A stretch of 64,000 bases of DNA from the NCBI RefSeq assembly GCF_001659605.2, contig NC_035170.2:3162001-3226000 (forward strand). Reading direction: 5' to 3'. The stretch's first letter is position 1; each line of letters opens with the position of its first letter. The position numbers and the translations under genes are program-made. The DNA is from Manihot esculenta (taxonomy: Eukaryota; Streptophyta; Magnoliopsida; Malpighiales; Euphorbiaceae). The notes below the pieces were generated by a model. The model was not told the DNA's origin and ran no database searches. It saw only the letters and a program-made list of their open reading frames with translations. Shown piece by piece: positions 1 through 64,000 of this stretch.

Positions 1-947
1 AGGAGATGATCATAGGAACTGAGATTGACAATGACCCAATTCAAGTTTGATTGTGATTAAACAACCCATTTGAAAGATCAGACAAATGAAACAGTAGCAG
101 TACAGAACCATTCAGAAATCGTCCAGAAAAAGATTTAACTTGCTTGCTGTGTTTTGGCGTAAAAAGATCGAGCATGGTGAAATCATGAGTACACTTACAG
201 TTCTACACTTTCTTAGGGTTCTAAACTTTCTCTTTATTCACAAGAAAGAGATGGTTGCAGGGTATGGATCGTCCAATGTTTCATGAAATTAGTGAAGCTA
301 GTCAATTCTGCAGCTTGTTTCACTTAAGCATATGAGACTGAATTCCTCTGCTACTCTAGCATGTGGGCTTTTCAAAAAATAAAAGAGTAAAAAAAAAAAA
401 AAGAAATCTCGACAAAGTAAAGATCTGTGCACACGTTGTGTTCTACCAATGATTAATTGGCAATATGTGGATAATTACTTAAATAATAATTGACTTGACT
501 CCAGCAGGGATTTTTTTTTTAAAGAACTTAAGGGAAATTTTCTCACATATATCATTTCAAGGAAAATCATTTAGCACAGTGCATTGATCAAATTTATAGT
601 AAAATAAGCCATTCATGTCAGATATATCCAACTCCATGAATACATATAAACTCTACTTCTGTAAACATACAAAATAACAAGCAAATAAATTCGAAGACTA
701 GAAGCCTACCATTTCTAACTTTGAGTAGATCATGAGAAAGAGAGCCAGGCAAGTTCTTTCATCCATCCATAGCCTTCCATTTATCACCATCTTCTTGAAT
801 TTAGACTCTTGGGATCGATTGGAAACTTGCAAAGTTAGTGTCAAGCTTGGAAATCTTTGTCTTTGGTGAGTCGATTTATCTTTTTGTGGAACCTGTATCA
901 ATTAAGTGAATTATAAAACGCCAAGATTTTGGGTGGAGGCTTGAAGA
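1..947. other. Intergenic, 3' flank of the Dof gene
   Basis: No gene is supported here. The stretch is AT-rich with short A and T runs (about 390-405 and 510-520). It lies downstream of the minus-strand Dof gene, so the part next to 947 should hold that gene's 3' UTR. No clear polyadenylation signal could be fixed. A short open frame at 698-901 has no recognisable content. Confidence 0.6.
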
Positions 948-2104
948 TCACAAGAGATGGCTTGTGGAAGAGGAAGTGAACCCAGGAATATCAGTCCATG
1001 CATTGCCACCCCAATATTGATCATTTCCTGAAATACCCAAAAAATTCTTCGACGAATTCAATCCTTGATTGTCTTCCATTTTCACTGAAGCCAACTGAGT
1101 AACCCCACTGTCCAATGGCTTAGACAACCGAAGCTGACCAACGTAATTTGGTGGCTCAATCCCTTCACCTTCATATGGATACAACCCAGTTGGTGGTTCT
1201 AAATTAGCAAAGAAGGGGAATTGCTGCACTTGTTGCAATCTCCACTGATCAACAAGCCCAGTAGATAATAAAGACCCACCAGCACCACCTGAACTTGTAC
1301 TTCCAATCTGAAACTCCATACCACCAGCACTTTTTGCCGCCACTGGAGGCTGAATTCCGAAGAAATTTAGCCCGATTTCCGTGGAGTTATATTTACTAAG
1401 ATGATGTAAAGGCGGCAGGATTGGCAATTGTGGTGGTGGATGGACCATGTGCCCTATAATATCAGTAGTGCAACTATTAGAAACAAGTCCACTAGTGGAG
1501 CTAGACCCAGCTTTAGTTGGAGATTTCGATCTACTGCTTCCTTTACTCCTTTTATTTCTTCTACATCCACCACCAACTGGTACGTTCCTTAGTGCACCTC
1601 CTCTGGTCCAGTATCGCCTGCAAGTCTTGCAAAAGTGGCGAGGCTGAGTAAGGCTATAATTATTGAAGTAACAAAATTTAGTATTTGTTGATTCACATCT
1701 CGGACATTTAAGGGCTGTCTCAGGTTGTGGAATCTTAGCCAGTCTAGCTCGTTCAGCCATAGAACCAGGCCTGATTGCTCCAGAGCTGCCACCGCCACCT
1801 CCAGGAGGCGGAGGTGGCAGTGGAAGTTGAGGGTTTTCCCCGCCAGCTCCCGGTTGCTGATTCTGCAAATCAGAGGGGAAAACAAAAAATGAAAGAAAGA
1901 TCAACTATATGGTATATTCAGGAGAAGATTAAAATAAAAGTATGTAGGAATATTATTTATCTTTTGCTTGGCTTTTTCTGGTGAAGAAGCTATGCAGCAA
2001 ATAGAAAGAAAATGGAAAAAAACCAAAGGAAAGAAAGAAAGAAAATTTACCTGCTGCTCCCAGTTGGGTGGATCTAGATAAACTGGAATGGATGAGAAGA
2101 CCAT
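948..2104 (-). CDS. DOF5.1-like: Dof-type C2C2 zinc-finger transcription factor (Dof5.1/Dof2.4-like)
   Basis: Plant-specific Dof factor, a nuclear protein expected to bind AAAG core sites. Two exons are read on the minus strand: 2104-2051 (18 codons, starting [15 protein letters not shown]) and 1862-948. The intron 2050-1863 has GT at its donor and AG at its acceptor in the minus reading. The product is about 322 residues. The Dof finger lies at about residues 69-123 with C-X2-C-X21-C-X2-C, followed by a basic stretch ([10 protein letters not shown]) that serves as nuclear signal and DNA contact. Before it are a Pro/Gly-rich linker and the [13 protein letters not shown] segment shared by the Dof5.1/Dof2.4/Dof3.6 group. 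The C-terminal half is Ser/Gly/Gln-rich and low in recognisable motifs. The N-terminal peptide encoded by exon 1 is typical of this clade and decides the start. The gene looks intact. Clade assignment is from motif memory, not a tree. Confidence 0.93.
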
Positions 2105-2419
2105 GGTGCTTAAGCTTTAATCCTCTCTTTCTTTTGTAAAGGTTAAGGGGTTGTTGTTTTTTTTTTTTTTTGCTGCTTTTTATTTTTTTTTCTTTGAGAG
2201 AGATATGGTGGAGAATCACATCAAGAAGAGAGAGTTGCAGAGAGAAAGAAAGAATGAAAGAGCCGAGTGGAGATGGAAAGATAAAGGAGAGTCTTTGTTA
2301 AGTATGTGGAAGTGTGTTCATTCTATCTCTCTCTCTCTTTCTTTTTGTTTTATTAAATTTTTAGGGTTTGAAAAGAATGAAATGAAGCCATTTTCTTAAC
2401 CTGTAAGCTTCTTTTTATA
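2105..2419 (-). promoter_or_regulatory. Probable Dof 5' leader with GA/CT-rich tract and TATA box
   Basis: On the minus strand a TATAAAA sequence lies at 2413-2419, about 310 bp upstream of the Dof start codon. Between them is a purine/pyrimidine-asymmetric leader with a T run at about 2159-2171 and CT repeats at about 2325-2342. Such CT/GA-rich leaders are common in plant transcription-factor genes. No start site was measured, so the TATA call is positional inference. Confidence 0.45.
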
Positions 2420-4434
2420 CTGTTTTACAGTGGCCATTAAATTATAATATATAAAAGATAGTGGCCATGCATGTAATTCAGACAGTAGAGAATGGAACCC
2501 TAAGTTAAATTTAATAATTACACTCTACAAATACTCTTGTTTTTATCTTATATGAATTTAAAATATAAAAAAAAATTTCTATTTAATTTTTTAATGTAAA
2601 AGAACTCATTAATTAATCTTAATTTTTAAAATATAAATTAAAATATCTTTAAAGTTTTTAAAAAACTACTAATTAATTTATTTTATTAATTTTAATATTA
2701 AATATTTAAAAAGTTTAAAATCTTCTTAATAAAGAGTAATAATTAATAAATATATTAATTAATAAATTTTTTAATATTACAGAAATTAAATAGTAAAATA
2801 TTTAATAATTAAAATTAAAGAAATAATTAATTAATAAATTTTTTAATACTAAAAAATATTTTAATATATTTTTTAAAATAAAATATTAATTGATATTTTT
2901 CTTAAAACCATATACACTAAATAGTATTTTTTATAAATTAACATAGTTTAAAGTAATAAATTTAATTTTTCATTTATATTATTTATGAAATATTAAATAG
3001 CACAATTTATTAAATTATTTTTATTGTGTTTTATCTTTAATGTATATTAAATAAAGATATATCAATAAATTAATAGTTAATTTTAAAAAAATAAAATAAA
3101 ATTACCATTTAATTTAAGATGAATAAAAATAAAATACATTTTTACTTATTAATTAAAAGACAGAAATAATAATAATAATAAAAAAGTAGAGTTAGTTAAA
3201 TAAATTAAAATGATAAAAAAAAAAAGAATTAAAAAGGAAAAAAAGTTGGTCTTGGTGGGGACAGTCATGGGTGGGAGTGTCACTGTCGAATGTACCTTTG
3301 TTTGTGGGTCCCATCTCCTGGCGGATTATTATTATTATTATTATTTTAAAAAATCGTTTGCATGGAAATTAAATATGTAATTCTCTTTTATTTTTTTAAT
3401 ATTATATATATGGTATCGTTCCTTTACGTAGATTATTGAAAGGAAATGCTTTATTTGCCCTTTATGGATTATGATATTTCAAATTCAGGCTCACCTACCA
3501 CAAGCCAAGAAATGGTTGGCCATGATTTTGAATTATAAAAAATTCTTTAATTAAACTCACTTTATCACAATTTAAATAAATATTAGTAAAATTAATTTAT
3601 TTTATATAATTATATATTTTTTAATTTATGATAGGTTGAATATAAATTCATTTATTTATATTTATTATTATATAAATAATTAAAATTTAGATGTATTTTT
3701 ATATGTTTGAATTATAATTCAACTTGAAAAATTTTATACTGCAATCTAAATAAAATATTTTTGTAAAGTTAATATAAATTCTACCTGTTTTAAAAGTTAA
3801 TGAGAGTTTATAATAATAAAATTTAATATTTTTAAAATAGATATAATTAGAAAAATAATAAAAAAATTATATTTTTAATATATATATATATAAATAAAGT
3901 AAATAAAAATTATGAAATGAAGAAAATATATCAGTATTTTTATTAATATTTAATTTTATATTTTTTAAAAATAAATAGAGTATAAAATTCTTTTATATCT
4001 ATCAAATCAATGGATGTAGATATTATTATATAATAAATTTAAGAAAATTGCAGTAATTTAAATATTTATACATTTCGTTGTCATGATCTAAAACAAAAAT
4101 TTAATTATCTTTAATAAGCTTATAATTATATAAATAAATTATTATATATAATAAAAAATTAATTTTTTATAATAATTTTAAATATGGGATATTATTTAAT
4201 TTAAATTTCTTCCTAATATTAAAAGCAAAGCAGATTTTCATGGGAGACCTATCAATTAGTCGGTCAAGATTTAGTTTGACTCATTTTTAATATCAATAAA
4301 AATCAATTCTTATAAAATACAAAAAATATTAAAAAATTAATGTTCTGTTAAACTTTTATTGTTAAAGAAGTGACCCGCTAATAATAATTTAAAAATATTT
4401 TATTTATTTAATAAAATACTTCAAATTTTAATTT

Positions 4435-4435
<1 letters not shown>

Positions 4436-4481
<46 letters not shown>
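4436..4481. repeat. (AAT)n microsatellite
   Basis: About 15 uninterrupted ATA/AAT units in AT-rich spacer; likely length-polymorphic. Confidence 0.95.
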
Positions 4482-4485
<4 letters not shown>

Positions 4486-5404
4486 TTAAATATGGGGCCC
4501 GCGTGGGTCACAGATTAGTACGGTGATTGAACTAGTAATTTGACAAATGAATGTGTTTGGTCATATCTCTGTTATTTTAATTAAGCAGAAAATTCAAAAC
4601 CAAATAGCAAGCTATGATTTTAATATATATTTCTAACGCGTGTTAACTTAAAAAATTATAAATTTGTAGTCAAAATTTTTAATTTTTTAAATAAAAAATT
4701 CTCAATTTTATTATAATTATAAAAAAAATTTAAATTAATTTTAATCAAATTTCAACCACATAAATAAGCAATTTAATTAATTAGAATTTAAATTTGATCA
4801 AAATTAATTAATTTAAAAAGTTAATAAATTTAAAAATTAAAAATTTTAATTATAAATATAAAAATTTACAAAATGATGCATTCAAATTTTTTCACAATAT
4901 TTCTAAAGTATTTGATAATTAATAAAAAAAAGAACATTTTAATTTAAAAAAAATAGTGGTATTAAAAAATAAAGTATATGAATATTGTAAACTAGTTATA
5001 AAACCACCAAGAAGCCAAAAGTTAATTAAATTGAAAATTTTATTTAAAGAGAATATGTGTAATTTAACTTTCATTATCTTTGAAAATCAGTTTTCGTGAA
5101 TTTGAATCCCATATGCCCTTGATTGTGGCAGAATAATCTCCTTTTTTAAAAAGGGAAAATATGGTAAAATAATATTATTTTGACGGTAATTTTAGTCGCT
5201 TTTTAATATTAATTATTTTCTCTCTTTCATAATTTTTATTTATTTTTTTAATATTAATTCAAAAAGTAAAATGACTTGCATTATGTTCTACGTTATTCTT
5301 TTTTTTTTTCTCAAAAATATTAAATATTTCATTTATAAACTAGAAAAATTACAAAACTCATTATAAACAAAATTAAGCCTAAAGCCTAAAAAAATAAAAA
5401 ATTT

Positions 5405-5590
5405 TAAGGGTGCATTTAGTTATAAAAAATAATTTCATGTTTCTAATTTTCAGTTTTATTTTTATTTTCTTTATTTTATTTTTAAAAAAAATGAAAAAAA
5501 ATGCATTCATTTCATGCAATATTGAAATTTATTTTCAATTTAAAAAATTAGAAAATATATTCAAATTATAATTTTTTATAGAAAATATAT
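5405..5590 (+). repeat. MITE-like dispersed repeat, copy 1
   Basis: Begins with TTTAAGGGTGCATTTAGTTA followed by a TAAAAAATAATTT block and a T-rich/A-rich body. Much the same order of blocks appears in reverse orientation at about 33340-33500. Two related copies in opposite orientation far apart suggest a small non-autonomous transposon. Terminal inverted repeats and target duplication were not resolved because of the low complexity. Confidence 0.4.
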
Positions 5591-6710
5591 TTAATTTGTT
5601 TTTAATACTCTCCGTCTTAATTTTTATATTAATTTAAAATAAAAAATCCATGCATTTATATTAATTTGAAATAAAAAAATTCATGCATATTTAAATATAT
5701 ATTTTAATTATTAAAAATCATATTTTATTTATATAAAGTTTATCTCTGTATTTTCTATTTTAAAAATTATATTTTTCAATTTTTCTATATAATAAAAAAA
5801 TGTAAAAAAATAATCATTACTCAACCACGATGATTTTCTTAGAGCACCACTCTCCTTCTCTAGAACCAAATTGGCCACTGCTACTAGCTGGAACCAAAGG
5901 GAGGCCACCAGTGTTATCCGGAATCAAGGCTACCAAAATACTTCTCCAGCTACGGCAGCCGAAAAGGTCATGTACTCAAACTGAAGAACAAGGAGAGAAG
6001 ACTTAAACATGCAAGTAACCTAGCATTTTAGATCACGAAGGGCAGAATGTCTGTCAATCACATGCAACACTGGACTGAGTGGAAGTTGTGACTGCAGACC
6101 CACAAACTGATGGAAGCATCATCAAATTTCGCAAATCACTGCCGCCAGAGTTAGGAAAGATACTGGCATGAATTGACAACTGCCGATCAAAGTATAAAAA
6201 AAGTTCAATTTTAATTTTTTTATTAATTAAAGTTTCCAAATTGTTAAGTAAAGTCGCCTTCACTAGAGCTAGCTAATTAAGAAAACGAAGTAGAAGAAGA
6301 CATAAGGATGGTGGTGGTGGACAAACCACCGGATGTGGAGGGGAAAGACTAGTCGGCATCAGATGCTCAAGGTCGGAGGATGATTGCTTTTTCCCACGTG
6401 CCACGTCAGATGGTTTTGGGTCCCACTAAAACTATTGTTGTCTGTACAGTTTAGGTACCAAGAATGTGCATGAACATATATATATATATATGTGCATATG
6501 CACAGCCCCATCTCTCCCTGGGTGGGTGAAAAAAGCTTGGTAGTCAGCAGTCGCCATCCCCAATTCTAAGTTCCCCACATCAAACATGAGGCTAAGATTA
6601 GTTTACTTCATGCAGTAGCTCACATTTGATCACTTTCCCACATCAAATATCAACCATTTATCTTATTCATCACATAGATTTTCGGTGCTGATCAATCATT
6701 AAAAAAAGAA

Positions 6711-6848
6711 ATTTCTATTATTACCTTTTTTTTTTTTTTTTTTGTTTTGAAATGGGGGATGGGGGGATTCGAACCTGAGATCTATCAGGTTTAACCGGAT
6801 GCACTTACCATCAGGCTAAGCCTGAGAGTGCATTTCTATTATTACCTT
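6711..6848 (-). mobile_element. tRNA-derived SINE with 17-bp target-site duplications
   Basis: The body is 6728-6831 on the minus strand. Its head holds a pol III box A-like TAGCCTGATGGTAAGTGC and a perfect box B, GGTTCGAATCC, and it ends in a run of about 19 A. Identical 17-bp direct repeats (ATTTCTATTATTACCTT) flank it at 6711-6727 and 6832-6848. This is the classic structure of a tRNA-derived plant SINE inserted by LINE machinery. The body is short (about 104 bp including the tail), so it may be a minimal or tail-truncated family. The perfect duplications suggest a fairly young insertion. Confidence 0.85.
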
Positions 6849-7753
6849 GTTTGTTTGCAAAAAAAATAATAAAATTTTTATAAGGTAGAAAATGATATAC
6901 TTTTTAAAAGTTATATTTTATATTAATCTTACAAATTAAATAATTACACTTTTATAAATGATCAAATATTAAAAATTAATCTATGACCTGATCATAAATG
7001 TTTGGAGAAATCTATAAGTAAGAGTATTAACGAGATAATTAGCTTTTATGCGCTGAATCTTATTGCTTAGATTAAGCAATTTAGTAGTAATTTTCGTAAA
7101 GAGGCTAATCTCATTCATACAAAACTGGAAAATATAAGGGATAAGGATGATGATATTTTTGTTTATATTGAAAATGGGCTGAAGATGAGAAAATATTTTG
7201 GAAACAGCTATCAAAAAATTTCTGCCTTACGGAAGGGGATAGGAATACAAAATATTTTCATACATAGACTTTAGCTTGTAGAAGAACTAATCATATTGAC
7301 TTTCTACTTGATTCCCATGGAAACCGGGTCTGTGATAAGGATGGTATGGGAAATCTACTTGTTGATTATTTTTTTAATTTTCTTTTTTGATTTAAATGGT
7401 GATTATTCAGGTGTAGTTGCTTTACTCAAGCCAGTAGTTACTAGTTGTGATAATGATGCTCTTTTAGCTCCTTTTTCGGTTGATGTGTTTCATAGGGCAG
7501 TGTTTCATATACACCCGGATAAGACTTCAGGATCTGATGGTATGAACCCTACATACTTTTAAAAAATTTGGAATATCATTGGCGATTTTGTGGTAGTTTC
7601 TTGTCAAGAATGGATAGAGAATAGTAATTTTTCTTACACTCTTAATGACTCTACTATTATTTTTGCTCAAAAAAAAGAAAATACAAATGAGTTAAAAAAC
7701 TTGAGAGCATTTCTTTATGTAATGTCTTATATAAGATACTAGCAAAAGCCCTT

Positions 7754-8179
7754 GCAAATTGTCTGAAATTACTTTTACTTGGTATTGTTCCTCTTCTCAA
7801 TCTGCTTTTGTGCCCGGTAGATTGATTACAGATAATGTTATTGTTGCATTTGACCTTATTCATTGTATGAAAAGGAAAACAAGCGGGAAGAAAGGGGAGG
7901 TGTCTCTTAAAATTGATATTAGCAACGTTTATAATAGAGTTGATTGGAACTATTTTAATTTGTTATGCAAATTGTCTAAAATTACTTTTACTTGGTATTA
8001 TTCCTCTTCTCAATATGCTTTTGTACCTGGTAGATTGATTACAGATAATGTTATTGTTGCGTTTGAGCTTATTCATTGTATGAAATGGAAAACAAAGGGG
8101 AAGAAAGGGGAGGTGTCTCTTAAAATTGATATTAGCAACGCTTATGATAGAGTTGGTTGGAACTATTTTAATTTGTTAT
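7754..8179 (+). repeat. 213-bp tandem duplication inside the LINE reverse transcriptase
   Basis: Two direct copies, 7754-7966 and 7967-8179, both start GCAAATTGTCT and are highly similar. The unit is 71 codons, so the frame is kept. Each copy encodes the GRLITDN and DIS(N)-Y-(N/D)RV segment that carries the first catalytic aspartate of the reverse transcriptase. Confidence 0.93.
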
Positions 8180-9078
8180 GCTATAGTTGGGTTTTAGTAA
8201 TCAATAGGTTGATTTGATTATGTTGTGTGTTTCTACGATTAGATACAATATCGCTTTGAATGGTGATGAATTTGGTCATCTTGTGCCTAAAATAGAGTTG
8301 ACTCAAGGGGATTCTCTAAGTCCCTATTTGTTTATATTATCTTCAAAGAGCTTATCGGCTCTTTTCCACAATGCTGGACAATGGGGTTTAATTCATAGTA
8401 CACTGGTATATCATAGAGCTCTTGCAGTTTCACATATGTTATTTACTAATGATAGTTTTTTTCTTTTTTAAAGCAGATGTTCTGGAATGTGGGCATGTGA
8501 AGGAAATTTTGGTGACTTATGAGTGTGCTTCTGGTCAAACCATTTTGGCAAATCAAGTATCTTTTTTAGCTCTAATTATACCAGTGATAATAGAGCCTAT
8601 GTTTATTTAGCTTTAGTTGTTACTAATCCTCTAGACTAAGGAAGATATTTAGGTTTGCATTTTTAATCGGTAGAAGTAAAAAAAAAAGAGTTTTTTTCCT
8701 TTCTTATGGATGGACTATGAAAATGGGTGAAATGTTGGAATGGCAAGTTTTTGTCTAGAGTTGGTAAGAAAATTTTGCTTAAATTTGTAGCCCAAGCTAT
8801 TCCCTCCTATGTTATGAGTGTGTTTGCTATACCTATCTCCTTATATGAAGAATTGAAAGGATGATGAACTCCTTCTGGTGGGGTTCTCAATGTCATGATA
8901 AAAGAATGATTCATTGGTTATCATAGAATAAGATGCTTTTTAGTAAAGGAAAGGGGGGTTTGGGTTTCTGAAATCTCAGGTGGTTCTTTAATTTGGCTAC
9001 GCTTGGCAAGCAAGGTTGGAGACTAGTTTCCAATCAAGACTCTCTTCCTTTTTGTATTCTCAAAACTAAATATTTTTT

Positions 9079-9462
9079 TAGAGTTGATTTTCTAGATGCA
9101 ATTGAAAGGTTTAACCCAAGTTTTGTTTGGAAGAGTATTTTGTAGGCTAGGAATTTATTGAATATTAGTACCATATGGAGAGTAGGAAATGGTCAAATGA
9201 TCAAAGTTTGGGGTGATCTATGGCTTAATAGAGATAATGGTTTTTTTGTGTGGATACTCCATGTATTTTCTTAGAGTTGATTTTCTAGATGCAATTGAAG
9301 GGTTTAACTCAAGTTTTGTTTGGAAGAGTATTTTGTAGGCTAGGAATTTATTGAATATTGGTACCATGTGGAGAGTAGGAAATAGTTAAATGATCAAAGT
9401 TTAGGGTGATCCATGGCTTAATAGAGATAATGGTTTTTTTGTGGACACTCCATGTATTGAGG
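9079..9462 (+). repeat. 193-bp tandem duplication inside the LINE
   Basis: Copies begin TAGAGTTGATTTTCTAGATG at 9079 and 9272. The unit is not a multiple of three, so it shifts the frame. The copies differ at scattered positions. Confidence 0.92.
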
Positions 9463-9580
9463 GATTGAGATTTTAGTGTATCGGGTTTGATAAATGAGAA
9501 TGGTACATGCTAGACTTATAATTATTATCTGATCTCTCATTGCCTAGTGATGTTGATTGTATTTCTCGTATTTCTTTGAG

Positions 9581-9806
9581 TTTCTCTAAGCAAATTGGTT
9601 ACCTTGTGTGGCACCATACAAAAAATGAAATATATTCAGTTAAATCAGATTATCATTTATTATCCGGTCTTAAGGAGAATCTAGACTAATTTGTTTCTCT
9701 AGGCAAATTGGTTACCTTGTGTGGCACCATACAAAAAATGAAATATATCCAGTTAAATCAGATTATCATTTATTATCCGGTCTTAAGGAGAATCTAGACT
9801 AATTTG
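9581..9806 (+). repeat. 113-bp tandem duplication inside the LINE
   Basis: Direct copies begin at 9581 and 9694 and are nearly identical through the CTAGACTAATTTGTT ends. This is the third tandem duplication in the same element. Confidence 0.92.
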
Positions 9807-10251
9807 TTAATCTAGGTTCATGACATAAGTAATGGAAGTTGCATGTACAACCAAAGATAAGAAACTTTATGTGGAGAGCTTTACGAAGTATCCTTCATTC
9901 CAATGTGAATCTGATTGATAGAGGTTTGAATGTTAGTCTAGGTTGTAACACGTGTGGCATGATAAAGTATGATCTTCATGTTTTACTTTTTTTGTTCTAT
10001 AACTACTGAATGTGGGCATATTATGGTATGGATTTGCATATCTCTTTACAATCTATGTCTAACATGATTGATTTATTTCATTTTATAATGGATTTATCTG
10101 ATATCTCTTTACAGGGCAGAGTATGCATGATTCTTTCGAGCTTATGGAACAACATGAACATTATTTATGGAATAGAAAATGTCATATTCAATGGATTATT
10201 CATTATGCAGTGGAGTTGTTGTTGGCTTGGAAAAGTACTCAAATACGATCA

Positions 10252-11606
10252 TGTAACACCCCCTACCCGGTTATTTAATTAACTGAGCCGGAGATATTAC
10301 ATTATGCAACAATTCTCTTATTTTTCCACCGAAAATTCGGCAGAGTTTCCTCTAAAATATGGACTTAATTCCACCTGTGACTAGTAATATCACACTTCTA
10401 TCAATTTCAACCTTAACCCCCAAACTCCTTTCAACATCAACACAATTTCAATCCAGATCAAACACTTCATAAACCATCTCATTAATCTCAACACAAAAAC
10501 TTATACTACTAACTAATATTTACATCAACATTAACATATTCAAATACATCTAATTCAAACCATATACACATTTATCTCTAAATCTTTATGTACATGCCAT
10601 ATTTTTAAACTCAAATTCATATAAAATTTACAAAATATGCCCAAGATCAATAATGATGTAACTCTAACTGGATTGATGCAGATCTTGCTCTACTGTTTCT
10701 TGAATCTACAGCCTGCGCGAGGAAAAACAAATTTCTACGCGCTAAGCAAATTGCTTAGTGGTGCTCAACCTCTTTATTTATGAATAAAACATTTAAATCA
10801 AAATTCATGTAATAACAGTAATTCAAACAAATGATTGATAACTATATAACAAATAATTTGATCTAGTCCAAATCATATTATTAATTCACAAATATATATA
10901 TGTTTTAATTTCCTAATCTTTTTTTTCTTTTTTTCCTTCATCATGTAACAAGTTTTATTCTCTCTTAATACTTTTATTTATTTATTATTTTTCTGTTGGC
11001 CCCTATAAATTTAAATGGGACTGTTAAGTCAGATAAGAAAACTGTAACTGTAGGGCACAAAGTGTCAAATAACTGTATGGCTCAAAAGCCGATTCTATAA
11101 TTGTAGGATACCTCATTGTATCCCAAGAATCAGTGTAACTGTAGTGCAGTACTGCAAGATCTATATACGGCATGCCACACCCTTAAACTAACTCACAATA
11201 CACACCAAAGTCACTAGGGCCAGACTTTGAATAATTTATACATTTAAACAAAGGACAAAAACTATCAATACACTGTAATAAACATCGTTAACCAAATTAT
11301 TTTTCTATCCAAGAATATAAGTCATTTCATTTGTTCCATAACCTAATTTGTGATTTGAAAGAAGTGGAAAGGAAAAGTGGAAGTTCCAAAATGAAAGAAA
11401 AGGAAGAGTAGAGAAGTAAAGCTTGTAGAATATTTTGGAAATTCTAAGGTTTGTGCTCAACCCCATTTGAATCAATTCAAGAATTTGTTAATTAAGTTTT
11501 ATTTGAAATTTTACTATTCTAGTAGAAGTAGACCAAGTGAATAATAGATTAATGATATTTGTATAATAAAAGTTCTTTTCTTTTTTTTTTTTTTTTGGGT
11601 GTTAGA
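10252..11606. mobile_element. Probable solo LTR inserted in the LINE
   Basis: The insert starts TGTAACACCC and ends GGGTGTTAGA, an imperfect inverted match of the TG...CA type with the last C replaced by G. GATCA flanks both sides (10247-10251 and 11607-11611). Removing the insert and one GATCA rejoins the LINE reading frame into the conserved connection and RNase H region, which independently confirms the boundaries. No gag or pol sequence is present inside, so it is a solo LTR or a small non-autonomous element. The start (CCCCCTACCCGG...) resembles plant gypsy LTR ends. Confidence 0.7.
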
Positions 11607-12429
11607 GATCAGGTGTAGTGAGTTCTACGCTTAAACCTTCTTTGAATATTTAATGGTCTGTTCCTTACCCTGGGAGACTTAAATATAATGTAGATTAATG
11701 AGTTTTTTTCACTTTCTAATACTATTAGTTATGGTGCTATTATTTGTAATAAACTATAGTTTGTTCATTTCAACTTGTTTTGGCCACTCCCAGGGTAGTA
11801 ATCAATCCAAGATAGCTGAGGAGGCACAGACTCTGCATGCAACTCTTTTCTGAATTTCTAATTGTAATATAAATCATGTCGATATTGAGTTAGATACAAA
11901 ACTTATAATTGATGTTGTCCTCTCTGATAAAGAGAATATGTTTGAATTTGGTCAACTTGACTATGATTATAGGTATATTTTTTCAACACAGGTCTAATTA
12001 ATTAGTCCTTGTTTTAGATTAGTCAACAAGTAAATACTCATATGTCCATTTGTTAGCTAGAGAAGCAGTATTTTACGCTAGTCCAACCCTCTTGTCCTTT
12101 TATCTTGATTTTTTTAGTAATATCCTATCTTCTGATATTATTTCATGTTTTTTCACTTAATACTTTTTATCCTATGTTGGGTGTATTGAGATGACCTGTT
12201 GATCTGAGTTAGTATATATCTATTATTTTAAGTTTTTTCTGAATTTGATGAATAAAAATTATATTAAAAAAAAACTATAAGTACAAATAACACATCCTTT
12301 GATAAATTGCAAATTTGTTGGAATTATATGCAAAGTCTTAAGTAGTAACCCCATTAGTAAATACCCATTGCTTTGGAAATTTGAGTGTTTGTTTTTACCA
12401 ATCATCTTCTGAAACTCGCATGTCTCTAT

Positions 12430-12780
12430 TGAATAATGCTTTCCTAAAAAAATTATTTTTTAGCAAATTTTTATTGTTTATATTTAATTTAAAAAATAAA
12501 ATTTATTAATAAATTTATATATAAAATGGTAATAGGATTTTCAAAATAAAAAAATATTTCCTCCATTAAAAAGAAGTTAATTTCTTTAAAATAATTTATT
12601 TTTATTAGAAAAATAATTTTTATTATCTGATTTTTCTCAATATTCTAAATACTAAAAAATGTGAAAAATATTTTTTAAAAAAAGAAAAATCAATAATTTT
12701 TATTATATAATTTTTCTCTGTGTTTTAAATACTAGAAAATGGGACAAATACTTTTCTAAAAAAGAAATATCAGTTTAGTC
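12430..12780. repeat. MITE-like AT-rich repeat, related copy at about 14670-14900
   Basis: Shares the identical 40-bp block at 12486-12525 with 14776-14815 and has the TTTTTCT...AAATACTAGAAAATG style found in many small plant transposons. An internal near-duplication is present. Ends were not defined. Confidence 0.35.
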
Positions 12781-15700
12781 ATTTTATGCTTCTGACACTA
12801 CATATTTATGTTTGTTTAAGAGGAAGTCATGAAAAATACCTATCGTGCGTTGGACACTATTAAAAATATATATAATTATTGGTGATAAAAACATCTTAGT
12901 ATGAATTATTTGTAATGTGATGCATTGGGCAGGTTTTGTATTAAAATAATTTATACCATATTTCTACTCACTCAACTATCCACATAGTTTACCCTTTCCC
13001 CTAACCCTCTCATTTGCAAGTTCAATGTCAAGAGAGAGTCTTAGAGTTTTGCATAGGAATCTTTTATGTTATGATTCAATAATGGATATGTAATATTGTT
13101 AATGGATTAGAATTGTACAATGATCCTAAATCTCAATTTTAATGCAATCTTTATTATATGTTTAATTTTCATATTATAATTATTAAACTTTATTGTATAT
13201 ATTTGATGTTAGTATTAGAGCATGATTACCTTTTCATAACTACATTTATTCGCATGATGATTTATGTTGATGTTTTCATATATATTTTGATATCGTAATG
13301 AAATTATATCAAATACATATTGTATGTATATTAAGCTTGTTAAAAATTTAACTTAACTCGATTTGAATTAAATTTGAAAATAATAGTTGGGATAATAAAT
13401 CAAGTCTAATTGGTGGAAAAATAATGAATATGGTGAGTAGGGAAGGCTGAAAAAGATGATAGCATGTTTGATGATTCTGTATAGTTTGTAAATGCAAAGT
13501 AAAGAAGCAGTGTGGTCCATTCAACCTGCAATAAACAACCCTTGTTATTGGTCTTTCCTCTTTAGCCAGCCCCACTTTTTTTCTTCTTAAAAATGATAAC
13601 TTTATTTAATATTTATAATTTTAATTATTTATACTATTTAATTTGTATTAGTAAAGTTAAAAAATAATTAATATTTCCCTTCAAGACAATGTTAATATCA
13701 CTAGTTAAAATTTATTAATATATATTTTTCTTTTTTAATTACAAAAGAAAAAGTATAATGACTTATTTTACCAATTTGCTAAATCAACACCCTAATTCAA
13801 AGTTCCATATGGACTTGACTTCTCAGCAATTTGATTTCTTCTTAAATCAGAATCAAACTTCTTTCATCCTTAATTTAAGATATAAGTTAAAAAGTTGAGA
13901 TGGATGGTGTTACAAATTCAAATTTATTTGGATACTTGTACGAGATTATAGGATATTTAGTTTGAACTCTTTTCAAATCAAGTCAATCGAAATATTTAGA
14001 CATTCATCTACATTCACCTACTTAAAGGAATATTTAGTTGAAAATCTCTTATTCTATTCTCGTACAAATCAAAAAAACAACTAATATGATGTAAAAATAT
14101 CATCATCAAATAATAACAGGAATATAAGCACACCAACATAGCAACTAAGCAAAAATATTTAATGAACAAATTATTTATTTTATTTCAAAGGTAAAACTAT
14201 AATTACATAATTATAGTAATGTCTGTAAAAAGTGAAGACACAATCTAGAAATTTAATAAGTCTACGGTAGCCAACTGGGCTTAGATATCATATATCATAT
14301 CACTGATAGCCAACTAATCACTCTCTCCTAAAAAGTTTAGGAACAAATAAAAATATGATAGGAAAAGATATCAATATACCTGACATTTTTTAAATATTTT
14401 CACACAAGTTTAAATGATATATATATAAAAAAAGTAAATTTCTTCCTTTTACTCAATTTTAATTTTATTAATTAAAATTAAGTCTAAATACTAATAGACT
14501 TGGGAATCCATAATGTGAAACCTTTGAACGAGGATGGATGACTTAAGACTCAACAATATGAAACGTTTGAATGATGGTTGATTATTTACACACGCTTTTA
14601 CATAGGATATTAAGCAATTGAACAAGAGTGTGATTCTTGCAAGAGCTGGTTGAAAATCAACACTCCGTTTATTTAGGAAAAATTACTTATATTTAGAAAA
14701 TATTTTTTTGTAAAAAATATTTTTTTAGTAGAATGTTTTTCAAACAAGATAATTTGTTTTTCATATCTTAATTTTAATTTAAAAAATAAAATTTATTAAT
14801 AAATTTATATATAAATATCTTAATAAATATCAAAAACTTAAATTGACTTTACCTTTTATCAGAAAAATATTTGTTATTATATATATATATATATTTTATA
14901 AATTTTGATTGTTTGAAATAAAAGAATCATTCTTTAAATTTATAATTTTTTTAATTTTCAAAGAAAATAAAATCATGTTTGAAGAATAATGAATGTAATT
15001 CACATAATTTAAGTTTTTATTTTTATATAATGAATTTTTAATGATAAGAATAATGAACATTTAACTATTAATTCAATTGTTTATGTTTTATTTATCTAAT
15101 ATTATCTACACAAATAAAAATTATAAAATCTCAATAGCAATTGAATTTTGTCACTTTTTCCTTAACACCTCATACTGTGCCTAAAAGCAAGGATCAATAT
15201 GTCCTACATATTCAATTACTAAAATCTGAATTAAGCAAAATTAAAAATATATAATTAACTTTCCAAAGAGAAAAGAAAAGAATATTCTTACTCTTTTTAT
15301 TCTTCTAGGAAGAAGATTTGAACTTTCCCCGTATATATTAAGCAGATTCTGTCCATATTATGTTCCCACTTTTAATCTCTCATTTTCAAATTCTGATTGC
15401 AATTGATTAAACAGTAATTCCGCGTTTTCATCAATTAAATCATCATTTATATATATTTTATAAAAAAAATCTCAGTTGTTTTTGTTGAATCTAAGATATT
15501 TTAAAATAAAAATAAAAAATTTTAATCTATAAAATATAACATAATTAATGAATTTATTTTTTAATTTTTAAAATTGAATATTTTAATCATTAATATTTAA
15601 TTTCATTTAAAAAGTCAGCCCTCAATCCATTTGTTAGTTAAATCAATAGGTTTACGTGATCAAAGGTGAGAGATTATATTTTATTTCTCTAAATATTCTT

Positions 15701-16254
15701 AGTTTGTTTCTCTTCCTCTCCTTTCTTTCTCCTTCAGCTTTTTCTCCTTGAAAAATTCATTGAAAAAAAAATAATTATTGCACGTTTGTAAAAATTCAAT
15801 AAAAATAAATCATAGTAAACGAAGAGATTTAAAAAAATAAAATTGGTGTTATGTTTCTATTGTTTTGAAAAAATTATTATTTAATTTTTATAATATATAA
15901 AAATTCATTAATTAATTTTTCAGTTTTAAAATTTAAAAATTTTATTAGTTAGTTTTTCTGATAAATATAGCCGTTAAATATTTTATTATTTAATTCTTAT
16001 AGTTTTAAAAAATTAATTAATTGATTGTTTAGATTTTTAAAAAAAATTACTAATTAGTCCCTCTTTAATATTAAAGACATTATAGACTTTTTATAATATT
16101 TGACGACTTACAGTAATAGAGAAACTAATTAATAAATTTTTAAAAATATCTTAAATATTTTAATATATTTTTTAAAATATAAAAACTAACTAATAAATTT
16201 TTTTATAATATAAAAATTAAATAATATATATTTTTTTTAAGGTAAATATATATT

Positions 16255-17105
16255 ACTTAAAGAGCTCTAGGCCCAATAATATAATATCAATAGGCCCAAT
16301 AATACAATATCCATGCCAGCAAGCCCAACATATTAACATCCAAAGCATTATACATAAGGCGTTAAGTCTAAAGAAAGCAACAAGCTAAAAATGCATAAAA
16401 GCACCATACTGGGCTAAGGCCTGCAAAGATTGCATAGACACAACCCCAGAAACCCAAAAAAAATAGCTTATTGAGGAAGGGCAATTTTTTGGTTACGCCA
16501 CCACAAGGGATGAAAATGCTGATAAGGAGGGACAGAAAGGTGGTTGTTGAGAAGAAAAAAAATACCAATTGGAAACGTAGGCAACCCAGACCTAGAAGTA
16601 CCCAAGCACATCCAAGGATCAAAAGCTAAACACAACCGATAACCGCTATGGCTAAAGCTTCTCTAAGCGGTAAGAAGAATGCAGAGAAGAGATGCACTAG
16701 TGTTCTCAACCCTAAAAGATCGATCATACAAGCCAAATTAAAGCAATTAGAAATCTCTGAAAATCTCTACAGCAAGCCTAACCGACCTTTTGAAAACCAA
16801 GATACATTAATTACCTTCTAAAATACATGCACATGAAGGAGAATACTTAACTAAGTGAGAAGAAGCTCCATAGAGAAGATCACCACTCAGGATGGATTGC
16901 ATTCTTATAAAATTTTATCTCAGCCGAGGCCACATCTCCCGTGCTTGGATCATCCTGATTAATGCTGTACTGGGATCCATGAGCTAAGAGTCTTTTGGGT
17001 TGAAACTACGGGCCTTGTATGGTTGGCTGGTTACTTGTTCTGGGGCCTTGGGCCCTGTTGGTCTGGAGTGGTTGATGGTCCCTGTGCACTCATCTTTCAA
17101 AATAA
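16255..17105. other. Unassigned higher-complexity block
   Basis: This segment is much less AT-rich than its surroundings. It ends in ATCTTTCAAAATAAATAAATAAATT, which looks like a retroposon-style A-rich tail on the plus strand. No frame over 84 residues and no domain were recognised. It could be a decayed LINE 3' region or another retroposon. Confidence 0.3.
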
Positions 17106-18257
17106 ATAAATAAATTCTTTGCATTTTAATTTTATTCAATTAGAATTCTTAAAGATTCAGTATTTTAAACTCCTTAATTATTTCTATAGTATAGATCAAT
17201 ATTATGTATGTTTTATATTTTTTTTTCCTTTCAAGCAAATACTTGAATTATATTATGTATTTGTTTTGTTGAGAGTCTACAATTATATATTTTTAATCAC
17301 TAAATTAAATTAGATTAATGAATTGTACTCTGTATTATATACTTATAAATATTTAAATTTTCATATATTATATATTAAATTATTTGTAATTTTTATATAA
17401 ATATATGAATTTTATATAATTTTTTTAAAATAGTTAGCTGATTTAGTAACGGATTTTAGGAACTAAATTTTTGTAATTCAGTCCCTTAACACTACCTTTG
17501 AAATTGTTAATGAACCAAGTTTTAATAGAGTTACCCATGATTTAAAGTCTAAACCTTCAATAATTTAGTTTCATTTACTTGTGAAAAGTAAAAAAATGAA
17601 TTATTTTTATATTTAATTATAATATTAAAAAATAAAAAATATTAAGAAATTTATATATAAAAAGTTTAGTGATATTAATATAATTTTTAAAGTCTATATT
17701 TTACTTTAAAAATGACTTAATTTTTGTTTATTATCATTTGGATGGGGAGAAATGAAGAAAATAAATGAAAAAAAAAATTATAAAATTTCTCTTATTTTGA
17801 AAAAAATAAGGAGAAATGAAGAGAAAGGAGAATAAAAAAAATGGAAAATACATTTTCTAATCACATAAAAATGGTCCAATTTATTTCCCATATATACGTG
17901 AATAAGGTGTTATTGTAAAATATGGTTAAAACTCATTTAAATAATTTTTAAATTTATTTTTTATTTAATTAAAATAATTAATTCAACTTATTTAATAATT
18001 TTTAAATTAAAATTTATATATTAATTATACAACATTTGCTTTGCTGAATAATGTGGGATTTTAAATCTCATATCAAATTGTCGTTGGATTCTACAATTTT
18101 TTTGGCCACGTTTAATTGCAATTTTGATATACTGAATCGAATATAATTATTAAATTGTAATTGAATCTTTAATTTTTATAATTTGTTAGATTTCAAACGG
18201 TTTCATTTTTTCTCTTTTCTCGTATGAATAGCTTTTTTTTTCACACTCACTAATTTT

Positions 18258-18711
18258 GTATAATTTTTTATTTATAATAATTTTGATATCAATTATAATA
18301 ATACAATCTAAATTGATCTAAATAATTTTAATTATAGATATTTTGACTTTTATTGCTAGTTTATATTGGAGATTTTTTTTTTCCTTTTTTTTTTTCCTTT
18401 TATTAGTTTATGAGTTAATATTCTTGAAACATTTGGATAAAGTAAAAAACTCTAATAAATTATTAAGTTCTACCGAAGAAATATAGAGTATAATTAATTC
18501 CGTATAATTTTATATTCATAATAGTTTTGATATCAATTATAATAATATAATCTAAATTGATCTAAATAATTTTAATTATAGATATTTATATTGGGGACTT
18601 TTTTTTTTTCCTTTTATTAGTTTATGAGTTAATATTCTTGAAACATTTGGATAAAGTAAAAACCTCTAATAAATTATTAAGTTCTATCGAAGAAATATAG
18701 AGTATAATTGT
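18258..18711 (+). repeat. Tandem duplication of about 210-244 bp
   Basis: Copy 1 (18258 to about 18501) and copy 2 (about 18502-18711) share TTTTGATATCAATTATAATA, GTTTATGAGTTAATATTCTT and the end GAAGAAATATAGAGTATAAT. Copy 2 is shorter mainly by loss of part of the T-rich middle. No coding capacity. Confidence 0.85.
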
Positions 18712-19540
18712 TATTTGTCCTCCTTCCTTTTAAGAGTGAAACTTAATTTCTCCTTTAAATCGTTAACATTAGAAACATCACAAAAGAAATCAGATTTCAT
18801 TTCTTTTATTTTCTCTTTTAAATTTCTCTCCAAATTCTCTTGTACAATTAAAAATTCAAATTAAAGATTAAAATAGAAAAATATTTTCTATTGATAAATT
18901 TTTACGAGTCTAAAACATGAACTGAGTCTTGAGCTTTGCATGCAAAACTATTGACGCTCCTATCAACATTAATTTTAACCCAATTGAAGGGAAGAACTTC
19001 TCAACTAGACGAAGCAAAGTTAGTGACGTAAGGACATTTTTTTATCCAGACAATTTCACTTGCACATTTGCATACTAAGAGACTGCTTTGCAACGTAATA
19101 ACAAGACAAAACTAAGAAGTCACATGGATTTCTGCTAATCAAAACAGACTATTATTCACTGGGAGAAATACAAAGTGAAGAAAAAAGAAAGTCCGCATCA
19201 AGCAGATGAGTAATTATTTTCTCTGTAACATCTGCTAATGAATTCTGAATGAAAGGGGAGGTGGGAAAATTTTGAGTAGGTATACTGCTGAATAAATGCT
19301 CCCTTAGTTTTTTTTTGTTTTTTTAGTATCTGATTTTTCATCTTTAGCTAATTAATTGCAGAAACAAAGCTGCGTGCAGCAATTGAGCTAATCAGTATTA
19401 AATAAGGAATCTCAACCACTATGATCCTCCTGACATAAGCCTGATTAACTGAGATTGGACAACTTTAAATTCGCAATCAGAAGAGCCAACAACCAAAAAG
19501 AAGAAGAAGAAGAAGAAGAAGAGGAACCAACTTCCAAAAA
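18712..19540. other. Upstream region of the REM gene
   Basis: No gene seen. It holds the promoter and leader of the B3 gene. The leader contains an (AAG)n run at 19497-19522 just before the start codon. Confidence 0.5.
19497..19522 (+). repeat. (AAG)n microsatellite in the REM 5' leader
   Basis: About eight AAG units, ending 19 bp before the start codon at 19541. Probably transcribed as part of the 5' UTR. Confidence 0.85.
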
Positions 19541-21341
19541 ATGGCTAGTTTTTCCAACAGAGACATGTTCGAAACAGACAGGCCCCATTTTTTCAAAGTA
19601 ATTCTTGATGAAACCATTCACGACAAGAAGCTTGTAAGAGTCTCACTTAATCTCTCTTGAATTACTACGTTACTTGTAATAATTTTTCAAAAATTTTTCC
19701 CAGGGAATTCCTAGGAGGTTTGTAAGAAAATATGGCAAAGATCTGTCAAGTCCTGTTGTCCTTGAAGTACCAAGTGGAAGAACATGGCAAGTGGAGCTTA
19801 AGAAATGGGATGATGAGATTTGGTTACAAAATGGTTGGCAAGAATTTCTGGAGTATTACTCTCTAACACATGGATTCTTCTTAGTGTTTGAATATACTAA
19901 GAGAAATTGCCATTTCAATGTCATCATATTTGACAAGAGTGCATCTGAGATAGATTATCCCATCAACGTCGTCACTAATGGAGATTTCCTGGAAGGAATA
20001 CAAGAGCCAAAGATTATTCAAGAAACTGCAAGAGATTCTTCTGCTGAAACCTTGGAAGACTTCATGCCATGCAGAAAAAGAAAAGAGAAATCACCATTGC
20101 CATCCCCACTGCCTCACAAGATGATGAAGGTTGAGAATCCCACAGGAAACACAGCTTTGCATTTTCCTGGAAAACAAGATGAAGGTATGAATTTCCTCTT
20201 ACAGAACACTGTTTTTTTTTTTTCGAAGTTTGGGCTTAAGAAGTTGATTTTGCAGGAAAGAGAGTCGACGGAGAAATTTCTGGTCAGAAACAAACGTCAG
20301 ATACGATTGTTCTGAGGAAAAAACCTCTGAAAGCTAAAGAAAAAAATGAAGCTCTTCGTAGAGCTAGCACTAACTTCAAATCTAAAAATCCTTTTTTCCT
20401 GGTTGCAATGCAGCCATCTTATGTTCATCCAGCTGTAAAATTGGTGAGCTTTAATTCCATCTTTCATGTTTTTAATTTTTTTTTATTTTATAACTATTCT
20501 CTCTTTTTTTATGTTTAAATGCTTTTGCTAGAATATACAAGCAAGATTTGCCGTGAAATATTTCCCCAAGAAGCGGCAAAGTGGCGATGCCACACTGCAT
20601 GGCTTGGATGGGAGAAGTTGGCCTGTTAAATTCTATTTATATAATAGAGCATGCAATGAGAAAAGAATGGCAAAAATTAGTCAGGGCTGGAGGAACTTTG
20701 CCAAAGACAATCACTTGGAAGTTGGAGATGTCTGTGCCTTTGAACTGATCATGATCAAGAGTTCTAAAGCTACGTTTCAAGTTACCATTTTTCGACACCA
20801 CCGAGGTGCAATTTTTCATTCACTGTCCCGTTGAATCTACGTCTGCAAGAAACTCACTCAGCTTTCTACTATCTTACAGGCAAAAAGCAGAAACTAAAAG
20901 ATGAAGAAAGCAATTCTCCTGAAGCCATTGAAGCTGCCAAGAGTTTCACCTCAGTGCATCCATTTTTCAAAGTGGTTATTTCGCCTGGCTCTGTGGAGAA
21001 TTCCAACATGGTAATGATATGACCTGTAGATAAGAATCAATTTTTTTGTTTGCCTTTGCCATTACAGCGTTCTTCAAATTTCTACTTCTGTGCAGTGTGT
21101 GCCTATGAAGTTTATCAGCAACATGAAGCAAAGCACAGAGAAAGTGAAGTTGCAGATTGAGAATAGATGGTGGCTTGTGAAGCTGAATTTATATCCACAA
21201 CTTGGCAAAGGAAAATTTACTGATGGATGGAGTGCTTTTGTTAGGGGAAATTCACTGAAAGTGGGAGATGTTTGCATCTTTGAGCTGAATAACAGTGAGA
21301 ATTTGCAGCTAAAAGTCACCATTTTCAGAAATGTCAAGTAA
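19541..21341 (+). CDS. REM-type protein with three B3 DNA-binding domains
   Basis: Plant B3-superfamily (REproductive Meristem class) protein, expected to act in the nucleus as a DNA-binding factor. Six exons keep one frame: 19541-19633, 19704-20184, 20256-20443, 20532-20805, 20880-21010, 21096-21341. All introns are GT-AG and short (70-88 bp). The product is about 470 residues. B3-1 is at about residues 14-105 (RPHFFKVILD ... GIPRRFVRKY ... GWQEFLEYYSL). B3-2 is at about 237-340 (NPFFLVAMQPSY ... GWRNFAKDNHLEVGDVCAFEL). B3-3 is at about 371-469 (HPFFKVVISPGS ... GWSAFVRGNSLKVGDVCIFEL). The linker after B3-1 is acidic and then basic (CRKRKEKS), a possible nuclear signal. The start at MASFSNRDMF lies just upstream of the first B3 and after the AAG leader. 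Introns fall within B3-2 and B3-3 after strands that align, consistent with duplicated domains. Targets are unknown. Confidence 0.9.
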
Positions 21342-22215
21342 CTTGTTGTTCCAGTTGCTGTGTTAGTTGGAAAGGTTCAGGAGAGTGTTGTTGTGTTGTG
21401 GAATTACACTTATTTTACTCTTCTTGGAAGGTTTAGTGGCAGTAAGCTGGAAAGTTTAGTAGGTTTTTTGTGATAATTAAGGGCAGTGATCCACTCAGTG
21501 AACTCCTCCAACAAATGTGTGGTTCCACCCAAAAAAATAAAAGCTAGTTTGGATATCATCCTTAGAAATTCTCGTCACGATAACTATTGATTGAGTTGTA
21601 TATCTTGACATCACCTAAAATTTATATATATATATTGTATTAGAATTTATAAATATATTTTATATTAAATTTTATAAAATATGTCTTAATTATAAGTGTG
21701 TAAACTTAGTTCTTCGGTTCATTTCCAATTTAGTATAATTTTGAATAATTACTATTTAATTTTTAATAAAAAATGAAAATTAATTAAAAAAAAAAGACAT
21801 TGTTGCTAAGTTTGGAAGGATAGGGGAAGAATAATAATAGCACATTGTACTTGTATTGAACTTTGATTTCGGTGACTTCGTTGCGTTTCATGACTCTTTC
21901 AATCCTAGATTTGTTGCCCGCCAATTGCTCGATGAAATTACTGAAAGGGCATGACCCGGGTCCGGATCTGGACTCGGGTTCAAACTGTAACGGTAATTCG
22001 ACTTGGTTAAAAATAAAATTTAAAGCAGTGTTTGCTTATCCGATTTATATTTTTAAATCACTTTTTATTATTCAGTAAAATGATATTAAGGGTGATATTA
22101 TCGTTCTTGTTATGAATTCATACTCATTATATTATATTCTTAAATAAATTAAATGATTAAAATTTCACCTTGTTAAAGAAAAAAAATAGCAATTAGCAAA
22201 CTGCCAAACACTGCT
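21342..22215. other. Spacer between REM and HSP70 genes
   Basis: Contains the REM 3' region and then AT-rich sequence. The frame at 21863-22078 shows no domain. The last part approaches the HSP70 promoter. Confidence 0.5.
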
Positions 22216-22354
22216 TGAAGGAAACTTCCAATCAAAGAAAAAAGGGAAAAACCGACCAAATCGTAACGGTTGACGAAATCTTAAATCGACGATCCAGACT
22301 CACCTACCGTAAGCACAGAACATTCTAGAATCAAAGCACAAAAAGCCTATAAAT
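22216..22354 (+). promoter_or_regulatory. HSP70 promoter: heat-shock elements and TATA box
   Basis: A perfect three-unit heat-shock element GAACATTCTAGAA (GAAnnTTCnnGAA) lies at 22318-22330, 18 bp before a TATAAAT box at 22348-22354. A weaker GAAACTTC pair lies at 22221-22228. The start codon follows 129 bp after the TATA box, giving a leader of about 100 nt. Heat-shock factor trimers bind arrays of nGAAn, so this gene should respond to heat as well as being expressed basally; that is inference from the sites. Confidence 0.8.
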
Positions 22355-22482
22355 TCCAGGACCCTTGGAGGAGGGAATTTCATACTCAAGGCAAGTTCCA
22401 AAAAGAAACCCTATTCTCTTGTCCTTATCTTTTATACCGCCTCCATTCTTTTAAAATATCGTCGTTTTCGTGATCTGCGATA

Positions 22483-24932
22483 ATGGCCGGAAAAGGAGAG
22501 GGACCAGCAATCGGAATTGATCTGGGCACCACATACTCGTGCGTTGGTGTTTGGCAACATGATAGGGTGGAGATCATTGCTAATGATCAAGGCAACAGAA
22601 CGACGCCGTCTTATGTTGCCTTCACCGATACCGAGCGTTTGATTGGCGATGCTGCCAAGAACCAGGTCGCCATGAACCCCATCAACACCGTTTTTGGTGA
22701 GTATTTTTTTTACTGAGAGCAAAAATCTAAAATCGGCCGTCTATTTTTATGTTTTTTTTTACTTAGTATTCAATTGGTCGTCGTCGTTTAAATTCAAGGA
22801 TTTGATTTCGAATGTCTGAGACGGTGAGATCTCATAGATGAGATCCAAAATTTAAGAGGATAGGACAGATGTTTTCGATCTGCAATCCTACGGTGAAAAA
22901 GATTATGTTACTCTATGTTTTAATTGATGAAGCAATGTAGATTAGGGTTGTGATCTTATGCGTTTAACTGACTGTTTTGTATACCGTATTCAACGCAATG
23001 ATTAAATTATGTGAATTGTCAATAAAAAAAAAGATATTGCCTCTGTTTTCATACTAATATGTCTAAATCTGCAATGGTTTCTTAGCTAATCGAGAACAAT
23101 ATTTTGGACTATTGTTGTTTCTTGCCTGTTTCATTGCCCATTGCATTTTTTTTGTATGTCGGTTTGTGTTTAGTAATTGGAAGTCATGTATTGCAGATGC
23201 AAAGCGGTTGATTGGTAGGAGATTTAGTGATGCTTCGGTACAGAGTGACATCAAGCTCTGGCCGTTCAAGGTTATTCCAGGACCTGGTGATAAGCCTATG
23301 ATTGTTGTCAGCTATAAGGGTGAGGAAAAGCAGTTTGCTGCTGAGGAAATCTCTTCCATGGTCCTCATTAAAATGCGTGAGATTGCTGAGGCTTACCTTG
23401 GCACCACCGTCAAGAATGCCGTCGTCACCGTCCCTGCCTACTTCAATGATTCTCAAAGGCAGGCTACAAAGGATGCTGGTGTCATTGCGGGTCTCAATGT
23501 CATGCGTATCATCAATGAGCCTACTGCTGCTGCCATTGCTTATGGCCTTGACAAAAAGGCTACCAGCGTAGGTGAGAAGAATGTGTTGATTTTTGACTTG
23601 GGTGGTGGCACTTTTGATGTGTCATTGCTAACTATTGAGGAGGGTATCTTCGAGGTCAAGGCCACCGCTGGAGACACCCATCTTGGAGGTGAGGACTTTG
23701 ACAACAGAATGGTGAACCACTTTGTTCAGGAATTTAAGAGGAAGAACAAGAAAGACATCAGTGGAAATCCTAGAGCTCTTAGGAGATTGAGGACAGCTTG
23801 TGAGAGGGCAAAGAGAACCCTTTCATCCACTGCTCAGACAACTATTGAGATTGATTCTTTGTATGAGGGCATTGATTTCTACTCAACCATCACTCGTGCC
23901 AGGTTTGAGGAGCTTAATATGGATCTTTTCAGGAAGTGTATGGAGCCCGTGGAGAAGTGTTTGAGAGATGCAAAGATGGATAAGAGCACTGTACATGATG
24001 TTGTCCTTGTTGGTGGCTCCACTAGGATTCCAAAGGTGCAGCAGCTGTTGCAAGATTTCTTCAATGGGAAGGAACTCTGCAAGAGCATCAACCCTGATGA
24101 AGCTGTTGCTTATGGTGCTGCCGTCCAGGCTGCCATCTTGAGTGGTGAAGGCAATGAAAAGGTGCAGGATCTGCTGCTCTTGGATGTCACTCCTCTGTCC
24201 CTTGGTCTGGAAACTGCAGGAGGTGTGATGACTGTTCTGATCCCAAGGAACACTACAATTCCAACCAAGAAGGAACAAGTTTTCTCTACATATGCAGACA
24301 ATCAACCTGGTGTGTTGATCCAGGTTTATGAGGGCGAGAGAACAAGAACTAGAGACAACAACTTGCTGGGAAAATTTGAGCTCTCAGGCATTCCTCCTGC
24401 ACCAAGGGGTGTTCCACAAATCACAGTTTGCTTCGATATTGATGCCAATGGTATCTTAAACGTGTCTGCTGAGGACAAGACCACTGGCCAAAAGAACAAG
24501 ATCACAATCACTAACGATAAAGGAAGATTGTCCAAGGAAGAAATTGAGAAAATGGTACAGGAAGCTGAAAAGTACAAATCTGAAGATGAGGAGCATAAGA
24601 AGAAGGTTGAGGCAAAGAATGCCTTGGAGAATTATGCCTACAACATGAGGAACACTGTTAAGGATGAAAAGATCAGTTCAAAGTTGGATGCTTCTGACAA
24701 GAAGAAGATTGAGGATGCTATTGAACAGGCCATTCAGTGGCTAGACAGCAATCAGCTTGCAGAGGCTGATGAATTTGAGGACAAGATGAAGGAGCTTGAG
24801 AGCATCTGCAATCCCATAATTGCCAAGATGTATCAAGGTGCTGGTGCTGACATGGGTGGCGGAATGGACGATGATGCTCCTCCAGCACGCGGCAGCAGTG
24901 GTGCAGGTCCCAAAATTGAGGAAGTTGACTAA
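22483..24932 (+). CDS. HSC70: Cytosolic heat shock cognate 70 kDa protein (HSP70)
   Basis: ATP-dependent chaperone of the cytosol and nucleus that folds client proteins with J-domain and nucleotide-exchange partners. Two exons, 22483-22696 and 23197-24932, with a 500-bp GT-AG intron inside codon 72 (Asp), the position usual for plant cytosolic HSP70 genes. The product is 649 residues, normal for the family. The three family signatures are present: IDLGTTYS (about residues 12-19), [14 protein letters not shown] (about 200-213) and [13 protein letters not shown] (about 340-352). The substrate-binding domain and helical lid follow. The tail ends in GPKIEEVD; the terminal EEVD is the docking motif for TPR co-chaperones such as HOP and marks the cytosolic class. 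There is no transit peptide. The frame is intact. Heat-shock elements lie upstream. Confidence 0.97.
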
Positions 24933-26573
24933 GGGATTCTTTTGATATTTTTCGAGTAACGGATAAAGTTCAAGTATTATTGCCTCCTCTGTGTTAGTTT
25001 ACATTTTTATGTTAAACATTGTCTTCTTGTTAGTAGATTTTCATTTCGGCCTTACGTCATTGCCGGACAAGTTTTGCTATTGCCATCAATCAAAAGCAAT
25101 TGAAGTAATATGTTTCAATTCATAATTTTGAAATTTATTTATCACCTCTAAAATGTAATTGCTTGCTGCTATGCGACTAGAATTGCGATCACTGCAAAAT
25201 CCATTTAGAAGCACAAACCATTCAAAAATTTAAATTGTGCATACTTTTTACTTTAAAAATGAGAATATTGTAAATTATAAAAATAAATAAATTTATATTT
25301 GACAAAAATAAATAAAATTAATAAAATTTTTGTGGAAAATTTAAATTTCAAATAGAAATGAATTAGTATAAATCAAGTTAAGATAGAGACAAGTAGATAA
25401 TATTGAGTCTTATTTAATAATTTTTCATTCATTAAATAAATGAGAATGGAGGAGATATGATATAAAATAAAATTTTGGCAAGAGGCATCGGGTGAAATTG
25501 TACATCTCATGCAGTAATCACAAGTTTACATGTAAAGTTGCCCAGAGTTGTTTGCATAGGCATGAGATTAGATTTTAATTCTTTTTTTTAATTATTATTC
25601 TTGATGTAAATTTATTTATATGTACATAAAAGTGGAAAGAGAAAAAATGTTAGGACTTTTTAAACTATTCTTCTTATTATTATTTTATTAATTATAATTT
25701 AATTGTTATTTAAAATTTTTTATTTTATTATTTAATTATATTAGTATTTTATTTAAATTCAAATTAATTAAAAAAATCTCTAAACATTTAAATTACTATT
25801 GATTAAATTTTATCATAGAAGAATTCTCTTAATATTTAAATTATTTATATTAAAACTTTATTATATATTAAATTAAATTTTTTCAAAAAATATTACAATT
25901 TTTTCAAAAAATATTACAATTTTTTTAAAAAAATTAATTTAATTATATTATTAATCTATTAAAATTTAAATTGATTGAAAAAAATTCTTAGTTAAATTTT
26001 ATTATAGAAGAAACAAAAATTTTTTATATAAAAATATAAAAAAAATAGTATCTTATGTTGAGAATCAAAATTTAATACTGTATTATTTTATTTAAAAATA
26101 AAAATTTAAAGCGGTTCTTTAATTTAAAAAATAGTTAGAATTGTAAATATTTTTTAAAATATTTAAAATTATAAGTATTAAATATTTTAATAAATAAAAA
26201 TTAAAGGATAAAAAATATTTAATTAAATAAAATATTATAATTAAAAGTTAATAGAAATTTAAATATTCTTTCAAATGAAAAATTATTATAAAAAAATTTA
26301 AATGTTTGATTTAAAAAAATATTATGTTAAAATTTAAAAATTAAAATATATTTTATTTAACAAAATATGTTAATTTAATTATATTAATATTATTTAATTA
26401 TAAGAAAATAAAAATAAATAAATTTGTGATGAGTAAGAGTAAAACAAAGGCTTAATTGAGAAGTTGCACGCCAACGACAGTCAAAAGCTAAAGTGAGAAA
26501 TCAGAAGACTCCGTAGAGTTTCGCTGCTCCTCTCTCAGTATTGTCTCGCTAGTAGCAGGCACAGCCTTAGGCC
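24933..26573. other. Spacer between HSP70 and GGB genes
   Basis: HSP70 3' UTR followed by AT-rich sequence (about 25230-26440) with short internal repeats, for example a direct repeat of a TTTTTTCAAAAAATATTACAA-like unit at about 25880-25925. No gene seen. The last 130 bp should hold the GGB promoter and leader. Confidence 0.5.
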
Positions 26574-29500
26574 ATGAGTACATCTACAGAAGAACCTCCA
26601 TCACAGCCACCGGTTGAGTGGGACCAATCCTCATCAGACGGAGAAGAACCATCACCATCACGGTCACCGTCGCAATCGTTTGACAGGGATCGCCACGTGG
26701 CTTACTTGGAGATGATGTACCAGATGCTGCCCAGCGATTACCAATCGCAAGAGATCAATCGGCTTACTCTCGCCTACTTCGCCATTTCCGGCCTTGACAT
26801 CCTCGGTGCTCTCGATCGCGTAAGCTATTGATCTAAATCTTAATTACTCTCTCAAGGGCCTGTTTGCTTCCTGGGAAATTAGGAAATGAGAAGAATTTTA
26901 CTTGGGAGATCTTTGGTTGTTTATTGCGTAAGATTTGGAATTTTGTTGATTATTTCAGTAGAATTGAAAAATTAGAATTCTAAGTTGGTATCAGGACAAG
27001 TTTTAAGATAAGATACTTTTAGACATGGATTTGGATTATCTGCCATGTAGGGGTGATTGTTAACAGTAAGGGCATCAGTATGGTTATTTGAAGTTACTTT
27101 GAGCCAAATGATTTTGAAAATGCAAGAAAAAGTTGAACATTTCGGGGGAAAAAGTAGGAATTGAACGAGTGGGTATGAAAAACTTTTAAATCATTAAAAT
27201 GACCTCTGGAATCAAATTTAACGTATTTCTTATAGTTGAGCTTTGTTTGCTGTGTAAAGCGTGAGGATTGGAATTAAGAGAATTTAAATCTGGAATTAGG
27301 GATGGAAAGTCTGAAATTTTCTTCCTGCCTCAAATATAACTTAGTTGTCTCCACAGTGGAAATCACCTTTTTCTTCCATGTCTTCTTTCTAAATTTAATA
27401 TTCTGGAGACCAATATTGATAAAAGCTTGATGAATTATGTGCTTCAGGTAGACAAAGATGCAGTTGCTAGTTGGGTTTTATCCTTTCAAGCTCACCCCGG
27501 TGATAAAGATCAACTGAACAATGGTATGAACTTGCCGTGGCACTACCAGTTTAAGCATCAGCCCTATTGAAAATGAGGAAAAAAAGAATGATGAGCTATT
27601 TGTTTGTTGCAGGACTATTCTATGGGTTCCAAGGTTCCCGATCCTCTCAATTCCTTTCGGACAGTGATGGGGTATTACAGAGTTGAGCTATTCCTTGATT
27701 ATATGCTTGTGGTTGGCAAGCTTGCAATGAGCAGTTCATTTATGTTTTGCTTGAAGGCTTGCAGCTACTTGCCTCCTTGCTACCATAAAAGCTGTAACTT
27801 TTTTCGTTTGATTTTCCTCCAGGTTTTGATTAACAACCTTAGTCATCTGGCTAGCACATACTGTGCCCTAGCCATACTGAAAATTGTTGGATATAATTTG
27901 TCAAATGTTGACTCCAAATCACTATTGACATCAATGAGAAACTTGCAGCAACCTGATGGCAGGTATACTTTATAGATCTTCTTGGATATCCAATTCCTTC
28001 TTGGAAGTTTACTTTTGTATAGCTTCAAGACTATTATTCTGCACTCTGATAGAAATTGTATACAGGTGAACCACCCCCCCTCCCCTTCCCCTTCCCCTGT
28101 CTAAAAAAATTTAAACAAATAAATAGAGAGGCCTTGTTTTGTGAATCTGAATTGTCGTTAACCTTTTATTTATTTATGCAGTTTGCTTCCCATACATATT
28201 GGGGCAGAGACAGATCTTCGTTTCATATACTGTGCTGGTAAGAAAAGAAAATATTATGCATGTTCATGAATATATTTAAATGATGTAATATCTATACAGC
28301 TAATTGATGTATCAGCGGCCATCTGTTTTATGTTGGAGGACTGGAGTGGTATGGATAAGGAAAAAGCCAAGGAGTACATCATAAAATGCCAAGTAAATTT
28401 TATTTTCTGATCTCTTTATTTTGTCATATTTATGTTCAAATTGAATCATTGATTCTTATGGTAGTCATCTTTTCTTTATTGTTTTTTTAGTGTGTTGCAT
28501 ATTATTTATGTTGAAGTGAAACTGTCTTTCAGTCATATGATGGTGGCTTTGGGATGGTTCCTGGCTCCGAATCTCATGGTGAGTTGAAAAATTTGTTGTA
28601 TGCTTGTATGCATTCTCTTAAATTTGGGATCAAGAGCAGTATAAATCAGATTTTCCAAGTTCAATAATTCTGTTGGTTTTAGCAAACTCCACATGAAGCT
28701 CAGTTTTAACTGATGTTCTCTTATAGCTCCCCGCCTTTGATTTTTATTCCAATATCTAGTTTTACTCCTTCAAGTGTTATTCAGAGATTATTTTACTGTT
28801 TAATTGCAATGATTTCTATGTACTAATTAGTGAAATTTTCACATGGATCGTTTTCATTTCTCTGTTCCATGGTTTTGTGACCTTAATTCTTCTAATGTTA
28901 TTTACCAACAATGTTCATCATAGTGGACAGGTGGTGGAACTTACTGTGCAGTTGCATCACTTCGACTGATGGGTTTTATGGAAGATGACCTTCTGTCTAC
29001 AAGCAGAGCATCTTCTATCATAAACCTTCCTTTGTTGTTGGAATGGTGCTTGCAGGTTTATTTTCTTCATTTGATTTTTGGAATCATTTCATAATATTGG
29101 TGACAGATTTCATAGCCGCGGTGTTGAGAATTTAAAACAATGAATTGGACTGACCCAAAGGGCATTCAGAGCTAAAAGAACCACAAAACTGCCTGAATAT
29201 CGTGCAAATCATTGCCTCCATTGTTCTCTATATTGTCTTTGAAGGTTTTCCTTCTGCCCCACTTGTAACTTTCCTTATTATTTTTCTCTGCTTCAGAGGC
29301 AAGCAGCAGATGGTGGTTTTCAAGGTAGACCAAACAAGCCTAGTGACACATGTTATGCATTTTGGTAATTGCCCAACTTGAGAAATTTCATGCAATAAGT
29401 TCGCATTTCTTCCATGCCTTCACAATGGCAACACACTTGTGCAGGGTTGGAGCAGTTTCGAGAATTTTAGGAGGCTACAAATTGATTGATGGGAAAGCTT

Positions 29501-30051
29501 TACGTGAATTTTTGATAACTTGTCAATCCAAGGTGCTGATCACCCTTGTTTCCAGAACTTCAGCACATGCATTTAGTCAAGACCTTTAGCCCTGAAAACT
29601 AAAGATCTCTTTAGCTTATTAGTTCCTAAGCACATGCATAATAATGGGCTTTTCCATCTTTAGAAAATAGGAATCACGCCAGTGCTGTTAAAATCTTTCC
29701 ACCTTTTACTGACATTGATAGTTCCTATGGTTGGATGATTATGACCTTTCGCCATTGAAAACTTCCTGGGATAGAAAACAGCAGAAAGGATTTGTGAGAA
29801 AGAACTAATGATTGTGATATGCTTAAAATTTCTGAACTTCTTCAACTTCAGATAAAATATGACTATCTAATTCCTGATTGCTTATAATTTTTTTTGCACA
29901 GTACGGGGGTTTTGGTAAATTTCCTGGTGAGTGGCCAGATTTATATCATTCCTACTATGGATACACAGCGTTCAGTATTTTGGAAGAACCTGGCCTTAAT
30001 TCACTCTCCTTCGAATTGGGAATAACAGATGTTGCTGCCTTTGGAATCTGA
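26574..30051 (+). CDS. GGB: Protein geranylgeranyltransferase type I, beta subunit
   Basis: Catalytic subunit of GGTase-I, which with the shared alpha subunit attaches geranylgeranyl to CaaX proteins such as Rho/ROP GTPases in the cytosol. Eleven exons join in one frame: 26574-26819, 27448-27523, 27613-27671, 27823-27962, 28182-28237, 28316-28392, 28533-28578, 28931-29055, 29297-29364, 29445-29532, 29902-30051. All introns are GT-AG. The product is 376 residues, about the family size. The predicted zinc ligands are visible: Asp292 and Cys294 in PSDTCYAFW and His343 in DLYHSYYGYTAFS. Prenyltransferase alpha/alpha-barrel repeats recur as DGG/YGGFG motifs (SYDGGFG, ADGGFQG, KYGGFGKFPGEWPD). The N-terminal 35 residues are Ser/Pro-rich. 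In plants this subunit is linked to abscisic acid and drought signalling; that is family knowledge. The gene looks intact. Confidence 0.94.
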
Positions 30052-33000
30052 TTTGATTGTTTTTCTTCTTTCGAAGGCTTTGCAATTCCAGCTAATTTGT
30101 TCTCTCTGTCACACTGAAATGTTATACATGAAGATTACTAGTAGACATGGTGATTGTCATTGTTGATCTCATTGATCCAACTGATTTTTTTTTTGTTATA
30201 TAACACTCAGGTGTAACAATAAGGCCCAGAGTGGAATTGTTGTGACTTTGCTATAAGAGTAGTGGTTTTATTGCAGGTTATCGGCTCCGTACCCCCCATC
30301 TGCTATCTTTTATTAAAGATAGTTTCATGCTACACTCCTCAATATTTATTTTACCAGCTTTTGGATAATGACAGATTACTTCACCGACTTCCTGTCGTCG
30401 GCCACTGTACGAGGTGGATGTTTGTGAAGTCTTGTATCATTGTGGTAATTTGTACTAAACATAATGACTCGAGCTGAGGGCTTATTAAACTTGATGACTT
30501 CAGGAGCTTTGCAATGAAGTTTGGCTTCTTGGAAAGGTAAAATTATTTAATAAATATAATAGAAAAGTTTTACATTTACAAATCTCTTATTAGTCTGTTG
30601 TTAATTAGTGGATCACTGGCCCTATTATTAATTAATGATAGAATATATTTATGGTTAAATTTAGAAAAACCATTTTATATGATAGATAATGAAAATATTA
30701 ATTATTTATTCCTTAAATAATAGAACTAAAACTCTTTAATCATTTTAGTAAAAAAAAAAAATAGTTGAGTTAGTTTTAGATTGTAACTATTTGCTTATTA
30801 ACATTCCAACTATTTATATTATCTAGTCTCATTAGTTTTAACCATTTATACTATTTAGCACTTCTAATTAAGGCTAAAATATATTTATTAATATTTTATT
30901 AGACAGAAGGATAAAAACTTTTGTTTTACGAAAAATAATAATATTTAATTAAAATTTGAAAAATAAAGATTAAATAATTAACTTTAACAAATACTTAACT
31001 TTGATTTTTACAGGAATCTAATAAATAATTTTACCCAATAATTCATAGTATTAACCCCTTGTCTATCATTTTAATGGTTGATAATTAAAATAAGAAAAAA
31101 GTAAAATTTGGTTTACTTGAAGTCATGAGTTTGCTTTCTATTCTTGAATACACGTCATTTATCACCCTCTAAAAAAAAGCTTCTCTTTTTAAGTTTTATA
31201 AAAACAGTTCTTCTTTGATTGAGGTTGTTAGTGTGTAAGGCAAGAGGCCATTATCTTGCTTTGCCCCTCCTAGGAAAGGGTGATACTATCCACCCTGTCT
31301 CGATGGACATCCTTTCCATAAAATTGTAATTAGTCTTTTTTATTGTTTATTTTTTCTTTTATTTTCTTGCAAGCGAGCTTAGCGAGAAAGTAGATATATG
31401 TCCTACCTTGTGTGTGGACATGTGTTTTTTTTGTGTTCGATCTTTTTTGGATCTAGGACTCCATAAGTGCAACAATGGAAGGTGAAATAGCTCCGTTGAT
31501 GTCTTTTGACCAAGAGTTCTCTCTTGAATCGAGCAGTAGTTTCTCAACGTGATTGTGAGAGAGTCTTTCTTTCCTTTTATGTGGAATCGAGATTCGTTGA
31601 TTAGTGTAATTCAGTGTTGTTATATCATATGTAGTGGTTGGTAACTTTGTTTTCACGGTATAATAGTAATTTTTATTTCTTGACTCACAAGGGCGGAACA
31701 TCTTCTTTTTCGGGAGTTGTGTTCTAACTTATGGGCTCTTCTCTAAATAAAATTACAAGTTCTTTGAGTGCCTTTTCTGGAGCTCTGTTTACTGTTAGAG
31801 ATATTATCAAGTTTAGCTGACAATATTTGACCTCTTGAATCTCTAAAGGTTTCAAGAGGAGAAGAGAAACGTACTGTGGAAGATGATACAATTGAATTTG
31901 GGTCTTCTTTTGAATTGCCATTCAAGTCTAGAGTTTTATTCTTTTTGCATCTTAATCTCTAAAACTTCTATATGAGATACCATATATTATAATTTTGGAC
32001 TTTTTCTAATGAGATACCATATATTTACAATTACATTGGTTCCATTGACAAATTTACTAGTAGAGAGCAGCCACAACAATGTCCCATTTTCCCTAGTTTT
32101 ACACACAGAAATGTATTCGTTTGCTTTGCTATTAATCTCTTTGGGCACAAGATGTTTAAAATCACTCCACCACTAGAAGACTTGTTTCTGTTAAAACTAT
32201 AATCGTCAAATGTGCAGGATTGACACCATTATTAGTGCAATTATTGTTTGATGAAATGGAGAGCTTGTTATCCAAGTTGCCATAGAAGAATAAAAAAATT
32301 GGGATTTACTATCAGAAGAAGATGACAATGAGGAGAAGTCTCGGTCGAAGATTTTCAATATCTTAATTTGGCTTTCCAAGTGTTGAGGGTGTAGAAAATT
32401 AATTTGGTGATATCGAAAATTCCAATGGTGATAACATCATTGGACAAAGAAGGAGAAGGATAAGAATATTGAATTATGCATATATCCTGTTTGATAAAAT
32501 ATCTCATAAAGATATTGAGTGAGAGTTATATTTTTTAGAGATTTTTCAACTTAATTAAGGGTATTATGGTCATTTTTTACTTTATTAACATCAATATTAA
32601 TAGAAATACTTATCCTTCCACAGCGGAAGGGAATGTTAACAAAGAAAAGAAAATAATAAAAAAAAGTATTTTAGATATTACATTTATTTAACCATGCATC
32701 TCATAAGTAGTTTTTGCTTGATTCGTAAACAATCCCACAAAAACCATTTGCTTGCTTTAAGTTTAAAACAACTTCATCTTTGATTTCTTCTTAAATTATA
32801 TTCTAAGCTTACTCATCTTTAACAATAAATTAAACATCTAAAATCAAAGAGGCACATGATTGGGAAGCTAGAAAATTTGTGAATCACAGGGAAAATGGTT
32901 GCATGCCTTAAAAAGAGAAACCCCAGATCCACAGGACATGGGATTCTTCACTATAATTCTTAAGAATTTGTCTAATAATAACCCTGGTAGGTTCAAGGTT

Positions 33001-33339
33001 GGCAGGTGATCAGCCAGCTAGCTTCAATAATAATAATAACAACAATAATATAAAAATTAACCATTTCCTCAATCTTTGAAGAATTACTATTTAATTTTTA
33101 TTGTAATGAAATTAATATTTTAGGGAATTAATATGAGACTTTTTGAATTTTTTATTATTTATTTGTTCATATTTTTCTAAAACTTTATTTTATTCTGGCT
33201 ATCACTAAAATTTGCAAAACTTTTGTTTTAAATATTTTAAAACAGTAGTTTCAAAAAAAAAAATTAAACCAGCATATATATATATATATCAATTATTAAA
33301 CATCAATTATGAAAAAATAAACAAATTTTTTTTAAAAAA

Positions 33340-33500
33340 AAAGTTATAATTTAAATATTTTTTCTATTTTTTTCAACAAAAATAATTTTCAACACGTTTT
33401 TTCAATTTTTCATAAAAAATAAAACAAAGAAAATAAAAATAAAACTACAGATAGAAAGTAGAAAATTATTTTTTATAATTAAATATACTCTTAAACTTTC
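33340..33500 (-). repeat. MITE-like dispersed repeat, copy 2
   Basis: In reverse complement this begins TTTAAGAGTATATTTAATTA then TAAAAAATAATTTTC and a TAGTTTTATTTTTATTTTCT block, matching the order of blocks at 5405-5590. It is probably the same small transposon family in the opposite orientation. Confidence 0.4.
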
Positions 33501-34489
33501 AAAAAATGCTCAAATTTTATATATTTTATTGTCAATTTTTTATTGACTCCTTGAAAAGTCAAAGGTAAAATAATTCAAAAGCAAACTATTTGAACCAAAA
33601 AAGTCCTCAATTCAAGCCAACTTTCATACCTAAATTCATTCATCTTCTTGTCCAGTACCAATCTAGCAATGCAATCAACAAATATTAAAATAAATTGAAT
33701 AAAATTGGAGGAAAAAGACACTAAACAAGAAAATGCTTGGTCCAGCACGATTGCCACTACTTTGTCATCAAAACAATTATATGAACTCGCATCTTTCAGG
33801 GATGGTGCCAATGGAGCAAAGGTTGACAGCAAAGATGGGTTGGAAGGAGGGTCAAAGGGCTTGGGTGACAAGATTAAGGGATCACAACACCATTGATGGC
33901 AAAGGAAACTGATGGTAAGGCTTGAGTGCTCGTGATACAAAGCTAGCCAAAAAGGTGAAGAGTGTGAATTTCAATGGACCACCTACTCAGTTTTTCAGCT
34001 CCTTGACCAAATGTTAAATTCACAAAAACATCTTTTAGGCACACACGGCCTTTCCTTTTCTCTATTTCTCTTGCCTTTCTTTTTCCCCAGACACTATTTA
34101 TGGGATTTCAAATTTGGTCTGATCACTGATCTTGACCTTTTCTTCAATTGTCCAGCTCGTTTAAATCTCCTTCCCACCTTTGCCTATGATGTGCATAATA
34201 CACTTGAATGCAAATGAGTCCCAAGTTAGATTGTAGAGGTTGATCAAAGTGCAAGCAGCAAAAAGGGTGAAACAAAATTTGCAACACTTCTTTCACCTTC
34301 CTTGTTTATGTTCATATCAAATATGAACCTCAATCAAGGTTTAGGATTCAGTAGGTGAGGGACGGATTGAACATCCCAATAGCGAATGTGAATCAAATTG
34401 CAGACCACTAATTCTAATTCTTGAGAATCCAAACTGTTACAGCTAAAGCAATTCATGTTATTAGAGCAGCTCTCAAACATCTAAGCTGT

Positions 34490-34715
34490 GTGATTACTTA
34501 CTCTCAGTTTGGCAAGAAAAATAATTCAAATGAATTCTTACAAAATCATGTATGATTTCATTTTCTTTAAAAATAAAAACTGTGCAAGTTAAAAATGGAA
34601 ATGAATTTTTACATTCCAAACATGAAATTTGATAGAAAAGGAATGAATTGTTTTGAATTGAATTGAATTCTTGTGAAATCTTTGATTCCAAACAAGGGGT
34701 TAAAGAAACATCAAA
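34490..34715. repeat. MITE-like candidate
   Basis: A block with repeated AATTGAATT/GAATTC-type steps and an end reading TGATTCCAAACAAGGGGTTA, a wording common at the ends of small plant transposons. No clear inverted terminal repeat or target duplication was found. Confidence 0.25.
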
Positions 34716-35482
34716 GATTCAGAAAGGATGTAGTTCTAGCCTCTAGAGGGCAAGTGGGTTTAAGGGTTTCCACTAAAATTCTCATAACTTTCACAAGAAA
34801 TGTGAACTAATTTAACAAAGATCACAGGAAATCAAATATGAGAAGCTAGGTTTATACCCAAATGACAGCAGACCATATTAAGGCCAAATCTGCAAGTTTT
34901 CCTACAAAAAACTTATATGGATTATAGTTATTAACCAAATGCAACTATACATGTTATTTATTATATCCAGAAATACTATTTTCAGCTAGATCCACCATAG
35001 CCTAATGAAACCTAAAATCAAAGGTTTAACTTTCTTCCCTAGAAATGCAAGAAAACAAACAAGCAACTATCACCAATTATAACCAAAAGAGGAAAGGTTT
35101 CCTTCCTGCTCCTTCCTTGCCCACCAAATCTCATCTATTCTTTCTCAAAATTAAACAAAACCCAGTTAACAACAAATCCAAATACAGAATTATGCGCTTA
35201 ATTACTCAAAGCTACGACAGAAGCAATAACAAAGCATCAGCATAAAGCAGTAAAAGTCTTTCTATTAAAGGGAGACGAAGAAAAATATACAGAGATGGAT
35301 CTGTAACCAGTAGCTTAATAATCCATCAAAAAAAGACCATCAAGAAAACAGAATACGTGCATACTCACACAGATTAAGATGAGTTTATCGTAATCTAATC
35401 TGATTTTTTTTTCTTTTTTTTCCCTCTTCAATCCGCACAATAATGTTAAAAAATTGATTTTTTTTTCTAGTCATCATTATCA

Positions 35483-36205
35483 TCAAAGGCATAGACCAGT
35501 ACACTGGAGATCATCAATAACAAAGTCAACCTGATCCATCGGTGGAAAATTCAGATCGAAAGGTAAGGGCTTCCGGCAGCTCAAGGACGAGGATGATGCA
35601 ATATCACCATCGTCAATAACCGAAGACGACGAATCACAATCGCTTTGACAATCCTCCGGCACCATCGGTTGAGTCCTCTGATGGGTCTTCTTCGGGGCAG
35701 TCGCCGACAACAAAATCCGCGATCTTTTTGTTGCTGTTGTTGACACCGGTGGCCTGGGACCGCTGAAAGATTCCACCGTACTGCTCTGACTGCTAGAAGT
35801 GGGTCTCTGGGGATTTACGTGATGCTCATCAAATCCATCTGCTGTATATAACCTGTGATCCATGAAAGAATCGGGGGGGTTTTGGTAGGTGAAAGGGGAT
35901 AAATGGGAGGATGAGATGACAAAATTGGTTTTGGCCTTGGGTCCACGGAGGGAAAGGGCGGCAGCGTCATAAGCACGGGCAGCATCCTCCGCGGAGTCGA
36001 AGGTACCGAGCCAGACTCTAGTCTTTTTCAAAGGATCTCTGATCTCGGCGGCAAATCTGCCCCATGTTCTTTTCCGGACTCCTCTATATCTGGGTTCTTT
36101 CCCCTTTATTATATTTTGAGGTGCAGATCCGTTTGGTTCCACTACTCCTTCAGTTGCTGCGGCGGTGGTGGCCGCGGCGGCGGCTGCTGCTCTTCTTCTC
36201 CTCAT
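35483..36205 (-). CDS. ERF3: ERF3-type AP2/ERF transcriptional repressor
   Basis: Group VIII ethylene-response factor, a nuclear protein expected to bind GCC-box promoters and repress. Single exon, 240 residues. It starts MRRRR plus a poly-Ala tract (residues 6-17, encoded by a GCN repeat). The AP2/ERF domain is at about 39-97 with [36 protein letters not shown] and GPKAKTNF. A middle FMDHRLYT motif and [12 protein letters not shown] follow, then [18 protein letters not shown]. Near the C terminus is the EAR repressor motif DLNFPP (about 217-222), and the tail is [10 protein letters not shown]. This motif order is that of the ERF3/ERF7 group. Two AP2 positions are less usual: Thr in RKRTWGR (usually Pro) and Leu in RDPLKK (usually Trp). 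The frame is intact, and absence of introns is normal for the group. Confidence 0.95.
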
Positions 36206-36416
36206 ACGGGATTTTGAAGAACAATATGAAAGAATAGAACGAAATAAAAGGGCACAGGGTGGATTGTGAGGAAAACGGAAAGAAAACCCACAATCAACAC
36301 CAAATCAAGAAATCAGGATCAAGAATTCATATTGTTGAATGAAGCTTCGTCGAATGGATAACGGAGAAGAGAAGGAAGAGGCGAAAATGGTATAGAAATC
36401 ATAAATGGATGAGAGG

Positions 36417-36458
<42 letters not shown>

Positions 36459-36520
36459 AGAGGATGGGAATCAGTGCGCCAGCAACCGGATGGCACACCA
36501 CCTTCTCTCCTACACAATAT
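36206..36520 (-). promoter_or_regulatory. ERF3 5' leader with (GA)n tract
   Basis: On the plus strand a run of about 18 GA units (36421-36457) lies 216 bp upstream of the ERF start; in the mRNA sense this is a (CT)n tract. GA/CT tracts near start sites are common in plant regulatory genes and bind BPC-type factors. The transcription start was not determined. Confidence 0.5.
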
Positions 36521-37812
36521 TTATTATTTTTAAAATTTTAGTTTAATTTTTTATTTTTAACTTTTAATTGTTTTAGAATACATTTGTATAAACCAAGGTT
36601 TAAATATTTTGATAATTTTTATTTGAGTGATTTTTTGGTCATATCTAATAATTTTTTTTTTATTTGCTTGAGTTTGGAGGCGTCTATCAAGGGTTTAAAA
36701 CGGACAAATTAATCCAAATACAAGGAAATCCAAAGGAAACCTAAAACTCATATATATGAAACCTTACTCTTATGCTTGAAAAAAATTGATCCACCACCTT
36801 AAGGGACAAATGCCAAACGAAGGAGGTTTAAGGTTGCTTGGAGACAATCCAGATGAAAGTGCAAGAAACTACAAATGCAACAAATTATAATCAAAGAAAT
36901 CACCTGGCCGAGAGAGAGGATGGTGACCGTATTTATCAGTAATTTCAACACATCTTAAGAATTAATCGTCTGCAGGTCGAGAGAGAGGATGATGGCCGTG
37001 TTTATTAGTAATTTCAACACATTTTAAGAATTAATCGTCCAGCAGACATAAAATGGTACATAATTTTATAATTGATCAACAACAGAGCTAAAATATGTGA
37101 TCTCTAAAATTATTTGAAAAATAATAGAAGCCTTCCATAAAGGGAGCACCGTCTCTCTCTACCACATGCAAATGGCTTCAAGAAAATGAACAAAATATCA
37201 AGACTCTTCGGTCTATATACATATCAAAAAATTAAGAAATTAAAACATAAAGACCAAATAATAAGGAAAGCAATAAATCTAAGGAAATCCTCAAAATTTC
37301 CACTGTATTTGTTGTAAGAAAATAAAAATATAAAGAACTACTTAGAGGTGAGGTAGAAAAATGTAACCACTTGGAGGTGAGGGAGAAAAACATACTCTTC
37401 AAATGGTAGAAATGAGAGATCTTTTTTTGTTCAGGCAAAGCAAAAAGAGTTCAATGAATAGTAATAAAATGGAGCTAATTTTAAGAGAAAAGAAATAAGA
37501 TGAAAATTCTCTCTTTAGATTAGTCTAGAGAGGAAAAAAAAAATGTGTAAAGAGAAAAAATAAACGTATTGTGGGTGGTTGGGAGATTTCAAAAACTTAA
37601 AATACTAACTTTTAAAATTAAAGAAAAAAACTTTCAAACTTTTAAAATCTCATTATTTCCTATATTTTCATTAAAAAGCGCAATAATATGTTAAATTCTT
37701 ATTTCAACATATTAAACATTTTAATTTTAACATAAAAATAGATCTATGGAAGCAGCTAATGTCACGCATATTATTTATACATCGGATTGCACAAATTGTA
37801 TAGTTTCATTAA
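36521..37812. other. Spacer between ERF3 and the retrotransposon nest
   Basis: No gene. Contains a 69-bp imperfect tandem duplication at 36906-37044 (listed separately). The short open frame at 37232-37438 is not convincing. Confidence 0.5.
36906..37044 (+). repeat. 69-bp tandem duplication
   Basis: Copies starting GGCCGAGAGAGAGGATG (36906) and GGTCGAGAGAGAGGATG (36975) both continue through AATTTCAACACAT and AAGAATTAATCGTC. A few substitutions separate them. Confidence 0.9.
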
Positions 37813-38348
37813 TGCAATTAAAAAATAGAGTTGTACTATGATTAGCTAAACGTGTAAGAAAAAGAATGTGAGGTGGCGGTAGGTGTCTATAACAGTCACT
37901 CTAACGCTCAAATCAGTATATTGGAGAAGAAAGTGAATGTAACGAATGGTTTAGAATTTTAGTATAAGAGAATAGCGTACATTTACCTCTGTGACCGCTC
38001 TCTTTTTATATTGTAAAAAGATGAAAATAAATATATATAGCATTTCTTGATAATCCAGCAATAATGTAGCTAGCTACTTGATAAGGGATATCGTCAGCTC
38101 ATAGGTTGATGATCCCGCAATTACAGGCATAATGAGGATATGTTGGATTGTGTCTAATAATGGTAACTTAGTGCCGAGACTTGTATTATCTATGGGAGGG
38201 CAAGTCTTAGTGATGAACTTGAGTATCAAGGTGTCTAGATTTTCCTTTTCTCGTGCGGAACTATATTTCTCACTTATCAGATCATTGCCACGTGGATATA
38301 TTCTGTAGTGATAGCTCATGGCTTACTTTAGATAATATTTATGTAGCA
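37813..38348 (-). repeat. 3' LTR of the Tat-like element
   Basis: Aligns with 60780-61287: shared landmarks include AGTATA(T/C)TGGAGAAGA, CATTTCTTGATAATC/ATTTCTTGATAATCT and GGTTGATGATCCC/GGTCGATGATCCC. The right edge is GTAGCA/ATAGCA, the minus-strand TG start. Confidence 0.85.
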
Positions 38349-39384
38349 TCAAAGGTCCCCTTGTGGGTCTTCGATTCTTCAGATTCAAAGGTGATGGTTT
38401 GTCTCTCGATTTGGGATATGTGGCATGATGTGGTTGGCCTTCCCTTCTGGTGCTGCTTTGCCTGCCTTTATCCATAAATGATGATTGCCTTAATTCTCAA
38501 GCTGTATTTAGAGCTTTGTCGGCTACTCCTCTATATAAAAATTATTTTTTCTCTACTTTTGCTTATAAATGTCGTCCGAGGAAGAAATGAATAGATATAC
38601 TTTCTTTTCTTCTTTTTTTTCCATCGATGAAAATTCTACCTTCGGCTTTTTCTTTGTGTTTTCTTTTCTTCTCTGAGGATAACTAGATCCATGTGGAGGA
38701 TACCATCATAGTGTATGAAGAGCAACTGAAGGCGGATCTTCATGAAGGTGCAAGCATCTTGCTCAGCTCTGTGTATCGGCTGAGGACTGTAACCAGCCTA
38801 ACTATAATGGTTTTCATTGTCACGGCCCCTGGGAGGGGGGTTCGATTGTGCAAGATTAATTTTGAGGGTCAGGCCAAGAAGGCAGTTGGAGAAACGGTCC
38901 TCTCCATAAGATTTTACCTGGACAGACAATATTTTTCCGGAGGATGAGGTCAAGCAAAAAAGCGAGGGACAGGCTGAGGAGAACCCCTCCGACCGAGTCT
39001 TTGCTAATGACGTGATAGATGTTTAAGAAACACTAATGTAATAGAGACTTCTGAGGAGGGAACTGTAGTCCTCCTTCTTCCCCTGTGACATTTTATAATG
39101 AAAATACATATTTTGCATATCTCTTCACTATTCTTATTAGGTGTTGGTAAGTTCCATATCTGTCCCGTATAATAATCTTGTAATAATTAGCTAAGGGGTT
39201 ATTACCCCATCCAAGCCATGATCCTAGGCATGTGGCCTGGTGGACTCCCGCCTTCCAATCATAAAACACCTTGGAGAAATTTTGCAATAAGGAACCTTCA
39301 CCTAGTCACTCGTCTTGAGACTTTGTCATAAGCCTCACCTCATTGACCTTAATCTTTTATTAACACTTTCATCTTTTGGGGATT

Positions 39385-39693
39385 GGTATACCTATCTTGT
39401 GGCCTGGTATAAATGATTTGATTAGTGGAACCAACGCCTGGATTATGGTCTGGCAAGACCCGCCTTGTGACTGGCCTAGCGGAACCCATCTTGTGGTCTT
39501 GTTCAGTGGGACCAACATCTAGATTGTGATTTGGCGGAACCCGCCTTATGACCTAGTCTAGTGAAATCTGCCTTGTGGCTTTATTTAGTGGGACCAACAA
39601 CAGATTGTGGTCTAGCGGAACCTGCATTGTGACTTGGCCTAACAGAACCCACCTTGTGGCCTGGCCTGGCGGAACCCGCCTTATGGCCTCTTC
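39385..39693. repeat. 27-bp minisatellite in the Tat-like element
   Basis: About ten degenerate units of GGAACCCGCCTTGTGGCCTGG + CCTAGC, for example starting at GGAACCCATCTTGTGG, GGAACCCGCCTTATGA and GGAACCTGCATTGTGA, with GGGACCAAC variants interspersed. It lies between the pol remnant and the 3' LTR, where Tat-type elements carry extra non-coding or ORF sequence. Confidence 0.8.
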
Positions 39694-39903
39694 TTGTCTT
39701 TTTAAACTTTTTAAGGAAGGCAATCCCATCATTCCTTGTCACTGAAGAACACAACATATGAAAAAAAATACCTCATTAACTTGTTATTGATAAAATTTTC
39801 TCAGATTGTAAATATTTCAGAAATGAGGAATGACTTGACCATCTAGCTTAGCCAGCTTATGGAACCCTGGATGAATGACCTTTGAGACCCTAAATGGTCA
39901 TTT

Positions 39904-42900
39904 TCAGTTCTCACCCAACTTACTAGACTCAGCACTGCCACTCGTTACATCTATTCTTTTAAGGACTAGGTCCCCTATATTAAAAGCACACGGTCTGACC
40001 TTACTGTTGAACATTCTGGACATTTTATTTTTGTAAACTGCCATTCTGATTGCAGTCTTTTCTTGTAGAAATTTGGATTGATTCAAATTAAATTGTATTT
40101 CTTCGGGATTTCCTACCATCTCAAGGTGTTGTATCCTGAAGCTGCTTGTTTGGATTTCCACAGGGATTACTGCCTCAGCCTCATATACTGTATGCCGCAT
40201 AGTATATGAGGTAACTCCTCAAGCCAATTGCCCTTGGCTTGATCGAGCCTTTTCTTTAGCCTTGTAGGATAGTCATGTTTGTCACCCCGGTCATTCCATT
40301 GGTCTAGGAGTAATAGATTGAGCTGAACCTCAAGTCAATTTTCTATTTCTTACAGAAGTCTTTAAACCTGGAGCTTGCAAAATGAGTTTCGTTATCAGTG
40401 ATCACTATATTTAAAATTCAAATCAAGTGAAGATATTTTTGCTGACGAAGGAGATCGCTCGTTGGATAGTGATGGATTGTACTGCCTCTGCCTCTGCCCA
40501 CTTGCTGAAATAATCTATTGCTACGATTATGAACTTTCTTAACTTGAATGCCTTATGGAACAGGCCAAGGATGTCTATCCGCACTGAAAAAAGGGTCAGG
40601 GGCTTCCATTTGCTGCTTGCATTTCTCCTAGGGTCCTTGAGATGTTTGCATGTACTTGACATCTTTGACACTTTCGAACAAGATGTTTTGCATCTTGCAT
40701 TATCATCGGCTAGTAATACCCTTATCTGAATGCTTTCCGGGCGATTGTCCGAGCTCCTTCATGGCTCCTGCAATTACCTTTATAGATATCCTTTAAGATT
40801 TCCTAGCCTTCTTTCTCTGTAACACAACGTAGCCATAGCTGTGTCGAGGACCCCCTGTATAACTAACCATTAATTAGTGCATATTTAAAGGACTTTCTTA
40901 TTACCTGTTTGGCTGATAACTCATTGACTTAAAGATCATCTTGTGTTAAAAATTTATATAAGGGCGTCATCCATGATTCTCCCTTTTCTATGGGAAAAGA
41001 TTCTTCCACATCCATAGCTGGAGTGTACAGTTCCTCGAACTGAAGCGGTTGAGTCAGGTGCTATTCACCCGCCACTGCCATCTTGGCTAGAATATTCGAC
41101 TCTTCATTATTGCCTCTGGCCACCTGGCAAAGCTTGCAGCTGCCCTGCCCGTCTTTGATCATCTCTATTAGGAACTGAACCTTTTCCTCGTATTTGACAA
41201 GATTCGGTTCTCGGACTTTAAATTATCCCTGGCACTGACTAACAACCAATTGTGAGTCAATAAAAACAATGGATTTTTGTATACCTAATTCCTTGATAAT
41301 TCTCAGGGATATTATTACAGTCTCGTACTCAGCTATATTGTTAGTGGCATTGAAGGTGAGCTTTGTCGCATACTGAAACTTTATACTAGTTTAATACTGC
41401 AACAGAATCCCAATTTCAAGACCCCCAGCCCTGCAAGCTCCATTTGCCCAAACTTTTCACTCCTTTATGGTTGATTCATGGGACTACGAAGGATCTGACA
41501 GCAGAGTCATTTTCGCGACAAAATTGACTGGTATCTAGGCTTTCATGGCCTTTTGAAAAATATACCTGATATCATAAGCCAACAATGTTATCACCTAGGT
41601 GTATAATCGCTCTGATAGCTCTGGCCTATGTAGAACCTTTTGCAGAGGATAATCTATTCTGACTTCTATGGTGTGTGACTTGAAGTATAGTCGTAGCTTT
41701 GTGGCTGACATTAGGACTGCAAATGCCAACTTTTCGAGAGGAGGATAATTCAGCTCGGATGCCTTCAAAACTTGACTGGCATAATATACTGGGCTTTGTT
41801 CTCCATTATTTTCACGAACGAGTACCGAGTAAACTATTTTTTGTGTCATAGACAAGTATAGAAATAAAACTTCACCTTCGACAAGCGGGCTTCACAACGG
41901 AGGAAATGATAAAAAGGTTTTTAGACTTTCAAAAGCCTCTCCACATTCAACCCTCCCATTCAAATTACCTTTGTCTTTTAAGGTTTTAAAAAATGGGAGA
42001 CACCTTCTGGATGAGTATGATATGAAATGACCTAGGGCAGTGAATCGCTCGTTCAACCTTTATAGTTCATTAATGGTTTTGGGTGTTTTTATGTTTTGGA
42101 TGGAGTTGATCTTCTCAGAGTTTACCTTTATGCCTCTTTCTGAGATTATATACCCCAGAAACCTCTCAGCTTTAATCCCGGAGGTACATTTTTCATGGTT
42201 CAGCTTCATATCTCCCGTGTCTAGTACGTCAAAGACTTTCCGGATATCTTCTAGATAGTCTTTCAAGGATCGACTATTTACTACCATGTTATCTATGTAC
42301 ACTTCAACTATTGACCCCACCATGTCTTTAAAGATTCCTTATATAAGCCTTTAGTAAGTCGCCCTGCGTTTTTTAATCCAAATGACATTACCTTATAGCA
42401 ATAAACTGCTTCATCTATTGTGAACACAGTCTTCTTTACATTCTCGGTGTCCATCACAATTTGCTAGTAACCTGAAATGGCATCAAGAAAGGAAATTACT
42501 GTATGACCTAAGGTCGAGCCTACTAAACAGGTAATGATCTTTTGGACATGTTTTATTTAGGTCAATAAAATCCATGCACATTCTCCATTTTTCGTTAGCT
42601 TTTTTCATTAGGACCACATTAGCGAGCCATGTGAGATATTGGACTTTTTTTATTAACCCTGCACTCAAAAGCTTGTCAACCTCTTCTTTGATCACTTGTT
42701 GTCTCTCTGGTGCAAATCTTCTTTTCTTTTATTGGACCGATTTAACGGTTTTGTCAACAAATAAATTATGGGTGATGAGAGCCGGATCCACACCTATTAC
42801 ATCTTTGGAGACCAAGCGAAAGTCGTTACTCAATTCTTTATCAACTATATTAAATTAGTTTTTATTTCACCAGTTAACGTAGTATCGAACCATACCTTTT

Positions 42901-43198
42901 GTTCTTTACCTAGTTGGGTCTCCTCTACCGGGTTTGCTGGCTCTGGCTTTACGTGGGATTCCAACTTCTTCAGCAAGTCGATGGACATTGATGCTTTCTC
43001 GAGGTTTTTTATTGGGTTTCCATAACCTTTTTTAGCCAACCTCTAATTGCCTCATACTACGGCTGTTCCTCCTAGAGCTAATAGCTTAAGACATATAGCA
43101 CATTGTATGCAAATAGGATATCTACTACCGTGAATTTTATGTACAACTCTTGCCTATACTTTTCATCACTCAGCAGTACGAGGAGGTTGATGGTGCCC
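39904..43198 (-). pseudogene. pol remnant of the Tat-like element (RT, RNase H, integrase)
   Basis: Decayed polyprotein in several frames. In minus-strand order: end of protease (about 43198-43095), RT start with WLANVVLMKKANEKWRMCMDF (42695-42483), RT core with YIDNMVVNS (42323-42060), RNase H with YYASQVL and KLRLYFKSHTIEVR (41855-41595), integrase with AIDYFSKWAEAEA (40671-40423), and the integrase C-terminal region with FNIGDLVLKR (40200-39904). The catalytic pair is Asp-Asn instead of Asp-Asp. Stops and frameshifts separate every block, so it cannot make an active enzyme. Confidence 0.85.
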
Positions 43199-43795
43199 TG
43201 TAATACCCGGCTAGATTCCGGCATCGGAATCCCTACCTTCCGGCGGAACCTCCGTTGGAATCTGGAATTTCTGAAGATGCCAGAGGCTCTAAAGAGGTAA
43301 AATGTGTTTCTAAAAGGTTTTTACTGATTTCATGGTTTTAAATGAAAAAGAATTGAGTTTTAAAAAGAAAAGACCAAGGAGGCATTTGCCAGGTTCGGCC
43401 GCCGAAAGTGAAGTTCGGCCGCCGAACATGGAAAGGCTTCGGGAGCGCCTTTGGCCTCCGAAAGTCTTATTTGAACGAGCCAAGGTTCGGCCGCCGAAAG
43501 TCAAGTTCGGCTGCCGAACATGCATGAGTTTAGGTGGCACATTAGGCTGCCGAAGGTCTTCGACCAGGCCACCTATAAAGGGCCCTCAGATCGGAAATGG
43601 GCGAGTTTTCTCCCCATTCTAGAGCTCAGGTGAGTTTTTGTCCTCCCTTGGCCGTTTTCATGTTTTTCTTCATCTCCTTCATGTTTTCATGAGTTCCATG
43701 GTTATTTTGAAGAGTTTTCAAGCTTAGATCAAGTTTTGGGAGCTTGGAGCTTTTGGAGCTTGGATTCTCCACACCTCCGAGTTAGACATCACGCA
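43199..43795 (+). repeat. Element A 5' LTR, first part
   Basis: Matches the start of the 3' LTR at 57757-58354 with roughly twenty differences. Contains TTCGGC-N-GCCGAA dyads at 43394, 43414, 43486 and 43506. Interrupted after ACGCA (43791-43795) by Element B. Confidence 0.9.
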
Positions 43796-45972
43796 TGTAA
43801 CGACCCCAAAATGGACCGTCACCGGCGCTAGGATTCAGGTCGGCTTAAGGCCGCCAGAACCCGTAGCAAGCCTGCTATACTCTCTGAGTACCTGTAAACC
43901 TCATACATGATCATACATTTTCTGTGAAACATAAACTCTTTTCTGAACCAAGGCTTAACCTGTGCATGCACTATCTCTGTACTCTGTACTCATGTACTCT
44001 GTACTCTGTATCCCTGACTAGAGCTTGCTCTAGATGGGTTAACTCATACCTGTTAAGCCTAGTTTTCACATACAAGAAAACATACATACATATACAGATC
44101 ATGTACAAAACATACATCACTAGGTCAAGCAACAACTATTACATCTCTTTAATATTACATGTCCACTCTAAGCTATTACAGATCTCTTTACTTTTCTTGT
44201 ACTCTGCTGGACTGTCCCTGTACACTGTACACTGAACCTGCAAAACTGGGGTTAAGGGAGTGGGATGAGCTCTATAGCCCAGTGAGTCGAACAGTAAAAC
44301 ATCTCAGTAAAATATGATCTCATGGAATGCACCATATCACAGACAAGCCACATCAAGAGTAAACCTGTCACCACATAGTCCCAGTAACTCTGTGCCAGGG
44401 CGTAGAATCGAGCACCTGGTCTTCCTGTCATATATGTATATGTGTATATAACACCTGTGTACTTACCATTGCCAGGGCGTAGTCAAAGGCTCCTGGACTT
44501 TACTATATACCTGCCAGGGCGTAGTCAAAGGCTCCTGGACTTCTCTATACCTGCCAGGGCGTAGTCAAAGGCTCCTGGACTTCCTGTCTGAGACTATTGG
44601 ATCATTCAGCATTCACTCACATCACCAATTAACGATGCAATGCAACATATTCGTGAATACTAATGCAAGCAACCTATGGCATAAACATGATGCATGAGAT
44701 ATGCTAAAAGCAGTTTGTGGTTCAATTAAAAGTCATCAGTTTAGTTCCACTCACCTCTGGCTATATTGACTGACTAATTCTGCAGGCTCTGAACCTCTGG
44801 AGCAGTACTCACTGCTGCTCTCTCTGGTTCCTCTGGTCTGTACCTATACAGATGGACTCAAATGAGGGACCAAACAAACGTAGAAATAACTCTCCTAAAC
44901 TGCCCCAAGAATCCCCTTAAACTCACTCAACTATCCCTGCAAAGCATGCAAAAGAAAGCTGGACAGGACACTTTCGGCGGCAGGTTCGGCGGCCGAATGT
45001 CCTTTCCAGAGACGAAACTCAAGTACCTTCGGCGGCACCTTCGGCGGCCGAATCCCCCAAACAGAGCCGAACATGCAAAAACACTCGGGGGCAAGCTGTG
45101 GCAATTAAGCCACCATGCAAGAGGTTCGGCGGCCGAATGAACCTTCGGCTGCCGAACCTGAGTTCCTCCAGAACTCAGCTTCAACGGCAAACCATCTTCT
45201 CCTTCCCTTCAACCACTCAAACCAGATATACTCCAACTCCTCAACACACATATACTCACGTATATGATCACAGGGGTCCAAAACTATCTAATAACCCCAA
45301 ACACCAAATCAAACATAACGCAGAAACATGTATACATGCATAACTCATCAAAACCACTCCTTCTCACTTAAACATGCAGCTCTCTCCCTTAACTTCCATA
45401 AAACCTTCAGAAAACACATAAACAGGTTCAAGAGCGTTACTTACCTCCTGTAACAAGAAGATGAACACTCTGAACAAGGGAAACGGATTAACTCTCCTCA
45501 AACTCCGCAAACCCTCACACTCGCACAAACGTAGCTTTTTGCTTCAACACATTCACAACCTCAACATATTCTGCATGAGCTGCTTACCCTCAGCAAATAA
45601 ACCAAGGGAGACGTGGCCAACTTCTGGACATGGTCCGGTGATAACACCTGGCCACAATGCTGACTAAGGGATACATACCTACTGACCAAGCAACTCAGCG
45701 TCGGCTGCCAAAGCGCATGCAAATCCATGCAACATTCGGGGGCCGAACTTACCTTCGGAAGCCGAACACTTTCGGCGGCCGAACTTACCTTCGGCGGCCG
45801 AACTTGGCTCAACTACCTTAGGTCCTTTCAACTCAAAACTCACTTCTATTACTCTAACACAAATCACACTACTTTAGTAAACCATAAATCCTACCTGGTT
45901 TATAGAATTTCGACACCCCGGATTCCACCAACTAACAGGAATTTCGGTGCCGGACTTTAGCCGGGTATTACA
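43796..45972 (-). repeat. Element B 3' LTR
   Basis: 2177 bp, TGTAAC...ATTACA on the plus strand. Contains four copies of a GCCAGGGCGTAG repeat (about 44393-44583) and two clusters of TTCGGC-N-GCCGAA dyads (44973-45156 and 45735-45802). Confidence 0.97.
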
Positions 45973-46009
45973 TTCTCCCCTCCTTAAGAACATTCGTCCT
46001 CGGATGTTC
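45973..46009 (-). promoter_or_regulatory. Element B polypurine tract and adjacent hairpin
   Basis: The purine tract is 45973-45985 (minus AAGGAGGGGAGAA), the primer for second-strand synthesis. Next to it GAACATTCG (45988-45996), a four-base loop and CGGATGTTC (46001-46009) form a 9-bp stem with one mismatch or wobble. Confidence 0.75.
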
Positions 46010-46050
46010 CTAAAATAAACAACAATGACAACAAAAGGAGGAAACAAACC

Positions 46051-49000
46051 TCAAAAGAGATATGGATACTGCTGGAGCATAGACTCTCGCGTCTCCCAGG
46101 TGCACTCTTCTAGATTATGGTGGTTCCATAGAACTTTCACCATCGGAATCTCCTTGTTCCTTAGCTGTCTGATCTGCGTGTCCAGAATCCGCACTGGCTG
46201 CTCTATATAGGTGAGATCCGTATGAATCTCCACCTCAGGCTCACTCAGAACCTGATTCGGATCTGACACAAACTGTCGTAGCATAGAAACATGAAATACC
46301 GGGTGAATTCTCTCCAGAGAAGCAGGTAAATCCAGCTTATACGACACATTTTCGATCCTCTGCAACACTTCAAAGGGTCCAATGTACCGTGGAGCCAATT
46401 TACCTTTCTTGCCAAAACGAACCACTCCTTTCATTGGAGACACTTTCAGCAATACCCAATTACCCTCTTGAAATTCTAACTGTTTTCTGCGAACGTCTGC
46501 ATAACTTTTCTGCCTACTCTGAGCTGTTCTGATTTTCTCTCTGATCATGGGCACCATTCTACTGGTAATGTCTACTAACTCTGGCCCTGCAAGAGCCTTC
46601 TCTCCTACCTCTTCCCAGCAAACAGGGGATCTGCACTTCCTCCCATACAAAGCTTCATAAGGAGCCATCCCGATGCTCGCATGATGGCTGTTATTGTAGG
46701 CAAACTCCACCAAAGGTAGATGCTGCCTCCAAGAACCGCCAAAGTCTAACACACATAGTCAAAGCATATCTTCTATGGTCTGGATGGTCCTTTCTGACTG
46801 TCCATCAGTCTGTGGGTGGAAAGCAGTACTAAAATCTAATCTCGTGCCCATCGCACTTTGCAGACTCCGCCAAAAGCGGGAGGTAAACTGAGGTCCTCTG
46901 TCTGAAACTATAGACACTGGAACTCCATGTAATCTCACTATCTCATCCAGATAGACCTGTGCCAACTTATCCACAGAATAGTTACTCCGTACTGGAAGAA
47001 AATGAGCAGATTTCGTGAGTCTGTCCACAATCACCCATATCGAGTCTATCCTGTTGGACGCTACTGGTAAACCCACTACAAAATCCATGGCTATGTTCTC
47101 CCATTTCCACTCTGGAATCGGTAATGGGTTAAGCATTCCGGCTGGTTTCTGATGCTCTAATTTCACCCTCTGACAAACCTCACAGGCTGTCACGAACTGC
47201 GCCACTTCTTTCTTCATAGCTGGCCACCAATAGACCCTTTTCAGATCCTGATACATCTTGGTGGTTCCTGGGTGAACACTATACCTCGCATTATGAGCTT
47301 CCCTCATAATGTCTTCCTTCACACTGCCCCTATCTGGTACACAAAGTCGACTCCCATAGCGAAGGATCCCTTTGCTGTCAAATCTGAATTCTACACCATT
47401 GCCTGACTGAACAGTCCTGGCAATTTTCATCAACTCAGGGTCCTCATGCTGTCTCTGAGCTATCTGCTCCAGAAACACAGGTGTCACTCTCATCTGTGCT
47501 ATTAACGCACCTGTACCAGACAACTCTAGCTGTAAGCCCTCATCAAAGAGCTTATAAAGCTCCATCACAACTGGTCTCCGCTCTGCTGCTATATGGGATA
47601 AACTGCCTAGTGACTTCCGGCTTAGGGCGTCTGCGACAACATTCGCCTTACCCGGATGATACTGGATTTTACAATCATAATCACTGAGCAATTCGACCCA
47701 CCTTCTCTGCCGCAAATTCAGCTCTCTCTGACTTAAGATGTACTGTAAACTCTTGTGATCGGTGAAGATCTCGCATTTAACCCCGTAGAGGTAATGCCGC
47801 CACATCTTAAGTGCAAAGATAACTGCTGCCATCTCTAGGTCATGGGTAGGGTAATTCAACTCGTGCTTCTTCAACTGTCTAGAAGCATAAGCTATTACTT
47901 TATCACTCTGCATCAATACACAACCCAATCCCACTCGAGATGCATCACAGAACACTGTGAACTCGTCATTACTGACAGGCAGAGCTAACACTGGTGCTGT
48001 TGTCAATCTCCTCTTGAGCTCCTCAAAGCTCTCTTCACACTGGTCTGACCAGATAAACGTCTGGTTCTTCTGCGTCAATTTGGTCATAGGAGCTGCTATC
48101 TTTGAGAAGTTCTGAACGAACCTCCTGTAGTAACCTGCCAGTCCCAGAAAGCTTTTAATCTCAGTCACTGTCGTGGGTCTGGGCCAGTTAGCTACAGCCT
48201 CGATCTTCTTGGGGTCTACCTCAATACCCTCTGCTGATACCACATGTCCCAAGAAGGCAATGCTCCGTAACCAAAACTCACACTTCGAGAACTTGGCATA
48301 TAAACCATGTTCTCTCAGTGTCTGCAGAATGATCCTCAGATGCTGGGCATGCTCCTCTGCATCTCTGGAATACACTAAGATATCATCGATAAATACAATG
48401 ACAAAGTGATCCAGAAACTCACTGAATACTCTATTCATGAGATCCATAAATGCTGCAGGGGCGTTAGTCAACCCGAACGGCATCACTAAGAACTCATAAT
48501 GCCCATATCTGGTCCAGAAAGCTGTTTTAGGCACATCTGCCTCTTTGACTCTCAACTGATGATACCCAGATCTCAGATCTATTTTCGAGAAACAACCTGC
48601 TCCAGCTAGCTAGTCAAATAGATCATCAATCCGAGGTAAGGGATACCTATTCTTGATAGTGACCTTGTTCAACTGTCTGTAGTCGATACAAAGTCTAAGG
48701 GATCCATCCTTCTTTCTGACAAAGAGCACTGGAGCACCCCAAGGTGAGGTACTAGGGCGGATGAAACCCTTATCTACCAAGTCCTGCAACTGTTCTTTCA
48801 ACTCTGTTAACTCAGCTGGCGCCATCCTGTAGGGAGGAATAGAGATAGGTCTGGTACCTGGCAGTAATTCAATTTCAAACCCTATCTCCCTATCAGGTGG
48901 TAGTCCTGGCAAATCGTCTGGGAACACATTGAGAAACTCTCGAACTACTGGTACTGTGGCTGGTTCCCTCACCTGACTGTCTAGCTCTCTCATATGAGCT

Positions 49001-49476
49001 AGAAACCCCTGACAACCCCTCCTAAGCAAACGACGAGCCTGAAGGGCTGAAATCAGACCTCTGGGTGTACCTCTCCTGTCTCCTCTGAAGACACACTCTG
49101 ACCCATCCTGGTCTCTGAGACTCACTAGTTTCTCTCGACAGTCCAACGTAGCACTATATGTAGATAACCAATCCATCCCTAGAATGACATCAAAATCCGT
49201 CAAATCTAGAACCACAAGGTCAGCTGGAAGGTATCTACCCTCAATAAACACTGGACTGAAACGACAGACTGACACTGACACTGCCACTGATGGGTCACAT
49301 CTAGGTCCACTGACCCAGAGAGGATACTCTAACTCAGAACTGATCAAACCCAATCGCTCTATGGCTCTCGAAGCAATAAAGGAATGAGAAGCACCGGGGT
49401 CCATCAAAGCATACACATCTGAACACCCAATGATGAGCTTACCTGACACCACTGTGTTCGACGTGTTAGCCTCCTC
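46051..49476 (-). pseudogene. Element B pol region: protease, RT, RNase H, integrase, chromodomain
   Basis: Continues the gag frame after a stop. The minus strand reads protease with DPGASHSFI (a variant of the D-S/T-G motif) at about 49400, RT with FIDDILVYS holding the Asp-Asp pair at about 48380, RNase H with CDASRVGLG at about 47950, integrase with its H-C zinc segment (HPGTTKMY ... CEVCQR) at about 47270-47160 and the D-D-E core ([17 protein letters not shown]), and a chromodomain-like end (VRILDTQIRQLRNKEIPMVK ... TWETRE). Stops interrupt the frame at 48610-48612 (TAG, within RT) and 46759-46761 (TGA, within integrase) without a frameshift. All catalytic residues I could check are otherwise present. 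Confidence 0.93.
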
Positions 49477-50943
49477 CTATGTCACTGTGAAAATCCGTGC
49501 TGGGGCTACCGGATTTCCACCTCGGGAACCTGCTGCTGAAGTAGAGGCTACCCCTCTCCCTCTACCTCTGCCACTAGTCTGAGGCATGACTGGAGCTGCT
49601 GGCCGTACAACTGGCTGTACCACACTGCCTGAACTCATCTGCTGGAATGGTGCAAAAGTCATCTGCGGACAATCCCGAGCAATATGCCCTTCCTGTCCAC
49701 AGCGAAAACAAGCTGTAGATCCCAACCGACAAACTCCTCCATGTGGTTTTCCGCATCGTCTACAGACTGGAGCTGTGCCAGAGCTTGCGCCACTACCTAT
49801 TCCCAGACCTGACTTGACTTTACTCCAGAACCCTTTCCTTGTTCCTTTCGCTCTATCCCATCTTTTACTGCTTGGTGTGGGGGCTTTAGAACCCGAAGCC
49901 TGTGCCTTTGACTGTTTCTGAATATTGGCACTAGCTTCCATTTTCCTGGCTGCGTCTACTATGGTATGGAAACTCTCCTTTTCTGCTGGAAGAATCAAGG
50001 AAGCATACCTAGGATGCAGTCTCATAGTATATCTCCTTGCTTTCTTCTGATCAGTATCATAGGCTTGACCCACATACTGGAGCAGATCCAGGAACTTATC
50101 TGTGAATTCATCAACACTCATCTCATCTGTCTGTCTTAACTGTTCAAATTCAATTACTTTCATCTCCCTCGAACTGTCAGGAAAAGCCCACCCTGCAAAC
50201 TCATTGGCGAACTCTCCCCATGACATGCTGTCCATTCTAGGCTCCACATAATGCTTAAACCATTCTCTGGCTTTCTTGCATTTTAATGTGAAACCTGCCA
50301 TCTCAATGGCTCTCCTATCATCTGCTCCCAATTCACTAGTTATCATCCTAACTGCTCTGAGGTAATCAAATGGATCATCTCCCGTGTTGTATTTAGGAGC
50401 ATCCAATTTCAAGTATTCCGTCATTTGGACTTTACCTCCAGATAAGCTAGGTTCATGTCTGTCAACAACAGGGGCTACTGGTTCTGGTGGCAGTACTGGT
50501 TCATTTGGCTCTAGGTGTGCTGCACTTGGATGGGTAGGGGAAGAGGGATACATAGGATATGGTGGATAATAAGGATAAGGCATATAAGGAGGATATGGCA
50601 CAAAACTCGAGTACTCCGACATACCTCCCATCGGATACTCTGGATAGCCAAAACCTGAGGTCTGAGCACCTCCCTGCGACTCTCCCATACCTTCCTCAAA
50701 ACTGCCTATACCCATGCTGTCATCTCTAGACTGATCAATCTCCATAGCTTCCCTCCTTTCCTCTGATCCTCCCCTAGCTATTCCTCTTCTGCTCTCGTCG
50801 ACAGACCTTCTAGGGTCTATTGACGTACCTTCCCTGCTAGATCTCTGAGACCTTGCCCTTGGCAAAGCAGGAGGACGAGCAGCTGGTCTCTCATTCTCTG
50901 GTGGGACTCCAGTCAATCGAGCTGATCGACGAGTTCCTCGCAT
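49477..50943 (-). CDS. Element B gag (capsid and zinc knuckle)
   Basis: 488 residues starting MRGTRRSARLTG; this start is chosen because the related gag of Element A begins with the matching MRGARRS. An N-terminal Arg/Pro-rich and then Tyr/Pro-rich region leads into the retrotransposon gag core (about residues 200-330, AREWFKHYVEPRM, WGEFANEFAGWAFP, LRQTDEMSVDEF). A CCHC zinc knuckle follows (CFRCGQEGHIARDC), with an additional Cys-rich CRRCGKPHGGVC just before it. The frame ends at a TAG at 49477-49479. Pol continues in the same frame beyond it, so that stop lies at the gag-pol junction and may be a mutation or a programmed readthrough site. Confidence 0.9.
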   Translation of the reverse strand: MRGTRRSARLTGVPPENERPAARPPALPRARSQRSSREGTSIDPRRSVDESRRGIARGGSEERREAMEIDQSRDDSMGIGSFEEGMGESQGGAQTSGFGYPEYPMGGMSEYSSFVPYPPYMPYPYYPPYPMYPSSPTHPSAAHLEPNEPVLPPEPVAPVVDRHEPSLSGGKVQMTEYLKLDAPKYNTGDDPFDYLRAVRMITSELGADDRRAIEMAGFTLKCKKAREWFKHYVEPRMDSMSWGEFANEFAGWAFPDSSREMKVIEFEQLRQTDEMSVDEFTDKFLDLLQYVGQAYDTDQKKARRYTMRLHPRYASLILPAEKESFHTIVDAARKMEASANIQKQSKAQASGSKAPTPSSKRWDRAKGTRKGFWSKVKSGLGIGSGASSGTAPVCRRCGKPHGGVCRLGSTACFRCGQEGHIARDCPQMTFAPFQQMSSGSVVQPVVRPAAPVMPQTSGRGRGRGVASTSAAGSRGGNPVAPARIFTVT

Positions 50944-51149
50944 CTTTACTCTGGAAACACAACATATAACATAGCACTTTAGCACATAAACATCACATAG
51001 CACTCATACACATGCACCACTCATGGCATATCATAACAGATAGGACTCAAGACCCTATCCTAGTGGATATGATTTCCTATTGTGCTTGACCACTTCTAAC
51101 CTGTCTGAGCCCAACACTGACTCTATAGGTCCGATCATGTGAACCTAGG

Positions 51150-51161
51150 GCTCTGATACCA
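51150..51161 (-). promoter_or_regulatory. Element B primer-binding site
   Basis: Minus-strand TGGTATCAGAGC, complementary to the 3' end of initiator tRNA-Met, three bases from the LTR end. Confidence 0.92.
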
Positions 51162-51164
51162 ATC

Positions 51165-53341
51165 TGTAACGACCCCAAAATGGACCGTCACCGGCGCTAG
51201 GATTCAGGTCGGCTTAAGGCCGCCAGAACCCGTAGCAAGCCTGCTATACTCTCTGAGTACCTGTAAACCTCATACATGATCATACATTTTCTGTGAAACA
51301 TAAACTCTTTTCTGAACCAAGGCTTAACCTGTGCATGCACTATCTCTGTACTCTGTACTCATGTACTCTGTACTCTGTATCCCTGACTAGAGCTTGCTCT
51401 AGATGGGTTAACTCATACCTGTTAAGCCTAGTTTTCACATACAAGAAAACATACATACATATACAGATCATGTACAAAACATACATCACTAGGTCAAGCA
51501 ACAACTATTACATCTCTTTAATATTACATGTCCACTCTAAGCTATTACAGATCTCTTTACTTTTCTTGTACTCTGCTGGACTGTCCCTGTACACTGTACA
51601 CTGAACCTGCAAAACTGGGGTTAAGGGAGTGGGATGAGCTCTATAGCCCAGTGAGTCGAACAGTAAAACATCTCAGTAAAATATGATCTCATGGAATGCA
51701 CCATATCACAGACAAGCCACATCAAGAGTAAACCTGTCACCACATAGTCCCAGTAACTCTGTGCCAGGGCGTAGAATCGAGCACCTGGTCTTCCTGTCAT
51801 ATATGTATATGTGTATATAACACCTGTGTACTTACCATTGCCAGGGCGTAGTCAAAGGCTCCTGGACTTTACTATATACCTGCCAGGGCGTAGTCAAAGG
51901 CTCCTGGACTTCTCTATACCTGCCAGGGCGTAGTCAAAGGCTCCTGGACTTCCTGTCTGAGACTATTGGATCATTCAGCATTCACTCACATCACCAATTA
52001 ACGATGCAATGCAACATATTCGTGAATACTAATGCAAGCAACCTATGGCATAAACATGATGCATGAGATATGCTAAAAGCAGTTTGTGGTTCAATTAAAA
52101 GTCATCAGTTTAGTTCCACTCACCTCTGGCTATATTGACTGACTAATTCTGCAGGCTCTGAACCTCTGGAGCAGTACTCACTGCTGCTCTCTCTGGTTCC
52201 TCTGGTCTGTACCTATACAGATGGACTCAAATGAGGGACCAAACAAACGTAGAAATAACTCTCCTAAACTGCCCCAAGAATCCCCTTAAACTCACTCAAC
52301 TATCCCTGCAAAGCATGCAAAAGAAAGCTGGACAGGACACTTTCGGCGGCAGGTTCGGCGGCCGAATGTCCTTTCCAGAGACGAAACTCAAGTACCTTCG
52401 GCGGCACCTTCGGCGGCCGAATCCCCCAAACAGAGCCGAACATGCAAAAACACTCGGGGGCAAGCTGTGGCAATTAAGCCACCATGCAAGAGGTTCGGCG
52501 GCCGAATGAACCTTCGGCTGCCGAACCTGAGTTCCTCCAGAACTCAGCTTCAACGGCAAACCATCTTCTCCTTCCCTTCAACCACTCAAACCAGATATAC
52601 TCCAACTCCTCAACACACATATACTCACGTATATGATCACAGGGGTCCAAAACTATCTAATAACCCCAAACACCAAATCAAACATAACGCAGAAACATGT
52701 ATACATGCATAACTCATCAAAACCACTCCTTCTCACTTAAACATGCAGCTCTCTCCCTTAACTTCCATAAAACCTTCAGAAAACACATAAACAGGTTCAA
52801 GAGCGTTACTTACCTCCTGTAACAAGAAGATGAACACTCTGAATAAGGGAAACGGATTAACTCTCCTCAAACTCCGCAAACCCTCACACTCGCACAAACG
52901 TAGCTTTTTGCTTCAACACATTCACAACCTCAACATATTCTGCATGAGCTGCTTACCCTCAGCAAATAAACCAAGGGAGACGTGGCCAACTTCTGGACAT
53001 GGTCCGGTGATAACACCTGGCCACAATGCTGACTAAGGGATACATACCTACTGACCAAGCAACTCAGCGTCGGCTGCCAAAGCGCATGCAAATCCATGCA
53101 ACATTCGGGGGCCGAACTTACCTTCGGAAGCCGAACACTTTCGGCGGCCGAACTTACCTTCGGCGGCCGAACTTGGCTCAACTACCTTAGGTCCTTTCAA
53201 CTCAAAACTCACTTCTATTACTCTAACACAAATCACACTACTTTAGTAAACCATAAATCCTACCTGGTTTATAGAATTCCGACACCCCGGATTCCACCAA
53301 CTAACAGGAATTCCGGTGCCGGACTTTAGCCGGGTATTACA
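51165..53341 (-). repeat. Element B 5' LTR
   Basis: 2177 bp, near-identical to 43796-45972. The differences seen are C/T at 45464 versus 52833 and two T/C changes near the right end (ATTTCGAC versus ATTCCGAC; AATTTCGG versus AATTCCGG). Confidence 0.97.
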
Positions 53342-53346
53342 ACGCA

Positions 53347-55250
53347 ACCCTCGATCTTCAAGAGGTAAGTGTGGATCTATGCTTTCTTTTACGTTTCATG
53401 AAGTTTTAAGTAAGTTTTAAGAGGTTTTAATGGTTAAGTATGGGTAGATATGCATGTTAGGCTTTTTGTGGCTTTTTATGCCCAATGTATGTTATGTGAG
53501 GTTTGTGTTGAGGAGTTTATGTTAGTTTATGCTCCTTTATGCATGTGGGAGAGAGTATGCATGATTGGGAGAGAGTATGTGAGGATTTGGGTTGTTTTGA
53601 TGGTTTTGGCCTATGTGGGTCATAAGCTATCTATGTATATTTTGATGTTGTTTCCGGAGTTTAATCAAGTTGTTAAGCTCCTTTGTGCATGGTTAAAGGT
53701 TTATGCATATTTTGGTAAAGTTGGGTGCTTGTTTTGGGGGTGTTTGGAAGGTTTGGGAGGCTTGAATGCATGAGAAGCTGAGTTCTGCCCTTCTGGGAAG
53801 AACTCAGGTTTGGCCGCCGAAAGGGCTTTCGGCCGCCGAACCTGCCTTTGGATGCATGGTTTGGCCGCCTAACCTTGCCCCCGAAAGTTGAGTTTTGGCT
53901 TGAAAGCAGACTTTCGGCCGCCGAAGGAAGGTTCGGCCGCCGAAAGTGCCTGACTTTCGTCTCTGGAGAAGGACTTTCGACCGCCGAAGGTGCCGCCGAA
54001 AGTGCCTTGTCCAGCCTTTTCATGGTTGTTTTCTATGCATGTTTAAGTGATGTTTTAAGGAGTTTTTGGGTAGTTGTTTATGAGTTGTTTAGAGTGTGTT
54101 GGCACCTCATTCGAGTCCACCTGTGTAGGATCGGACCCGAGGGACCGAGGAGGCCATCAGTATTAGCAGTTGCAGAGTCAGTCCAGCGTCTGCCAGAGGT
54201 GAGTAGAACTAAACTTAATCTTTTATTGTACGGAATTCAAATGCCTAAAGCATGTTCACGCATCATGTTTATATGTAATAGGTTGATTGCACTAGTTACA
54301 CGAATATGACGCATTGCATTATTTATTGTTGATGTGGATGGACCAAGGCGACCCCAATAGCCCATGTTATGTATGAAAGACCTGGGTAAGTCCCTTCGTG
54401 GGCCAGGCACTATGTTATGTATGAAAGACCTGGGTAAGTCCCTTCATGGGCCAGGCACTATGCAGAGGGAGTTTTGGTGGTCATGTCCGTCTGTTATGTG
54501 GAATGTTTGTGCTGTGACGCATTTCATAAAAGCATGTAATTAATGAATCGTTTTCTTTATTTCTACTCATTGGGCTTTTTAGCTCACCCCTCTCCCCTAA
54601 CCCCAGTGTTGCAGGTTTGAGGTTGATCGGGAAGTCTCAAGAGTAAAGGTTTTGCTTATGTAATAGTATTAGCTTAGTACTTTTAGTGTGGACATGTATT
54701 ATAAATTGATATAATGATTTGTAAGAGAATGTAATGTAAAGTTAAGTGGAGTTATGTTTATGGTTTAGTACTGTGCTTGGCCCTGAGACTTGGTTAGTCC
54801 CTGTTTAATACATGATGAATGTTATGCTAGATGTTGAGTTGTGTTTGAACTAATCTTGTGGCATGTGTTGTTTACCACGCTATGTTAATTGATGAGGACC
54901 TTAGTGGAGGTCTTATGTGTGTGGTTTGATGCATGCACAGGTTATGTTCTAGTTCCTTGGATGTAATCCCAGCTTGATGTATGTTATGTTGACCCAGCTA
55001 GAGTTTTGATGAGGGCTCTAGTAGGAGATCCTTTTATGTTTTCAGTTATGTCGCATACAGGTCAGGCTCGGTTTGTACATCAGATGTTTGAGTTTTTATG
55101 TTAAAGTTTCGATCATGTATGGGATTTGACCAGGTGATAGGAGGCATGTTTGGCTTGCTACGGGTCCCGGCGGCCTTAAGCCGATCTGGATCCTAGCGCC
55201 GGTGGCGGTTCGGGCCGTTACGGTAGGGTATCGATTTTCAGGTCATTACA
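53347..55250 (+). repeat. Element A 5' LTR, second part
   Basis: Resumes after the duplicated ACGCA and runs to ATTACA at 55250, matching 58355-60330. Has dyad clusters at 53809-53944 and two copies of a repeat beginning TGTTATGTATGAAAGACCTG (about 54364-54463), against three in the 3' LTR. Confidence 0.9.
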
Positions 55251-55253
55251 GAG

Positions 55254-55265
55254 TGGTATCAGAGC
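55254..55265 (+). promoter_or_regulatory. Element A primer-binding site
   Basis: TGGTATCAGAGC, three bases after the LTR end, complementary to initiator tRNA-Met. Confidence 0.92.
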
Positions 55266-55553
55266 TTTGGGCCTCGAGAGTACGGTGTGTTGCACATCGG
55301 AAAGAGGTTGGTTTAGAGGTCATAGAAGGGCAAGCACAGTAGGAAGAATCATGTCCACTAGGATAGGATGTAGGGTCCTGTCTTGTATGATGATGATGTG
55401 AGATGCCATGATTTTATGCATGGGCATTAATGTTATGTATGATATGTTATGTATGATATGCTATGTATGTTGCAGGTTCATGTGTTTTCATATGAACCGT
55501 ATGATGCTAATGATTGATTGTATGCTTGTGTGTTGTTCTTCAGAGGAGCCAGA

Positions 55554-56396
55554 ATGCGAGGTGCTCGTCGATCTGTGGAATCGACTAGAGTTCCATCTGA
55601 GAGGGAAGGTATGGACACCTTTCCCCCTGCTCTGCCAAGAGCGCAGTCGTGGGGAGTCGGCAGATGGGGAACATCAAGGGACCCTGGAAGGTCTTTTGAT
55701 GTAAGCAGAGAAGGGATGGCTCCAAGAAGGATGTCAGTTAGTGCGAGAGAAGTGGAGATGGATGTTCAGAGAAGATATGTCAGTTTGGGAGTCAGAGTAC
55801 CAGAAGAAGGTATGGGAGATTCTCAGGAGAATGCTCAGACTCAGGATTCCAGAATCTCAGGTTCAGGAGGGATTGATCCCTCCACTCTGAGTACAGCCTC
55901 CACGAAAAGCAAGAAGTGGGGCAGAACCCTGAGGGGGAAGAAGAAGAAGTTGTGGAGTCGGTTGAAGTCTAGTCTGGGATTAGGTGGTGGTTCGAGCTCT
56001 GGCTCAGGCAGTTCAAGATGCTTGAGGTACGGAAGGCCGCACAAGGGAGTCTGCCGTTATGGGACTAATCTATGTTACAGGTGCGGACAGGAGGGGCACA
56101 TAGCACGTGAGTGTCCCACTGCGCCCAGGTTGGCTCCGTCCCAACAAGCAGCTTCAGGTAGAGCAGCTCAGCCAGTAGCTCCACCCGTGTTTCAGGTTAG
56201 TGGTCAAGGCAGAGGAAGAGGGTCAGCCCCTCATTCCTCAGGTTTCCGTGAAGAAGGTCCATCAGCTCCAGCTCGGATCTTCACCCAAGCTCAGCAGGAG
56301 GCAGACACATCGAACATGGTGGTGTCAGGTACGCTCACTTTTGAATGTTCTGATGTGTATGTTTTTGTGAACCCTAGTGTTTTTCTCTTTCTTTAG
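55554..56396 (+). CDS. Element A shortened gag-like protein with zinc knuckle
   Basis: 280 residues starting MRGARRSVESTRV, aligned with the Element B gag start. The Ser/Arg-rich N terminus is followed almost directly by the basic linker (KKWGRTLRGKKKK) and the CCHC knuckle (CYRCGQEGHIAREC). The whole capsid-like core found in Element B is absent, yet the frame stays open through the knuckle and into the first residues of the protease region (NMVVSGTLTFECSDVYVFVNP). The internal loss is therefore in frame. A short RNA-binding protein could be made, but expression is unknown. Confidence 0.7.
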   Translation: MRGARRSVESTRVPSEREGMDTFPPALPRAQSWGVGRWGTSRDPGRSFDVSREGMAPRRMSVSAREVEMDVQRRYVSLGVRVPEEGMGDSQENAQTQDSRISGSGGIDPSTLSTASTKSKKWGRTLRGKKKKLWSRLKSSLGLGGGSSSGSGSSRCLRYGRPHKGVCRYGTNLCYRCGQEGHIARECPTAPRLAPSQQAASGRAAQPVAPPVFQVSGQGRGRGSAPHSSGFREEGPSAPARIFTQAQQEADTSNMVVSGTLTFECSDVYVFVNPSVFLFL

Positions 56397-57690
56397 TTGC
56401 TCTAGGAGCCGTCGAGAGGTTGAGTTGATAGCTTCGGGGCTAGAGTGTTCTCTTTGGGTCAGTGGACTCACGTGTGATCCATCTGTGGCAGAGTCAGTCT
56501 GCCGGTTCAGTTCTGTGACAGTGAGGGTAGATGCCTTCCACCCGACTTTGAGGTCCTAGACTTGACTGTCTAGACGTCAATCGAGGGATGGATTGGTTTC
56601 TGCTCGTGGTGCTATCTTGGTTTATAGAGACAAGGTAGTCAAGTTCAGAGGACAGGATGGGTCAGAGGTGGTCTCCTGAGGGAACATAGTAGGGATGCCT
56701 AGAGGTTTGATGTCAGCCTATCAGGTTCGTAGGGTACGTAGGAGGGGTTGTCAGAGGGTTCTAGCTCTTGTTTGAGAGTTTTGCAGTCAGGTCAGGGAAC
56801 CAGTCTTAGTGGTAATAGTTAGAGAGTTCTTAGTTGTTTTCCCAGGCGAGTTGTCAGGTTTACCACCTGTCAGGGAGTTAAAGTTTGGAATGGAGGTGGT
56901 ACTTGGTACCAGGACCATTTCTTTCCTTCCCTATAGGATGGCGCCTGCGTAGAGAGAGGTAGTAGTCAGAGTAGAGGCGAGACTTAGTAGACAGGGGTTT
57001 TATCCGACCTAGTACCTCACCCTGGGTTGTTCCAGTGTGGTGGTGGGAAAAGAAGGATGAATCCTCGAGACTTTGTAACAACTGTAAGCAGTTGACCAAG
57101 GTCACTACCAAGAGCAAGTATTCCCATGCAGGATGGATGATCTATTGGGACAGCTAGTAGGAGCTGGTTATTTTCCAAGATAGGTCTGAAATCCGGGTAC
57201 TACCTGTGAGAGTTAGAGTTAGTTTTGGGTCAGATGTGAGAAGAAGCCAATCAGTGAAGATGGAGAGAAAGAGTAAGGATCAGAGAAGCGCAGCGGAAGC
57301 TAGTGGAGTTTAGGAGTAGGTTGGGTACTGCTAAGGTGTTTCTTTTGGTAAGGGTGATTTCCTATGGAGAGGATCCATTCGGATTTCTATGTTCCTGTAT
57401 TATGGAAGCTCGTGTCAGATCCAAGTGAGGTTCTTAAAGAACCAGAGGTGGAGATCTCAAGGGATCTCACCTATGTTGAGCAGTTAGTGCGGATCATGGA
57501 CACACAAGTCAAGAAGTTGAGGAACAAGGAAATCCCGATGGTGAAAGTTTTTGAAAATCACCACTGGATGGTAGTGAGTGTTTGGGAGACCCGGGAGTTT
57601 ATACTCCAGCAGTGCCTGTGTCTCTCTTTTAGGAGAGAGGTTTTAAGTTTTGCATGCTTGGTTGCTTGCTTGTTTATGTATGATTGATGC
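56397..57690 (+). pseudogene. Element A pol remnant
   Basis: Decayed pieces of protease (ECSLWVSGLTCDPSVAESV at about 56435) and of the RT start (about 56820-57170), in changing frames with stops. It then jumps to the integrase C-terminal and chromodomain-like end at 57364-57687 (VEISRDLTYVEQLVRIMDTQ, LRNKEIPMVKV). Relative to Element B, about 2 kb covering most of RT, RNase H and the integrase core is missing. Confidence 0.85.
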
Positions 57691-57718
57691 TTTGATTTGA
57701 GATGCTTGTTTGTTTGAG

Positions 57719-57756
57719 GAACATTCGGGGACGAATGTTCTTAAAGGGGGGAAGAA
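57719..57756 (+). promoter_or_regulatory. Element A hairpin and polypurine tract
   Basis: GAACATTCG (57719-57727), loop GGGA, then CGAATGTTC (57732-57740) form a perfect 9-bp stem. It is followed at once by the purine tract that ends at the 3' LTR. Confidence 0.8.
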
Positions 57757-60330
57757 TGTAATACCCGGCTAGATTTCGGCATCGGAATCCCTACCTTTCG
57801 ACGGAATCTCCGTTGGAATCTGGAATTTCTGAAGATGCCAGAGGCTTCTAGAGGGGTAAAATGTGTTTTCTAAAAGGTTTTTACTGATTTCATGGTTTTA
57901 AATGAAAAAGAATTGAGTTTTAAAAAGAAAAGACCAAGGAGGCATTTGCCAGGTTCGGCCGCCGAAAGTGAAGTTCGGCGGCCAAACATGGAAAGGCTTC
58001 GGAAGTGCCTTTGGCCTCCGAAAGTCTTGTTTGAACGAGCCAAGGTTCGGCCGCCGAAAGTCAAGTTCCGCCGCCGAACATGCATGAGTTTAGGGGGCAC
58101 GTTAGGCTGCCGAAGGTCTTCGACCAGGCCACCTATAAAGGGCCCTCAGATCGGAAATGGGCGAGTTTTCTCCCCATTCTCGAGCTCAGGTGAGTTTTTG
58201 TCCTCCCTTGGTCGTTTTCATGTTTTTCTTCATCTCCTTCATGTTTTCATGAGTTCCATGGTTATTTTGAAGAGTTTTCAAGCTTAGATCAAGTTTTGGG
58301 AGCTTGGAGCTTTTGGAACTTGGATTCTCCACACCTCCGAGTTAGAGATCACGCAACCCTCGATCTTCAAGAGGAAGTGTGGATCTATGCTTTCTTTTAC
58401 GTTTCATGAAGTTTTAAGTAAGTTTTAAGAGGTTTTAATGGTTAAGTATGGGTAGATATGCATGTTAGGCTTTACGTGGCTTTTTATGCCCAATGTATGT
58501 TATGTGAGGTTTGTGTTGAGGAGTTTATGTTAGTTTATGCTCCTTTATGCATGTAGGAGAGAGTATGCATGATTGGGAGAGAGTATGTGAGGATTTGGGT
58601 TGTTTGGATGGTTTTGGCCTATGTGGGTCATGAGCTATCTATGTATGTTTTGATATTGTTTCTGGAGTCTAATCAAGTTGTTAAGCTTCTTTGTGCATGG
58701 TTAAAGGTTTATGCATGTTTTGGTAAAGTTGGGTGCTTGTTTTGGGGGTGTTTGGAAGGTTTGGGAGGCTTGAATGCATGAGAAGCTGAGTTCTGCCCTT
58801 CTGGGAAGAACTCAGGTTCGGCCGCCAAAAGGGCTTTCGGCCGCCGAACCTGCCTTTGGATGCATGGTTTGGCCGCCTAACCTTGCCCCCGAAAGTTGAA
58901 TTTTGGCTTGAAAGCAGACTTTCGGCCGCCGAAAGTACCTGACTTTCGTCTCTGGAGAAGGACTTTCGACCGCCGAAGGTGCCGCCGAAAGTACCCGAGT
59001 TTCGTCTCTGGAGAGAGGGTTCGGCCGCCGAAAGTGCCCTGTCCAGCCTTTTCATGGTTGTTTTCTATGCATGTTTAAGTGATGTTTTAAGGGGTTTTTG
59101 GGTAGTTGTTTATGAGTTGTTTAGAGTGTGTTGGCACCTCATTCGAGTCCACCTGTGTAGGATCGGACCCGAGGGACCGAGGAGGCCATCAGTATTAGCA
59201 GTTGCAGAGTCAGTCCAGCGTCTGCCAGAGGTGAGTAGAACTAAACTTAATCTTTTATTGCACGAAATTCAAATGCCTAAAGCATGTTCACGCATCATGT
59301 TTATATGTAATAGGTTGATTGCACTAGTTACACGAATATGACGCATTGCATTATTTATTGTTGATGTGGATGGACCAAGGCGACCCCAATAGCCCATGTT
59401 ATGTATGAAAGACCTGGGTAAGTCCCTTCGTGGGCCAGGCACTATGTTATGTATGAAAGACCTAGGTAAGTCCCTTCGTGGGCCAGGCACTATGTTATGT
59501 ATGAAAGACCTGGGTAAGTCCCTTCATAGGCCAGGCACTATGCAGAGGGAGTTTTGGTGGTCATGTCCGTCTGTTATGTGGAATGTTTGTGCTGTGACGC
59601 ATTTCATAAAAGCATGTAATTAATGAATCGTTTTCTTTATTTCTACTCATTGGGCTTTTTAGCTCACCCCTCTCCCCTAACCCCAGTGTTGCAGGTTTGA
59701 GGTTGATCGGGAAGTCTCAAGAGTAAAGGTTTTGCTTATGTAATAGTATTAGCTTAGTACTTTTAGTGTGGACATGTATTATAAATTGATATAATGATTT
59801 GTAAGAGAATGTAATGTAAAGTTAAGTGGAGTTATGTTTATGGTTTAGTACTGTGCTTGGCCCTGAGACTTGGTTAGTCCCTGTTTAATACATGATGAAT
59901 GTTATGCTAGATGTTGAGTTGTGTTTGAACTAATCTTGTGGCATGTGTTGTTTACCACGCTATGTTAATTGATGAGGACCTTAGTGGAGGTCTTATGTGT
60001 GTGGTTTGATGCATGCACAGGTTATGTTCTAGTTCCTTGGATGTAATCCCAGCTTGATGTATGTTATGTTGACCCAGCTAGAGTTTTGATGAGGGCTCTA
60101 GTAGGGGATCCTTTTATGTTTTCAGTTATGTCGCATACAGGTCAGGCTCGGTTTGTACATCAGATGTTTGAGTTTTTATGTTAAAGTTTCGATCATGTAT
60201 GGGATTTGACCAGGTGATAGGAGGTATGTTTGGCTTGCTACAGGTCCCGGCGGCCTTAAGCCGATCTGGATCCTAGCGCCGGTGGCGGTTCGGGCCGTTA
60301 TGGTAGGGTATCGGTTTTTGGGTCGTTAAA
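57757..60330 (+). repeat. Element A 3' LTR
   Basis: 2574 bp, TGTAATACCC to GGTCGTTAAA. Has dyads at 57954, 58046, 58836, 58921 and 59020 plus degenerate ones, and three copies of the repeat beginning TGTTATGTATGAAAGACCTG (about 59397-59543). Confidence 0.9.
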
Positions 60331-60690
60331 CCAACACTGCCATGGTCTTATGTCCTAATCTTACTAACGGATAGGAAACTCTGACGAAACTATTTTTATC
60401 CAAGCCTAACTTGTTAAAAACATTTAAGATGAGAAATTTAACTGAACTATCTGTATACTTCAATACTCACCTTATTTTGTACCTCTTCAAGAGGATCTTG
60501 ACGACCAGTGGGTCATTTTGAAAGAATCTGATCGCTTTATCTACAGGGTCGGACCTTACCTCCTTCTTGGCCCATGATTCATGTTTAACTAATAGGACGT
60601 CTTCTGTTATACGCTTATTTTTTTTATCTTTGCCTTTATAAGGTCTTTCCGCAATGACGTATGCAATTCCAGCCATTTCAATAGATTAAG
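60331..60690 (-). pseudogene. gag/protease remnant of the Tat-like element
   Basis: The minus strand reads MAGIAYVIAERPYKG... from 60676, then VDKAIRFFQNDPLVVKILLK, a Tat-type segment just before the protease, followed by frameshifted protease sequence to ...RLGHKTMAVL at the Element A junction. Continues on the other side of Element A at 43198. Confidence 0.7.
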
Positions 60691-60757
60691 AGGAGAGATT
60701 CCTTTTTCAAAGTGAAAAGAAACAAGAGACCGATTTTAATAGAGAATTCAATGGGTC

Positions 60758-60774
60758 TCCCTATAACGGAACCA
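60758..60774 (-). promoter_or_regulatory. Tat-like element primer-binding-like site
   Basis: Minus TGGTTCCGTTATAGGGA, close to the TGGCGCCGT... form usual in Tat elements but altered, five bases from the inferred LTR end. Confidence 0.5.
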
Positions 60775-60779
60775 AATAA

Positions 60780-61287
60780 TATAACCAGAAAGTAGAGTTA
60801 TACTGTGATTGGCTAGACCTGCAAAAAAGAGAATATGAGATGGTGGGTACCCACAGTAGCCACTCCGACACTCAAGTTAGTATACTGGAGAAGAGAGTAA
60901 ATGCAACGAATGACTTAGAACTTTAGTGTAAGAGAATAACGTATGTTTGTCTCAGTGATTTCTCTCATTTTATACTGTAAGAAAATGAAGATAAATATAA
61001 TATTTCTTGATAATCTAGTGAAGATATGACTGACTGCTTGATAAGAGATATTACCAACTAATAGGTCGATGATCCCTCGATTACAGATATAATGGAGATA
61101 TGCTGGATTGTGTGTGATAACAATAACTTAGTGCCGAAACTCGTCCTATTCATGGAAGGGTGAAACTTAGTGATAAATCAGATGTTAAAATATTTCGGAC
61201 CGTGTTTCCTACTTATCATATTATTGTCCCGTTGATTTATTTTGTGGTAACAATTTATAGTTTAATTTGAGCGATTTTTGTATAGCA
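60780..61287 (-). repeat. 5' LTR of the Tat-like element
   Basis: Pairs with 37813-38348. The left edge is set by alignment of the last 18 bases before TAGAG in each copy; the right edge is ATAGCA. Confidence 0.8.
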
Positions 61288-61372
61288 TCGATCATAAATA
61301 GCTATTTCGAGATTTTCCATAGCCAGGTAGAGATTATAAACAATATTGGTACAGGTAATACATTAAAATAAG

Positions 61373-61416
<44 letters not shown>

Positions 61417-62791
61417 TAATGTAATTTTTAAAATGTTACAATAATTATAATTTTGAAGAAAAATATATGATGAAATTAAAAAAATAACAATGATATCAAT
61501 ATTTTTATTTTATTAATATCTATCTTTGAGAATCTAAAATTAAGTTTATTGTCAAAATTTTTTATGTAAAATTTAAGTGTTAATTTATTTCCTAAATCTT
61601 AATCCTCCACTATAAGTAATTTATTTTATAAAAAATTAATTTAAATAAAATTTTATAAAATGATATAGGATTTTTTTATTTGAAAATAAAAAATTTATAA
61701 ATTAAGAAAATTCTTTCATTATAAATAAATAAATTAATAAAAATTAAATTAAATTAAATTAAATTTTTATCAATTTTTTTCATTCGAAATGGAGAGTAAA
61801 TAATTTTTTTATTAGTAGAATAATTATTTTAAAAAATATTTATTTTGTAAAAGAAGTGATATATATTATTCATAAATTTATTATTTTGTCCACGTTTAAC
61901 CATTCATTCGGTTCCTACGTGTTCATCGTATGATTTAAACAAGAGTCTATTTAATTTTATCATTGAAGTTGCCGTTAAAAAGTATTTTTTATTCATAATA
62001 ACATTAAAAATAATAAAATAATATATTTTTAACTGTTTTTTCAATTTCATTTAAAATATATATTTTTCAAAACTTTTCAACCTCAATATCAGTCAGATAC
62101 CAAGTAAATATAGATTTATTCAAATGAAGCTATTTCGAAAATAACAAATTAATGAAAGGTAAATTAAATTAAAAATGTGAACAAATTAAATTCAAGCAAA
62201 TAATAATTAAATCATACTAATCAAAATAAATCAAATTACATAAAAAAATAAAATTAAATAAATAAATAAAAATTACTTCTGCATCGATTCAATTATACCA
62301 TATAAATTTTTATTAAATTTATAGACCCGTTAAAACTAAAATATCTAACGAATATTATCGAATGCAAGCATCAAAATTTTTATTAAATCCATAAACTCAT
62401 CGAAGTATTGCAACAAATTATTAGTACAAAAATTTTAAAAATAAGAATAACCATCCATACATCAATATAAAAAAGAGAATATTGCATAACTCTGCTAAAT
62501 GAAAGTCGCTGAACGTAATGACATAGTATCAAGATTGAAATTTCCAACATTAAAGTTTTAGAAAATAATATTAAAATTTTTAAAAAATAATATTAAAATA
62601 AATTAATAAAAAATAAATATCGAAACAATTTATTATAATTTATTTTTATGTATTTATTTTGACACATCGAATGAGATATGAAGTGCCCACGATTGACTTG
62701 TCATTGAGAGCCGTAAAAAATAAAACAAATTTTTTTTTTTATCGAAACGTAACTATACAAAGGTGATCATAATCTTCAAAATTACATATAA
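61288..62791. other. AT-rich spacer
   Basis: No gene. Contains an (AAT)n run at 61373-61417 and otherwise A/T-rich sequence. Confidence 0.6.
61373..61417. repeat. (AAT)n microsatellite
   Basis: About 15 AAT units, ending at AATAATTAATG. Confidence 0.93.
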
Positions 62792-62816
62792 TGCGGTGAG
62801 CGTGGATCGAACACGC

Positions 62817-62859
<43 letters not shown>

Positions 62860-62864
62860 CCCGC
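62792..62864 (-). tRNA. tRNA-Phe(GAA): tRNA-Phe (anticodon GAA)
   Basis: 73 bases including the discriminator A. The acceptor starts GCGGGGA and the 3' strand ends CACCGCA. The D arm has AGCTCAGTTGGGAGAGC. The anticodon stem-loop CAGAC-TGAAGAT-CTG carries GAA. The T arm CGCGTGTTCGATCCACGC has a perfect box B (GTTCGATCC). It looks like a functional nuclear plant tRNA-Phe gene without an intron. Confidence 0.97.
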
Positions 62865-63336
62865 TTGATGTCAATTTAGGAGTTTGTCCTTAAAATCATC
62901 GTTATATTAAAATTAAGCACAATGTAATAGTAATATTTTTCCTTTATTAAATTAGAAAAATAAAGGCTATTTTAAAATATGGATGTTTTGGTTTAATGAA
63001 GTCAAAATATAAATTTTAACTAATTGAATTTAAAAAAATTAAATATATATGAATACAGAAATATAATTTCTTTTAAGATTGAAAAATGTTAATCTTTCTA
63101 ATACCCTTAAATAATATATAATTGAATTAAAAATAATTTTTTATTTAGAAAATATATTTTTGTTTGAAATATCAAAAAAATAATTTATAAAAAGCTTCTT
63201 ATCAAAAGAAAATTAAAGTTGAAGGAAATATGTTTTTTTTTGAAAAAAGAAAAAGAAATATTTTAAAAATTAGGGCATTGATTCATTCCCTTTTTGTCAT
63301 ACATTACATAAATAAGTAAAGATTAAGGCACCGGGA
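62865..63336. other. AT-rich spacer between the two tRNA genes
   Basis: No gene seen. The tRNA-Phe gene points left and tRNA-Asn points right, so this spacer holds the upstream regions of both. Confidence 0.6.
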
Positions 63337-63353
63337 GCTGGAGTAGCTCAGTC

Positions 63354-63386
<33 letters not shown>

Positions 63387-63410
63387 AAGGTTCAACCCCT
63401 TCTTCTAGCG
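63337..63410 (+). tRNA. tRNA-Asn(GTT): tRNA-Asn (anticodon GUU)
   Basis: 74 bases including the discriminator G. Acceptor GCTGGAG pairs with TTCTAGC through G-T wobbles. The D arm is AGCTCAGTCGGTTAGAGC and the anticodon loop CTGTTAA carries GTT. The T arm is GAAGG-TTCAACC-CCTTC. The T loop reads TTCAACC where TTCGANC is usual, so box B carries one change from consensus (G to A). A short T run at 63422-63427 could end pol III transcription. Either a functional but slightly weak gene or a young pseudogene. Confidence 0.88.
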
Positions 63411-64000
63411 TTTACATATAGTTTTTTTCTAAAACAAATTATAATAAATCTTATAATGGGCTGCACACTGCCCTGTAAGTTCTTTTTAATTTTGAGGGCA
63501 TGTTTTGGGTTAAGGATCCAATGCCCCTTAATGGCTATTGACCCATTACCACATCAACACCATTAGACATAGAGACTAGTTGCCCACTGCCCAATTTCAA
63601 TTTGGTTGACAAACTCCCAAGATGTGCCCTTGTTCATCTTCATCTTAGTTTTCTCATTACAACTCTTATATGATACAAAAATTTTATTATAGTGATTGAT
63701 TATGATAAATCTTATATAGGTTTCACTATAATTAATAGTTAAATTTAATCATTCTATATATAATAATTATATATGATGCGATTCGATTTCACATATAACT
63801 AAGTCAAGTATTACCGCTGCATCTCTTTTAAAATTTGTCACTTTTTTTTGAGTTTGCATGTGAAGTCATTAGGTATTTTAATCATTGAGTATCCACACTC
63901 ATAGTAAAAATTTATAATAATATTAAACTTGGAGTAAATTTAGACTTAACATCGTATATAAACATCTTATATTATACTCTATGGAAATGGTCTACAATAA
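63411..64000. other. Spacer at the window end
   Basis: No gene supported. The open frame at 63363-63566 overlaps the tRNA-Asn gene and has no domain. Confidence 0.6.

Follow-up and report, generated by a model that had tools for sequence, protein, structure and literature searches.

Arrays of a 13-bp inverted repeat in the LTRs of related cassava retrotransposons: a probable cis-regulatory binding-site array

The closest described counterpart of the arrays reported here is the repeated motif (RM) box of Sireviruses, a CGG-CCG palindrome that occurs many times per LTR and clusters ahead of a cTATAAA-type box (Bousios et al. 2010, PMC2829016), and that was named Sirevirus-specific because classic Ty1/copia elements lack it (PMC2829016). 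Target arrays of another kind belong to VANDAL elements, DNA transposons that encode their own binder, VANC. The VANDAL motif is non-palindromic, YAGTATTAY, and is repeated in dense arrays of one orientation that change by gain and loss of tandem repeats (PMC5735166).

The window analyzed here, a 64,000-nucleotide stretch of the cassava genome (Manihot esculenta, contig NC_035170.2, positions 3,162,001 to 3,226,000), contains 24 exact copies of the 13-bp dyad TTCGGC-N-GCCGAA, a palindrome with a CGG-CCG core (TTCGGCNGCCGAA), against 0 in 100 dinucleotide shuffles. All 24 lie inside LTRs that belong to two related Ty3/gypsy elements of chromovirus type, A and B, one nested in the other and organized as follows (window coordinates).

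43199..43795, plus strand: element A left LTR, first part, interrupted by B; 96.5% match to 57757-58355; starts TGTAATACCCGGC
43394..43554, plus strand: A left LTR cluster 1; dyads at 43394, 43414, 43486 and 43506, imperfect at 43450 and 43542
43573..43579, plus strand: CTATAAA box of the A left LTR, LTR position 375, 31 bp after the start of the last cluster 1 site
43796..53341, minus strand: element B, chromovirus-type Ty3/gypsy, nested in the A left LTR; LTRs of 2,177 bp with 3 differences; flanking ACGCA; classed by its domains
43796..45972, minus strand: B 3' LTR (sense)
44985..45156, minus strand: B 3' LTR cluster 2; dyads at 44985, 45040, 45125 and 45144
45700..45802, minus strand: B 3' LTR cluster 1; dyads at 45771 and 45790, imperfect at 45700, 45735 and 45754
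46051..51003, minus strand: B gag-protease-RT-RNaseH-integrase frame, with three in-frame stops
51165..53341, minus strand: B 5' LTR (sense)
52354..52525, minus strand: B 5' LTR cluster 2; dyads at 52354, 52409, 52494 and 52513
53069..53171, minus strand: B 5' LTR cluster 1; dyads at 53140 and 53159, imperfect at 53069, 53104 and 53123
53347..55248, plus strand: element A left LTR, second part; 93% match to 58351-60328
53809..53988, plus strand: A left LTR cluster 2; dyads at 53828, 53913 and 53932, imperfect at 53809, 53860 and 53976
57757..60328, plus strand: element A right LTR
57954..58114, plus strand: A right LTR cluster 1; dyads at 57954 and 58046, imperfect at 57974, 58010, 58066 and 58102
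58133..58139, plus strand: CTATAAA box of the A right LTR, LTR position 377
58817..59032, plus strand: A right LTR cluster 2; dyads at 58836, 58921 and 59020, imperfect at 58817, 58868 and 58965

B is inserted into the left LTR of A on the minus strand and bounded by the flanking duplication ACGCA; the right LTR of A is uninterrupted at the same place. The order of its domains, with RT-RNaseH preceding integrase, and a match to SH3_Tf2-1 identify B as a Ty3/gypsy element and not a Ty1/copia Sirevirus. A putative chromodomain after the integrase corresponds to a Chromo match of 23.5 bits, below the cut-off of 25.1, and the chromovirus-type group is presumably Tekay/Del, although the lineage cannot be read from the names of database hits. 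Alignment of the A and B LTRs gives stretches of 598 bp at 70%, 83 bp at 80% and, for the first 36 bp, 86%, and takes in both dyad clusters. A sequence-only reading of this DNA had assigned the motif to the LTRs of two families; the LTR location stands, and the two families are in fact related by descent. Because B lies on the minus strand, a centre C in A and a centre G in B are one motif seen from opposite strands, and this opposite orientation, together with the common descent, rules out two independent families with different centres. Read in the element sense, the centre base of the exact dyads is C in 21 of 24, A in 2 and T in 1. Every exact position given in that reading is an exact match in the window, and the sites at 45735 and 45754 are one-off variants, as proposed. 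With 7 exact dyads in one LTR of A and 5 in the other, and 6 in each LTR of B, both elements carry at least the 8 copies per element used to define RM, and more sites per LTR appear once one change is allowed. The arms of the dyad do not extend further: across 18 sites, flank positions 1–8 pair no oftener than flanks mixed between sites.

Sirevirus RM boxes and the cassava dyad have in common their CpG density, their clustering in the LTR before a TATA-type box and the presence of further internal copies; the RM of Osr9 (TTTTCGGACWTRTCCGAAAA) shares TTCGG and CCGAA with the dyad (PMC2829016). By contrast, the hosts of RM are Ty1/copia elements and those of the 13-bp dyad, with its one-base gap, are Ty3/gypsy. 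The cassava LTRs also differ from the RM arrangement in having a second cluster far downstream of the TATA box, and the internal copies occupy gag and the PR-RT linker, whereas those of Sireviruses precede env. A search of the open-access literature by title, covering the motif letters, LTR palindromes, GCC-box LTRs and cassava LTR palindromes, did not find the dyad array.

Genome-wide, the exact dyad occurs 333,204 times in cassava and the reversed pattern, taken as control, 4 times; the dyads amount to about 0.7% of the genome. Their location was analyzed in 20 stretches of 10 kb at fixed, not random, positions on contigs C1–C10 of 86, and exact dyads are present in 7 of the 20. The half-sites are separated by 1 bp in all 65 sampled dyads, with none at 0 or 2–10 bp. 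Related LTRs account for 58 of the 65, and the other 7 belong to a second lineage, Athila/Tat-like and likewise Ty3/gypsy. When the dyads in the queries were masked, 53 were inside an LTR match or at most 500 bp away from one; 12 were farther, 5 of them in a single locus (L043) inside unmasked matches. In the second lineage dyads also occur inside genes, in gag and the PR-RT linker and in three reading frames, and their spacers there show no match to the LTR clusters.

The spacing of the dyads is sharply defined. There are 85,220 pairs of exact dyads with a spacer of 4–8 bases in the genome (0 in the control), and among the 100 pairs listed from this class all are 19–21 bp apart. The first dyad is located 167–200 bp into the LTR in all 16 LTRs with a known 5' end, 8 of which were found without regard to dyads; the second follows 19–20 bp on in 13 of the 16, and the third 36 bp further in 11 of these 13. 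For 14 of the 15 TATA-type boxes listed, the nearest dyad starts 30–31 bp ahead of the box, in agreement with the placement of RM clusters shortly upstream of TATA; the 15 comprise only boxes with a dyad within 80 bp, and several of them come from both LTRs of a single element or from near copies. CTATAAA is absent after cluster 1 in 7 of the 16 LTRs, including B, and two of the seven have CTATAAG or CTATTTA. Since the linker between the last dyad and the TATA box is itself alike, the distance of 30–31 bp may reflect conservation of the whole block. The sequence-only reading had placed neighbouring sites 17–20 bp apart on the same helix face. The 19–21 bp class fits this proposal, but the other recurring distances (36, 43, 54–55, 72 and 84–85 bp) are not all compatible with one face.

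The presence of about a third of a million copies, at a fixed distance to the promoter of the elements, suggests that the dyad is probably a switch bound by a plant protein. On sequence grounds, we consider it fairly probable that the dyads form a cis-regulatory array of binding sites for a host protein, acting as an LTR enhancer in a large group of related chromovirus-type LTRs. Cluster 1 would be the promoter-proximal enhancer, with three dyads set about 20 bp and then 36 bp apart and followed, in the families having it, by a CTATAAA-type box after 30–31 bp, and cluster 2 would be a second array lying several hundred bp deeper in the LTR. Each dyad would be occupied by a host DNA-binding protein, either as a dimer or as two monomers, one on each of the inverted halves TTCGGC and GCCGAA with their one-base gap, and neighbouring dyads 19–21 bp apart may bind together. 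Selection would act on the lineages that are still transposing, inserted copies would decay freely, fastest at CpG, and the length of the array would shift via gain or loss of whole units. Protein binding, enhancer function, methylation and the host origin of the binder are what we infer from these patterns.

Conservation of the dyads was measured in LTR alignments. In a set of 16 LTRs (five fetched for holding dyads, L020, L048 and L051–L053, the window's own three, and eight from the fixed sample), likeness is 0.898 in dyad columns versus 0.499 in spacers. A set of 8 LTRs, from which two loose 5'-end matches that appear unrelated by eye (L030, minus strand, 8261, and L042, minus strand, 5253) were omitted, gives 0.903 versus 0.454, and 0.689 versus 0.471 with these two rows retained. 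The earlier proposal that the dyad core is kept while its surroundings differ finds support across diverged LTRs, but is weakened by masking: when dyads are masked before alignment, the excess likeness disappears (0.69 versus 0.62, p 0.34, between A and B; 0.67 versus 0.65 in the 8-LTR set). An excess of conservation from A versus B alone is not established, as masking abolishes it, and the arrays of A and B, held by common descent, make that comparison by itself weak evidence.

These data bear on a rather unlikely explanation, in which the arrays are a functionless, minisatellite-like by-product of an ancestral 19–20 bp unit that slippage and unequal exchange multiplied within a single successful LTR lineage. 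It would account for the differences of 19 bp and 43 bp between the two LTRs of A in cluster 2, which are indels of whole units, for the tandem repeat of about 92 bp in cluster 1 of A (78 bp at 79%), for the common descent of most sampled dyads and for the outcome of masking. It also agrees with the lack of visible constraint in inserted copies, where CpG columns changed in 6 of 64 cases in dyads versus 8 of 104 outside. In a minisatellite, however, unit and spacer should be equally alike, whereas only the dyad and its spacing persist here (0.90 versus 0.45–0.50), a contrast that the masking controls weaken. Moreover, all 16 LTRs retain an exact dyad at the first position in spite of its CpG richness, and dyads unconnected to the LTR clusters through their spacers occur in the genes of another lineage.

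The prediction that the motif is dense in CG and likely methylated is supported as regards CpG density, and methylation is a fitting reading: the CpG observed/expected ratio is about 0.7–1.3 at the clusters, with peaks of about 1.0–1.3, and 0–0.6 over most other LTR sequence, and CpG positions change more (odds ratio 6.3), both of which fit methylation. The same observations could reflect arrays that serve chiefly for silencing, as CG-dense palindromes drawing methylation and small RNAs without driving transcription; the maize Sirevirus palindromes are reported to be small-RNA hot spots (PMC5311732, PMC10760457). We regard this as unlikely, although RNA from four of five array pieces folds better than shuffled sequence. 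Silencing leaves the fixed TATA distance and the 19–21 bp class unexplained, and a silencing target should be lost unless otherwise useful.

Folding of the array RNA, with z-scores of -6.8, -4.8, -4.0, -1.0 and -2.9 in the five pieces against 0.5, -0.5 and -1.2 in controls, also recalls the earlier suggestion of hairpins in the transcript, kept for instance for packaging or priming, and cluster 2 probably lies within the transcribed leader. Yet the altered arm pairs of 101 imperfect sites include 161 broken ones, 40 of them G/T, and just 1 compensated, and on this absence of covariation hairpins as a selected feature are rejected. Furthermore, cluster 1 is upstream of the TATA box, and perfect hairpins with one-base loops cannot form as such. 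The hairpin explanation is accordingly very improbable.

Binding by a dimeric protein, host or element-encoded, had been put forward as well; a host protein is the option we retain. That the elements encode their own binder and that the arrays are anti-silencing targets, as in VANDAL with VANC, has hardly any likelihood, in spite of the similar look of the arrays (PMC5735166). Besides four contiguous pieces of one gag-pol frame, B has no frame of at least 150 aa, and consequently no gene of the VANC type among such frames; in addition, the motif is common to two lineages whose RTs are distant (39%).

Regarding the identity of a host binder, GCCGCC is the core of the GCC box recognized by AP2/ERF proteins, and the DRE/CRT core, GCCGAC, differs by one base from the dyad half GCCGAA. 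Because C-centred dyads contain GCCGCC, AP2/ERF proteins are our guess; A- and T-centred dyads, unlike the GCC box, lack it, and we know of no AP2/ERF site that is a 13-bp inverted repeat with one base between its halves. To our knowledge, host proteins that switch on plant LTR retrotransposons have been described for few families. The occurrence of one short motif on very many element copies, at a fixed place of the promoter, should make its binder findable with a single probe.

A broader and doubtful proposal is that CGG-CCG boxes before TATA are a general solution in both superfamilies of plant LTR elements, in Ty1/copia through the Sireviruses and in Ty3/gypsy through the two cassava lineages, because one class of host protein would recognize them; if that class also reads the Sirevirus boxes, a feature described for one Ty1/copia genus would become a general rule. 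The cassava box might then be a selfish, capturable module. This notion stems from an Athila/Tat-like family whose U3 has an inverted array related to the present one, which two relatives of the family lack, and from further dyads that would have arisen in the genes of that family. With this inverted array, the exchange of enhancers between retrotransposons becomes open to test, and the abundance of the motif prompts the question whether, if the proposal is true, about a third of a million sites could titrate the host factor. Finally, no relative of B's pol was found in IMG/VR contigs, which do contain scattered exact dyad matches and one 22-base match to B.

The LTRs of two nested elements, A and B, contain all 24 exact TTCGGCNGCCGAA dyads of the window (none in 100 shuffles), and the placement given by the sequence-only reading is confirmed.

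Dyad-bearing elements of the window
43199–60328: element A, LTRs of about 2.5 kb, K2P 0.019
43796–53341, minus strand: element B, opposite in orientation to A, within the left LTR of A, ACGCA on both flanks

The LTRs of A and B are homologous by sequence alignment, and the motif is identical in both, with C at its centre in element sense in 21 of 24 dyads. B encodes gag, protease, RT, RNase H and an integrase with an SH3_Tf2-1 domain, and has a chromodomain match slightly under the Pfam cut-off; on this coding content it is classed as a Ty3/gypsy element of chromovirus type, in a lineage that we take to be Tekay/Del. Only 3 of 2,177 positions differ between the LTRs of B. Its gag-pol frame (46051–51003, minus strand) nevertheless carries three in-frame stops before the frame end (two TAG, one TGA), so that B was probably mobilised with proteins supplied by another copy. 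Element A has a short internal region of about 2.5 kb (55249–57756), and a matching target duplication is not evident at the ends of the element, including around 60328; A may therefore be a deleted or recombinant copy.

Across 640,357,471 bases in 86 contigs, the dyad pattern occurs 333,204 times, against 4 for the backwards-read control: a mean of one copy every 1.9 kb, with dyad sequence totalling 4.3 Mb. A fixed sample of 20 10-kb stretches holds 65 exact dyads, confined to seven stretches, where about 104 are expected from the genome mean. The half-site gap is 1 bp in all 65, and gaps of 0 and 2–10 bp are absent from the sample. Of the 65, 57 lie inside matches to the A or B LTRs and one at 1 bp distance from such a match; the other seven (two in stretch L030, five in L046) lie elsewhere.

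The near two-turn spacing of neighbouring dyads was borne out as a 19–21 bp class. Among the 69 neighbour distances of up to 120 bp between the first 100 dyads listed on contig C1, 31 are 19–21 bp, none 13–18 bp and one 22–31 bp; in the fixed sample, 18–21 bp accounts for 11 of 41 distances. Exact pairs with a 4–8 base spacer number 85,220 genome-wide (control 0), and the 100 pairs listed are 19 (40), 20 (33) or 21 bp (27) apart, with varying spacer letters. Because pairs within clusters are homologous, this spacing is a conserved layout at a few LTR places and not 85,220 independent events.

The layout of cluster 1, the array near the LTR promoter, was measured in 16 LTRs whose 5' end is known, eight of them found irrespective of dyads, allowing up to two changes per site. 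The first dyad stands 167–200 bp into the LTR in all 16; 13 of them have a second site 19–20 bp later, and 11 of these 13 a third after another 36 bp; the triplet is doubled in several LTRs. Cluster 1 is followed by CTATAAA in nine of 16 LTRs and by CTATAAG or CTATTTA at the same place in two more. None of the three strings follows it in LTR BL of element B or in L029 (−), L044 (+), L030 (+) and L020 (−); a looser pattern finds a TATA-type box at 325 in L030 (+). Among the 15 TATA-type boxes with a site at most 80 bp upstream, which include several LTR pairs or near copies, the nearest site starts 31 bp before the box in ten and 30 bp in four; in the fifteenth the last site is one base short and the nearest counted site is 66 bp away. 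The linker from last dyad to TATA is itself alike between LTRs. Cluster 2 lies about 800–1280 bp into the LTR, probably within the transcribed leader.

The dyad core was said to persist in A and B while the rest diverges. Over the 16 LTRs, whose mean identity is 0.69, the score is 0.898 in dyad columns and 0.499 in within-cluster spacers, with 0.600 in the 60 columns upstream and 0.868 in the first 30 LTR bases; the eight fixed-sample LTRs give 0.903, 0.454, 0.561 and 0.846, respectively, values to be read knowing that alignment itself can favour motifs. When dyads of the eight-LTR set were masked before alignment, dyad-to-dyad identity was 0.67 versus 0.65 elsewhere, and dyad 1 fell in the same column in five of seven rows, the remaining two being displaced by a single column. 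With two doubtful rows retained, the values were 0.689 for dyads and 0.471 for spacers. Greater likeness of dyads across diverged LTRs is supported, though weakened by the masking control; A against B with dyads masked yields no significant excess identity at dyads. Most weight is given to the regular dyad positions, since they need no alignment.

Dyads also occur in a second lineage. Stretches L046 and L055 hold an element with gag, a weak protease match and an RT 39% identical to that of L030, which is itself 88% identical to the RT of B; its gag, protease and PPT presumably mark it as Athila/Tat-like. Its upstream LTR has sites 184, 239, 282 and 303 bp (computed positions) into the LTR, the one at 303 carrying a single change; the downstream LTR, cut short, has two, at 238 and 281 (281 with one change). 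The L030 copy of this LTR has sites at 184 and 239 and, each with one change, at 282, 303 and 357. Read backwards, these spacings (54, 21, 43, 55) equal those of the distal cluster 2 in stretch L043, and the stretches are 69.6% identical over 207 bp; on these two grounds the sequences identify the array as an inverted relative of that cluster. Two relatives of the LTR (L036 5876–6029, L029 4480–4640) lack dyads at the array place, where the latter has, by eye, an A/T-rich short repeat. Within the genes of the element, one DNA motif is read in three reading frames: SAAE in gag, and RPPN and, close to the end of the frame at a possible frame shift, FGRRT in the PR–RT linker.

Gene-internal dyads
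L046 9244–9477 and L055 1766–1801: gag and PR–RT linker frames

An excess of intact dyads over neutral decay did not appear in the LTR pair of A. Of the CpG columns, 6 of 64 within dyad sites and 8 of 104 beyond them changed; for the remaining columns the counts were 1 of 101 and 32 of 2,210. By these rates the inserted copy of A shows no constraint on its dyads. The odds ratio for change at CpG is 6.3, as expected of methylated DNA, and agrees with the CG-dense arrays being likely methylated. Three indels of at least 8 bp separate the two LTRs, two of them in cluster 2, one of these a 19-bp unit. As to hairpins in the transcript, folding beats that of the matching shuffles in four of five array pieces; despite this, the arms do not covary, as altered arm pairs in 101 imperfect sites are broken in 161 cases (40 of them G/T) and compensated in one, which argues against hairpins.

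The best reading of the dyads is an enhancer array: a host protein would bind it, and the array would act on transcription. The sequence data themselves show the layout, abundance and spacing of the dyads, their distance to TATA and the missing covariation of their arms. Of the proposed host or element-encoded dimeric protein, the element-encoded version loses ground, as no spare long frame that could encode a binder was seen in B; for the host version, we infer a binder whose assignment to AP2/ERF, prompted by the GCCGCC core of the dyad, is a guess. Sirevirus RM boxes, as described in PMC2829016, share with the cassava dyads palindromy, a CGG–CCG core, copy number, a site upstream of TATA and CpG density. 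In that study a comparison with databases gave stress-factor sites, though no binder common to the boxes, and the authors call RM Sirevirus-specific because it is absent from classic Ty1/copia elements. Sireviruses are Ty1/copia, whereas the cassava elements are Ty3/gypsy and hence not members of that group; by analogy, they would resemble RM carriers in working.

Other features recur in these LTRs. AG/GTRAGT splice-donor-like strings, one of them, CCAGAGGTGAGT, common to both elements, stand at 43624–43634, 53363–53371 and 54197–54206 with counterparts in B, and a spliced leader is possible. Further in are other tandem repeats, with a unit of about 48 bp in A (54364–54470 and 59400–59540), whose two LTRs differ by one unit, and of about 60 bp in B (44470–44600). 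The last 200 bp of the LTR (2301–2499 of the left LTR of A) form another CpG-rich stretch (o/e about 1.16), unrelated to dyads and one of the most conserved parts when families are compared. Host-gene frames of the window encode Dof, B3, HSP70 and ERF3-like AP2 proteins (948–1904, 19683–20315, 23067–24932 and 35483–36304), the ERF3-like one (35483–36304) sharing 85% identity with a protein of Manihot esculenta and 80% with one of Hevea.
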